Positions 1-42,641 of a DNA stretch of 42,641 nucleotides are shown here, piece by piece. Numbering within the stretch: position 1 is the stretch's first letter; the number at the start of each line of letters is the position of its first letter. Source of the stretch: Sphingobium sp. (lineage in GTDB: Bacteria > Pseudomonadota > Alphaproteobacteria > Sphingomonadales > Sphingomonadaceae); the NCBI GenBank assembly GCA_023266635.1, contig JAHFPU010000222.1:1-42641 (forward strand), given 5' to 3'. The notes under the pieces are model-generated. The model saw only the letters and a list, made by a program, of their open reading frames with translations, was not told where the DNA came from and did no database searches. Made by a program: the position numbers and the translations under genes.

Positions 1-2
1 AT

Positions 3-449
3 CGGCTGGGCATCGATTATTCCGGCTTCCTCGACAACCAACTGACCGACGACTGGAACTACGACATCTTCCCCAACATCCAGATGGGCATCCATCCGGA
101 GGGCGTGAGCATGCTCTATTTCCGTCCCCATGCGACGGACCCGCGCAAGTTCGTGTTCGACGTGATCGTCATGATGCATCCGCAGGAAAATCCCGAAATC
201 CTGCCGCCTGCCTATATGGGCCTGCCGGAAGGATGGGACATTAGTGGCAAGGAACCGGCGCAGGTCCAGCATATCGACTGGCGCGAAGGCGGCCTTGGCG
301 AGGTGTTCGATCAGGACAGCGGCCTGTTCGCCGAAGTCCAGCGCGGTATCGAAAGCCTGGGCTTCCGCGGATCGATCCTGTCCGAGCAGGAACAGCGCAT
401 CGGCCATTTCCATGCCGAACTCGATCGTTACATCAACGCCGCCCACTGA
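3..449 (+). CDS. Rieske aromatic-ring oxygenase alpha subunit, C-terminal part (5' end outside window)
   Basis: Frame 3 is open from the left edge to the TGA at 447-449, so the provided ORF starting at 84 is only the tail of a longer gene. The product is the end of the catalytic domain of a Rieske non-haem iron oxygenase. The motif FDQDSGLFAEVQRG matches the C-terminal block of the two full paralogues downstream (LDQDSDLLPIVQAG), where the Asp is the expected third ligand of the mononuclear iron. The ending SEQEQRIGHFHAELD also aligns with theirs. The Rieske cluster and the two histidine ligands lie outside the window. A PQQ dehydrogenase starts 28 bases downstream on the same strand, so the two may share a transcript. 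The family is clear; the substrate is not. Confidence 0.9.
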   Translation, partial: RLGIDYSGFLDNQLTDDWNYDIFPNIQMGIHPEGVSMLYFRPHATDPRKFVFDVIVMMHPQENPEILPPAYMGLPEGWDISGKEPAQVQHIDWREGGLGEVFDQDSGLFAEVQRGIESLGFRGSILSEQEQRIGHFHAELDRYINAAH

Positions 450-477
450 CCCTGCTGCGATACTGGATATTGATTTG

Positions 478-2601
478 ATGCTTTCCCCGTCCCGCCGCGC
501 CACGCTCGCGGCCGTCTCTCTGCTTGCCCTGCCCTTGTCGGCCTGCACGTCCGGTCCTGCTGCCCCTGAAAACGGGACAGAGGCAAAAGATGCCGGGCCG
601 TCCGGATGGCAGGCGCAACTGACCGACGGCAGCGACGGGCGGGACTGGCCGGCATTCGGCCGCACCTATGGGGAACAGCATTATAGTCCTCTGGATCAGG
701 TCAATACCAACACGGTCAAGCGGCTGGGTCTGGCGTGGTCGCTGGATTTGCCTGCGGGCAATCCAGCGACGGGCCCAATCGAGGTCGATGGCATATTATA
801 TTTCGCATCCGGCTACAGCATCGCCCATGCCGTCGACGTGCGCACCGGCAAGTTGCTTTGGACCTTCGATCCCAAGGCGCCAGAGGCGGCCGGCCACAAA
901 TTGCGCCAGGGTTGGGGCAGCCGCGGCATCGCCTACTGGAACGGCAAGGTCTATATCGGCACGCAGGACGGCCGTCTGATCGCGATCGATGCGAAGACGG
1001 GCAAGGTCGTGTGGTCGACCATGACCATGGGCAAGGACGATCTGCGCTTCATCAGCGGACCGCCCCGCGCCTTCGACGGCATGGTCATCATCGGCAATGG
1101 CGGCGCGGACGAGGCGGCCATCCGGGGCTACGCGACCGCTTATGACGCGGAAACCGGTAAGCAGATATGGCGCTTCTACACCGTTCCGGGCAATCCAAAG
1201 GACGGCTTCGAGAACAAGGCCATGGAGATGGCCGCAAAGACCTGGTCGGGCGAATGGTGGAAATATGGCGGCGGCGGCACGGTGTGGAACGCCATCACCT
1301 ATGACAAGGAAAGCGACACGATATACCTCGGCACCGGCAACGGATCGCCCTGGAACCGCAAAATCCGGAGCGAGGGCAAGGGCGACAATCTCTTCCTCTG
1401 TTCGATCGTCGCCGTGAACGCCAAGACCGGCGAATATAAATGGCATTACCAGATCAATCCCGGCGAAAGCTGGGACTATAATGCGGCGATGGATATGCAA
1501 TTGGCTGACCTGTCGATCGACGGGAAGCCGCGCAAGGTCCTGATGACGGCACCCAAGAACGGCTTCTTCTATGTCATCGACCGCACCACCGGAAAGCTGA
1601 TCTCCGCCAAGCCCTTCGTCACCACGACCTGGGCCAAGAGCATAGATATCAAGAGCGGACGTCCGGTTGAGGAACCCAATGTCCGCTATGAAGATGGGCC
1701 GGTGACCTTCAAGCCAAGCCCGGCGGGCGCGCATAGCTGGACGCCGATGGCGTTCAGCCCGAAGAGCGGGCTCGTCTACATCCCGGCCATCGACCTGGAA
1801 GTCACCTATGACGATAAGGGTATCACGAAGGAGAACTGGAAGCGCACGCCCGGCATGGCGCTCGATTATGGCGTCAATGTCGTGGTGCAGCCCTCCAAGG
1901 GCGCGAATATCTTAAGCTATCTCGTGGCGTGGGACCCGGTGACGCAAAAGGAGGCGTGGCGTCTGCCTACGCCGGGCCATTTTAACGGCGGCCTGATGGC
2001 GACCGGCGGCGGACTGGTGTTCCAGGGGCATCCCGACTCCTCCTTCACCGCCTATGACGCGAAAAATGGCGGCGTCGCGTGGAATTTCGATGCGAAGGCG
2101 CCGGTCGTCGCACCACCCATCACCTACTCCGTCGACGGCAAGCAATATGTGACCGTCATCGCCGGCATGGGGACCAGCGCAGGCCTGTTCGGGCCCCTCC
2201 TCGCCAAGTTCGGCATCGATTATCGCACCCAGACCCGCCGCGTGCTGACCTTCGTCCTCGACGGCAAGGCGACGCTACCGGCGAAGGTACCCTACAAGCC
2301 CCAGGCTGTAGACGATCCTGACTTCAAGGCGAACACCACGGCGGCCAAGGCTGGCGAAAACATCTTCAACGTGCGTTGCGCCGTATGCCATGGCGGCGGC
2401 GCGATCGCAGGCGGCACGGCACCCGACCTGCGTACGTCGGGTGCGATCCTGTCGGCGGATGCGATCTCCGCGATCGTGCATGACGGAGCGCTCGTGCCTA
2501 ACGGAATGCCGCGCTTCGAAGAGCTTAGCACTGAGGATCGGGAGAATATCCGGCAGTATCTGCGCACGCGGGCCGATGATCTGCGCAAGGGGCGACCGTA
2601 G
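478..2601 (+). CDS. PQQ-dependent quinohemoprotein dehydrogenase, lipoprotein
   Basis: A periplasmic alcohol dehydrogenase-type quinoprotein of 707 aa that should pass electrons from PQQ to an attached haem c. The listed ORF begins at 244 inside the preceding gene. I chose ATG 478 because it immediately opens a signal peptide ending in the lipobox LSAC (Cys23). Repeated beta-propeller W motifs such as AIDAKTGKVVWS fill about residues 55-600. The catalytic Asp is probably D333 in GESWDY. The C-terminal cytochrome c domain has CAVCH at 634-638 and a likely Met ligand in NGMPRF (M677). Where type I/II enzymes carry the adjacent Cys-Cys disulfide, this protein reads RQGWGSRG with no cysteine. The residue two after the catalytic Asp is Asn, not the Asp associated with lanthanide enzymes. 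It sits among Rieske oxygenase genes, so it may oxidise an alcohol or side chain in that pathway (inference). Confidence 0.9.
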   Translation: MLSPSRRATLAAVSLLALPLSACTSGPAAPENGTEAKDAGPSGWQAQLTDGSDGRDWPAFGRTYGEQHYSPLDQVNTNTVKRLGLAWSLDLPAGNPATGPIEVDGILYFASGYSIAHAVDVRTGKLLWTFDPKAPEAAGHKLRQGWGSRGIAYWNGKVYIGTQDGRLIAIDAKTGKVVWSTMTMGKDDLRFISGPPRAFDGMVIIGNGGADEAAIRGYATAYDAETGKQIWRFYTVPGNPKDGFENKAMEMAAKTWSGEWWKYGGGGTVWNAITYDKESDTIYLGTGNGSPWNRKIRSEGKGDNLFLCSIVAVNAKTGEYKWHYQINPGESWDYNAAMDMQLADLSIDGKPRKVLMTAPKNGFFYVIDRTTGKLISAKPFVTTTWAKSIDIKSGRPVEEPNVRYEDGPVTFKPSPAGAHSWTPMAFSPKSGLVYIPAIDLEVTYDDKGITKENWKRTPGMALDYGVNVVVQPSKGANILSYLVAWDPVTQKEAWRLPTPGHFNGGLMATGGGLVFQGHPDSSFTAYDAKNGGVAWNFDAKAPVVAPPITYSVDGKQYVTVIAGMGTSAGLFGPLLAKFGIDYRTQTRRVLTFVLDGKATLPAKVPYKPQAVDDPDFKANTTAAKAGENIFNVRCAVCHGGGAIAGGTAPDLRTSGAILSADAISAIVHDGALVPNGMPRFEELSTEDRENIRQYLRTRADDLRKGRP

Positions 2602-2615
2602 AAAGGGCATCCTCC

Positions 2616-2700
2616 CCGTTCGCCCTGAGCTTGTCGAAGGGCTGTCTTTCTTTTGGCGTTGACAAGAAGGACAGGGCTTCGACATGCTCAGCCCGAACGG
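2616..2700. repeat. REP-like imperfect inverted repeat
   Basis: Two 31-base arms (2616-2646 and 2670-2700) are inverted copies matching at 26 of 31 positions, separated by 23 bases. The core is CCCTGAGCTTGTCGAAGGG. I associate this core with a common intergenic repeat of sphingomonad genomes (from memory, no search). It lies between two convergent genes, PQQ dehydrogenase and VOC protein, and may also act as a bidirectional transcription end. Confidence 0.7.
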
Positions 2701-2732
2701 AATAGAATGGCTCTCACTTAAGGCAGAGTACT

Positions 2733-3266
2733 CTATATTTTCCGCACCGGGTCCTTGCCGTCCCAGTTACGCGCCGTTGCCTTGATGCCGTCGAACAACT
2801 CAGTCATCGCCGGAGAGACTTCGATCAGTTCGACCATCGTGCCGGGAAACAGCACATCGGTATCAAGGTAGGAGAAGCGCGAAATGGGCAGTTGTCCTTC
2901 GGCGGCGACGCTGATGCCTGCCGCCCGCGCTGCAGCCATTTGCGCATCATAATCCGTGGCCACGGTGCCAAGGTGATGGACGCCCCGCCGCCCGGCATCC
3001 AGGAACTCGCGATAGGTCGACGGATCGCGCCCCGGCTGGATGATCTCGATCATCGTGTCGCCACTGTAGGACAGGGCCGCGGCGCCCAGGAAATCATAGT
3101 CGGGACCGACTCGTTCCCCCCGCACCTCAAACCACTCCGTCTGTAACGGCACGGGGAACATGAAGAATGGGCCAACCCCCATCGTCTTGACCATATGATC
3201 GATCGCCGACTCCACATCTTCGACGACATAAGCGATCTGAAATACCGGTCCGAATAGCTGACTCAT
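2733..3266 (-). CDS. VOC-superfamily (glyoxalase / extradiol-dioxygenase fold) protein
   Basis: A 177-aa cytoplasmic protein of the vicinal oxygen chelate superfamily. ATG 3266 is preferred over the listed upstream start because AGAGAGGA lies just before it and homology-like sequence starts there (AYVVEDVESAIDHMV). The second half contains GVHHLGTVATDYD and ends its core with MVELIEVSP, giving the His and Glu expected as metal ligands. The length suits a protein made of paired VOC modules. It is divergent from two Rieske oxygenase genes across a region carrying a palindromic operator candidate, so it probably works in the same pathway, for example as a lyase, isomerase or ring-cleavage-like enzyme. 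The exact reaction cannot be told. Confidence 0.8.
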   Translation of the reverse strand: MSQLFGPVFQIAYVVEDVESAIDHMVKTMGVGPFFMFPVPLQTEWFEVRGERVGPDYDFLGAAALSYSGDTMIEIIQPGRDPSTYREFLDAGRRGVHHLGTVATDYDAQMAAARAAGISVAAEGQLPISRFSYLDTDVLFPGTMVELIEVSPAMTELFDGIKATARNWDGKDPVRKI

Positions 3267-3332
3267 TGCCTGATCCTCTCTTGCAGACCTGTTTTTTGCG
3301 CAACCCATGGCGGATCGTGCGAATCTGCTTGC

Positions 3333-3352
3333 AAAACAATCATGCATGTTTT
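3333..3352. promoter_or_regulatory. Palindromic operator candidate, copy 1 (VOC / Rieske divergent promoter)
   Basis: AAAACAATCATGCATGTTTT is an imperfect palindrome of the form AAAACA-N2-CATG-N2-TGTTTT. The same 20 bases with one change occur at 7016-7035 in reverse orientation. It lies 67 bases upstream of the VOC ATG and 69 bases upstream of the Rieske ATG. For the plus strand it fills the spacer between a possible -35 (TTGCAA, 3329-3334) and a T/A-rich -10. That placement would suit a repressor that controls both directions. Confidence 0.6.
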
Positions 3353-3421
3353 TTTATTGGTGTCGATCCGCATGAAGACGGAAATCATCCAACCCGGGAT
3401 GAACATCATGGAGAGCTGGAA

Positions 3422-4780
3422 ATGAAGTTCGACTTCAATCTGTGGGATATCCACATTGGCACGCCGCATCCGTTCAACGATCGCGCACCCGTCATCGACA
3501 ATGGAACCGCGCGGCCGACCGGCGCGCGCTATCACGACAAAGCATTTGCCGCCGCCGAGTGGGAGAAGGTCTTCGCCCGCAGCTGGCTGGTCGCCTGTCC
3601 CGTTTCCGACGTGCGCGAACCGGGCGACTTCGCCAAGTTCGACATCGGGCCGGAGAGCTTCATCATCGTCCATGGCGACGATGGCCAGATCCATGCCCAT
3701 TACAATGTCTGCCCGCATCGCGGCAGCCAGATCGTCCAGGCCGACACCGGCAGCGTCGGCAAGTTCACCTGCCCCTTCCACAGCTGGCAATTCAGCCTGG
3801 AGGGCGAGAACCTGGCCGTGACCGATCCGGAGACGTTCCGACCGGAAGTCCTGTGCCACGACCACAATATGACGTCCGTCCGCTGTGAAGTGGCCGCTGG
3901 CCTCGTGTTCATTTCCATGGACCCGCATATCGAGCCGCTCAAGCAATGGCTGGCTCCCGTTCTTAAGCATCTCGAGCTGTACGAAATCGACAAGATGAAC
4001 GTCGTCCAGCATCGTCAGTCGGACTGGGGCTCCAACTGGAAAGGCGGCGTCGACGCCTTCGCGGAAATCTATCATCTTCACGCCGTGCATCCGCAGACTC
4101 AGTGCCTGATGGATGACCGCACGCAGATCGACCTGTATCCGGGCGGGATCAGCCGCCAGTTCGTGCCCTTTGCACAGCCCAGCCGGCGCTATGATGACCA
4201 GGAAAGCGTCAATCCGGGCATCGCCATGATGCTGCAGGATGCTGGCATCGACCCGGCCAGCTATGATGGCACCGCGCACGAAACTCGCGCGGCGGTCCAG
4301 CAGGCCAAGCGCGAGCGGTCCGAGAAATATGGCCTTGGCTACGAGAAGTTCAGCGACACGCAGCTGAGCGATTCCACGGTCTATGGCCTGTTCCCCAACG
4401 CGCAGATCGGTTGCCATCCGGAGGCTGTATTCCTGCACCGTTTCGTGCCGCACGCCACCGACCCCAACCAGTTCACCTATGACACCTGCATTCTCTACCG
4501 GCACATCGACGCGCCTGGTTATTGCGCGCCGGCATGGATGGGCTTGGGTGACGAGATTGACCTGACGGGCCGGACCCGCCCCGACATCGTCCATACCGGT
4601 CTTGGTGAGCCTCCCGGCCTTGGCGAGGTTCTGGATCAGGACAGCGACCTGCTGCCGATCGTGCAGGCCGGCGCCCGTTCACGCGGCTTCCGAGGTCCGC
4701 TGTGGAGTGAGCAGGAAGCAAGGCTACGCCATTTCCATGTCGAACTGGACAAGCGCATGGCACAGGGAGACGACGCGTGA
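3422..4780 (+). CDS. Rieske non-haem iron oxygenase, alpha subunit (paralogue 2)
   Basis: A 452-aa catalytic subunit of a ring-hydroxylating or demethylating oxygenase. The listed ORF reaches back to 3266. ATG 3422 is chosen because the protein then aligns end to end with the next paralogue and a GGAG lies 11 bases upstream. The Rieske [2Fe-2S] cluster is given by CPHRG and CPFHSW (C97, H99, C117, H120). The mononuclear iron site has EIYHLHAVHP (H218, H223) with the third ligand expected in LDQDS near residue 405-407. Glu215 occupies the place of the bridging Asp of naphthalene dioxygenase. No small beta subunit, ferredoxin or reductase is encoded nearby, so it probably forms an alpha-only oligomer and borrows electron carriers. 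Coupled to the next gene by a 4-base overlap. Confidence 0.93.
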   Translation: MKFDFNLWDIHIGTPHPFNDRAPVIDNGTARPTGARYHDKAFAAAEWEKVFARSWLVACPVSDVREPGDFAKFDIGPESFIIVHGDDGQIHAHYNVCPHRGSQIVQADTGSVGKFTCPFHSWQFSLEGENLAVTDPETFRPEVLCHDHNMTSVRCEVAAGLVFISMDPHIEPLKQWLAPVLKHLELYEIDKMNVVQHRQSDWGSNWKGGVDAFAEIYHLHAVHPQTQCLMDDRTQIDLYPGGISRQFVPFAQPSRRYDDQESVNPGIAMMLQDAGIDPASYDGTAHETRAAVQQAKRERSEKYGLGYEKFSDTQLSDSTVYGLFPNAQIGCHPEAVFLHRFVPHATDPNQFTYDTCILYRHIDAPGYCAPAWMGLGDEIDLTGRTRPDIVHTGLGEPPGLGEVLDQDSDLLPIVQAGARSRGFRGPLWSEQEARLRHFHVELDKRMAQGDDA

Positions 4781-6129
4781 ATTACGATCCACGCAGTTGG
4801 GCGGTCCATAAGGACAGCAAGCATCCCTTCGATACGCCTGCTCCCTATGTCGATAATGGATCGGCCCGGCCGGATCCGGCCCGCTATAGCGATCCGGCTT
4901 TCGCCGAGGCGGAATGGGAGAAGGTGTTTACGCAGACCTGGCTGCTCGCCGGGCCGTCGAGCGACGTGCGTGAATCCGGTGACTGGATGCGGTTCGACAT
5001 CGGCGTCGAATCCTTCATCATCGTGCGCAAGGATGATGGCGCGCTTGCCGCCCATTATAATGTATGCCCGCATCGCGGTAGCCGACTGGTGATGGACGAT
5101 GTCGGATCGCAGGGCAGCTTTTCCTGCCCATTTCACAGCTGGAAGTTCGATCTGGACGGCAGCAATCTGGCAGTTACCGACCCGGAAACCTTCCGGCCGG
5201 AAGTATTGTGCCACGATATCAATCTGTCGTCCGTGCGGGTCGAGGAGGAAGCGGGTCTCGTCTTCATTTCGATGACCGACGACGTCCCGCCCCTGAAAGA
5301 CTATCTCGGCACGATCCTGCCGATGCTGGAAACATACGAGATCGACAAAATGCATGTCGTGCAGCATCGCCGGTCGGACTGGGCGGCGAACTGGAAGGGC
5401 GGGATCGACGCTTTCTATGAAAGCTATCACCTCCATGCCATCCATCCGCAGACGATGGGCATGCTGGACGATCGCACCCATATCGACCTGTTCGAAAATG
5501 GCATGAGCCGCCAGTTCGTGCCGTTCGGCCAGCCCAACTCGCATTTCCCGGACCAGCAGGGAATCAATCCGGGCATCGCCGTGATGCTCGACGATGCAGG
5601 TCTGGACGCCGAGACGTTTCAGGGCACCGCCTATGAAAGCCGTTCGGCGATCGCGATGGCGAAGCGCGATCGTGCGGCGAAGCTGGGCATCGACTATGAC
5701 AGGTTCAGCGACGCCCAGTTGACGGACGCGACGATTTTCGGCGTATTCCCCAATGCGCAGGTAGGCTGTCACCCGGAGGCGGTTTTCCTTCACCGGTTCA
5801 AGCCGCATGGCGACGATCCCGATCAGTTCACCTATGAAACCACGATCATGTATCGGCATATCGACGTGCCGGGCTATGGCGCGCCGCTGTGGATGGGCCT
5901 TGGCGACGATGTGGACCTGACCGGCGCGACCCGTCCGGAAGTCGTCCACACGCCCCTGGGCGTACCGCCGGGCATGGGCGAAGTGCTGGATCAGGATAGC
6001 GACTTGCTGCCGATCGTACAGGCCGGCGCGCATTCGCGCGGCTTCCGTGGCCCCCTATGGGGTGAGCAGGAGGCGCGGCTGCGCCATTTCCATGTCCATC
6101 TCGATCAATGGCTGGCTGACAAGAGGTAA
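4777..6129 (+). CDS. Rieske non-haem iron oxygenase, alpha subunit (paralogue 3)
   Basis: A 450-aa paralogue of the preceding gene, starting with GTG in a GTGA overlap with its stop, with GGGAGA just upstream. It has the Rieske motifs CPHRG and CPFHSW at the same positions (C97, H99, C117, H120), ESYHLHAIHP for the two iron-binding histidines (H218, H223) and LDQDSDLL near the C-terminus. The two proteins are close throughout, which points to a local duplication. Because both keep every metal ligand, they may form a hetero-oligomer or handle two successive steps or substrates. Which of these is true cannot be judged from sequence. A perfect 11-bp hairpin follows the stop. Confidence 0.93.
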   Translation: MNYDPRSWAVHKDSKHPFDTPAPYVDNGSARPDPARYSDPAFAEAEWEKVFTQTWLLAGPSSDVRESGDWMRFDIGVESFIIVRKDDGALAAHYNVCPHRGSRLVMDDVGSQGSFSCPFHSWKFDLDGSNLAVTDPETFRPEVLCHDINLSSVRVEEEAGLVFISMTDDVPPLKDYLGTILPMLETYEIDKMHVVQHRRSDWAANWKGGIDAFYESYHLHAIHPQTMGMLDDRTHIDLFENGMSRQFVPFGQPNSHFPDQQGINPGIAVMLDDAGLDAETFQGTAYESRSAIAMAKRDRAAKLGIDYDRFSDAQLTDATIFGVFPNAQVGCHPEAVFLHRFKPHGDDPDQFTYETTIMYRHIDVPGYGAPLWMGLGDDVDLTGATRPEVVHTPLGVPPGMGEVLDQDSDLLPIVQAGAHSRGFRGPLWGEQEARLRHFHVHLDQWLADKR

Positions 6130-6136
6130 CCCCGAA

Positions 6137-6168
6137 GGGGGAGGCGGTCTATGCAGGCCGCCTCCCCC
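6137..6168. terminator. Hairpin between convergent Rieske and SDR genes
   Basis: GGGGGAGGCGG (6137-6147) and CCGCCTCCCCC (6158-6168) form a perfect 11-bp GC-rich stem with a 10-base loop in the 45-base gap between two convergent stop codons. There is no clear T tract on either side, but position and strength suit a bidirectional terminator. Confidence 0.6.
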
Positions 6169-6174
6169 GCCCTG

Positions 6175-6933
6175 TCAGAACGGGCGGATCGTCACGCCAT
6201 TATCTACGACAAATTCCGCGCCCGTGACGAAGCGTGATTCATCAGACGCCAGGAACAGGATCATCGCCGCGACATCTTCCGGCGCGCCTGCCGTTCCAGG
6301 CGGCAGCACGCCTGCCGGGATCACATTGGGCTTGCCGGGGCGCCCCTCGGCCAATTGCACCATCGGCGTTTCGATGGAGCCGGGATGCACGGAATTGCAG
6401 CGGATCTTGTAGCCCTTCTCCTGGCACATCACGGCCACCGACTTGGTCATCGCACGCACCGCGCCCTTGGCGGCGGAATAGGCGAAGAAGATGGGGTAGC
6501 CCAGCAGCGCGCCGGTCGACGACATGTTGATGATGGAGCCGCCGTCATTCTTGTTCATCAGCGGAATCGCATGCTTGCATCCCAGGAAAACGCCGTCGCT
6601 CATGATCGCGTTGACCCAGCGATACTGTTCCAGCGTCGTATCCTCGACATCGGCATTCAGCACCACGCCAGCATTGTTCACCAAAACATCCAGCCGCCCG
6701 AACGTCTCGTCGATCGTCTTCATGACATCGATCCACGCCTCTTCGGAGGCGACATCGAGCGCGAGAGCGATGGCGCTGTTGCCGATCTGGTCGGCGACCT
6801 TCTGCGCCGTTTCCAGCTTCACATCGGTCACGACGACACGCGCGCCTTCGCGGGCCAGCGCCACGCAGTCCGCCGCGCCAAGGCCTGAACCTCCACCGGT
6901 CACCAATGCCACCTTGCCAGCCACTCGTCCCAT
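6175..6933 (-). CDS. Short-chain dehydrogenase/reductase (SDR)
   Basis: A 252-aa NAD(P)-dependent oxidoreductase of the classical SDR family. The cofactor motif TGGGSGLG is near residue 12, NNAG is near residue 87 and the active-site YSAAKG follows a conserved Ser (INMSSTG). TD in VVTDVK after the second strand favours NAD over NADP. ATG 6933 has AGGAGA seven bases upstream. It is convergent with the Rieske pair, and its promoter carries the second copy of the 20-bp operator candidate found in front of the VOC and Rieske genes. It probably oxidises an alcohol or dihydrodiol produced in that pathway (inference). Confidence 0.9.
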   Translation of the reverse strand: MGRVAGKVALVTGGGSGLGAADCVALAREGARVVVTDVKLETAQKVADQIGNSAIALALDVASEEAWIDVMKTIDETFGRLDVLVNNAGVVLNADVEDTTLEQYRWVNAIMSDGVFLGCKHAIPLMNKNDGGSIINMSSTGALLGYPIFFAYSAAKGAVRAMTKSVAVMCQEKGYKIRCNSVHPGSIETPMVQLAEGRPGKPNVIPAGVLPPGTAGAPEDVAAMILFLASDESRFVTGAEFVVDNGVTIRPF

Positions 6934-7015
6934 TCCACTCTCCTATTGTGGTCCGGCATTTGTCTTGCCGGAGCGTTCCCGCGCAACCTATCTCAACGAT
7001 GGCCACAGTCTATAT

Positions 7016-7035
7016 AAAACATGCACGATTGTTTT
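7016..7035. promoter_or_regulatory. Palindromic operator candidate, copy 2 (SDR promoter)
   Basis: Read on the minus strand it is AAAACAATCGTGCATGTTTT, 19 of 20 bases identical to the site at 3333-3352. It lies 83 bases before the SDR ATG and directly upstream of a possible minus-strand -10 (TATATA, 7010-7015), so a bound protein would block that promoter. The rest of the interval to the next plus-strand gene (7036-7197) shows nothing else I can name. Confidence 0.6.
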
Positions 7036-7197
7036 ATTTATTGCGCCGGGATCGGGATGGATGCGCCGTTCGCTGCAACAATTGGGCCGGATGCGTGGCC
7101 TTTATGGTAGCTTCTGCCCTTTGCCTCAGGCCGTGTTGCCGCGAATTAATGTTGATTGCATTGCAGTGCAGCGCCGCGCCGTTTAGGCAGCGGACCA

Positions 7198-7956
7198 ATG
7201 TTTTCCGACCCCTACCGGGATTCGCCCGATCCAGATCGTGCGCCGTTACGGCGTCGGGCCATGGCCATGCTGTTCGCACTGGCGGTGCATGTCCTGATCC
7301 TGCTTGTCCTGCTGACGCTGGCCCCCTCCCTGCCGCTGCCCAAGATCGACAAGATTCCGACGACCTTCACGATGATCCCGGATCACAAGGAAGCCAAGAC
7401 ACAGAAAGAGTCGGGCGAGAAAACCAAGAAGGCCGAAGGCGGCGCCCCGCCAAAATCGCCGGAAAAAGTGACCAAGCCCCAGGTTCAGCCCAAGGAGCCT
7501 ACGCCCGACCTCCCCTTCATCAAGATGAGCAGCGCGGATTTCGCCGCCGCCGACATCTCCAAAATGCCTTCGCATGCCGGCGAGGGGCAATCCGCCGGGA
7601 ATGGTACGGGCAAGGACAGCGCCATGGCCTATGGCCCCGGCGAAGGTCCAGGAGGGGAGCAACTGTACGACGCCGACTGGTATCGCAAACCGACGGACGC
7701 GGAACTTGCGACCTATATGCCGCCGGGCAACCGGCAGAGCGGCTGGGGCCTCGTCGCCTGCAAGACAATCGAGAATTATCACGTCGAGAATTGCCAGGCC
7801 CTGGGAGAGTCGCCGCTGGGATCAGGCTTCGCGCGGGCCGTGCGTTTGGCGGCATGGCAGTTTCTCGTGGTTCCACCGCGTGTCGGCGGACGCGCGCAGG
7901 TCGGCGCCTGGGTGCGGATAAGGATCGACTATATCGAGGGCGTGGTGAAACAATAA
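7198..7956 (+). CDS. TonB-like energy transducer / membrane-anchored periplasmic protein
   Basis: A 252-aa protein with TonB architecture. It has a short cytoplasmic N-terminus rich in Asp, Pro and Arg, one membrane helix at about 22-43 (MLFALAVHVLILLVLLTLAP), a Lys/Pro/Glu-rich periplasmic linker at about 55-105 and a C-terminal domain with VRLAAWQFLVVPPRVGG and WVRIRIDY. This fits a TonB C-terminal-type module that moves energy from ExbB/ExbD to outer-membrane receptors, although the C-domain is atypical. ATG 7198 is chosen over the listed start at 7156 because the upstream extension is Arg/Cys-rich and not TonB-like. No exbB or exbD is adjacent. It could serve a TonB-dependent receptor such as the one at 12021-14585, but nothing in the sequence ties them together. 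Confidence 0.65.
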   Translation: MFSDPYRDSPDPDRAPLRRRAMAMLFALAVHVLILLVLLTLAPSLPLPKIDKIPTTFTMIPDHKEAKTQKESGEKTKKAEGGAPPKSPEKVTKPQVQPKEPTPDLPFIKMSSADFAAADISKMPSHAGEGQSAGNGTGKDSAMAYGPGEGPGGEQLYDADWYRKPTDAELATYMPPGNRQSGWGLVACKTIENYHVENCQALGESPLGSGFARAVRLAAWQFLVVPPRVGGRAQVGAWVRIRIDYIEGVVKQ

Positions 7957-8056
7957 GCCGACGCGATCGGGGTCAGGGAACCAATGTCCGCACGGGCCGT
8001 TATGCCAATGTTGACGGTCGCTCACGCTGACCCCCCGCACAAGGCGCTGTCAACGT

Positions 8057-8100
8057 AAAGGGCCCCGTCGCTTAGGCGTCGGGGCCTTTATTTTGTCTTT
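8057..8100 (+). terminator. Intrinsic terminator after the TonB-like gene
   Basis: AAAGGGCCCCGTCGC and GCGTCGGGGCCTTT form a long GC-rich stem with one bulge and one mismatch and a 4-base loop. It is followed by TTTATTTTGTCTTT, a good T-rich tail on the plus strand. It is about 100 bases past the stop of the TonB-like gene. An additional 8-bp pairing (GGGGTCAG 7969-7976 with CTGACCCC 8027-8034) lies between gene and terminator. Confidence 0.75.
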
Positions 8101-8132
8101 GGTATGTAGGGTCGCTGACTGCCGGCCTTAAT

Positions 8133-8783
8133 TTAGCCGATACGCGCTAGTATCTCGTCACTTTCCGGGCGATCCAGCCAGTCAGGGCTGACCTGTATCC
8201 ACTCCACGGTGCGACCGGGGCCAATCAGCAGTACGGTCGGCTGCGGCAGTTCCCATGTTCCGGTGCCAGTGACGTCGCCAATCCATCCCGCAGGCGGCGG
8301 TTCGGGCCGATCGTCCGGAACGAAGCTGATGCCAAGCGCGCGCGCAAGGCCGTTGCCGGGATCGCTCGCCACCGTGAAGGCAAGGTTATGGCGATCCTTG
8401 ATATCGCGCAGCTTGTCCGGCGTCTGCGGACTGACAGCGACCAGCCGAATGCTCCTGGCTTTCAGAGCCGGATAGAGCGTGCGATCATAATAAGGCAGCG
8501 CCAGATTGCAGGCAGGACATCCGGCGAAACGGAAGAAGACCAGCAAAGCCCGACTATCTGCAGTCAGGTCATCCAGACTGATGGCATCGCCATCCACATC
8601 CACAAGATCGAACGGCGGCAGGATATCGCCCGACTGAACCGTCGCCGACGGATCAAAGCGATCCGTCAGTGTTCGCCGCTGACCGGCATTTGCCGCAAGC
8701 TGCGCAGGCGACCAGGTCCGCTCCCGTTCTGCCTGAAGCTCCGCATACTGCCCCTTCAAGCTATCAATCGCTACTGTCGCCAT
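8133..8783 (-). CDS. Peroxiredoxin-like (AhpC/TSA, thioredoxin-fold) protein
   Basis: A 216-aa cytoplasmic thioredoxin-fold protein. ATG 8783 is preferred over the listed GTG at 8828 because AGGAGA lies seven bases before it. The redox site is FRFAGCPACN (C89, C92), a CxxC arrangement on the peroxiredoxin scaffold. The downstream block RLVAVSPQTPDKLRDIKDRHNL and the late PTVLLI strand are typical of the AhpC/TSA family. It is the last gene of the long minus-strand sulfur block, 45 bases after a flavin monooxygenase. A role in handling peroxide leaked by that enzyme, or in thiol chemistry of the released sulfur, would fit but is inferred. Confidence 0.8.
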   Translation of the reverse strand: MATVAIDSLKGQYAELQAERERTWSPAQLAANAGQRRTLTDRFDPSATVQSGDILPPFDLVDVDGDAISLDDLTADSRALLVFFRFAGCPACNLALPYYDRTLYPALKARSIRLVAVSPQTPDKLRDIKDRHNLAFTVASDPGNGLARALGISFVPDDRPEPPPAGWIGDVTGTGTWELPQPTVLLIGPGRTVEWIQVSPDWLDRPESDEILARIG

Positions 8784-8828
8784 CGTAATCTCCTTATCGC
8801 GGCCGCCACGAACCTGCGGCACACGCAC

Positions 8829-10178
8829 TCATGCCGCCGCAAGCTGCTCGGTGGTCTCTCTTTTCCGGTTATCCGGGATCGTCAGCCCCAAGTTGCCACG
8901 CAGCGTACTGGCGTCATAATCCCGCCGGAACAGGCCCCGTTCCTGCAGGATGGGCACCACCTCAGCGACGAACCGGTTGAACTGTTCCGGGTGGCCGAGA
9001 TGGACATTCAGCCCATCAAGCGCGCGCCCCTCGAACCAGCGCTCTATCTCATTCGCGACGGTCTGTGCCGATCCGGTGAACGGACTACCCCGCCCCGCCC
9101 TTTGGCGTTCTACCGCCTCCCGCAGAGACAGACCCTCGGCAACTGCGGCTTCGGTAATCTTCTTTGCCTGCGTGTAGAAACTGTTCCGCGCATGTTCGAG
9201 CGCCTGAACCGGAAACGGCGCATCGACATCATATTGCCGAAAGTCGTGCCAGCCAAAGGCGCGTCCGAACTCGGCCAGCGCCTGATCGAAACTCTGGTCC
9301 AGCCGCCGGTATTTCAGCTCGATCGCCTTGGCGTCCTCGTCCGTATCGCCGACATAGACGAAGAAGCCCGGCAGGATAACGATGGACTCGGGATCACGCC
9401 CCAGACGCGCGGCGCGGCCTTTCAGGTCGGCATAAAATGCCTGTCCCTGCTCAATGTTGGCGGCATGCGTGAAAATGGCGTCCGCGATATTGGCGCCGAG
9501 GTCACGGCCCTGATCGCTATCGCCTGCCTGGAAGATGACCGGTTCGCCCTGAGGCGAGCGCTGGATGTTGAGCGGGCCGACGACCGAGAAGAATTCCCCT
9601 TCATGATCGAGCCGATGAAGCTTGCCGGCGTCCAGGAACTGCCCGGTTGCGCGGTCGCGCACCAATGCGCCATCCTCATAGGACCGCCACAGGCCGCGCG
9701 TGACGTCGAGAAACTCGACGGCGCGCCGATAGCGCGTGTCATAGTCGAAATGCTCAGGCTGGCTGAAGTTGCCCGCCGTGCCGGCGTCTCCGCTGGTGAC
9801 GACATTCCATCCCGCCCGGCCCTTGCTAATCAGGTCCAGAGAAGCGAACCGGCGCGCGAGACTGAAAGGGTCGTTGTAGGATGTCGTCAGCGTGCCAACG
9901 AGGCCAATGTTCTTCGTCGCCACCGCAAGCGCGGACAGCAGCGTCAGGGGTTCGAGCCGATTGAGATAATGCGGCGGCGAATGCGGCGTGATGAATTGGC
10001 TATCTACGATGAAAACCAGATCGAACTTGGCCGCTTCCGCCTGACGCACGATATCGATGTACCAGTCGATATTGACGCTCGCATCGACCGGAATATCGGT
10101 GTCGAGCCAACGATTGCTATCACCTGGCCCGCCGACACCGGTAGGCACAAGGCCGAGCTTGAGTTGACGCTTGGTCAC
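8829..10178 (-). CDS. Flavin-dependent monooxygenase, LLM class, NtaA/SnaA/DszA family
   Basis: A 449-aa enzyme of the bacterial luciferase-like superfamily that would use FMNH2 supplied by a separate reductase plus O2. Family blocks include DLVFIVDSQF, PLTLLSALAVATKNIGL, GRAGWNVVTS and IFQAGDSDQGRDLGA. The listed ORF runs to 10295 into the upstream gene. I chose GTG 10178 (VTKRQLKLGL) because GGGGAT precedes it and the beta-strand typical of the family start follows. Relatives split C-S or C-N bonds (DszA on dibenzothiophene sulfone, dimethyl sulfide monooxygenase, nitrilotriacetate monooxygenase). The sulfonate-type neighbours make a C-S cleaving role likely. It lies 16 bases after the aldolase-fold gene. 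No flavin reductase is visible in the window. Confidence 0.88.
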   Translation of the reverse strand: MTKRQLKLGLVPTGVGGPGDSNRWLDTDIPVDASVNIDWYIDIVRQAEAAKFDLVFIVDSQFITPHSPPHYLNRLEPLTLLSALAVATKNIGLVGTLTTSYNDPFSLARRFASLDLISKGRAGWNVVTSGDAGTAGNFSQPEHFDYDTRYRRAVEFLDVTRGLWRSYEDGALVRDRATGQFLDAGKLHRLDHEGEFFSVVGPLNIQRSPQGEPVIFQAGDSDQGRDLGANIADAIFTHAANIEQGQAFYADLKGRAARLGRDPESIVILPGFFVYVGDTDEDAKAIELKYRRLDQSFDQALAEFGRAFGWHDFRQYDVDAPFPVQALEHARNSFYTQAKKITEAAVAEGLSLREAVERQRAGRGSPFTGSAQTVANEIERWFEGRALDGLNVHLGHPEQFNRFVAEVVPILQERGLFRRDYDASTLRGNLGLTIPDNRKRETTEQLAAA

Positions 10179-10194
10179 GATAATCCCCAAGCTG

Positions 10195-10986
10195 TCAGGC
10201 GTCGAAGCCGGGCGATTCCCGCCGCGCCTTGCGCAACGCCGCTTCCCAGACGAGGTCATAGTGAGACTTTGCGCCCTCGACCGGCTTGCGCTCACGGGAC
10301 ATCTGGCGACGCACTTCTTCCTGGGCTGCTTCCGGCGCGATCAGCACATTCTCCCGACCCACGCTCAAAGAGCGCACTTGCGCCGTACAGGCCGCTTCAA
10401 GATGATAGATGCCGCTAAACGCTTCGCCCGGTGATGCGCCAAGCGCCAGAGTGCCATGATTGCGCAGCAGCATGACCTTCGTATTGCCAAGATCGGCAAC
10501 CAGCCGCTCCCGCTCATCCAGGTTCAACGCCACGCCTTCATAATCATGATAGGAAAGACCGGGGATCAGGGCGAGCGCGCGCTGATTGAGCGGCAGCAAC
10601 CCTTCGGCATGGGCAGACACCGCCATGCCATCGGCGCTATGGAAATGGGCGATATAATGGGCGTCGTCTCGCGCGCCGTGGATCGCCGAGTGGATCACAT
10701 AGCCGGCATAGTTGATGCCATAGTCGCTCTCACCAATGACATTGCCGTCGAGGTCGACCTTGACCAAACTCGACGCGGTAATCTCGTCGAACATCAGGCC
10801 AAAGGGATTGATCAGGAAATGGTGATCCGGGCCGGGAAGCCGGGCGGAGATATGCGTGTAGAGAAAATCGTCCCAGCGATAGAGAGCCGAAAGGCGATAG
10901 AAGGCCGCCAGATCGACACGCGCTTTCCATTCCGCATCGCTGAAGCCCTGCGGCTCGGTCCTTACATCTTTCAGCACGGTTGCCAT
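10195..10986 (-). CDS. Class II aldolase/adducin-family protein
   Basis: A 263-aa protein with the class II aldolase/adducin fold. The metal-binding histidines are visible as AHFHSADG (H114, H116) and LLRNHGTL (H177). NPFGLMFDEITASSLVKVD matches the N-terminal half of the family. The listed start is GTG 10989; ATG 10986 one codon later is equally placed behind AAAGGAG and is used here. Family members are aldolases, epimerases, dehydratases such as MtnB, or oxygenase-like decarboxylases such as NovR. In this sulfur operon it could process the carbon skeleton left after sulfonate removal, or a sulfur-bearing hydroxyacid. The precise reaction is open. Confidence 0.85.
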   Translation of the reverse strand: MATVLKDVRTEPQGFSDAEWKARVDLAAFYRLSALYRWDDFLYTHISARLPGPDHHFLINPFGLMFDEITASSLVKVDLDGNVIGESDYGINYAGYVIHSAIHGARDDAHYIAHFHSADGMAVSAHAEGLLPLNQRALALIPGLSYHDYEGVALNLDERERLVADLGNTKVMLLRNHGTLALGASPGEAFSGIYHLEAACTAQVRSLSVGRENVLIAPEAAQEEVRRQMSRERKPVEGAKSHYDLVWEAALRKARRESPGFDA

Positions 10987-11068
10987 CACGATACTCCTTT
11001 GCGGGACAGTCTAGGGGTGCCGTAGCACGCCGAATAACGAGGATTTCTAATCAAGCGCCATATTCCGC

Positions 11069-12046
11069 TCATGCGGGAAACACGGTAGCGTCGGCGATAG
11101 CGGCGACATTAACATGCTTGGGCAATTCGCCATCCGCATAAAAGCGATCGACGACGCGCTGGAGCGGCGCAATGACCGCGTTGTCCGGTGGGACCAGCAA
11201 GGCGTTCTGCCGATCCACCATTATCTTGGCGACGCGTAGATCGACCTTGGTCTGGCGCACGAAGATTTCCGCATAGGTATCCGGGTTGGCGAGAGACCAC
11301 CGAGCCGCCGCCTGGAACCGGGCGAGAATATCGCGCAGCGCTGAACGCTTGTCGGGATCGTCCAGCGCTCCCTGCGACGCCGCAAGTAAACTGTAAGGGC
11401 TGTTGATCCCTTCTCCGTCGCGCACCAACCGCGCACCTGCCAGTTCCGCAGCGATCTGATAGGTGCCGAATGTCGCCCAAATGTCGATACGTCCGGCAGC
11501 GAAAGCCGCAGCGGCGTCATTCGGGAGCATGAAGCCGATATCCACCTTCTTGGGATCGACCTTGGCCTCTTTCAGCGCCTCAAGCAGCAGATAATGCGAG
11601 ATGCTGCCGCGTGCGCTGGACACGATGACGCGCTGGCCGGCAAGGTCGGCAACCTTCCGGACCGACGATCCCTGCCGGGCGAGAATGCCGATATTGCGTG
11701 TAGAGAATTTCATGCCCGCAATAATCTTGAGCGGCGCTCCGGCGGCGGCGGCCAGCACCACAGGAAGGTCGCCAGCCGGGGCGGTATCCACAGCACCGGC
11801 ATTAAGCGCCTCGAGCAATGGCGCTGCGCCGACGAAATTCGCCCATTCAATGTCATAGGGCAGGTTCTTCAGGACGCCCGCAGCTTCCGCCTTGGATTGC
11901 AGGAGATGGACCTGATCGCCAAGGACGAGCTTCGTCCGCCCGCCCTTCTTTGCGCCGCAGGCGGCAAGGCCGAACGCAGGGATTGCCAGTGCGGCAATCC
12001 CTGCGAGCACGCCTCGACGGTTAGAAATCAAGTGCGATCCGTCCAT
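11069..12046 (-). CDS. ABC transporter substrate-binding lipoprotein, SsuA/TauA-like (SBP 1)
   Basis: A periplasmic binding protein of the aliphatic sulfonate/nitrate group, 325 aa. The listed ORF reads back into the receptor gene. ATG 12046 is chosen because it opens a signal sequence with a twin arginine (SNRRGVLAG) and lipobox LAAC. The start overlaps the end of the TonB-receptor gene by 26 bases, so translation may be coupled. A TTG at LISNRRG would be an alternative start. Family blocks include VIVSSARGSISHYLLLEAL and AAFAAGRIDIWATFGTYQ, which has the same pattern as the two other binding proteins in this window. No permease is adjacent; it probably uses the SsuBC pair at 18651-20251. 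Confidence 0.88.
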   Translation of the reverse strand: MDGSHLISNRRGVLAGIAALAIPAFGLAACGAKKGGRTKLVLGDQVHLLQSKAEAAGVLKNLPYDIEWANFVGAAPLLEALNAGAVDTAPAGDLPVVLAAAAGAPLKIIAGMKFSTRNIGILARQGSSVRKVADLAGQRVIVSSARGSISHYLLLEALKEAKVDPKKVDIGFMLPNDAAAAFAAGRIDIWATFGTYQIAAELAGARLVRDGEGINSPYSLLAASQGALDDPDKRSALRDILARFQAAARWSLANPDTYAEIFVRQTKVDLRVAKIMVDRQNALLVPPDNAVIAPLQRVVDRFYADGELPKHVNVAAIADATVFPA

Positions 12047-14585
12047 AATAATAACCGCCTGCGGGGTTGAAGGGCGACGGGCCGTAATAGCCCTGCCCGG
12101 TCTGTGGATTGCCCGGCCCGTTGGTTTCGGGCCGCACGTCGAACAGATTGGTCGCGCCGAAGGACACGGTTGCAAAGGACGTGACCTTCGCGCTGATGCT
12201 CGCGTCGGTGATCCATTTGGCACCGAAGTGACGATCGTCACCCGCCGCAGTCCGCTGCGTATATTTCCCGTAGCGGGTCGTGGTGACGGCAAAGCCCAAT
12301 ATGCCCTTGCTCCAGTTCAGTGTGCCGACCAGCTTGGTATGGGGTTGCAACACCTCAAGTTCACCTTGCTTATCACCGCCAAAGAAGACCGATCCCGCAC
12401 CGAGCAGGGAAGTCCCGTTTGCCGCAAACAGTTGCGACGGCGTATCGACAAGATCGGTGATATGGGTCTTGCTGTAGTTGAAAGCGAGCGTACCCCCTAG
12501 CTTGCCGAGCGCGCCGATATTGGTGCTGTAGTCCGCAACCAGATCGAACCCCTTGGTCGTGGTATCGACGGCATTGATGAAATACTCGGCCTGCTCGATG
12601 TCTGACAGACCATTCGCCGTGAGGATCGCCGTGATCCCCGGTCCGAACAGTCGGCCGGTGCGCGCCACACGGTTCTTGATGCGAATATAATAGCCATCGA
12701 GTGTAAGCGAGAAGCCCTGGAAAGGCGTCGCGACGACGCCCAGACCAGCGTTCCAGCTCTTCTCCGCCTTCAGCGGCTTCGCACCGAGCAGTTGTCCGAC
12801 CGTGGAATCCGCCGTCACCAGCTTGGCGACCGTCGGCCGCAACTCCGTAAGGCCCGTCGCCGCGTTGAAGAAGGACGATGTCCGTCCATCGGTCTGGGCA
12901 TAGCCGATCTGCGTCAGCGACGGCGCGCGGAAGCCTGTGCCTACCGTGCCGCGAAACGCAATGGCCGGGCTGACCTCAAAGCGGCTGTTGAGCTTCAGGC
13001 TGACCGGGCTGCCCGATCCGTCGCTATAATGTTCGGCGCGGGCCGCTACGCCGACATACCACTGGTCAAGCGGATACAGGCCGAGGTCGACATAGCCGGC
13101 ATAGACCCGTCGGCTGATGTCCGCCTCGTCGGCGGGCGACAGAACGATAGCGCCCTGCACCACCGGGGAAGCGATGCGACCGACGTTCCAGTCATATTGC
13201 TGGTCGCCGGGCCGGAACACATAGCTGGCCGGCTGATAGGCGAGCGGGTCGCCGGCAAAGGTGCGAAAACGGTCGAGCCGATATTCCGCGCCGATCGACA
13301 CCTGAACCGGACGAGCAAGGCCGATGTCGAACTGGCGTGTCAGGTCGACATTATGCGTCCATTCCCGGAACTCGAAACTGGCCAGGTTCGGCCATTGCGT
13401 CGGGCTAGTGGGGCCAAGCGATGGCCGGATCGACAAGTCAGAATATTGGTGGCTGTAGTTGCGGCCAAACGACGAACTCACGTCGTAATCCCAGCCGATA
13501 AGGGTGCCTTTTAGGCCGCCGACGAACTGGAAGTCATTCTCGTCGATATTGTTGAGGGGGTAATAGCCATCAGGAAAAAGCGCGGTGAAGTTGGCGGTGC
13601 TGTTGGGCCGGCGGAAGTTGTTGCCGATCACCGCCTTGCGTTCGCCATAGGTGCCGAACGAATAGAGGGTGGCGTTATCCGTCACTGGCAGTTCCGCATT
13701 ATAGGTGAGGTTGAACGCCTTGATCTGCGGGTCGCCATTATGCGCGCCGTCCTTGTTCCACGCCGCATTGCGGGCATTGGCGTCGGCGACGTTTGCCAGC
13801 ACCTGGGCGCGGGACAGTCCGCTGCGCGTCACGACCTGATCCACGGTAACGCCTGCGGGCAATCCGTACAGGTTGGTGTCGGTCGCGGGCAGGTTCCACC
13901 ATGCGCCGCCGCGCTTGCGGATATCACCGCTGACAGTCAGGAAACCGCCGTCGCCGATCCGCGTGCCGTAGCGCAGATTGGCCTTCCAGCTATCCGGCTT
14001 GCCATTGGCGCTGTAGAGGGTGCCGTATGTCGCGTCGCCGGAAATCCCCTCTTTCTGGCTCAACTGGATATTGATGACGCCGGCCACGGCGTCGGTGCCA
14101 TATTGGGCGGCCGCGGAATCCTTGAGGACCTCGATCCGGTCGATCGCGCTGGTCGGAATCAGGTCCAGATCAACAGGATTGACACCCGACGTGTCAGTGG
14201 GGCTGTTGTTGAGGAAAGCGCCATTGTGGCGGCGCTTTCCGTTGACCAACACCAATGTGTAAGCGGGGCCAAGGCCGCGATTGGTGACAGGCCGACCGAC
14301 CGAAAAGACCCCGGCATTGGTCGCGCCGAAATTTAGCGAGGGCAGCAATTTGGTCAGCGCTTCGCCGAATTCGGCAGCGCCGGTCCCCTGCAACTTGTCG
14401 GAACCGACGACGTCGATAGGGGCCGGGCTCTCCAGCACGGTGCGCGGCGTGCCGCGTACGCCCGTGACAATGATGGCGCCAGTATCGCCCGCGTCATCAA
14501 TCGGACCCGTTTGGGCATAGGATGACCCTGCCCAGGCGATCGCCAGTGCAAAAGTCGATATCCCTGCAATGCGATGATATTTCAT
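12021..14585 (-). CDS. TonB-dependent outer-membrane receptor
   Basis: An 854-aa outer-membrane active transporter. It has a signal peptide ending at SSYAQ (about residue 25), a TonB-box-like IIVTGVR near 40, and a plug domain with PSLNFG, SVGRPVTNRGLG and IDRIEVLKDSAAAQYGTDAVAGVINI. A long beta-barrel follows, ending in the terminal aromatic residue typical of such proteins (RIALDF). The ATG has GGGGGAA upstream. The gene is embedded between two SsuA-like binding-protein genes on the same strand, so the likely cargo is an organosulfur compound too large or scarce for porins, such as a sulfonate or sulfate ester (inference). TonB-type receptors are known for sulfate-ester use in Pseudomonas. 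A 131-base AT-rich gap with a long palindrome lies upstream and may give it its own promoter. Confidence 0.93.
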   Translation of the reverse strand: MKYHRIAGISTFALAIAWAGSSYAQTGPIDDAGDTGAIIVTGVRGTPRTVLESPAPIDVVGSDKLQGTGAAEFGEALTKLLPSLNFGATNAGVFSVGRPVTNRGLGPAYTLVLVNGKRRHNGAFLNNSPTDTSGVNPVDLDLIPTSAIDRIEVLKDSAAAQYGTDAVAGVINIQLSQKEGISGDATYGTLYSANGKPDSWKANLRYGTRIGDGGFLTVSGDIRKRGGAWWNLPATDTNLYGLPAGVTVDQVVTRSGLSRAQVLANVADANARNAAWNKDGAHNGDPQIKAFNLTYNAELPVTDNATLYSFGTYGERKAVIGNNFRRPNSTANFTALFPDGYYPLNNIDENDFQFVGGLKGTLIGWDYDVSSSFGRNYSHQYSDLSIRPSLGPTSPTQWPNLASFEFREWTHNVDLTRQFDIGLARPVQVSIGAEYRLDRFRTFAGDPLAYQPASYVFRPGDQQYDWNVGRIASPVVQGAIVLSPADEADISRRVYAGYVDLGLYPLDQWYVGVAARAEHYSDGSGSPVSLKLNSRFEVSPAIAFRGTVGTGFRAPSLTQIGYAQTDGRTSSFFNAATGLTELRPTVAKLVTADSTVGQLLGAKPLKAEKSWNAGLGVVATPFQGFSLTLDGYYIRIKNRVARTGRLFGPGITAILTANGLSDIEQAEYFINAVDTTTKGFDLVADYSTNIGALGKLGGTLAFNYSKTHITDLVDTPSQLFAANGTSLLGAGSVFFGGDKQGELEVLQPHTKLVGTLNWSKGILGFAVTTTRYGKYTQRTAAGDDRHFGAKWITDASISAKVTSFATVSFGATNLFDVRPETNGPGNPQTGQGYYGPSPFNPAGGYYYGRIALDF

Positions 14586-14665
14586 GAATATTCCCCCAAT
14601 ATAATTGAAGGCTCTCCTAAGTTTTACATATGTATTGGAATAATGATTTAGGCATATTTCTGATG

Positions 14666-14695
14666 AGAAAATAAAAACTCTAATTTTTATTTTCT
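14666..14695. promoter_or_regulatory. AT-rich perfect palindrome upstream of the TonB receptor
   Basis: AGAAAATAAAAA and TTTTTATTTTCT form a perfect 12-bp inverted repeat around the 6-base centre CTCTAA, with partial pairing continuing outwards. It lies in the 131-base gap between the SBP 2 stop and the receptor ATG, 81 bases upstream of the latter. With almost no G or C it is a poor terminator. An operator or a curved upstream element for a receptor-specific promoter is more likely. Confidence 0.5.
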
Positions 14696-14716
14696 TATCG
14701 AAACATTATCTATCTG

Positions 14717-15670
14717 CTATTCGGAAAATTGCCTGTCGAATGCCTCAGTAACGGAACGCTTGGGATCGATCAGGCCCGCCTTCTGAAAGCGCGCCGTGAT
14801 TTCCTGCTCATGCGCAATGACCTTGCCGTCGATGGGCTGAGAAATGCGATTGTTGCGATCGAAACTGGCGCGGGCGATGTCCAGCGGCAGGCCGGTCTCC
14901 TTCGCCAGAACCTGTGAAAATTCATCCGGATGCGCGCGCGCCCAGGCGACAGCCTTTGCCTCACGGGCAAGGAAGTCCTTCAAAATGGCCTTCTTCGGCG
15001 CAATCGTATCCGCATTGGCGATGTCGATATAGAGCGGAAGCCCGTAATCCTTGGCGTCGACCACAGCGAGCGCGCCTTCCTTGATCGCGACATTGGTATA
15101 GGGCGTCCAAGTCGACCAGGCATCGATCGCCCCGCTATCGAACGCAGCTTTCGCATCGCCGGGCGGAAGGAAGGTCACACGGACCGCACTTGCTGGAATA
15201 TGCGCGCGCTCGAGCGCCTGAAGCAGCAGATGATGACCGATCGAACCGCGCGTCGTGGCGACGGACTTGCCAACAAGGTCCTGCACGCCGCGGATCGGCG
15301 ATCCCTGCTTCACCAGCACTGCCAATGCGTCGGCGGCCTGATGCGCCGGAGCCTGGACCCCGATCGCCTTGACCGGACTGCCGCTCTGATAGGCGAAGAT
15401 GAAAGGCGCGTCAGCAGCGAGACCGAGGTCCGCTGCGCCACCGCCCACCGCCTCAAGCAGGGGCTGCGCCGCCGGGAACTCCGACCATTCGACCGTATAG
15501 GGCGCGCCCTTGAGCGCGCCCGAGGCCAGCATCATCGATTTGACCTGCCCCTTCTGATTGGCGACCCGCAGGACATTTTCAGGCCCGCGAAAGAGCCCCG
15601 AAGCGAATATCCCGATGCCCGTGACGCATACTGCCCCGACAACAATCTTCAGTACCGTCCGTCGCGTCAT
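14717..15670 (-). CDS. ssuA: ABC transporter substrate-binding protein, SsuA-like (SBP 2)
   Basis: A 317-aa sulfonate-type periplasmic binding protein, directly behind ssuD with a TAATG stop-start overlap at 15668-15672. The N-terminus TRRTVLKIVVGAVCV resembles a twin-arginine signal and lacks a convincing lipobox, unlike SBP 1 and SBP 3. Family blocks are VATTRGSIGHHLLLQALE and AAFDSGAIDAWSTWTPY. Of the three binding proteins this one is most tightly coupled to the ssuCB-ssuD gene string, so it is the best candidate for the cognate SsuA. Confidence 0.88.
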   Translation of the reverse strand: MTRRTVLKIVVGAVCVTGIGIFASGLFRGPENVLRVANQKGQVKSMMLASGALKGAPYTVEWSEFPAAQPLLEAVGGGAADLGLAADAPFIFAYQSGSPVKAIGVQAPAHQAADALAVLVKQGSPIRGVQDLVGKSVATTRGSIGHHLLLQALERAHIPASAVRVTFLPPGDAKAAFDSGAIDAWSTWTPYTNVAIKEGALAVVDAKDYGLPLYIDIANADTIAPKKAILKDFLAREAKAVAWARAHPDEFSQVLAKETGLPLDIARASFDRNNRISQPIDGKVIAHEQEITARFQKAGLIDPKRSVTEAFDRQFSE

Positions 15671-16758
15671 TAGCCAGCCAGCGCCAGTTGGGCTTCATCA
15701 CGCGCGGCGACCTTGCTGCGCACGACCGGCAGCAATTCGCGTCCGTACAGGATGCTGTCGCCCAGCGGATCGAAGCCGCGGATCAGGAAATGATCGATGC
15801 CGATATCATAATATTCCAGCATCGCGTCGGCCACCTGCTCGGGCGTGCCAACCAGACCGGTGCTGTTGCCCGCTGCGCCAGTCAGCGCAGCGACGCCGGT
15901 CCACAGGCGCGTATCGCGACGATTGCCCTGCGCGGTGTCGAGCAGACGCAGCGATCCGACATTGGCCGGGCGATGACCCGTGACGGGAAGCCCTGCGGCA
16001 AGACGATTCTCCCGCACCTGCTCCTCAATCTCGTCCGCCTTCTTCCAGGCCGCTTCCTCGGTATCGGCAATCACCGGACGCAAGGACAGCGAGAAGCCGG
16101 GATCACGGCCAAAGCGCGCCGCCGACCGGCGGACCTGGCGAACGGTCTCCCCGACCTGCTCCAGCGTTTCGCCCCACAGGGCATAGACGTCGGCGTGACG
16201 GCCCGCGACCTCGATCGCTTCTTCGGACGATCCGCCGAAGAAGACTGGCAGATTGTCCGGCTTGATGGCGCTGAAGCCTTGCTTCACGTCATAGAAGCGG
16301 CCCTGATGATCGAAGGGCTGCGCCTCGGTCCATTCCTGACGAAGCACGGTCAGATATTCGTCGGTGCGCGCATAGCGCTCAGCCTTGACGCTTTTCGTAT
16401 CACCGTCCCGCGCCATTTCCTCGTCGGCGCCGCCGGTAATGATATGCACGGCGACGCGGCCGCCGGACAGTTGATCAAGCGTTGCGAGCTGGCGCGCAGC
16501 CACCGTCGGCTGGGTGAAACCGGGACGATGCGCTACCAGAAAGCCGAGCTTGCTGGTGAGGGCTGCGGCATGCGCCGCGACGATCTGGCTTTCGGGAGTG
16601 TTTGATCCGAACGGGATCAGCACACGATCAAAGCCACCCTGCTCCTGCGCCTTTGCGGCCGCGTCGACATACTCCTTATCAAGTACCCGGCTGCGAACTG
16701 CCGACTGGGTTTCCGAACCATTGTTGAAGCCGATATAGCCGATGAACTTGACGCTCAT
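15670..16758 (-). CDS. ssuD: FMNH2-dependent alkanesulfonate monooxygenase
   Basis: A 362-aa luciferase-like enzyme that converts alkanesulfonates to an aldehyde plus sulfite using FMNH2 and O2. Sequence blocks characteristic of SsuD are FLVAHRPGFTQPTVAARQLATLDQ, GGRVAVHIITGG, YFGG-like FFGGSSEEAIEVAGRHADVY and ILYGRELLPVVR. The length is near that of the enterobacterial enzyme. ATG 16758 has AGAGGAGA upstream. It lies 28 bases after the rhodanese gene and overlaps ssuA. The reductase partner (SsuE type) is not in the window. Related sulfonate monooxygenases differ in substrate, so the exact sulfonate is not certain. Confidence 0.88.
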   Translation of the reverse strand: MSVKFIGYIGFNNGSETQSAVRSRVLDKEYVDAAAKAQEQGGFDRVLIPFGSNTPESQIVAAHAAALTSKLGFLVAHRPGFTQPTVAARQLATLDQLSGGRVAVHIITGGADEEMARDGDTKSVKAERYARTDEYLTVLRQEWTEAQPFDHQGRFYDVKQGFSAIKPDNLPVFFGGSSEEAIEVAGRHADVYALWGETLEQVGETVRQVRRSAARFGRDPGFSLSLRPVIADTEEAAWKKADEIEEQVRENRLAAGLPVTGHRPANVGSLRLLDTAQGNRRDTRLWTGVAALTGAAGNSTGLVGTPEQVADAMLEYYDIGIDHFLIRGFDPLGDSILYGRELLPVVRSKVAARDEAQLALAG

Positions 16759-16786
16759 GATGCGTCTCCTCTTTAAGAATTACTGA

Positions 16787-18049
16787 TCAGATGACGTAGA
16801 AGCCGTGGGTGCCGTCGCGGGCGAGCTGATCGACCAGCCCATATTCCCAATCGAGATAGGCCTGCATCGCCGCAGCCTTGTTGTCCGTGCCTTCATAGGG
16901 CCGCTTGTACCGCCCCTCGGGACCGCGCGGAGACGGCGCGCCATCGGAGCCGGTTGCAAGCGTCACCTGCGTCCAGTCGGCATCCAGTATCGACACATCC
17001 CAGCCAAGCTGGGCCAGCCAGGATGCCGTCATGTCCGCGCGCGGGCCAAGATCATCGGCAACGACGATCCGTGCGCCGCGCACCGGGGCATAATGGTCGG
17101 TCTCCTGCACCAGCTGCCCGCCCTGCGCATTCCGGAAGCCCGGAATGTGCCCAGCTTCATAAGCCTTTGGCTGGCGCACGTCGTAGAGATACAGGGTGCG
17201 GCCCGTATCGGCCTTCAGATGCTCCAGTTCCGCAAAGCCGATGCGCTTCACGCCGGCGCGATAGGATACGGCGCGCGCATTGCCGCGCGCCTCCTCGACC
17301 CCGGCATTGTCGACTTCCGGCGCGATGCGGGTCTGGCCGGTTTCCAGGTCCTGACCCGCCAGCGTCCAACCGATCGTGCCGTTGCGCAGCGCGTAGACCT
17401 TGTTCGGGATGCCCGCATTGACCAGCGACTGCGTGCCGATGATCGATCGCGTGCGCCCGGCGCAATTGACGATGATCGTGGTGTCCGGATCGGGCGCGAT
17501 CGCTCTGGCGCGGAGCACCAGTTCGGCCCCCGGAACGCTAGTCCCGGTGGGGATGCTCATCGTATTATATTCGTCGGTGCGCCGCGCATCCAATATAGCG
17601 ATGTCGGCTTTCTCGCGGATCAGCGCCTGCACCTCTTCGGCGGGGAGCGAAGGCGTGTGGTTGCGATGCTCGACCAGTTCGCCAAAGGCCTTAGAATAGC
17701 TGTTCACATCCTCGAACAGTTCGAAGCCGGCATCGCGCCATCCGGCAAGGCCGCCCTCCAGTTCGCTGACGTCCGTGAAGCCCAAAGCCAGAAGCCGCAC
17801 GGCCGCGCGCTCCGCAAGCCCTTCGCCATTATCGTACACGACGATCGGTGTCGCAATCCGGGGAATGCGCCAGCGCGCTTCATCGTCGATCCGGCGCAGC
17901 GGAATCTGCGCGGCGAAGAGCGGATGTCCCTGCGCGAATTCATGCTCTTCGCGCACATCGATGATCGCGATCTCGTCGCCGGCAAGCAGGGCCGTGCGGA
18001 TCGCGGCAGGTGTCGTCGTATGCGTGCGGTCGAGGGTATCCGTGATCAT
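16787..18049 (-). CDS. Multi-domain rhodanese sulfurtransferase
   Basis: A 420-aa protein with three rhodanese-like modules at about 10-110, 125-225 and 265-370. Only the second keeps the catalytic cysteine, in VNCAGRTRSI (Cys196). The corresponding loops of modules 1 and 3 read VYDNGEGLAER and VADDLGPRADM without cysteine. Module starts are marked by AIIDVREEHEFAQGH, AILDARRTDEY and YLYDVRQPKAYEAGH. I chose ATG 18049 over the listed 18064 because it makes an ATGA overlap with the thiol dioxygenase gene, the pattern used throughout this operon. It would transfer sulfane sulfur, perhaps to or from products of the dioxygenase. A rhodanese next to a Gln-type thiol dioxygenase is, as I recall, also found in Pseudomonas. 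Confidence 0.88.
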   Translation of the reverse strand: MITDTLDRTHTTTPAAIRTALLAGDEIAIIDVREEHEFAQGHPLFAAQIPLRRIDDEARWRIPRIATPIVVYDNGEGLAERAAVRLLALGFTDVSELEGGLAGWRDAGFELFEDVNSYSKAFGELVEHRNHTPSLPAEEVQALIREKADIAILDARRTDEYNTMSIPTGTSVPGAELVLRARAIAPDPDTTIIVNCAGRTRSIIGTQSLVNAGIPNKVYALRNGTIGWTLAGQDLETGQTRIAPEVDNAGVEEARGNARAVSYRAGVKRIGFAELEHLKADTGRTLYLYDVRQPKAYEAGHIPGFRNAQGGQLVQETDHYAPVRGARIVVADDLGPRADMTASWLAQLGWDVSILDADWTQVTLATGSDGAPSPRGPEGRYKRPYEGTDNKAAAMQAYLDWEYGLVDQLARDGTHGFYVI

Positions 18050-18654
18050 TTGGATCTGTCCCAAAGATTGGGGATGACGCTGTTCGCGTATCCGGAGATG
18101 AAGGGTTTTGGCGTGCCGTCCTCGGCAAAGGTCGCACGTTCGACCGCGCCGATATTGGCCCCATAGACGTGAATGCTGACCGACGGCGCGTCAGCGCGGC
18201 CGTTGGATACGCGGTGGATGTCGCCAGTGCGCGGGCTCAGCGCCTCGACAGCGCCCTCGTGAAGATAATCGGTCTCCGCCGCGACAAGCGCGCCGCCTGC
18301 GCCGCGCGTGAAACGCTCGACCTTCTCCTTGCCGCGCAAAATGCCGACCAGCCCCCACACGCGATGATCATGGATCGGCGTGGACTGGCCGGGCGCCCAG
18401 ACGAAGCTGACGATGCTGAACCGCTCGCGACTGTCGCAATGGAGGAGATATTGCTGGTAACGCTCCGGATTTGGGCGGGCAAACGCCTCGGGCAGCCAGT
18501 CGTCCTTGGCGATCAGCCGGGCGAGCAACGCGCTGCCCGATTCCAGGATCGAGCGCTCGTCGCGGGTGCCCGACAAGAGGTCGGCAAATGCTGTGATGAA
18601 CCCGCGCAGCCTTGATGTGTCGACAGGCCGGTCGATAGCGGTAATCGCGTTCAT
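18046..18654 (-). CDS. Thiol dioxygenase, Gln-type (3-mercaptopropionate dioxygenase-like)
   Basis: A 202-aa cupin that oxidises a small thiol to its sulfinate with non-haem Fe(II) and O2. The 3-His iron site is seen as TPIHDHRVWG (H95, H97) and SIHVYG (H162). In the position that separates cysteine dioxygenase (Arg) from 3-mercaptopropionate dioxygenase (Gln), the sequence reads RYQQYLLHCD, so Gln-type is favoured. The C-terminal block PFISGYANSVIPNLWD also matches, from memory, the Azotobacter/Pseudomonas Gln-type group. ATG 18654 overlaps ssuB (ATGA) and its stop overlaps the rhodanese start (ATGA). It would supply sulfinate that can lose or further oxidise its sulfur. The exact thiol substrate is inferred. 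Confidence 0.85.
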   Translation of the reverse strand: MNAITAIDRPVDTSRLRGFITAFADLLSGTRDERSILESGSALLARLIAKDDWLPEAFARPNPERYQQYLLHCDSRERFSIVSFVWAPGQSTPIHDHRVWGLVGILRGKEKVERFTRGAGGALVAAETDYLHEGAVEALSPRTGDIHRVSNGRADAPSVSIHVYGANIGAVERATFAEDGTPKPFISGYANSVIPNLWDRSK

Positions 18655-19436
18655 TCGGCGGCCTGCACCAGGGACACGACGTCCTCGCCATGATCGCCGC
18701 CAAGATGGGAGAGCAGCTTCTCGCGCAGGCGCGCGGACAAGCCGCCCCGCTGACCGCGCTCCACACCGATCCGCTCCTCGGCGACGATGCGCCCGCCATC
18801 GAGCACCAATATCCGGTCGGCAAGCGCAATAGCTTCCTCGACATCATGCGTGACCATCAGGACCGCCGGGCGATGGACGCGCCAGAGGGCAAGCACCAGA
18901 TCGTGCATGCGGTATCGCGTAAGCGCGTCGAGGGCCGCGAAAGGCTCATCAAGCAGCAGCAGCTCCGGCTCGCGCACCAGCGCCCGCGCGAGCGCCACGC
19001 GCTGCGCTTCGCCGCCCGAAAGCGTCAGCGGCCATGCATCGAGGCGATGGCCGAGGCCGACTTCATGAAGCGCCTTCTCGCTTCGTTCACGCAGGGCGTC
19101 GCCCTTCAGGCCCAGCCCGACATTCTTCCATACCAGCTTCCAGGGGAGCAGCCGCGCGTCCTGAAACACCACAGCACGCGATCCGGGAACCGTCACATCC
19201 TGACCGCTCACCTCATCCAGCCCGGCCAATGTGCGCAGCAGGGTCGTCTTGCCGGAACCGGAACGGCCCAGCAGCGCGACGAATTCGCCCGGCGCGATAT
19301 CCAGGTCCAGACCGTCAATGATAACGTTCGGGCCAAAGCGCCGCGAAAAATTGCGCAGCCGCACAACGGGCGCTTCATCGGGTTCGGAGGTAAAGGTCTT
19401 GACGACCGAGAAGCCAAGGCGTGCATCCATGATCAT
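18651..19436 (-). CDS. ssuB: Aliphatic sulfonate ABC transporter, ATP-binding protein
   Basis: A 261-aa ATPase with Walker A GRSGSGKTT, Q-loop VFQDARLLPW, signature LSGGEAQ, Walker B LLLLDEPFAALD and H-loop VTHDVEEA. The LLPW after the Q-loop is usual in the nitrate/sulfonate/taurine importer subfamily. ATG 19436 overlaps the ssuC stop (ATGA), which supports this start over the ATG two codons later. It is the only importer ATPase in the window, yet three sulfonate-type binding proteins are present. Confidence 0.93.
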   Translation of the reverse strand: MIMDARLGFSVVKTFTSEPDEAPVVRLRNFSRRFGPNVIIDGLDLDIAPGEFVALLGRSGSGKTTLLRTLAGLDEVSGQDVTVPGSRAVVFQDARLLPWKLVWKNVGLGLKGDALRERSEKALHEVGLGHRLDAWPLTLSGGEAQRVALARALVREPELLLLDEPFAALDALTRYRMHDLVLALWRVHRPAVLMVTHDVEEAIALADRILVLDGGRIVAEERIGVERGQRGGLSARLREKLLSHLGGDHGEDVVSLVQAAE

Positions 19437-20251
19437 TGCTCCACTATGCTAGGGCGCCAGACCAGGGCGCGACGTTCAATGGCGCGCACTCCCCAGTCGG
19501 CGAGGAGGCCAAGGATGGCGTAAACCATCAGGCAAACGACGATGATGTCGGTCCGCATGAAATCGCGGGCATTGTTGATGAGGTAACCAAGGCCCGCCGA
19601 GGCGTTGATCTGCTCCGCGACGACAAGCACCAGGATCGATACGGACAGCGCGTAGCGCAGGCCAACGAGCAAAGCCGGGAACGCGGCCGGCAGGACGACA
19701 TGCCAGATTTGCTCTGCCCGGCTAAGGCCAAAGCTGCGCGCAGCTTCCAGCAAACGCGGATCGACGCTGCGAATGCCGCTGAACAGATTGAGATATACCG
19801 GGAAGATAGTGCCGAATGCGATCAGGGCTATCTTCGGCGTCTCACCAATCCCGAACCAGACGATGAAGAGAGGCGTCAGGGCGAGCGCCGGGATGGTGCG
19901 CTTGATCTGCATGAGGGGGTCGACGATCAGTTCGCCGGAGCGCGACAGGCCCGACACCAGGCCAAGGATCGTGCCGAGCCCGACACCGATGAACAGGCCG
20001 ACCGCCACACGCCCGAAGGACACAAGAAGATTTGACGGAAGTTCGCCCGAGATGATCATCTCGAAAAGGGCGCCCATGACTGCGGAAGGCGCAGCAAGGG
20101 TGCGTTCCGGGATAACCCCAACCCGCGATCCCAGCTCCCAAAGGAGCAGTAGCAGGACCGGAGACAGCCATCTGCCACCGAAGGCAGACAGCGAAAATGG
20201 CTTACGCGCCGTTTGGCCCGCCTTCTGTGCGGAAATGGATAATGCCGTCAT
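19433..20251 (-). CDS. ssuC: Aliphatic sulfonate ABC transporter, permease
   Basis: A 272-aa inner-membrane permease with about six helices and the cytoplasmic EAA loop EAARSFGLSRAEQIWHVVLPAAFPALLVG that docks the ATPase. IKRTIPALALTPLFIVWFGIGE is characteristic of SsuC/TauC permeases. It is the first gene of the long minus-strand block, facing the LysR gene across 284 bases. AAAAGG precedes the ATG. Confidence 0.93.
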   Translation of the reverse strand: MTALSISAQKAGQTARKPFSLSAFGGRWLSPVLLLLLWELGSRVGVIPERTLAAPSAVMGALFEMIISGELPSNLLVSFGRVAVGLFIGVGLGTILGLVSGLSRSGELIVDPLMQIKRTIPALALTPLFIVWFGIGETPKIALIAFGTIFPVYLNLFSGIRSVDPRLLEAARSFGLSRAEQIWHVVLPAAFPALLVGLRYALSVSILVLVVAEQINASAGLGYLINNARDFMRTDIIVVCLMVYAILGLLADWGVRAIERRALVWRPSIVEQ

Positions 20252-20535
20252 GCCGATTGCCTTTTGGTGTCGGCAATAAGCTCAACATGCTTTCTCTACT
20301 GCTTCAATTGAGTTTTCCCCCGCGCACATATTTGGGATTCTCATAAGCAACGCTTCGTCGCTCGCGAAGCCCGGTTTATCAAGAGTTTCAAGGTTTTTTG
20401 TCGTCCAAGCCATGTCCGGATAGCTTTTCCTTGCCCTTTGCAATCTCTACTATTTTGATTGATATATAAGAATGCGCCATAGGCCATCCGTTGTTTCCGA
20501 CAGCGGATCGGCATGTCTATGGTCAAGGGGCGCAC
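20252..20535. promoter_or_regulatory. Divergent control region between ssuC and the LysR gene
   Basis: A 284-base non-coding region between divergent start codons. It holds three ATAAG elements (20276, 20343, 20466) and a 6-bp GCTTCG/CGAAGC inverted repeat (20352-20357 with 20365-20370) flanked by ATAAG and TTTAT, a layout that could serve a LysR-type tetramer. A plausible plus-strand promoter for the LysR gene is TTGCAA (20438-20443) with GATATA 17 bases on. The boxes are read by eye and are not verified. Confidence 0.4.
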
Positions 20536-21372
20536 ATGCCGGTTAATCTTCCTACGAATCTCCTGCGCAGCTTCGTCGCGATCGTCGAGACGGGCTCCAT
20601 GCTGAATGCGTCCGAACAGGTGTTCGTGACGCAATCCGCGCTCAGTCTTCAGATCAAGCGGCTGGAAGAGCTTGTCCAGCAGACCCTGTTCCTTCGTGAG
20701 GGCCGTCGACTTGCTCTGACACGCGCGGGTACCGTTCTCCTCGATTATGCGCGCCGCGTTCTGGTGCTGCATGATGAGGCCGTGGCTGCGGTCAGCGCCG
20801 GCCGTTTCGTCGGCCCGGCGCGCATCGGCATGGTGCAGGACTTCGCCGATACTTTGCTGAGCGGCCTCTTGTCCCGCTTTGCCGAACTGCATCCCGATGC
20901 ACAGATCTATGCGCGCGTTGCCGGCACGGCTGAATTGCAGGCGCTGCTCGACCGACGCGAACTGGACATTCTCCTGGGATTTGCAGCGCCCAATGATGCA
21001 AGCGCCGTGAGCGTCGCGCCAATGAGTTGGTATGGGGAGTCGACGCTGGTTGATCGCCCCGTCATATCGCTGGCGGTGCTTGAAGAGCCGTGCCGTTTCC
21101 GCGAGGCGGCGATACGCGGCCTTGAGGATGCAGGTCTCAGCTGGCGTATCGCAGTCGAGACGCCGAATCTCGCGACGCTGAAAGCCGCCGTCTCGGCCGG
21201 GCTGGGCATCACCTGCCGCACCCGCCTTTTCCTTGGCGACGATTCTACTTTGGATCATGAGCGCCTGCCGACGCTGCCGAATGTCGCCGCGATCCTGCGC
21301 ACCAGCGATCAGTTGGACGATGCCGGGTCGCGGCTCGCGGAACTGGCGCGCGAAACCGTCCTGGCCTTGTGA
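20536..21372 (+). CDS. LysR-family transcriptional regulator (LrhA-like)
   Basis: A 278-aa regulator with the N-terminal winged helix-turn-helix (NLLRSFVAIVETGSMLNASEQVFVTQSALSLQIKRLEE) and a periplasmic-binding-like effector domain from about residue 90. The form of the helix-turn-helix and of RIGMVQDFADTLLSGLL resembles the LrhA subgroup more than CysB or Cbl. ATG 20536 is chosen over the listed 20491 because AAGGGG precedes it and the LysR homology starts immediately. Being divergent from ssuC, it is the obvious candidate regulator of the sulfur operon. It is convergent with the hydroxyacid dehydrogenase gene, with 7 bases between stops. Confidence 0.9.
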   Translation: MPVNLPTNLLRSFVAIVETGSMLNASEQVFVTQSALSLQIKRLEELVQQTLFLREGRRLALTRAGTVLLDYARRVLVLHDEAVAAVSAGRFVGPARIGMVQDFADTLLSGLLSRFAELHPDAQIYARVAGTAELQALLDRRELDILLGFAAPNDASAVSVAPMSWYGESTLVDRPVISLAVLEEPCRFREAAIRGLEDAGLSWRIAVETPNLATLKAAVSAGLGITCRTRLFLGDDSTLDHERLPTLPNVAAILRTSDQLDDAGSRLAELARETVLAL

Positions 21373-21379
21373 CCGACTC

Positions 21380-22324
21380 TTAGTAGCCGCGCACCGGATC
21401 AACGATGTCGCTGGGGTCTTCTCCTCGCGTGAAGCGGGACAGGTCGTCCGTCACCTTGTCCAGCAGGCGATGACGCACCAGCGTATAATTGCTGGAGATA
21501 TGGGGCGTCAGGCGGACCTTGGGATGAGTATATAAGGGGTGACCTTCCGGCAGAGGTTCCGGCTCCGTGACATCCAGCGTCGCAAAGCCAAGCCGCCCAC
21601 TGTCCAGGGCACGGATCAGCGCCTCCTGATCGAGCACCGAACCGCGCGCCACATTGATGAGATGCGCGTCCGGCTTTGCATGCGACAGCAAAGCGTCATC
21701 GATCAGCAGGCGCGTCTGCGGTGTCGCAGGCAGGGCAACGACAATATGATCGGACTCGGCCATCAGTTCGCGGATGTCCGACACCAGCGATATGCCCGGA
21801 ATATGGCTCACTGTTGAAGAACGCCTGACACCCACGACCTGTGCGCCGAGGGCGATGGCTCGGCGACCGACGGCGTTACCGATCGCGCCGAGACCCAGGA
21901 TGCCGACGGTCGTGCCGGACACCCGACCAAGCGGCTTTTGCACCCATTGCTCACGCGACCGGGCGGTTACCGCCTCAAGATTCTTCGCATGGGCATAGAT
22001 GGCCGCGATGACATAGTCGGCAATCTCTTCCGACGCCACGCCTCGCCCGCACGTCACCAGCGGCGCTTCGAGCAGCCAGGGCGGGTAGAAATCTATCCCC
22101 GCCGAGGCGCTGTAAACCCATTTGAGCCGACCGGGCCAAGCCCCGGGGCGTCCTTGCGGCGACTGCCGCCAGGCCAGGGAAGGACGAATAAGCAGAACGT
22201 CCGCTTCACTCGCTGCGGCCCAGGGCTCTTCTTCCGAAACCGAAATCAGCCTTGGTCGAGATGGATGCTCTTCAAGGCTGCGGTTGAAATCGGGTTCCAT
22301 CTGGCTGGCAATGACAAGCGACAT
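21380..22324 (-). CDS. D-2-hydroxyacid dehydrogenase family protein
   Basis: A 314-aa NAD(P)-dependent enzyme interconverting a 2-oxoacid and a D-2-hydroxyacid. The Rossmann motif GILGLGAIG is at about 141-149. The catalytic Arg is in NVARGSVLD (R227), the Glu in DVTEPEPLP (254 or 256) and the His in TPHISSN (H275). ATG 22324 is used because the listed start lies inside the preceding gene; the resulting gap to that gene's stop is five bases. As last gene of the SfnB-like block it may handle the carbon acid left after desulfurization, or a sulfur-containing hydroxyacid (inference). Confidence 0.88.
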   Translation of the reverse strand: MSLVIASQMEPDFNRSLEEHPSRPRLISVSEEEPWAAASEADVLLIRPSLAWRQSPQGRPGAWPGRLKWVYSASAGIDFYPPWLLEAPLVTCGRGVASEEIADYVIAAIYAHAKNLEAVTARSREQWVQKPLGRVSGTTVGILGLGAIGNAVGRRAIALGAQVVGVRRSSTVSHIPGISLVSDIRELMAESDHIVVALPATPQTRLLIDDALLSHAKPDAHLINVARGSVLDQEALIRALDSGRLGFATLDVTEPEPLPEGHPLYTHPKVRLTPHISSNYTLVRHRLLDKVTDDLSRFTRGEDPSDIVDPVRGY

Positions 22325-22329
22325 AGAGG

Positions 22330-23508
22330 CTAATTCCCCAGGCCCGCACGACCGGCCGCAACCAGGATCGTGTCCGTCTGTGGCGAATGAATGCGGCTGC
22401 ACAGCACATCCCGATAATGCCGCTCTAGCGGATTTTTCCTGCTGATTCCGGGATTACCGGTCAACTCCAGGCCGATTTCCACGGCCCGAATGGCGTTCGC
22501 CGTCACGATATATTTGATATTATTGACCTCGACGCCGCCCGGTGGCGTACCCGCATCGCTGCGCGCCGCCGCCGTATCGATAAGGGTGCGGTTCACCTGC
22601 AGCAGCGCCTCAATCTCTCCGAACTTCTCCTGCACGCGCGGCAGCGTCGCGAGGGAAGAACCCAGATTCGTCGGGACACGATCGTTAAGGTAGAAGCGCA
22701 GCCAGTCGCGCGCCGCGCGGGCCACCCCATTATAGATTGTCGAGATCGCCAAGGCGTTCCAGGTCGCCTGGGATGGATCGCCAGCGACCGACCACTCCTC
22801 CAGCTTGCGGACATCGACGGCATGGTCGAACGGCACCGGCGTATCGGCAAAATGCACGGCATGGCTGACGGTCGCCCGCATGCCCAGATGATCCCACTCC
22901 GGCTCGATCCGGATATTCGGACTGTCAGCACGCACCAGGAAATTGCCGACGCGCGGGCTATCCTCGTCCGTTTTCGCCCATACGGCGAACCAGTCGAGGC
23001 CGGTGGACCCGGTGGAATAGATTTTCGTGCCCTCGATCAGCCAGCCGTCGGCCGTCCGACGGGCAATCGTGGCAGGCAAGCCACCGCGAACCGGCGTTCC
23101 CAACTCCGGCTCGACACGAAGCCCGCCGATCAGACCCTTGCCTGCCACGGCGTCTCGCGCAATGCGCTCGTAAATGCCTTTGGGCCAGTTTCGGGTCTTC
23201 GCCGGCGCCGCATGATAGGCATAGGTCATGAAAAGGATCAGCGCGGTGGAGGGTTCGCCCTTCGCGACCGCGCCGAGCACGCGCAGTGCCTGCGACAGGG
23301 ACGCGCCTCCGCCACCATATTCCGGCGCGACAGTCAGGCCAATCAGCCCTTCGCGCGCGAGCAGATCGAAATTGGCGCGCGGGAATTCGGCGGTTCGGTC
23401 ATAATGCTCCGCCGTTTCGCCCAGCAGGCGGCTGATATGATCGAGTTGATCGTTATGAGAAATGGAAACCCCTCCGGTCACGGAAGCCTCGGCGAATTGC
23501 GTTGCCAT
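22330..23508 (-). CDS. Acyl-CoA dehydrogenase-fold flavoprotein, SfnB/DszC-like
   Basis: A 392-aa flavoprotein with the acyl-CoA dehydrogenase fold: N-terminal helical domain with LAREGLIGLTVAPEYGGGGAS, middle beta domain with WLIEGTKIYSTGSTGLDWFAVWA and DHLGMRATVSHAVHF, and a C-terminal helical domain. In sulfur-scavenging clusters such proteins (SfnB, DszC) act as FMNH2-dependent monooxygenases on organosulfur compounds rather than on acyl-CoAs. The context, four bases after a sulfonate-type binding protein gene, favours that reading. ATG 23508 is used. Substrate unknown. Confidence 0.85.
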   Translation of the reverse strand: MATQFAEASVTGGVSISHNDQLDHISRLLGETAEHYDRTAEFPRANFDLLAREGLIGLTVAPEYGGGGASLSQALRVLGAVAKGEPSTALILFMTYAYHAAPAKTRNWPKGIYERIARDAVAGKGLIGGLRVEPELGTPVRGGLPATIARRTADGWLIEGTKIYSTGSTGLDWFAVWAKTDEDSPRVGNFLVRADSPNIRIEPEWDHLGMRATVSHAVHFADTPVPFDHAVDVRKLEEWSVAGDPSQATWNALAISTIYNGVARAARDWLRFYLNDRVPTNLGSSLATLPRVQEKFGEIEALLQVNRTLIDTAAARSDAGTPPGGVEVNNIKYIVTANAIRAVEIGLELTGNPGISRKNPLERHYRDVLCSRIHSPQTDTILVAAGRAGLGN

Positions 23509-23512
23509 GCTG

Positions 23513-24490
23513 TCAGACCTCCTTGAGGATTATATCGTTGAAACGGTTGTCCCACAGGGGGCGCACATCGACCGGCTTGGGCAGAAGGCCGGCCTTTTGA
23601 AACACGTTGGCGACCTCTTGCTGCGACGCGATCGTCTCTTTCGTCACCGGCTGAAGCGAATAGGGCGCGGTGCTGCGACGGAACTGATCGACGACATATT
23701 CCTTGGGCACGCCAATGTCGGTCGCAATGATCCCGGCCCACTGATCGCGATTTTCGACGGCCCAGGCAAACCCCTTCTTCAGGAGCGTAAGATACTCGCC
23801 GATGATCTTCACCCTCGCCGGATCGGCGAGAGCATCGACATGGGCGGCAACCAGATAATTGCCTGACAATATGCCGTTCGCCGTGCGCAGGATGCGCGCG
23901 CCCTCGGTCGCGATGGCCCGTTGTATGGGAAAGCCGTAGATCGCCCATGCATCGAGTGCGCCCTGGGAGAAAGCAGCCGCGCCGTCCGAAACGCCCATGG
24001 CGACCGGGACGATATCGTCCCAGGTCAAACCGACCTCTTCCAGCATCCGGATAAGGAAATATTGCGCCGTCGTCGCGCGGACATAGCCCACGCGCTTGCC
24101 CTTGAGATCGGCGATGGACCGAGCCGGCGAACCCTTCGGCACCAGCACGACCTGGTTATTCACGTCGCCATGCAGCACTGCGATCTGCTTGAAGCTCTGG
24201 ATCGTGGACGCGGCCGCGAAAATCGGCGGTATCTCGCTCATCCCGCCATAGTCGAGCGATCCGCCGTTCAACGCCTCAACGACCAGATGTCCGGAAGCAA
24301 ACTCGCTATATTGGACCTCGAAGCCCTCCGGCGCGAGGTGCGCGGACTTCAACAGCAGGCGGGTGTCGCCCTCGCCCTTACCCGTTACGGAAGCGCGCAG
24401 GCGGGGTATGGCCTTCTTTTTCGAACCACAGCCGGCCAGGACCAGCACACCAGCCGCGGCCGAACCCAAGAAAACACGTCGGGAAAACAT
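23513..24490 (-). CDS. ABC transporter substrate-binding lipoprotein, SsuA-like (SBP 3)
   Basis: A 325-aa periplasmic binding protein. ATG 24490 opens a signal sequence with the Tat-like SRRVFLGSAAAG and lipobox LAGC; the listed start 24634 is upstream in another gene's reading space. The body has VGYVRATTAQYFLIRMLEEVG and AAFSQGALDAWAIYGFPIQ, the same pattern as SBP 1 and SBP 2. It starts at a TGATG overlap with the small ORF upstream and is followed by the SfnB-like gene. No permease lies in this block, so it probably shares SsuBC. Confidence 0.88.
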   Translation of the reverse strand: MFSRRVFLGSAAAGVLVLAGCGSKKKAIPRLRASVTGKGEGDTRLLLKSAHLAPEGFEVQYSEFASGHLVVEALNGGSLDYGGMSEIPPIFAAASTIQSFKQIAVLHGDVNNQVVLVPKGSPARSIADLKGKRVGYVRATTAQYFLIRMLEEVGLTWDDIVPVAMGVSDGAAAFSQGALDAWAIYGFPIQRAIATEGARILRTANGILSGNYLVAAHVDALADPARVKIIGEYLTLLKKGFAWAVENRDQWAGIIATDIGVPKEYVVDQFRRSTAPYSLQPVTKETIASQQEVANVFQKAGLLPKPVDVRPLWDNRFNDIILKEV

Positions 24491-24639
24491 CAACGCGCGC
24501 CAGCCACTTCGCGAGACGTCGTGGCCTCGGACTCCGGCCGATACTCGAACAGGATAACGTCGGGGTCGCGCAGAAGCTCTTTCTTCAAGCCGGCCAACGT
24601 CCTCTTCAGACGATCCCCACCGCGTTTCAACCAAGCCAT
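24490..24639 (-). CDS. Small ORF (49 aa) leading the SBP 3 operon; not in the ORF track
   Basis: On the minus strand ATG 24639 opens 49 codons ending in TGA at 24490-24492, overlapping the SBP 3 start as TGATG. AGGAAAGG lies 8-15 bases before the ATG. The product begins MAWLKRGGDRLKRTLAGLKKE, continues with DPDVILFEYRPES and is rich in Lys, Arg and Glu, with no signal or membrane segment. Codon third positions are mostly G or C like the neighbours. I do not recognise the family. It could be a real small protein or a leader ORF that couples translation of SBP 3. Confidence 0.55.
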   Translation of the reverse strand: MAWLKRGGDRLKRTLAGLKKELLRDPDVILFEYRPESEATTSREVAGAR

Positions 24640-25223
24640 AGCAAGCCCTTTCCTGACCTCAGGAGGATTTATCTATTCATTTGGTCGAGAATTGTCTGTC
24701 AAGCTTTGCTGGCAGACCCATTAGAATAACTTGAACCGCTCGAGACCCGCCCGCGATGCGGGCCGCTATGTCCCTCGGCTGTTATGAGTATCGCTCAACA
24801 TATGAGCCATTTCCGAAAGACATAGAGCAATCACAATTAGATCGATCGCGAGAATTTGTTACGCCCTGTTGTCTGCATGACGCCAAGAGCGGCGTTGCGT
24901 GATCGTCCTTCTTGTTTTGAGGCGCTAATCGATGATCAGGATAGCACGACCAAAGGGGTGGGGCATGGGCGGACGGCCCATGATATTCAACGCCCGGGTC
25001 AATGCCAGTGACGTGGAAATCATCGTACCAAAGGGCATGTGGATGAGAGCGCTGCGGGACAGCGGTCAGGACAGTGAAGATACTGGCATCGGTCTTGAGC
25101 CGAGGGCTGCATACCGCCTGATCGAAGCAGCCGCATCGCACCAGCTTCATTGCGGAAACATCCCGTCCGGATCGACACTCGCGCTTCGATGAAGATTATG
25201 CAGACCTGCGCAACAAAGGCGAC
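24640..25223. other. Gene-poor interval with candidate promoter for the SBP 3 operon
   Basis: Nearest the operon is a perfect minus-strand -35 hexamer TTGACA (24697-24702); no equally good -10 stands at 16-18 bases. A short CCCGC/GCGGG hairpin lies near 24750-24770. The rest carries two overlapping listed ORFs (24782-25150 minus, 24932-25192 plus). Neither has a recognisable domain, so I do not call them as genes. Confidence 0.4.
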
Positions 25224-26576
25224 TTAAAGCCCCTCGCCGCCCACCCAATGCGCGGCTGACAGCCAGCGCGCCAGATCCCAGCTCTGATGCCGCAGGTCGG
25301 GCACGGCGACAATTTCCCAAAATGCGCCGCGCGTCATCGGCCCGACCGCATAGAGGCCATCATTCACGCCGCCGTCGCGCCCGATAACACGGCCGGCCTG
25401 ATCCACGTCTATGCCCAGGTTCAGCCTGTCGGGGCGGATCAGCCCCTGATCGACCATGTTTTTAAGCAACGGCTCTTCGGTGCGCAGCAAATCGCCCTGC
25501 GGTCCGGTGCAGTTGATGATTCGTGACACCGTCAATCGGTTCGCAACCGACGCGCCTCTTGGCCGCCAGTCAACGCAACAGGCGCGTTCCACCGAAAGCA
25601 CTCGTTCGATCTTCCCGGCGGCAAAAGTCAGCCGCCCTTCGGCCTGCATCGCCGCTACACGCTCGGCGATGTCGGGGGCGAGCCGGTGGCGATGCACATC
25701 CCAATAGGGGCGCAAATGCCGAAGGAAACGGCGTTGCTGGTCCTCGCTCGCGCTGCGCCAGATATTCTGGGTGTGAGGCCGCAGCTCGTCCACGGCCAGC
25801 CGCCAGCCCAATGTCTCGGCCCGCCGACGCACATGCGCGACGAGCGCCGATCCCGAATATTGCGGTTTGTCGAGCGAGTGCGGCGGAGGCCCGCCGGCGG
25901 CGTGCGCACGCGGCGAAAGACCCCGGCGGGACAGCGCAACGATCCGACCGGTGAAACCGCTGGCGTCAAGTGTGAGCGCCACATCGACCGCCGTCAGCCC
26001 GGTGCCGATCAGGACGATTATGTCGTCCTCGTTCAGGTCGCGTGTTACGTCGGTCGCCCATGGGTCGGCCATGAACACCGGCTCCCCCAGGCCTGCGAAT
26101 TGCGGCAATTCATGCGGCGGCAGATTGCCCTGCGCCAGCACCCCGGCATCTGCAACGATCGAACCGCCATCTCGCAAGGCGATGCGGATGCCCGCCCCTT
26201 CCTCACGAACGCCCACGGCTTCGGCATGCACCATCCGCAGCCGGTCCGGCGCGGCGCTCATCGCCTCCGTCAGCAAATCCGCAAGATAGGTTCCGTAAAC
26301 CGACCGCCCCACAAACCCGCGTTGGCCCTGCACTCCCTGCGCATCCAGCCAGCGGATGAAATGGTCCGGATCGTCCGGCAGCGCGCTCATGTTGGTCGCG
26401 CGGACATTGAGCAGATGCTCCCGCCGCGCGGTGCCATAGGCAACGCCCCGCGCCACCTGCCGCGCCCGCCGTTCGATCAGGGTGGCGTGCGGCCCTTCAT
26501 GCCGCAGCAGATTGATCGCCAGCAACGAACCGCTGAATCCGCCGCCAATGATCGCGACATGGTCGCCGTTCAGCAT
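25224..26576 (-). CDS. FAD/NAD(P)-binding oxidoreductase
   Basis: A 450-aa flavoprotein with an N-terminal dinucleotide fold VAIIGGGFSGSLLAINLL, the motif GVAYGTARREHLLNVRATNMSALPDDP, a second nucleotide-binding segment IVLIGTGLTAVDVALTL and a late IINCTGPQGDLL block. This is the pattern of the FAD-NAD(P)-binding family (NAD_binding_9 type) whose reactions are mostly uncharacterised. The GVAYGT and LNVxAxxMS motifs are typical. It stands alone, 584 bases from the sulfur block and 231 bases from the phytochrome gene, so context gives little. The interval 26577-26807 shows nothing I can name. Confidence 0.82.
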   Translation of the reverse strand: MLNGDHVAIIGGGFSGSLLAINLLRHEGPHATLIERRARQVARGVAYGTARREHLLNVRATNMSALPDDPDHFIRWLDAQGVQGQRGFVGRSVYGTYLADLLTEAMSAAPDRLRMVHAEAVGVREEGAGIRIALRDGGSIVADAGVLAQGNLPPHELPQFAGLGEPVFMADPWATDVTRDLNEDDIIVLIGTGLTAVDVALTLDASGFTGRIVALSRRGLSPRAHAAGGPPPHSLDKPQYSGSALVAHVRRRAETLGWRLAVDELRPHTQNIWRSASEDQQRRFLRHLRPYWDVHRHRLAPDIAERVAAMQAEGRLTFAAGKIERVLSVERACCVDWRPRGASVANRLTVSRIINCTGPQGDLLRTEEPLLKNMVDQGLIRPDRLNLGIDVDQAGRVIGRDGGVNDGLYAVGPMTRGAFWEIVAVPDLRHQSWDLARWLSAAHWVGGEGL

Positions 26577-26807
26577 GCAAGAGCGCTACAGGTGAAGAAG
26601 GCACAATGCATAAAGGCCGTTTCCATCCGGTGGAGGTTCCCCGGTTCGACTTGAGTGATGAGCAATATCGGCTGGCCTGGCGTGGTCACCTCGGCGCTCG
26701 TCTACGCTGTAACTGGCGCTCGTGACGCCCATGACACGGCCTATGATCTTGCCACATGACGCCCGAGGACGGCAAGCCCGGCTTACCCGAACCCTGCCAA
26801 AGCTTGC

Positions 26808-29393
26808 CTACTCGGCCGACTCTCCGGCAGAGAAGAGCAAGTCGTCCATCGCCCGCGCCACATTTTCCAGCGTGTAAGGTTTCTGCACCACCGGTCTGCC
26901 GCGATGCTCCATCGGCAACTGGGCCTGTTCGCCATAACCCGTTGCAAACAGGAAAGGCACGCCCAGGTCCATCAGGCGATCGGCAATGGCGAAGCTGGTC
27001 CTGTCCCCCAGGTTGATGTCAAGCATAGCGACCGAGGGCTGATGCGCATCGATCGAATCCAGCGCTGCTTCGACCGTTGCCGCCGTCGATACGGTATCCG
27101 CTCCCAGCCGACTGACAATATCCTCCGCATCGAGTGCGATGATCAGGCTGTCCTCCACAAGCAACAGGTCCCGTCCGGCGAGCATCTTGCCCGGCGGCGT
27201 CTGCGGATGGCCCATCGAGGCGCGTGGATACTTTATTGCTGGCCCCGCAAAGGTGCGTGGTTCCGACACATGGCGAGCGGGAATGCGAAACTCCGCTTCG
27301 ACGCCGCTGGGCTTGTATTCAATGCTCGCCGATCCGCCGAGATCATAGGGTACGGACCGATCTATGATCGTCGTGCCGAAGCCCTTGCGGGTCGGGGCCT
27401 TCACTGGCGGGCCGCCGCTCTCGCACCATCGCAGAATCAGGTCGTTGGCTTCATTGCGCTGCCAGCTGATCGTCACCTGCCCGTTTGGCACTGAAAGGCT
27501 GCCATATTTGGTCGAATTGGTGACCAGTTCATGCACCACCAGGGCCATGGTCGAATAAGCCTGCGGGTTGAGCAGGATGGGTACGCCCTCGGAAATCACG
27601 CGTTCGCGCTCGTCGACAAACGCCGCCGCCTCGGCATCGATCAGGGCCTGCATCGGTGCGGGTCCCCAATGATCGTCGGTGATCTGGTTGTGCGCCCGCG
27701 CCAGGGCATGAATACGCCCGTCGACCAGCTTCACGAAGTCCTTCACCACCGCTTCGGATGGTTGCGATTGCCGGATGAGACCCCGGATCACGCCCAGAAT
27801 GTTACGCACGCGGTGATTAAGTTCGGCGATCAGCAATTCCTGCCGCGCGCTTGCCTGTTGCCGCTCGGCGGACGCCTCATCGGCCAGGCGCAGAACCACC
27901 TCGATCAGCGTGGCGCGCAGCGTTTCGGCGACACGCAACTCCGAATCCGTGAAGGGCTTGGAATGACCTTCGACAAGTTGCTTCCATTCCGCAAAACTCT
28001 CTCGCGGCGTCAGGCGCGGCCCATTGGGCCCATAGGCTATCGGCTTGTGCGGGTCTCCCGCCCAGCGGACCGACCGCACCAGTTCCGATCGGAACAGCAC
28101 GACATAGTCGCGCGGCGATCGGGAAATCGGGATGGCCAGCATCCCGGCGACCGCAGACGCAAAGCTCTCCGCGCCGGGCACCAGCGACGCGATATGATCA
28201 GTCGCGAAGACCTTGCCCGCGGCCGTACTGTTCAGCGCGCGGACGATTTTGCGGAAATCATCGATCGACGGTGTGGTGCCGGAAAAGGCGAAGTTGCCGG
28301 CGATCCACACGCCCACGCCATCGGCGCTGATGGCGTTGGTCAATATATCGCCGAGCCAGTCGGGATCCTTGAGCAGCGTCTCGTCGGACGCAACCGCACC
28401 CAGCAGCTGGTCGGAAATATCGCGCGCGCGCCGCTCGAAATTGACGGTTTCCTCGCGCTCACGGCTCTCCAGCCGCATCGAGAACATCTGCGCAAACAAT
28501 TCGCTGACCGATCGCCGCTCGAAGGTCGGGCATCGCGCCGCATAATGGTGGCAGGCGAACAGGCCCCACAGTCGCCCCTCAACGATGATAGAGATCGACA
28601 TGGACGCGCCGACGCCCATATTCTTGAGATATTCGATGTGGATCGGCGACACCGACCGCAGCACCGACAGCGACAGGTCCAGCGGCTGGCCCGCCGCGTC
28701 ATATTGCGGCACGACCGGCACCGGCTCTGCATTCACATCGGTAATCATACGCAGCAGGTTGCGCCGGTACAGTTCGCGCGCCTGCGCAGGAATGTCGCTC
28801 GCGGGATAGTGCAGGCCCATAAACTTGCCGATGCCCGCCTTGCATGCTTCGGCCACGACCTCGCCCGATCCATCCGCAGCGAAGCGATACACCATCACCC
28901 GGTCGAAGCCGACCAACGCCCGCACCTGACGCGCGCCCTCCTTGAAGAAGGTGGCGAAATCCCCGCACTGATCGAGGCGCGTGATCATCGACCGCACCAT
29001 GCCGGTGGCGTCGCCATGCTCGCCCGAGGCCGGCTCCGCCTCCAGCACGACCTGCCCGCCGGAAAAATGGATCGCGATATCGAAACCCGGCGCGCCTGGC
29101 ACCAGCGTACAATCGAAAAGCCGCTCGACCGCATCCGGTCCGCGCAGCATTGCCGTGCGATTGCGCAGATCATGCACGGCGCTCTGCGGCAATATTTCGG
29201 CCAGGGGCTGGCCGATCAATTCTTCTGGCGTCCGCCCGATGAAATCTGCGACGTTCGCCGAGACCCGGGCGACGATCCAGTCGGCCGTCAGCGCAAACAG
29301 GAAACCGATGGGCTGGATGCCGCCCAAGATGTGAATGGGTTCACGGTCGCAGTTGGTAAGATCGACCGTTGCTTCTATATCTGCCAAACTCAA
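26808..29393 (-). CDS. bphP: Bacteriophytochrome with HWE histidine kinase and receiver domain
   Basis: An 861-aa red/far-red light sensor. It has a PAS domain with the biliverdin-binding Cys15 in LTNCDREPIHILGGIQPIGF, a GAF domain with HYPASDIPAQAR (196-206), and a PHY domain with the PRESF tongue motif (463-467). The kinase core has ELNHRVRN (H527), HELVTNSTKYGSLS and the WCE that marks the HWE family. A C-terminal receiver has phosphoacceptor Asp792 in AMLDINLGD and Lys838. The start is TTG at 29393, overlapping the stop of the heme oxygenase gene as TTGA and preceded by AAGG. The order oxygenase then sensor means the chromophore maker and its user are co-made. The receiver may be a phosphate sink or feedback domain. 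Output genes are not evident here. Confidence 0.93.
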   Translation of the reverse strand: MSLADIEATVDLTNCDREPIHILGGIQPIGFLFALTADWIVARVSANVADFIGRTPEELIGQPLAEILPQSAVHDLRNRTAMLRGPDAVERLFDCTLVPGAPGFDIAIHFSGGQVVLEAEPASGEHGDATGMVRSMITRLDQCGDFATFFKEGARQVRALVGFDRVMVYRFAADGSGEVVAEACKAGIGKFMGLHYPASDIPAQARELYRRNLLRMITDVNAEPVPVVPQYDAAGQPLDLSLSVLRSVSPIHIEYLKNMGVGASMSISIIVEGRLWGLFACHHYAARCPTFERRSVSELFAQMFSMRLESREREETVNFERRARDISDQLLGAVASDETLLKDPDWLGDILTNAISADGVGVWIAGNFAFSGTTPSIDDFRKIVRALNSTAAGKVFATDHIASLVPGAESFASAVAGMLAIPISRSPRDYVVLFRSELVRSVRWAGDPHKPIAYGPNGPRLTPRESFAEWKQLVEGHSKPFTDSELRVAETLRATLIEVVLRLADEASAERQQASARQELLIAELNHRVRNILGVIRGLIRQSQPSEAVVKDFVKLVDGRIHALARAHNQITDDHWGPAPMQALIDAEAAAFVDERERVISEGVPILLNPQAYSTMALVVHELVTNSTKYGSLSVPNGQVTISWQRNEANDLILRWCESGGPPVKAPTRKGFGTTIIDRSVPYDLGGSASIEYKPSGVEAEFRIPARHVSEPRTFAGPAIKYPRASMGHPQTPPGKMLAGRDLLLVEDSLIIALDAEDIVSRLGADTVSTAATVEAALDSIDAHQPSVAMLDINLGDRTSFAIADRLMDLGVPFLFATGYGEQAQLPMEHRGRPVVQKPYTLENVARAMDDLLFSAGESAE

Positions 29394-29929
29394 TCTGCCT
29401 TGATTTTCGCGTGACCACTCCGCTCGAAGACACCGAAGACATTTCGGGCGGCGGCGACGGCATCGCCGATTTCCTCTTCGGTTCGCAACCGGTCGTCAAG
29501 TAACTGGATCAAGGTCCGCCAGGCTCCCGCAGACCCGCTGGTAAGGAAATGCTTCGGAAAATCGGAGGGGACGGAGCGTGCGAGCATCGCCCCGCCCAAC
29601 CGCGATCCTTCAAGGACATAGATGCCGCCAAGCACGGCGGCGGGACTTGTAAAACGGGGACCGGCCTCATGCTCCGGCGTGCCGAGGCCAAGCGCCGCAA
29701 GGTCCGACCGCAGAGCATCCGAGCGCTTGCGCGCCGCCCAGTCCGGCAAAACCTCCCCGGCTCCGGCTTCGTCAAGCGCCGCCTCGCAAGGAAGGAAAGC
29801 GTTCGCCTGCGCCAGCAGAAACCGTCCATAGTCGGCCCGATCACTCAGTCGAAGGTCGGAAAAAAGCGCATCCACACGGTCGTGATTATCGCGTGTTTCC
29901 TGTCGTAAAATGGAACGAGCCGTCACCAT
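29390..29929 (-). CDS. bphO: Heme oxygenase (biliverdin-producing)
   Basis: A 179-aa heme oxygenase that opens haem to biliverdin, the chromophore of the adjacent bacteriophytochrome. ATG 29929 is chosen over the listed 30109 because the extension is unrelated sequence. LRQETRDNHDRVDALF supplies the likely proximal haem ligand (H16), and the distal helix block GGIYVLEGSRLGGAML is typical. The stop overlaps the TTG start of bphP by four bases, which indicates one transcript with coupled translation. Confidence 0.9.
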   Translation of the reverse strand: MVTARSILRQETRDNHDRVDALFSDLRLSDRADYGRFLLAQANAFLPCEAALDEAGAGEVLPDWAARKRSDALRSDLAALGLGTPEHEAGPRFTSPAAVLGGIYVLEGSRLGGAMLARSVPSDFPKHFLTSGSAGAWRTLIQLLDDRLRTEEEIGDAVAAARNVFGVFERSGHAKIKAD

Positions 29930-30175
29930 AAACCCTGCATTGGATTGAAGACGCCCGATTGCGCTCCAACGGCGGGATTGTCGACAGATTATCTTTCGTC
30001 CGCCACCCAACACCCGCCAAAGGACAAAAATCGACAAACGCTGCAAATGTTCCCGGAACGCAACAAAGCTCTTCCCCTCCTTTTCCTCTTGGCTGAACAA
30101 TGGCTGCACAGGCGGTTCAGCGACGTGCCATCTGCGTTCAGCAATGTGTCCTTACCGACAGTGAGGAGACTGGAG

Positions 30176-30544
30176 ATGACGACGAAATTCTGGAAGTTGG
30201 CGATGGCGGCCGGTGCGGCTGCCGCAACCCTGATGCCTCTGGCAGCGCAGGCCCATGGCGACGGCCGCCACCGGGGATGGAACGACCGCGGCGGATATCA
30301 TGAACGCGGATATGATCGCGGCTATCGCCCAAGCGCCTATCGGGGCGGCTATGACGACCGGCGTTCCTATCGTGGTCGGGGATGCAAGACTAGCGGCACG
30401 ACCGGCCTCGTCCTTGGCGGCGTAGCGGGTGCCCTTTTGGGCCGCAGCGTCGATCGCTATGGTGACCGTGCCCCCGGCACCATCATCGGCGCAGGCGCAG
30501 GCGCGCTCTTGGGCCGGGAAATCGACAGCAAACGGCGTTGCTGA
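30176..30544 (+). CDS. Glycine-zipper 2TM domain envelope protein
   Basis: A 122-aa exported protein with a signal peptide ending at AAQA (about residue 26), a middle section rich in Gly, Arg and Tyr (RGYDRGYRPSAYRGGYDDRR), then a glycine-zipper segment with GTTGLVLGGVAGALLGRSVD and GTIIGAGAGALLGREID. Such proteins (17 kDa antigen/RcnB-neighbour type) sit in the envelope; their role is poorly known. ATG 30176 follows GAGGAG. The listed ORF starting at 29945 includes non-coding upstream DNA. Confidence 0.85.
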   Translation: MTTKFWKLAMAAGAAAATLMPLAAQAHGDGRHRGWNDRGGYHERGYDRGYRPSAYRGGYDDRRSYRGRGCKTSGTTGLVLGGVAGALLGRSVDRYGDRAPGTIIGAGAGALLGREIDSKRRC

Positions 30545-30552
30545 TCTCATTT

Positions 30553-30574
30553 GCGGGCGGTGCATGCCGCCCGC
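30553..30574 (+). terminator. GC-rich hairpin after the glycine-zipper gene
   Basis: GCGGGCGG and CCGCCCGC form a perfect 8-bp stem around TGCATG, starting eight bases past the stop codon. There is no T tract, so it may be a weak or Rho-assisted terminator. The rest of the gap to 30815 holds nothing I can name. Confidence 0.5.
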
Positions 30575-30815
30575 ACCAACCTGACAGAAGCATACCTATT
30601 TCTTTTCCGAGTGCCGGTGCGGACAGGTGGGGGATATGCCCGCCTCGCACCGCCGCCGGTCCTTCTTTCAATGAACATCAAATATAGGCGCGCGGCCATA
30701 GCCGAAGGAGAGGTTGATGATCCGCATCACAGGCGACGGGATTAACGGCCATACCGCCCCGGCAGAATCCCCTACCCGATAAGACCACCTTCCCTTTTTC
30801 TGTCAGGAGCATCCC

Positions 30816-31115
30816 ATGCTGATCATCGCAGGCCATATTCGCACTGACCCCTCGCTCGTGGAATCCCTCGCCGCCGATCTTCGGGCGGGCCGGGAGCGCA
30901 CACGCGCGGAAGATGGCTGCCTTGCCTATAATTTCGCGCTGGATGAGGCGAATGAAGGCAGCGTGCTCGTCTATGAGCGCTGGCGAGATCAGACCTCGCT
31001 GGACGTGCATCTGGCGACACCGGAAGTGGCCGAACTGATGGGCGGCTGGGTCGAGAAGATCGAGATCGCCGTCAAGATCTATGACGTCTCGGCCGAACGC
31101 GACATGGGCGTCTGA
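30816..31115 (+). CDS. Antibiotic biosynthesis monooxygenase (ABM) domain protein
   Basis: A 99-aa single-domain protein of the dimeric alpha/beta barrel superfamily. The pattern IIAGHIRTDPSLVESLAADL, EDGCLAYNFALDEANEGSVLVYERWRDQTSLDVHL is that of YgiN/ABM-type quinol monooxygenases or related heme/quinone-acting enzymes. AGGAG lies just before the ATG. It appears monocistronic and its substrate cannot be told. Confidence 0.88.
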   Translation: MLIIAGHIRTDPSLVESLAADLRAGRERTRAEDGCLAYNFALDEANEGSVLVYERWRDQTSLDVHLATPEVAELMGGWVEKIEIAVKIYDVSAERDMGV

Positions 31116-31329
31116 GACCCTATCCTTCTTAGTGCAGGCTGGGCTGCTGGCGATCGCTCTCGCGGGTTCGCCTTCCCTTGCGCTGACCATCTCGCGCGCA
31201 GCGCTATCCGTGCTGTGTCGCACACCTGAATAGCGCGCAGCGCGCATACCATCTTCGCAGTTGCACCGGGCCTAACGCCAGCCCGTCATAGTTAATGATC
31301 CGCATTCTCGACAGTCAGTCCAAAATGGC

Positions 31330-31360
31330 GGGATTCTGTGCATTTTCGGTACAGAATCCC
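31330..31360. promoter_or_regulatory. Perfect 10-bp inverted repeat upstream of the acyltransferase gene
   Basis: GGGATTCTGT (31330-31339) and ACAGAATCCC (31351-31360) are perfect inverted arms around an 11-base centre. It ends 95 bases before the acyltransferase ATG, inside a 340-base gene-free interval (31116-31455). It could be an operator or, if transcribed, a leader hairpin. The remainder of that interval shows a GCGCGCAGCGC-rich stretch but no gene. Confidence 0.45.
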
Positions 31361-31455
31361 ACTCTGGATTAACAATTCGTCACTTTTCACGACGCCGCGA
31401 AAAGCAGATTATTCGACTCGAAAAGGTCGTGGATTTTGCACTTGCGGGGGTGTCG

Positions 31456-32664
31456 ATGAAACTGGGGGTTTTCGAGGCGCAAAGCCTGGATCAGGTCATG
31501 GCCGCCCGGAAAGGGCATACGACGGGTTTTGATTATCTGCGTATAGGTCTGTCACTGGCGGTTCTGTTCGTGCACTGCCTTTGGATATCCGACGTCGCCG
31601 GCTGGCAATGGTTGTGGTCGTCATGGACCGGGCCGGTCGAACGGTCGATCCTGCCCGCCTTCTTCATCCTCTCCGGCTATCTCGTCGTCGGCAGCCTGTT
31701 TCGTAACAGCATGCCCCAATTCGTCGCCCTGCGCGTCGTCCGGCTGGTGCCGGCGCTTGCGGTGGAGATCGTCCTGACGGCCCTGGGCTTGGGCCTCGTC
31801 TTTACGACCCTTTCGACCAGCGACTATCTGCGCTCACCGGAATTTCACGCCTATTTCCTGAACATCATAGGCTATATCCATTACACGCTTCCCGGCGTGT
31901 TCGGCGGACAGCAACTCAATGTCCAGCTTTGGACGATTCCCTATGAGCTCGAATGTTATGTGCTGATTGTTACCCTGGCGTTGCTTGGCCTTGTCCAGCG
32001 CCGGAAGCTGCTCCTTTCGTTGCTGATATTCGGCGCGGTGGCTGGCGCCGCACTCTCGTACCGCAACGGCTGGCCGACGCTGCAATCGGTGGTCTCAGGC
32101 CGCGTGCTGGTGCTGGGTTTCCTCGCCGGCATGACCATCTACCAGTTCAGGGGCCGCATCCCCTACAACAAATATGTGTTCCTTGCGTCTTGTGCAGCAA
32201 CCTACATGCTGTTCGCTATCCCCCACATGAATTTCCTGGGTGTGATCCCGCTGGCTTACGCCACCGTCTATTTCGGCACGCTCAAACTGCCGAAGGTGCC
32301 GTTCGGCGCCCTTTCCTACGGCGTCTATCTGTTCCATTTCCCGATCGCGTTCACCCTGTACCAGGTATCGGGAGGCGCGCTTGCCTGGTGGGAACTGACC
32401 CCGCTGGTGATCGCGATCACGGGTCTGTTTGCAATGGGGTCATGGACGCTGATCGAGCATCCGACGCTCAAGCGCAAAAAGCAGGTTCTTGCATTCGTCG
32501 ACCGCGCCATGGCTACCCTCATGCCGCGTAACCGGAAAGCCCGACAGGCCCCTCTTTCACCATCCAACGCGCGCTGGGTCGCAGTAATGGCCGCCCCCGC
32601 CAAGGCCGCCAACGATGCCGAAAGTCCGGCTCTGCACCTGGTGGACACGGCCGACATCGCCTGA
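31456..32664 (+). CDS. Acyltransferase-3 (OafA/YrhL-type) membrane protein
   Basis: A 402-aa polytopic inner-membrane protein of about ten helices. The N-terminal motif GFDYLRIGLSLAVLFVHCLWI has the Arg and the conserved His in the first helix. AFFILSGYLVVGSLF and FGALSYGVYLFHFPIAF are further family blocks. These enzymes move acetyl or other acyl groups from the cytoplasm onto exported sugars or lipids, for example exopolysaccharide or O-antigen. ATG 31456 with GGGGGTG upstream is preferred to the listed GTG 31429. No polysaccharide genes lie beside it. The C-terminal tail from about residue 355 is cytoplasmic and Arg/Ala rich. Confidence 0.88.
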   Translation: MKLGVFEAQSLDQVMAARKGHTTGFDYLRIGLSLAVLFVHCLWISDVAGWQWLWSSWTGPVERSILPAFFILSGYLVVGSLFRNSMPQFVALRVVRLVPALAVEIVLTALGLGLVFTTLSTSDYLRSPEFHAYFLNIIGYIHYTLPGVFGGQQLNVQLWTIPYELECYVLIVTLALLGLVQRRKLLLSLLIFGAVAGAALSYRNGWPTLQSVVSGRVLVLGFLAGMTIYQFRGRIPYNKYVFLASCAATYMLFAIPHMNFLGVIPLAYATVYFGTLKLPKVPFGALSYGVYLFHFPIAFTLYQVSGGALAWWELTPLVIAITGLFAMGSWTLIEHPTLKRKKQVLAFVDRAMATLMPRNRKARQAPLSPSNARWVAVMAAPAKAANDAESPALHLVDTADIA

Positions 32665-32679
32665 CGGTATGCGTAACCC

Positions 32680-32755
32680 GTCATCCCAGCGAAGGCTGGG
32701 ATCTCAGGCCCAACGGCGCATCATCTCCTGAGATGCCAGCCTTCGCTGGCATGAC
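32680..32755. repeat. REP-like inverted repeat after the acyltransferase gene
   Basis: Arms of 29 bases (32680-32708 and 32727-32755) match as inverted copies at 27 of 29 positions, around an 18-base loop. The core CCCAGCGAAGGCTGGGAT is one I associate with a frequent intergenic repeat in sphingomonads (memory only). It may serve as transcription end for the acyltransferase gene. The remaining bases up to 32939 show no gene. Confidence 0.7.
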
Positions 32756-32939
32756 AACTCATGATCCTTCACCAACCTTCCGCTGTCCTACAGCCCGGTC
32801 CCGCCATACAATGCAGATCGTTCTTTCCCATCGTCAGCCAGCCCCTACGCCTTTTGCAATAGGATCATGCCGACGCAATAAAATGTCGAGTTACGCGGGA
32901 AAAGAGGGAAGCGAATGACGATGATCGGTGGCCCCAATC

Positions 32940-32954
32940 GGAGGCTATGCCTCC
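32940..32954 (-). terminator. Short hairpin after the glucose dehydrogenase gene
   Basis: GGAGGC and GCCTCC form a perfect 6-bp stem with a 3-base loop, four bases past the stop codon on the minus strand. It lacks a T tract, so termination here is only possible. Confidence 0.35.
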
Positions 32955-32958
32955 CGCC

Positions 32959-35346
32959 TCACCGCTTCGGTAGCGCATAGGCGACAACATAATCGCCCTT
33001 CGTCGTGTGCAAATGGTCGTCGCCGCCCGACACCATCACCAGGAATTGCCGCCCACTCGCCGCCGACAGGTAGGTCATCGGGATGGCGCTGCCGCCGCCG
33101 GGCAACTTGGCTTTCCACACTTCCTTGCCGGTCGCCGTCTCATAGGCGCGCAGATAGCGGTCCTGCGCCGCCGCGATGAAGGCGACGCCGCCCCGGCTCA
33201 CCGACGATCCCCCCTGGCTGAACGTGCCCAGCGTCACGGGCAGGTGCGAGCGCACCCGCAACGGGCCGATCTCCTCGGCATTGCCGAACGGTTTGCTCCA
33301 GATCAGCTTGCCCGACACCAGATCGATCGCGCTGACCCGGCCATAGGGCGGCTTGGTGCAAGGAACGCCCAGCGGCGACATGAACATGCTGGTCAGCACG
33401 CCATAGGGCGTATTGCCCTGCGGCGCCTTTTCGCTGATCTCGATCTGACCAGCATTCTTCGCGGTGAAGGGCTTAAGGCCGATCCTGTCTGCCTGATCCC
33501 TTTTGATCAGCTTCGTGTAGACCGGCATATAGTTGGAATTGACGACGGCGATATGCCGCTCGGGATCGACCGACAGGCTGCCCCAGTCGATACCGCCCAT
33601 ATTGCCCGGATATTCCAGCGCCAGGGAGAGGCCCGGCGGCGTCATCGGCCCCTCATAACGCGCCTTGCGGAACCATATCCGGCAGAGCATCTGGTCGATC
33701 GGCGTGATTCCCCACATGTCCTGCTCGACCAAATTGGCGCCGCGCAGCGACGGCATGCCGGTGGAGAAGGGCTGCGTGGGCGAGAGGCGGTCGTCAGGCA
33801 CCAGCCCCGCCTGCGGAACCTTGCGCTCCTCAACAGCCTTGATCGGCTTGCCGGTCGCGCGGTCCAGCACGAAAATCTCGCCGCGCTTGGTCGGCTGGAT
33901 CAGGGCATGGCGGACACCGCCCGGCGTAGGCAGGTCCACCAGCGTCGGCTGTGATCCCACATCATAGTCCCACAGATCATGATGCACGGTCTGGAACGCC
34001 CAGCGCGGCTTGCCGGTAGCCGCGTCGATCGCCACCACGGAGCTGGAATAGCGATCATCGAACGCGCGCCGATGCCCGCCAAAATAATCGGGCGGGGAAT
34101 TGCCCGTCGGCACATAGACCAGCCCGAGCGCCTCATCCGCGCTCATCGGCGCCCAGGCATTGGGGGTGGACTTTGTATAAGTCTCGCCCGCTCCCGGCTC
34201 CGTCTGCCGGTCCGGCCGCCCCATGTCCCAAGCCCAGGCGAACTTGCCGGTCACCGCATCGAACGCCCGCACCACGCCGGACGGCTCACCCCAATATTGG
34301 TTGTCGGCAACCCAGCCGCCCAGCACGACCTTGCCTTTGATCATCGTCGGCGCGGATGTCGTGTAATAATAACCCGGCGTCACCTCACCCATGCCGGTCA
34401 GCAGCGATGTCTGCCCGTTCGTGCCGAAATCGCGGCAAAGCTTTCCGTCATGCGCGTCCAGCGCGATCAGTCGCGCGTCGATGGTGTTGGTGATAATCCG
34501 CTCGGCACAGGCCCCTGTCAGGCCCGGCGCCCGGTAATAGGCGACGCCCCGGCACACGCGCTGCGGCATCTTGGTCGGGTCGACATGCGCGTCGAAACGC
34601 CAGAGCTGCTTGCCGGTTTCCGCGTCGAGCGCGATCACGTCGTTGACCGTCGAGCATAGATACAGGCTTTGCCCGATCTTCAGCGGCGTCGCTTCCAGAT
34701 GCGTGCCGCTATCGCCAACCTTGTACGACCATGCCGGCTGCAGTTTGGCTGCCGTCTCCGGCGTGATCTGCCCCAGCGGGCTGAACCGCATGCCGCCGGC
34801 GTTATTGCCGAAATGCACCCATTCGCCATCGCCCGGCTGGCGGGCGATCTCTGCCTTGCCCGGCTCCGGCGCAGCGGCCATGCCGCGCTCAAAGGCAGGG
34901 TCCGCAGGAGAGGGTGGCGGCGCGAAGGCGTGCAGCGCCGTCCCCGCCCCGATCGCTATAACAAGGCCCGCAATACCCGACAGCAACGGCCGAACCACGC
35001 CGCCCGCCTGCAATATCCGGCGGATCCAGGGCAACAGCAACACGCACCCCAGCACCAGCGGCGCGACGATGCGCGGCAACAGCGCCCAACCGTCGAACCC
35101 CGCTTCCCACACCGCCCACACCAGCGTTGCCAGCAGCATCAAGCCAAACAGCGTCGCCCCCGCCCGGCGGCGCATCCACAGCAACGCGCCGCTCGCCAGA
35201 ACGGCAGCGCCGCACAGCAGATAATAGGCCGATCCGCCCAACGTCAGCAGATAAACGCCGCCACACAAGAGCGTAATCCCGATCAATAAGAGCACGGCCG
35301 CATAGGCGCGCAGTACGAAAAGCCAAAAACGGTTTGGCGCAATCAT
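32959..35346 (-). CDS. gcd: Membrane-bound PQQ-dependent glucose dehydrogenase-type quinoprotein
   Basis: A 795-aa protein, very near the length of E. coli Gcd. Residues 1 to about 150 form five membrane helices. The periplasmic eight-bladed PQQ domain follows, with VIALDAETGKQLWRFDAHVD, GVVRAFDAVTGKFAWAWDMGR and the catalytic segment VHHDLWDYDVGSQPTLVD. It oxidises an aldose or a related polyol/quinate in the periplasm and reduces ubiquinone. ATG 35346 with GGGGGAAG upstream is chosen over the listed 35412. No PQQ biosynthesis genes are in the window. Quinate dehydrogenase is an alternative identity, but the length and motifs fit Gcd best. Confidence 0.88.
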   Translation of the reverse strand: MIAPNRFWLFVLRAYAAVLLLIGITLLCGGVYLLTLGGSAYYLLCGAAVLASGALLWMRRRAGATLFGLMLLATLVWAVWEAGFDGWALLPRIVAPLVLGCVLLLPWIRRILQAGGVVRPLLSGIAGLVIAIGAGTALHAFAPPPSPADPAFERGMAAAPEPGKAEIARQPGDGEWVHFGNNAGGMRFSPLGQITPETAAKLQPAWSYKVGDSGTHLEATPLKIGQSLYLCSTVNDVIALDAETGKQLWRFDAHVDPTKMPQRVCRGVAYYRAPGLTGACAERIITNTIDARLIALDAHDGKLCRDFGTNGQTSLLTGMGEVTPGYYYTTSAPTMIKGKVVLGGWVADNQYWGEPSGVVRAFDAVTGKFAWAWDMGRPDRQTEPGAGETYTKSTPNAWAPMSADEALGLVYVPTGNSPPDYFGGHRRAFDDRYSSSVVAIDAATGKPRWAFQTVHHDLWDYDVGSQPTLVDLPTPGGVRHALIQPTKRGEIFVLDRATGKPIKAVEERKVPQAGLVPDDRLSPTQPFSTGMPSLRGANLVEQDMWGITPIDQMLCRIWFRKARYEGPMTPPGLSLALEYPGNMGGIDWGSLSVDPERHIAVVNSNYMPVYTKLIKRDQADRIGLKPFTAKNAGQIEISEKAPQGNTPYGVLTSMFMSPLGVPCTKPPYGRVSAIDLVSGKLIWSKPFGNAEEIGPLRVRSHLPVTLGTFSQGGSSVSRGGVAFIAAAQDRYLRAYETATGKEVWKAKLPGGGSAIPMTYLSAASGRQFLVMVSGGDDHLHTTKGDYVVAYALPKR

Positions 35347-35483
35347 CAGCTTCCCCCCGGAACGGATCAGGCGTTTGCCCGGAAGCCTGATCGGCTGCCT
35401 CTGCCCTGTCAACGGGGTGCGCGGGGCGGATTATGCCCAACAGTACGGCAATGATACAGCTTGGCATTATCTGCCCGCCACGA

Positions 35484-35879
35484 TCACTCCCTTTTCGCCT
35501 GCTCCGCGAAGCTACGCACGGTTTCGGCCAGGGTCAGCGGATCGAACGGCTTGGCTATGATGCCCAGAGCGCCGGCCTCGACAAACCGATCGATATCTTT
35601 CTGCCACGCGCTGGCGGTCACGAACACGATCGGGATATTGGCCGTCCATCCCCGTTCCCGCAGGGCCGCCATCACGTCGGTCCCGGTCATGCCGGGCATC
35701 AGCATGTCGATCAACGCAAGGTCCGGAATCCATGCACCCTGCTGCAGCATTTCCAATACATCCTGCCCAGAACTTGCAAGGCGGACCTCGATGGCGGGGT
35801 CGAGCGCGAACGCTATCTCGACAATCGTCCGGATGTCCGGCTCATCATCGACATAGAGAATCTTCAACTTCTCAGCCAT
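35484..35879 (-). CDS. Single-domain response regulator (CheY-like)
   Basis: A 131-aa receiver domain without output domain. It has the acidic pocket VDDEPD, phosphoacceptor Asp in LALIDMLMPGM, Thr in FVTASAWQ and Lys in IAKPFDPL. ATG 35879 is chosen because MAEKLKILYVDDE is a normal receiver start; it overlaps the end of the hybrid kinase gene by eight bases, so the two are probably partners. Lacking a DNA-binding domain, it must act by protein contact or as a phosphate relay/sink. Confidence 0.9.
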   Translation of the reverse strand: MAEKLKILYVDDEPDIRTIVEIAFALDPAIEVRLASSGQDVLEMLQQGAWIPDLALIDMLMPGMTGTDVMAALRERGWTANIPIVFVTASAWQKDIDRFVEAGALGIIAKPFDPLTLAETVRSFAEQAKRE

Positions 35880-38352
35880 CAAAGCCCCCGCGCCCCTGAC
35901 GCTCAATGATAGCCATCACCGTTTCGACAAGATTGGGTAATGACCTCTTCGATTTGATAAGAACCGCCTCGACATTCGCGACGTCGCTATGCCGGAAATC
36001 ATGGGCGGAATAGATGATGACCGGTGTAGCAGGCGCATGGGCGGGCGACAGATCGGGAAGGATTTCAAGTCCAGACCCATCCGGCAGGTCAATGTCCACG
36101 ATAGCGATATCGACTGCATTCTCCGCCAGGAACGCCCGCGCAGATTGCAGATCGGTGGCCCGGGCGATCCGGGCCAGATCACCCAGCGCCTTGGCGGTGA
36201 TTTCCAACGTATCGCTGTCGTCGTCGATGTGCAGAACCATCGGCATCGGCGTCGTACCGCGCGCTATAGCGGCGTTTACCGCATCGTTCAGGCGCGCCTC
36301 GCGAACCGGCTTGGGAATCCAGTCGATTATATCGAGCGCAGCCATCTCGGCTGCCTCAACCGCCGGGTCCGAGGAGGCGATCACAATCACGGGAACAGTT
36401 CGCCCAGCCGGATGCGCGCGAATAGCCTGGATCATGGCCATCGCATCGCCCTCATGAGGCTGGAAATCGAAGATCACTGCCAGATAGGACCTGTCCCCGA
36501 TCGCCAGCAAAGCCTCTTCGCGCGATCGCACCACGTCGATCCTAATGGCCTGCGCCGAGAAACCCTCGCCTATCGCCAGCGCTTCCGCCTCTTCCGCATA
36601 GATCAGGAGCCGCGGGGCGCCCTGCATCTCCTCCTGGCCCGTCACGGCATTCCAGAGTGGCACGGCAAAGGCAAAGACGCTACCACCGCCATCGCCATCC
36701 TCGAACCAGATCCTGCCGCCATGATTATGGACGATTTCGCGCGATATGGAGAGGCCTATTCCCGTACCCGATACCGCCTTGTCAGAGTTTCGCCGCGCCT
36801 GGGCGAAGCGGCCAAACAGCCGTTCGCGCAGTTCCTTGTCTATGCCCGGCCCCTGGTCGCGGATCGCAACGCGAACCTCATCCTTCCGCACCTCCAATGT
36901 GAGCGTGACGGCAGCGCCCGAAGGTGAGAATTTGATTGCATTGGACAGCAGGTTGGTCGTGACCTGAACCATCCGATCCATATCGCCACGAACCATGGCC
37001 GGATTTTCCCCGGCAATCATGCTGAGCGTCACCGCGTGGGTATCGGCCAGAGGCCGCGCGCCCTCCAGAGCCTGCTGCGCCGCGGTCCGCAAATCCATCG
37101 GCTGGAAATCGAAACGCATTTCGCCCGACTGCATCTTTTCGACATCAAGCAGGTCGTTGACGATGCGGATCAGGCGGTTCGCATTATTCTCCGCTATCAC
37201 GATCAAGCGCTGCGCCGTTGCGGGCAGGTCGTGCGTCGCGCCACCGCGCAGCAGGCCAAGGGACCCGACGATGGAGGTAAGGGGTGTCCTCAACTCATGA
37301 CTGACGGTCGACAGGAACTGATCCTTGAGTTGCTCGACCTTCTCGCGCTCCGACACGTCGCGGAAAGATGCGACGATGTGCATCCCATCCTCCTGCGGCA
37401 TCAGACCAAGGGTAACGTCCACGGGCACCCTTTCCCCATCCGCGCGCCGCGCCTTCACCTGCGTACGTTGCGGTTCCGCAAGCCCCTGCGGAGTTAGGCC
37501 CAATCGATCCAGGAACGGCCCCTCGCCAGGGGCAATGTTCGCGATCATGGCAATGTCGCGGCGCACCAGCGCGGTCTTGGGGTAGCCGAACAGCTTTTCG
37601 GCCGCGCCGTTCATGACCTCGATCCCCCCACTGGGATTGATCAGGATCACCGCGTTGAAATCGCTTTCGAACAGCGCGATTTGCCGGTTGTGCGCCTCCG
37701 TCGCGGCGCGGGTCGCAATATATCGGCCTCGCCGATTACTCCAGACGATATAGGCGAGGGAAAAGCCGATGATCGAAACGACCGTCACCATGCTCCAATA
37801 GAGGATATTGGCCATATGGGACCGACCTTTGGCCTGCTCCTGATTGCGCGCGACCTGATCGTCTTGCCGGCGGGCCAGCTTGCCGACTTCCGTTTCGATG
37901 CCCTCCATCAGGGACCGTCCGTTCCCTGCGGCCACCATCTTGCCGGCCGCCGCAAGCCCGTCGCGATCACGAACGTTTATAACCGCCCGCATCTCGGCGA
38001 ACTTCGCCTGCGTCAACTGATCCAGTTTCCGCAAAGTTGTTTGTGTCTCGTCATCGCTTGCTGAAGCGAGGCGATCGAGCGTGGACAGTTCCCGCGTCAT
38101 CCCTGCCTCAATCCGATTGAAAGGCGTCAGGAAAACGGGGTCGCCGGTCAGCGCATAACCACGCTGGCTTCGCTCGGCATCCTTGATGTCCGCCAGCAAG
38201 GCTTGCGCTGCATTTACGCGCCGAAGCGACTGGGATGCGTCATTGAGATTGCGCAGGTTCCGCTGATAGGCGGCCGTCAGGGACAGGCCCAATATCGTCA
38301 AGAGTATCGGCAATATCGCGGCTACCGCCACGCTTCGCCAAAGCTTGGGCAT
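35872..38352 (-). CDS. Hybrid sensor histidine kinase (CHASE3-PAS-HisKA-HATPase-REC-REC)
   Basis: An 826-aa inner-membrane kinase. Helix one is at about 8-28. A CHASE3-like periplasmic domain (QALLADIKDAERSQRGYALTGDP) follows, then helix two at about 183-204. Next come PAS (225-330), HisKA with SHELRTPL (H352), and ATPase boxes NLLSNAIKFSP, DQGPGID and GTGIGLS. Two receivers follow. The first (about 580-695) has Asp629 in VIFDFQ and Lys691 but its acidic pocket reads IYAEEAEA. The second (about 705-825) is standard, with IDDDSD, Asp753 in IVDIDLPDG and Lys in LIKSK. GAGGA lies unusually close to the ATG. The signal is unknown. It is coupled to the single receiver gene downstream. Confidence 0.9.
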   Translation of the reverse strand: MPKLWRSVAVAAILPILLTILGLSLTAAYQRNLRNLNDASQSLRRVNAAQALLADIKDAERSQRGYALTGDPVFLTPFNRIEAGMTRELSTLDRLASASDDETQTTLRKLDQLTQAKFAEMRAVINVRDRDGLAAAGKMVAAGNGRSLMEGIETEVGKLARRQDDQVARNQEQAKGRSHMANILYWSMVTVVSIIGFSLAYIVWSNRRGRYIATRAATEAHNRQIALFESDFNAVILINPSGGIEVMNGAAEKLFGYPKTALVRRDIAMIANIAPGEGPFLDRLGLTPQGLAEPQRTQVKARRADGERVPVDVTLGLMPQEDGMHIVASFRDVSEREKVEQLKDQFLSTVSHELRTPLTSIVGSLGLLRGGATHDLPATAQRLIVIAENNANRLIRIVNDLLDVEKMQSGEMRFDFQPMDLRTAAQQALEGARPLADTHAVTLSMIAGENPAMVRGDMDRMVQVTTNLLSNAIKFSPSGAAVTLTLEVRKDEVRVAIRDQGPGIDKELRERLFGRFAQARRNSDKAVSGTGIGLSISREIVHNHGGRIWFEDGDGGGSVFAFAVPLWNAVTGQEEMQGAPRLLIYAEEAEALAIGEGFSAQAIRIDVVRSREEALLAIGDRSYLAVIFDFQPHEGDAMAMIQAIRAHPAGRTVPVIVIASSDPAVEAAEMAALDIIDWIPKPVREARLNDAVNAAIARGTTPMPMVLHIDDDSDTLEITAKALGDLARIARATDLQSARAFLAENAVDIAIVDIDLPDGSGLEILPDLSPAHAPATPVIIYSAHDFRHSDVANVEAVLIKSKRSLPNLVETVMAIIERQGRGGFDG

Positions 38353-38536
38353 TCCTCGACCGGCTGGGGTCGTTAAAGGCGCTGTACTCTCCAGGATATC
38401 GGCTCTCTCATCCAGGGACGAACGACCTCGTTCGAAGACTGAACCTGTCCGACCTCAATGTCGAGTACAATGGCAACTGGAACCGTTACGAACGCTTCCT
38501 CTACTATTTGGTCAGGCAATCCGATCCAAATTCATG

Positions 38537-39025
38537 TCAGAGAGCCCTTGCCTCCAAATCCAGCAAGGCCTGCTTCGCGACAAGCCCGCCCGCGAAGCCC
38601 GTGAGCCGTCCCGTCGATCCGATCACCCGATGGCACGGCGCAATGATGGAAATCGGATTTTTGCCGTTCGCAGCCCCAACGGCACGGGAAGCGGAAGGCT
38701 TGCCAATCTGATGGGCGATCTCACCATAACTGCGGGTCTGGCCGAAAGGAATGGTGAGCAACGCTTTCCAGACCATCTTCTGAAAGTCCGTTCCTCGAAA
38801 ATCGAGTGGAACGGTGAACGCCTTGCGATCGCCAGAGAAATAGGCGCCCAACTGACGCTCCGTCTCCTGAAGGATCGCGTGATCATCCTCGTCTCTAACC
38901 GCGCCGAGCCGCACCCGATCTGGATTATCGTCCTGCCAAAGGATCGCAGCCAGTCCTTGCTCGCTCGCTACGAGCGTAAGCTCACCCACTGGTGAAGCCA
39001 TTTTCTTGCGCACATAAGCCATCAT
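38537..39025 (-). CDS. ogt: Methylated-DNA--protein-cysteine methyltransferase
   Basis: A 162-aa suicide DNA-repair enzyme that takes the alkyl group off O6-alkylguanine onto its own cysteine. The active site is IAPCHRVIG, and the helix-turn-helix lead is GTDFQKMVWKALLTIPFGQTRSYGEIA. It has AAGGAG before two tandem ATG codons; the first is used. It is about the usual Ogt length and lacks the Ada regulatory domain. The 184-base gap to the kinase gene contains a short coding-like stretch on the opposite strand, described under findings. Confidence 0.92.
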   Translation of the reverse strand: MMAYVRKKMASPVGELTLVASEQGLAAILWQDDNPDRVRLGAVRDEDDHAILQETERQLGAYFSGDRKAFTVPLDFRGTDFQKMVWKALLTIPFGQTRSYGEIAHQIGKPSASRAVGAANGKNPISIIAPCHRVIGSTGRLTGFAGGLVAKQALLDLEARAL

Positions 39026-39157
39026 ATATCTCCTTCCAGCGATTGAGACGGACTAAGCCCGCCTAAATCACGATCTAGGAAGGGATATGGCGCAAGCAGA
39101 CAACGCGCGCATCCCGATGCTTGCTGTCAAAAAGCAGCTTAAGCGCCAATTCCGGTA

Positions 39158-39958
39158 TCAGTGGACGAACCGCGCCACGACATCCCGGTAGGACCGGCTG
39201 ACCTTCACCTGCGCGCCGGATTCCAGCACCAGGAAACATTCGCCATTGGTGTGCGGCTTCACCTGCCGCACCTGCGACAGGTTGACGATGGTCGAGCGAT
39301 GAACACGCTGGAAATTGCGCGGGTCGAGCCGCTTTTCCAGATCCTTCATCGTTTCCCGCAGGATCAGCGAATTGTCGGCGGTGTAGATGCACATATAGTC
39401 GCCCGCCGCATCGATCCGCTCGATGGAATCCACGTCGACGCGGAATATCTGGCCGCGATCCTTGATGTTGATGAGCTTCTCGAAGCGACTGGAGGCCGGC
39501 GTGTCCTCCTCCGTCACGAAGTCACTCATCGCCTGCGGCGCGACTTCGGCCAGCACCTCGCGCAGACGCTCTGCTTCCTGTACCTGCCGCTTCTGGCCCA
39601 GCCGCTGGCGCACACGGTCAAGCGCATCGGCCAACCGGTCCTGCTCCACAGGCTTCATCAGATAATCTACGGCCTGCGCCTCGAACGCGCGGATGGCGTG
39701 GTCGCTATAGGCGGTCACGAAGATGAACAGCGGCGGCTCGATTTCCATCATTCCCTGCACGACGGAAAAGCCGTCAAAACCGGGCATCTGGATGTCTAGG
39801 AAGACAAGGTCTGGCTTGTGGGTCTTGATCGATCGGATGGCTTCGCGGCCGTTCATACAGGTGTCGATGATCTCGACATCCTCATGCGCCTCAAGGCGCA
39901 GTTTCAACCCCTGGATGGCAAGGCTCTCATCATCCACGAGGATCGTTCTGATTGTCAT
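39158..39958 (-). CDS. LytTR-family response regulator
   Basis: A 266-aa two-domain regulator. The N-terminal receiver has LVDDES, Asp55 in VFLDIQMPGFDG, Thr82 and Lys102 in YLMKPVEQD. The C-terminal LytTR DNA-binding domain (about 165-266) has IERIDAAGDYMCIYT and FQRVHRSTIVNLSQV. Its ATG overlaps the stop of the kinase gene as ATGA, so it is the cognate partner of that LytS-type kinase. The targets are not visible in the window. Confidence 0.93.
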   Translation of the reverse strand: MTIRTILVDDESLAIQGLKLRLEAHEDVEIIDTCMNGREAIRSIKTHKPDLVFLDIQMPGFDGFSVVQGMMEIEPPLFIFVTAYSDHAIRAFEAQAVDYLMKPVEQDRLADALDRVRQRLGQKRQVQEAERLREVLAEVAPQAMSDFVTEEDTPASSRFEKLINIKDRGQIFRVDVDSIERIDAAGDYMCIYTADNSLILRETMKDLEKRLDPRNFQRVHRSTIVNLSQVRQVKPHTNGECFLVLESGAQVKVSRSYRDVVARFVH

Positions 39959-41052
39959 GCGGCCACTTTCGTTGGTTCTTCCATTATCAGCGGCATTTCT
40001 ATGGTTACAGAAAAACCGCCTCCAGGCGTGGAACGCGCATCGAAGGAATGTCGTTCCCCATATGCCTGGAACAACCGGTCCTTGATGTTCGCCAGGCCCA
40101 CGCCTGTTGACAGGTTCGGCCTGACATTGGCTTCGTTCAATCCCGGACCCGTATCGGACACGACGATCCGGACGTTTTCACCGGCAGACTGCGCCGTAAC
40201 CGTGATTTCAGCGCCCTCCTCCTTCGGCGCAACGGCATATTTGATGGCGTTTTCGACCAGCGGCTGCAGCAGCAGGGAGGGAAGCCTTGCCTGCGAAACG
40301 GTGGAATCAATGACGAACACCGACTGGAGCCGATGCTCGAAACGCATCTTCTCAATCTCTAGATAGAGCTTGAGCGTTTCCACCTCCTGCTCAAGCGTCA
40401 CCTGCGCCGTAGGCTCATTGATCAGCGTATATCGCAGGAAGGACGACAGGCGGGACAGCATGGCGTTCGCGCGGTCGGTTTCCTTCAGCAGGACAAGCGT
40501 AGAGATACTGTTCAACGTATTGAACAGGAAATGCGGGTTGAGCTGATAGCGCAGCATCGCAAGCTGCGCAGAACTTGCCTGATTTTCCAGATGCAGCAAC
40601 TGGTCCGCCTGCTCCTCGACCGTCAGGTAGAAATTGATCGCATAATAGAGCGCCGACCATGCGCCGAGCAGGGTTGTGCTGAGATAGGCTGCGCCCAGAA
40701 ACAGCTGCAGTCCAGCGGTGTCGCTCGTGCGGTTCTGGGTTGCGAAGACCCAGGAATCGATAAAGGCGCACATGCCCGCCGCGCCCAGCACCACCAGGAT
40801 CGACACGCCCCAGGTAACAATAGGGCGCTGGCGCAACAGCAACCGGAATATGACCGCCATCAACAGCGTGACCGAATAACCGGTGACCGTCGAAATCAGC
40901 ACCGGCACCAGGCTGGACAGCGGCTGACCATTGGCGACGGTCGACGACGCGCGCAACAGAAATGCCCCCAGCCAACCCACCGTCTGCAGGTTCCAGAATG
41001 CGCGGTTCTTGTCCGCAAAAAAGGGTTCGGCTTGAAGGGGTTTTACCGACAT
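39955..41052 (-). CDS. LytS-type sensor histidine kinase
   Basis: A 365-aa membrane kinase with about four hydrophobic helices in residues 20-145, a short coiled region (EEQADQLLHLENQASSAQLAML) and the His_kinase domain with LRYQLNPHFLFNTLNSIS (H174). The ATPase part has QPLVENAIKYA and SDTGPGLNE and ends with GVGLANIKDRL. This is the short N-terminal type common in proteobacteria, without the 5TM-GAF sensor of classical LytS. It is translationally coupled to the LytTR regulator. The stimulus is unknown. Confidence 0.92.
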   Translation of the reverse strand: MSVKPLQAEPFFADKNRAFWNLQTVGWLGAFLLRASSTVANGQPLSSLVPVLISTVTGYSVTLLMAVIFRLLLRQRPIVTWGVSILVVLGAAGMCAFIDSWVFATQNRTSDTAGLQLFLGAAYLSTTLLGAWSALYYAINFYLTVEEQADQLLHLENQASSAQLAMLRYQLNPHFLFNTLNSISTLVLLKETDRANAMLSRLSSFLRYTLINEPTAQVTLEQEVETLKLYLEIEKMRFEHRLQSVFVIDSTVSQARLPSLLLQPLVENAIKYAVAPKEEGAEITVTAQSAGENVRIVVSDTGPGLNEANVRPNLSTGVGLANIKDRLFQAYGERHSFDARSTPGGGFSVTIEMPLIMEEPTKVAA

Positions 41053-41114
41053 CGCGCAGAGACTAGCGGCTTTTCAGATCATGGTGAAGTGCAAGCGGGG
41101 ATATTGCGGCACGA

Positions 41115-41594
41115 TCAGGCCGCGATTTCTTCCACTCCACCGACCGGGGCGATTTCGTCCGGGTAAATCCAGACCAGATCGCACAGGCCCAGCGCACGGC
41201 CATCATGCGAAAGGATACGGATCTGCTGGATCGGCTGACCGTCGCGACGATCGGCAAGGGTCGGGACGGACGGCACGCCGCATTCCCATTTCTCGCCCCA
41301 CTGCCGCAGCGCGATCATCACCGGGGCGAGTTCATTGCCCTTTTCTGTAAGGCGATATTCCACCTTGCGTCGGTCACAGCTCATTGGCTCGCGCACCATG
41401 ATGCCCTTTTCGACCAGCCGCGCCAGACGGTTGGCCAGGATATTTCGGGCGATGCCCAGCGTGGACTGAAAATCCTCGAAATGCCGCGTACCGGCAAGCG
41501 CGCCCCTCAGGATCAGGAACGACCATTTCTCGCCCATCGCCTCCAGCGCACTGGGAAGGCCGCATGTAAGCGCACAGGGAAATTCGTCCAACAT
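41115..41594 (-). CDS. HxlR-family transcriptional regulator
   Basis: A 159-aa winged-helix regulator. The HxlR pattern is EFPCALTCGLPSALEAMGEKWSFLILRGAL, then HFEDFQSTLGIARNILANRLARLVEKGIM and YRLTEKGNEL. ATG 41594 with GGAG three bases before is preferred to the listed 41678, whose extension has no homology-like sequence. It is divergent from the rel gene across about 200 bases. Its N-terminal cysteines could sense redox or reactive aldehydes, as in some relatives (inference). Confidence 0.9.
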   Translation of the reverse strand: MLDEFPCALTCGLPSALEAMGEKWSFLILRGALAGTRHFEDFQSTLGIARNILANRLARLVEKGIMVREPMSCDRRKVEYRLTEKGNELAPVMIALRQWGEKWECGVPSVPTLADRRDGQPIQQIRILSHDGRALGLCDLVWIYPDEIAPVGGVEEIAA

Positions 41595-41797
41595 GACTCC
41601 GCAATTACTCCAATTCGCGCCCTGTTGCAAAATTGTGAAACGCGCACGAAACAGCCTGGAATATAGGTTTAAAAACAAAACGTATCAAGTGTTCGGACAA
41701 AGGCGAGTGTGGCAGGGAAACCTAGGCGCGCAGCCAATTTCGCCTGACAGCCCTTTTTTGTTGCATGGCGGCAAAAATCCCCCACATCGGTATTCAT

Positions 41798-42641
41798 ATG
41801 TTGCGCCAATATGAACTTGTTGAACGTGTAAAACGGTACGACCCCGATGCGGACGAGGCGATGATCAACCGCGCCTATGTCTTTTCCATCCAGAAACATG
41901 GCAGCCAGAAGCGCGCCAGTGGCGACCCCTATTTCAGTCACCCGATCGAGGTGGCCGGCATCCTGACGGACCTGTATCTGGACGATCAGACCATCGTCAC
42001 GGCGCTACTGCATGACACGATAGAAGATACGCTGGTCACGCATGAAGAGATTGAGAGCGTGTTCGGCAAGGATGTCGCGCGCCTCGTCGACGGCGTGACC
42101 AAGCTCAGCAAGATAGAGGCGCAGTCCGAAACGGAACGCGCGGCCGAAAACCTGCGCAAATTCCTCCTGGCTATGTCCGACGATATTCGTGTCCTGCTGG
42201 TGAAACTGGCGGATCGGCTCCACAATATGCGTACGCTGCATTTCATCAAGAATGAGGACAAGCGCCGCCGCATCGCCCGCGAGACGATGGACATCTACGC
42301 CCCGCTCGCCGAGCGGATCGGCATGTATGATTTCATGCGGGAAATGCAGCTTCTCGCCTTCCGCGAGTTGGAACCCGAAGCCTATGACAGCATAACCCGG
42401 CGGCTTGAGCAGCTGAAGGAGGGCGGTGGCGACAAGGTCGCGCGGATCGCCTCCGGCCTGCAGATGCTGCTCGGCAATGCCGGCATCAAGGTCACCGTGT
42501 CCGGCCGCGAAAAGCATCCTTATTCCATCTGGCGCAAGATGCAGGAGCGGCACATCAGCTTCGAGCAGCTGACCGACGTCATGGCGTTCCGCGTCATCAC
42601 CGACAGCACGGAAGATTGCTACCGCGCGCTCGGCATCATCC
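41798..42641 (+). CDS. rsh: RelA/SpoT homologue (bifunctional (p)ppGpp synthetase/hydrolase), 5' part
   Basis: This gene is missing from the ORF track because it runs off the right edge. ATG 41798 begins MLRQYELVERVKRYDPDADE and 281 codons are open to the end of the window. The hydrolase domain is intact, with SHPIEVAGIL, LLHDTIEDT (HD pair) and LVKLADRLHNMRTL. The synthetase domain begins with VSGREKHPYSIWRKM and LTDVMAFRVI just before the cut. An intact HD motif means it can degrade (p)ppGpp, as expected for the single long RSH of most alphaproteobacteria. The C-terminal TGS/ACT part is outside the window. Confidence 0.95.
   Translation, partial: MLRQYELVERVKRYDPDADEAMINRAYVFSIQKHGSQKRASGDPYFSHPIEVAGILTDLYLDDQTIVTALLHDTIEDTLVTHEEIESVFGKDVARLVDGVTKLSKIEAQSETERAAENLRKFLLAMSDDIRVLLVKLADRLHNMRTLHFIKNEDKRRRIARETMDIYAPLAERIGMYDFMREMQLLAFRELEPEAYDSITRRLEQLKEGGGDKVARIASGLQMLLGNAGIKVTVSGREKHPYSIWRKMQERHISFEQLTDVMAFRVITDSTEDCYRALGII

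Follow-up and report, generated by a model that had tools for sequence, protein, structure and literature searches.

A conserved small-protein gene heads a sulfonate-scavenging operon in Sphingobium

Introduction

Pseudomonas corrugata 28 encodes a small protein of unknown function, OscA, in an oscA-sbp unit that is tied to sulfur starvation (PMC2996968). The counterpart of oscA-sbp in P. aeruginosa is PA0284-PA0283 (PMC8466066). Here we describe a gene from Sphingobium with the same layout: the gene for a 49-residue small protein (which we call the sORF) opens a unit that also encodes a sulfur-compound binding protein (SBP). The OscA unit is linked to the sulfur-starvation response; for the sORF unit, this link would follow from the genes that it contains. 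The window that we analyzed is a stretch of 42,641 nucleotides, and the features discussed are listed in Table 1.

Other known systems resemble this locus in part. Amino-acid-sensing leader peptides (of the trpL or ilv type) are also short and first in their operons, but the sORF has no run of regulated codons, and no attenuator hairpin was seen. The SsuEADCB/SfnB-type operons for scavenging sulfonates and sulfones have the same content as the operon around the sORF, but none of their named subunits equals the small protein. (To our knowledge, SsuF-type helpers also differ in kind from it.) The operon itself is of a known kind, and what is gained is a real, unnamed family of small proteins with a defined genetic context. 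We view this finding as solid but modest.

Table 1. Features of the sORF locus, with positions in the window
Feature	Positions	Strand	Evidence
sORF (SBP-type), 49-aa small protein gene	24490-24639	-	in-frame conservation in 19/19 Sphingobium genomes with SBP; synonymous-change test
Shine-Dalgarno-like AGGAAAGGG of sORF	24646-24654	-	read in sequence; duplex energy
36-bp promoter-like element GCTTG-N8-WTSTC-N11-TAGATAA	24669-24704	-	pattern search; single match in window
Dyad TCAAG...CTTGA (TCAAGTTATTCTAATGGGTCTGCCAGCAAAGCTTGA), likely activator site adjoining -35	24699-24734	-	upstream alignment of SBP-type and nitroreductase-type sORFs
SsuA-family sulfonate binding protein (SBP)	23513-24490	-	TIGR01728, 166.6 bits (cut-off 163.5); junction
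Acyl-CoA-dehydrogenase-family flavoenzyme (SfnB / sulfinopropanoyl-CoA desulfinase-like), next in unit	22330-23508	-	PF00441, PF02770
D-2-hydroxyacid dehydrogenase family gene, third gene of unit	21380-22402	-	PF02826

Results and discussion

The sORF is a genuine gene

The original prediction was of a 49-aa ORF that begins with an ATG behind a good ribosome site and ends in a TGATG junction with the SBP. We found the ORF at exactly that place, on the minus strand. Its ATG (24639-24637) is preceded, 6 nucleotides upstream, by the Shine-Dalgarno-like sequence AGGAAAGGG (duplex energy -4.9 kcal/mol), and its TGA stop codon (24492-24490) forms the TGATG with the ATG of the SBP (24490-24488). The encoded protein is MAWLKRGGDRLKRTLAGLKKELLRDPDVILFEYRPESEATTSREVAGAR. 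The reading frame had been predicted correctly, but the end of the protein had been placed after FEYRPESEATTSREV, which omits the last four residues (AGAR).

A full-length orthologue of the SBP (74-80% identity) is present in 19 Sphingobium genomes, including the window's own. In all 19 of them, the sORF lies directly upstream of the SBP, in frame and with its ATG kept. The check that had been proposed along with the original prediction was for loss of the frame or the start in relatives that keep the binding protein ("SBP 3"); within Sphingobium, the frame, the start, and the junction are intact in 19 of 19 genomes. The frame is free of stop codons in every one of these orthologues, whereas the two remaining frames of this strand are open in just 1/19 and 3/19.

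A profile search also found a diverged second branch of the family. These proteins have 51-61 amino acids with the core ALLREPxVVLxER, and they are encoded directly upstream of a nitroreductase-family gene (PF00881), with a gap in place of the overlap. (We will refer to the two branches as SBP-type and nitroreductase-type sORFs.) A paralogue of the small protein heads this second unit, in which it is not coupled to the next gene.

Across 13 disjoint pairs of sORFs, of both the SBP type and the nitroreductase type, synonymous changes make up 131 of the 205 single-nucleotide differences between codons (64%, versus 29% expected; p = 5e-25). In the shifted frames, just 18% and 13% are synonymous. 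(The 13 pairs are partly dependent on the tree, but we judge the effect to be far larger than that.) In most of the closest pairs, pN/pS is 0.25-0.45. The part of the SBP-type protein that is kept is the core (R/Q)EFLRDPxVILFER, while both ends drift, and the orthologues are just 31-55% identical to the window's ORF, as compared to 74-80% for the SBP. So, the sORF is evolving quickly around a fixed core. It is almost certainly a genuine gene rather than a chance reading frame.

The family appears to be specific to Sphingobium

When 60 relatives were searched in translation, many Sphingobium genomes proved to have homologues of the sORF in frame. In a profile search, 54 of 94 Sphingobium genomes had at least one match to the family, and many had two, although about 5 of the 54 matched weakly and are probably spurious. 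An order-wide search (301 genomes from 80 genera) did not find a convincing member outside of Sphingobium. Scanning genome contigs with the sORF alone as the query found nothing; a tighter alignment as the query found 8 loci, 6 of them in records that carry the name Sphingobium. The family had no match in plasmid records, and neither the sORF alone nor the sORF with its relatives had a convincing match in Pfam, NCBIfam, or PHROG. We did not find a description of the family in the open-licence literature.

The SBP does occur without the sORF. Three orthologues of the SBP from outside Sphingobium (66-73% identity) lack it, one of them having no more than a possible remnant of 20 aa, and a more distant relative from outside the genus (46% identity) lacks it as well. 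The possible remnant (locus L135) is a mini-ORF that overlaps the SBP in a similar manner. It may or may not be a relic of the sORF, as 71 and 28 of 2,000 shuffled sequences scored as high. Since the SBP persists in other genera with no sORF, the SBP as such does not require the sORF. The family consists of previously unnamed small proteins that are a lineage-specific accessory of Sphingobium and not a core partner of the SBP. Within the genus, one genome (G015) also has a second, degenerate copy of the SBP (L118; 64% identity), with its frame broken near the end and without an sORF.

Probable translational coupling to the binding protein

In all 19 orthologues, the start of the SBP lies between -11 and +1 nucleotides from the stop of the sORF. 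The ribosome site of the sORF is also the better one (median Shine-Dalgarno duplex energies of -6.0 kcal/mol for the sORF and -4.3 kcal/mol for the SBP across the 19 orthologues), although the difference is moderate and the ranges overlap between genomes. Given the overlapping junction and the better ribosome site, the sORF most likely feeds translation of the SBP, and we consider that such coupling probably operates in vivo. The geometry of the junction supports an earlier suggestion that the sORF is a leader that tunes translation.

Could this be its only role? The sORF might be a pure cis-acting leader that loads ribosomes onto the SBP by termination and reinitiation, with the product being discarded. 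The overlap of stop and start in 19 of 19 genomes and the weaker Shine-Dalgarno of the SBP would fit, as would the 20-aa overlapping mini-ORF upstream of one SBP from outside the genus. Other translationally coupled short upstream ORFs likewise stop on the next start and have the better ribosome site. But in the sORF, unlike in plain coupled ORFs of this kind, the residues are conserved: purifying selection acts on the amino-acid core and not on the junction alone. Also, the nitroreductase-type paralogues are uncoupled from the next gene. Coupling therefore cannot be the sole role of the sORF, and we consider the purely cis-acting explanation to be unlikely.

Another possibility for a short ORF that is first in a sulfur-related operon is that ribosome stalling on it reads the supply of cysteine or methionine, as in an attenuator. 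The codon content largely refutes this: the 19 orthologues together have 1 cysteine and 4 internal methionines in 863 residues, and the window's sORF has neither. Furthermore, no terminator or antiterminator was seen between leader and gene: the sORF overlaps the SBP gene, and there is no terminator-like hairpin on the minus strand in 24400-24900. An attenuator is thus highly improbable.

A shared promoter-like element

By aligning upstream regions, we derived a pattern with fixed spacing for a promoter-like element (Table 1). In the window, the element includes TTGACA (24697-24702), a 17-nucleotide spacer, and TGAATA (24674-24679), so transcription would begin shortly upstream of the sORF. 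This conserved element directly upstream of the sORF also supports the earlier suggestion that the sORF is first in its operon. (A simple sigma-70 scan did not detect the promoter of the sORF, which we attribute to a poor -10.) The TCAAG..CTTGA dyad overlaps the -35 and is likely a site for an activator.

With one mismatch allowed, the pattern has 42 matches in 61 genomes, and reversed-pattern controls have none. The element is in 25 of the 37 Sphingobium genomes that were searched (the window's own included), and two other genomes of the order have one match each. These two matches, in other genera, have one mismatch and look unrelated. We cut out 30 of the 42 sites as loci and read them; some of the remaining sites were read in other steps of the analysis. 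Besides sites before SBP-type sORFs, we found sites before nitroreductase-type sORFs; in that class, all 16 of the elements that were read (16/16) are followed by a paralogue with the related core and then, without overlap, by the nitroreductase gene. In two cases (one of them in the window's own genome, L088) the element is upstream of an aminotransferase-like gene, and in one case (L084) it is upstream of an exported-protein-like gene. The element is specific, and the genes behind it form a candidate sulfur regulon. Sphingobium is a genus that is studied for its breakdown of pollutants and organosulfur compounds.

At three of these sites (L088, 1501-1840; L073, 1501-1840; and L084, minus strand), the element is followed by a conserved leader, AGCTTGCTCCGCGT..AAYGGCTAAAGCG..CGCCAGG. 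This leader may encode a leader peptide (QLAPR..LKR...); it has no match in Rfam and no unusual folding. At L088 and L073, the leader is followed by another small ORF, which ends in FWxRLGL, and then by the aminotransferase-like gene.

The operon is likely induced by sulfur starvation

The sORF lies in a cluster with relatives of SsuA, SsuB, and SsuC, a luciferase-like monooxygenase, cysteine-dioxygenase-like and rhodanese genes, and a flavoenzyme similar to SfnB or the desulfinase. (The flavoenzyme scores under the cut-offs of NF042439 and TIGR04022.) The start of the SBP overlaps the stop of the sORF, and the SBP has a Tat/lipoprotein-like signal (SRRVFLG...LAGC). The proteins of the cluster (8133-24639) contain 0-2.3% cysteine plus methionine, while most of the other ORFs in the window contain 2.2-5% (one has 1.7%). 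The window's sORF lacks cysteine altogether, and its only methionine is the start. A low sulfur content of the proteins is typical of genes for sulfur starvation, so induction by sulfur starvation fits both the operon and the sORF. Judging from the gene content and the low content of cysteine and methionine, it is quite likely that the sORF and the SBP belong to a sulfur-starvation unit.

The cluster also encodes a TonB-dependent receptor of 854 amino acids (12021-14585, minus strand). It is free of cysteine and, apart from the start, of methionine, which is an extreme case of sulfur sparing. On the other side of the sORF, a FAD/NAD(P)-binding gene (PF13454; 25224-26576, minus strand) is a divergent neighbor of the sORF and SBP in many relatives. 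In the window, however, it shares their strand, which shows that the locus has been rearranged.

A possible role in trans

A protein with a function of its own is supported by the selection on its residues and by the paralogue that heads an unrelated gene. Based on these sequence comparisons, we lean slightly towards an additional function in trans for the product of the sORF. Its AlphaFold model has a helix at residues 3-22 only, with low confidence (pLDDT of 59).

Earlier guesses as to this function were a small regulator or a chaperone-like helper, and we found no direct support for either. In particular, the tight linkage to an SBP with a Tat-like lipoprotein signal could point to a dedicated chaperone or assembly factor for the SBP. 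But the protein encoded next to the paralogue is a cytosolic nitroreductase, and in other genera the SBP occurs with no sORF, which makes an SBP-specific chaperone improbable.

We also considered mimicry of a segment of ABC ATPases, the helix-Walker-B stretch (RVALARALVREPELLLLDE in SsuB), by which the small protein would modulate the ATPase of the transporter, or descent from a fragment of such a gene. Almost all PDB matches of a family profile are ABC ATPases, at this segment, although the single-domain i-Evalues are about 2 to 4. With the nitroreductase-type model, the window's SsuB scores 14 bits, which none of 3,000 shuffled sequences reached. But the match spans only 18 residues, and with the SBP-type model the score of SsuB is -2 bits, within the range of shuffled sequences (565 of 3,000 scored as high). 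Also, in ABC ATPases, the strand of the Walker-B segment is buried in the core. We rejected the resemblance for the SBP-type protein, and for the nitroreductase type it is a weak lead. Convergence on a helix-RxP-strand arrangement is the simpler reading of the likeness in the core, and we adopt it; there is very little chance that mimicry or descent from an ABC ATPase accounts for the sORF.

We hold with moderate confidence to a model in which the small-protein gene is first in a sulfonate-scavenging operon, is coupled to the SBP, and has a product that acts in trans. The promoter-like element (the TCAAG..CTTGA dyad, TTGACA, 17 nucleotides, and the -10) would drive a transcript with the sORF as its first product. 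This product would be a basic protein of 45-50 amino acids, with an amphipathic N-terminal helix, then (R/Q)EFLRDPxVILFER, and then a variable tail. Ribosomes that finish the sORF would stop atop the start of the SBP, with its weaker Shine-Dalgarno, and would thereby be passed on to the SBP. Since selection acts on the residues, and since an uncoupled nitroreductase unit behind the same element has a paralogue as its first gene, the protein would most likely act in trans, by analogy to OscA, as a small accessory protein for sulfur starvation. More tentatively, the sORF and the element might form a first-gene cassette that is placed before different scavenging genes, with the product acting in trans and its translation setting the output of the next gene; we think this is possible but doubt it somewhat.

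The sORF and OscA are not homologous

OscA presumably belongs to DUF2292 (PF10055). Neither the sORF nor any of the 34 members of its family matched PF10055 at E <= 1, and hhalign of the sORF family against DUF2292 from Sphingobium gave a probability of 0.2%. The strand-turn-strand core of OscA and DUF2292 (LRFGSVxxxVHDGRVVQI) is absent from the 34-member alignment. Based on the profile search and hhalign, we rejected homology between the sORF and OscA/DUF2292. The sORF is a second, unrelated case of the layout in which the small protein is first and the sulfur binding protein is second. With two unrelated cases, the question of whether small proteins of this kind have a role in trans or work by translational coupling alone becomes open to testing.

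Nearly all Sphingobium genomes have a separate DUF2292 gene, upstream of a TonB-receptor-like gene. This single, YezD-like gene (L051-L060, around 1501) lies behind a conserved dyad of its own, GGGGCGCGACAAG..CTTG.GCGCCCC, and it is preceded by a TTTTGTCTA..GTTGAGATAA leader that resembles the element of the sORF.
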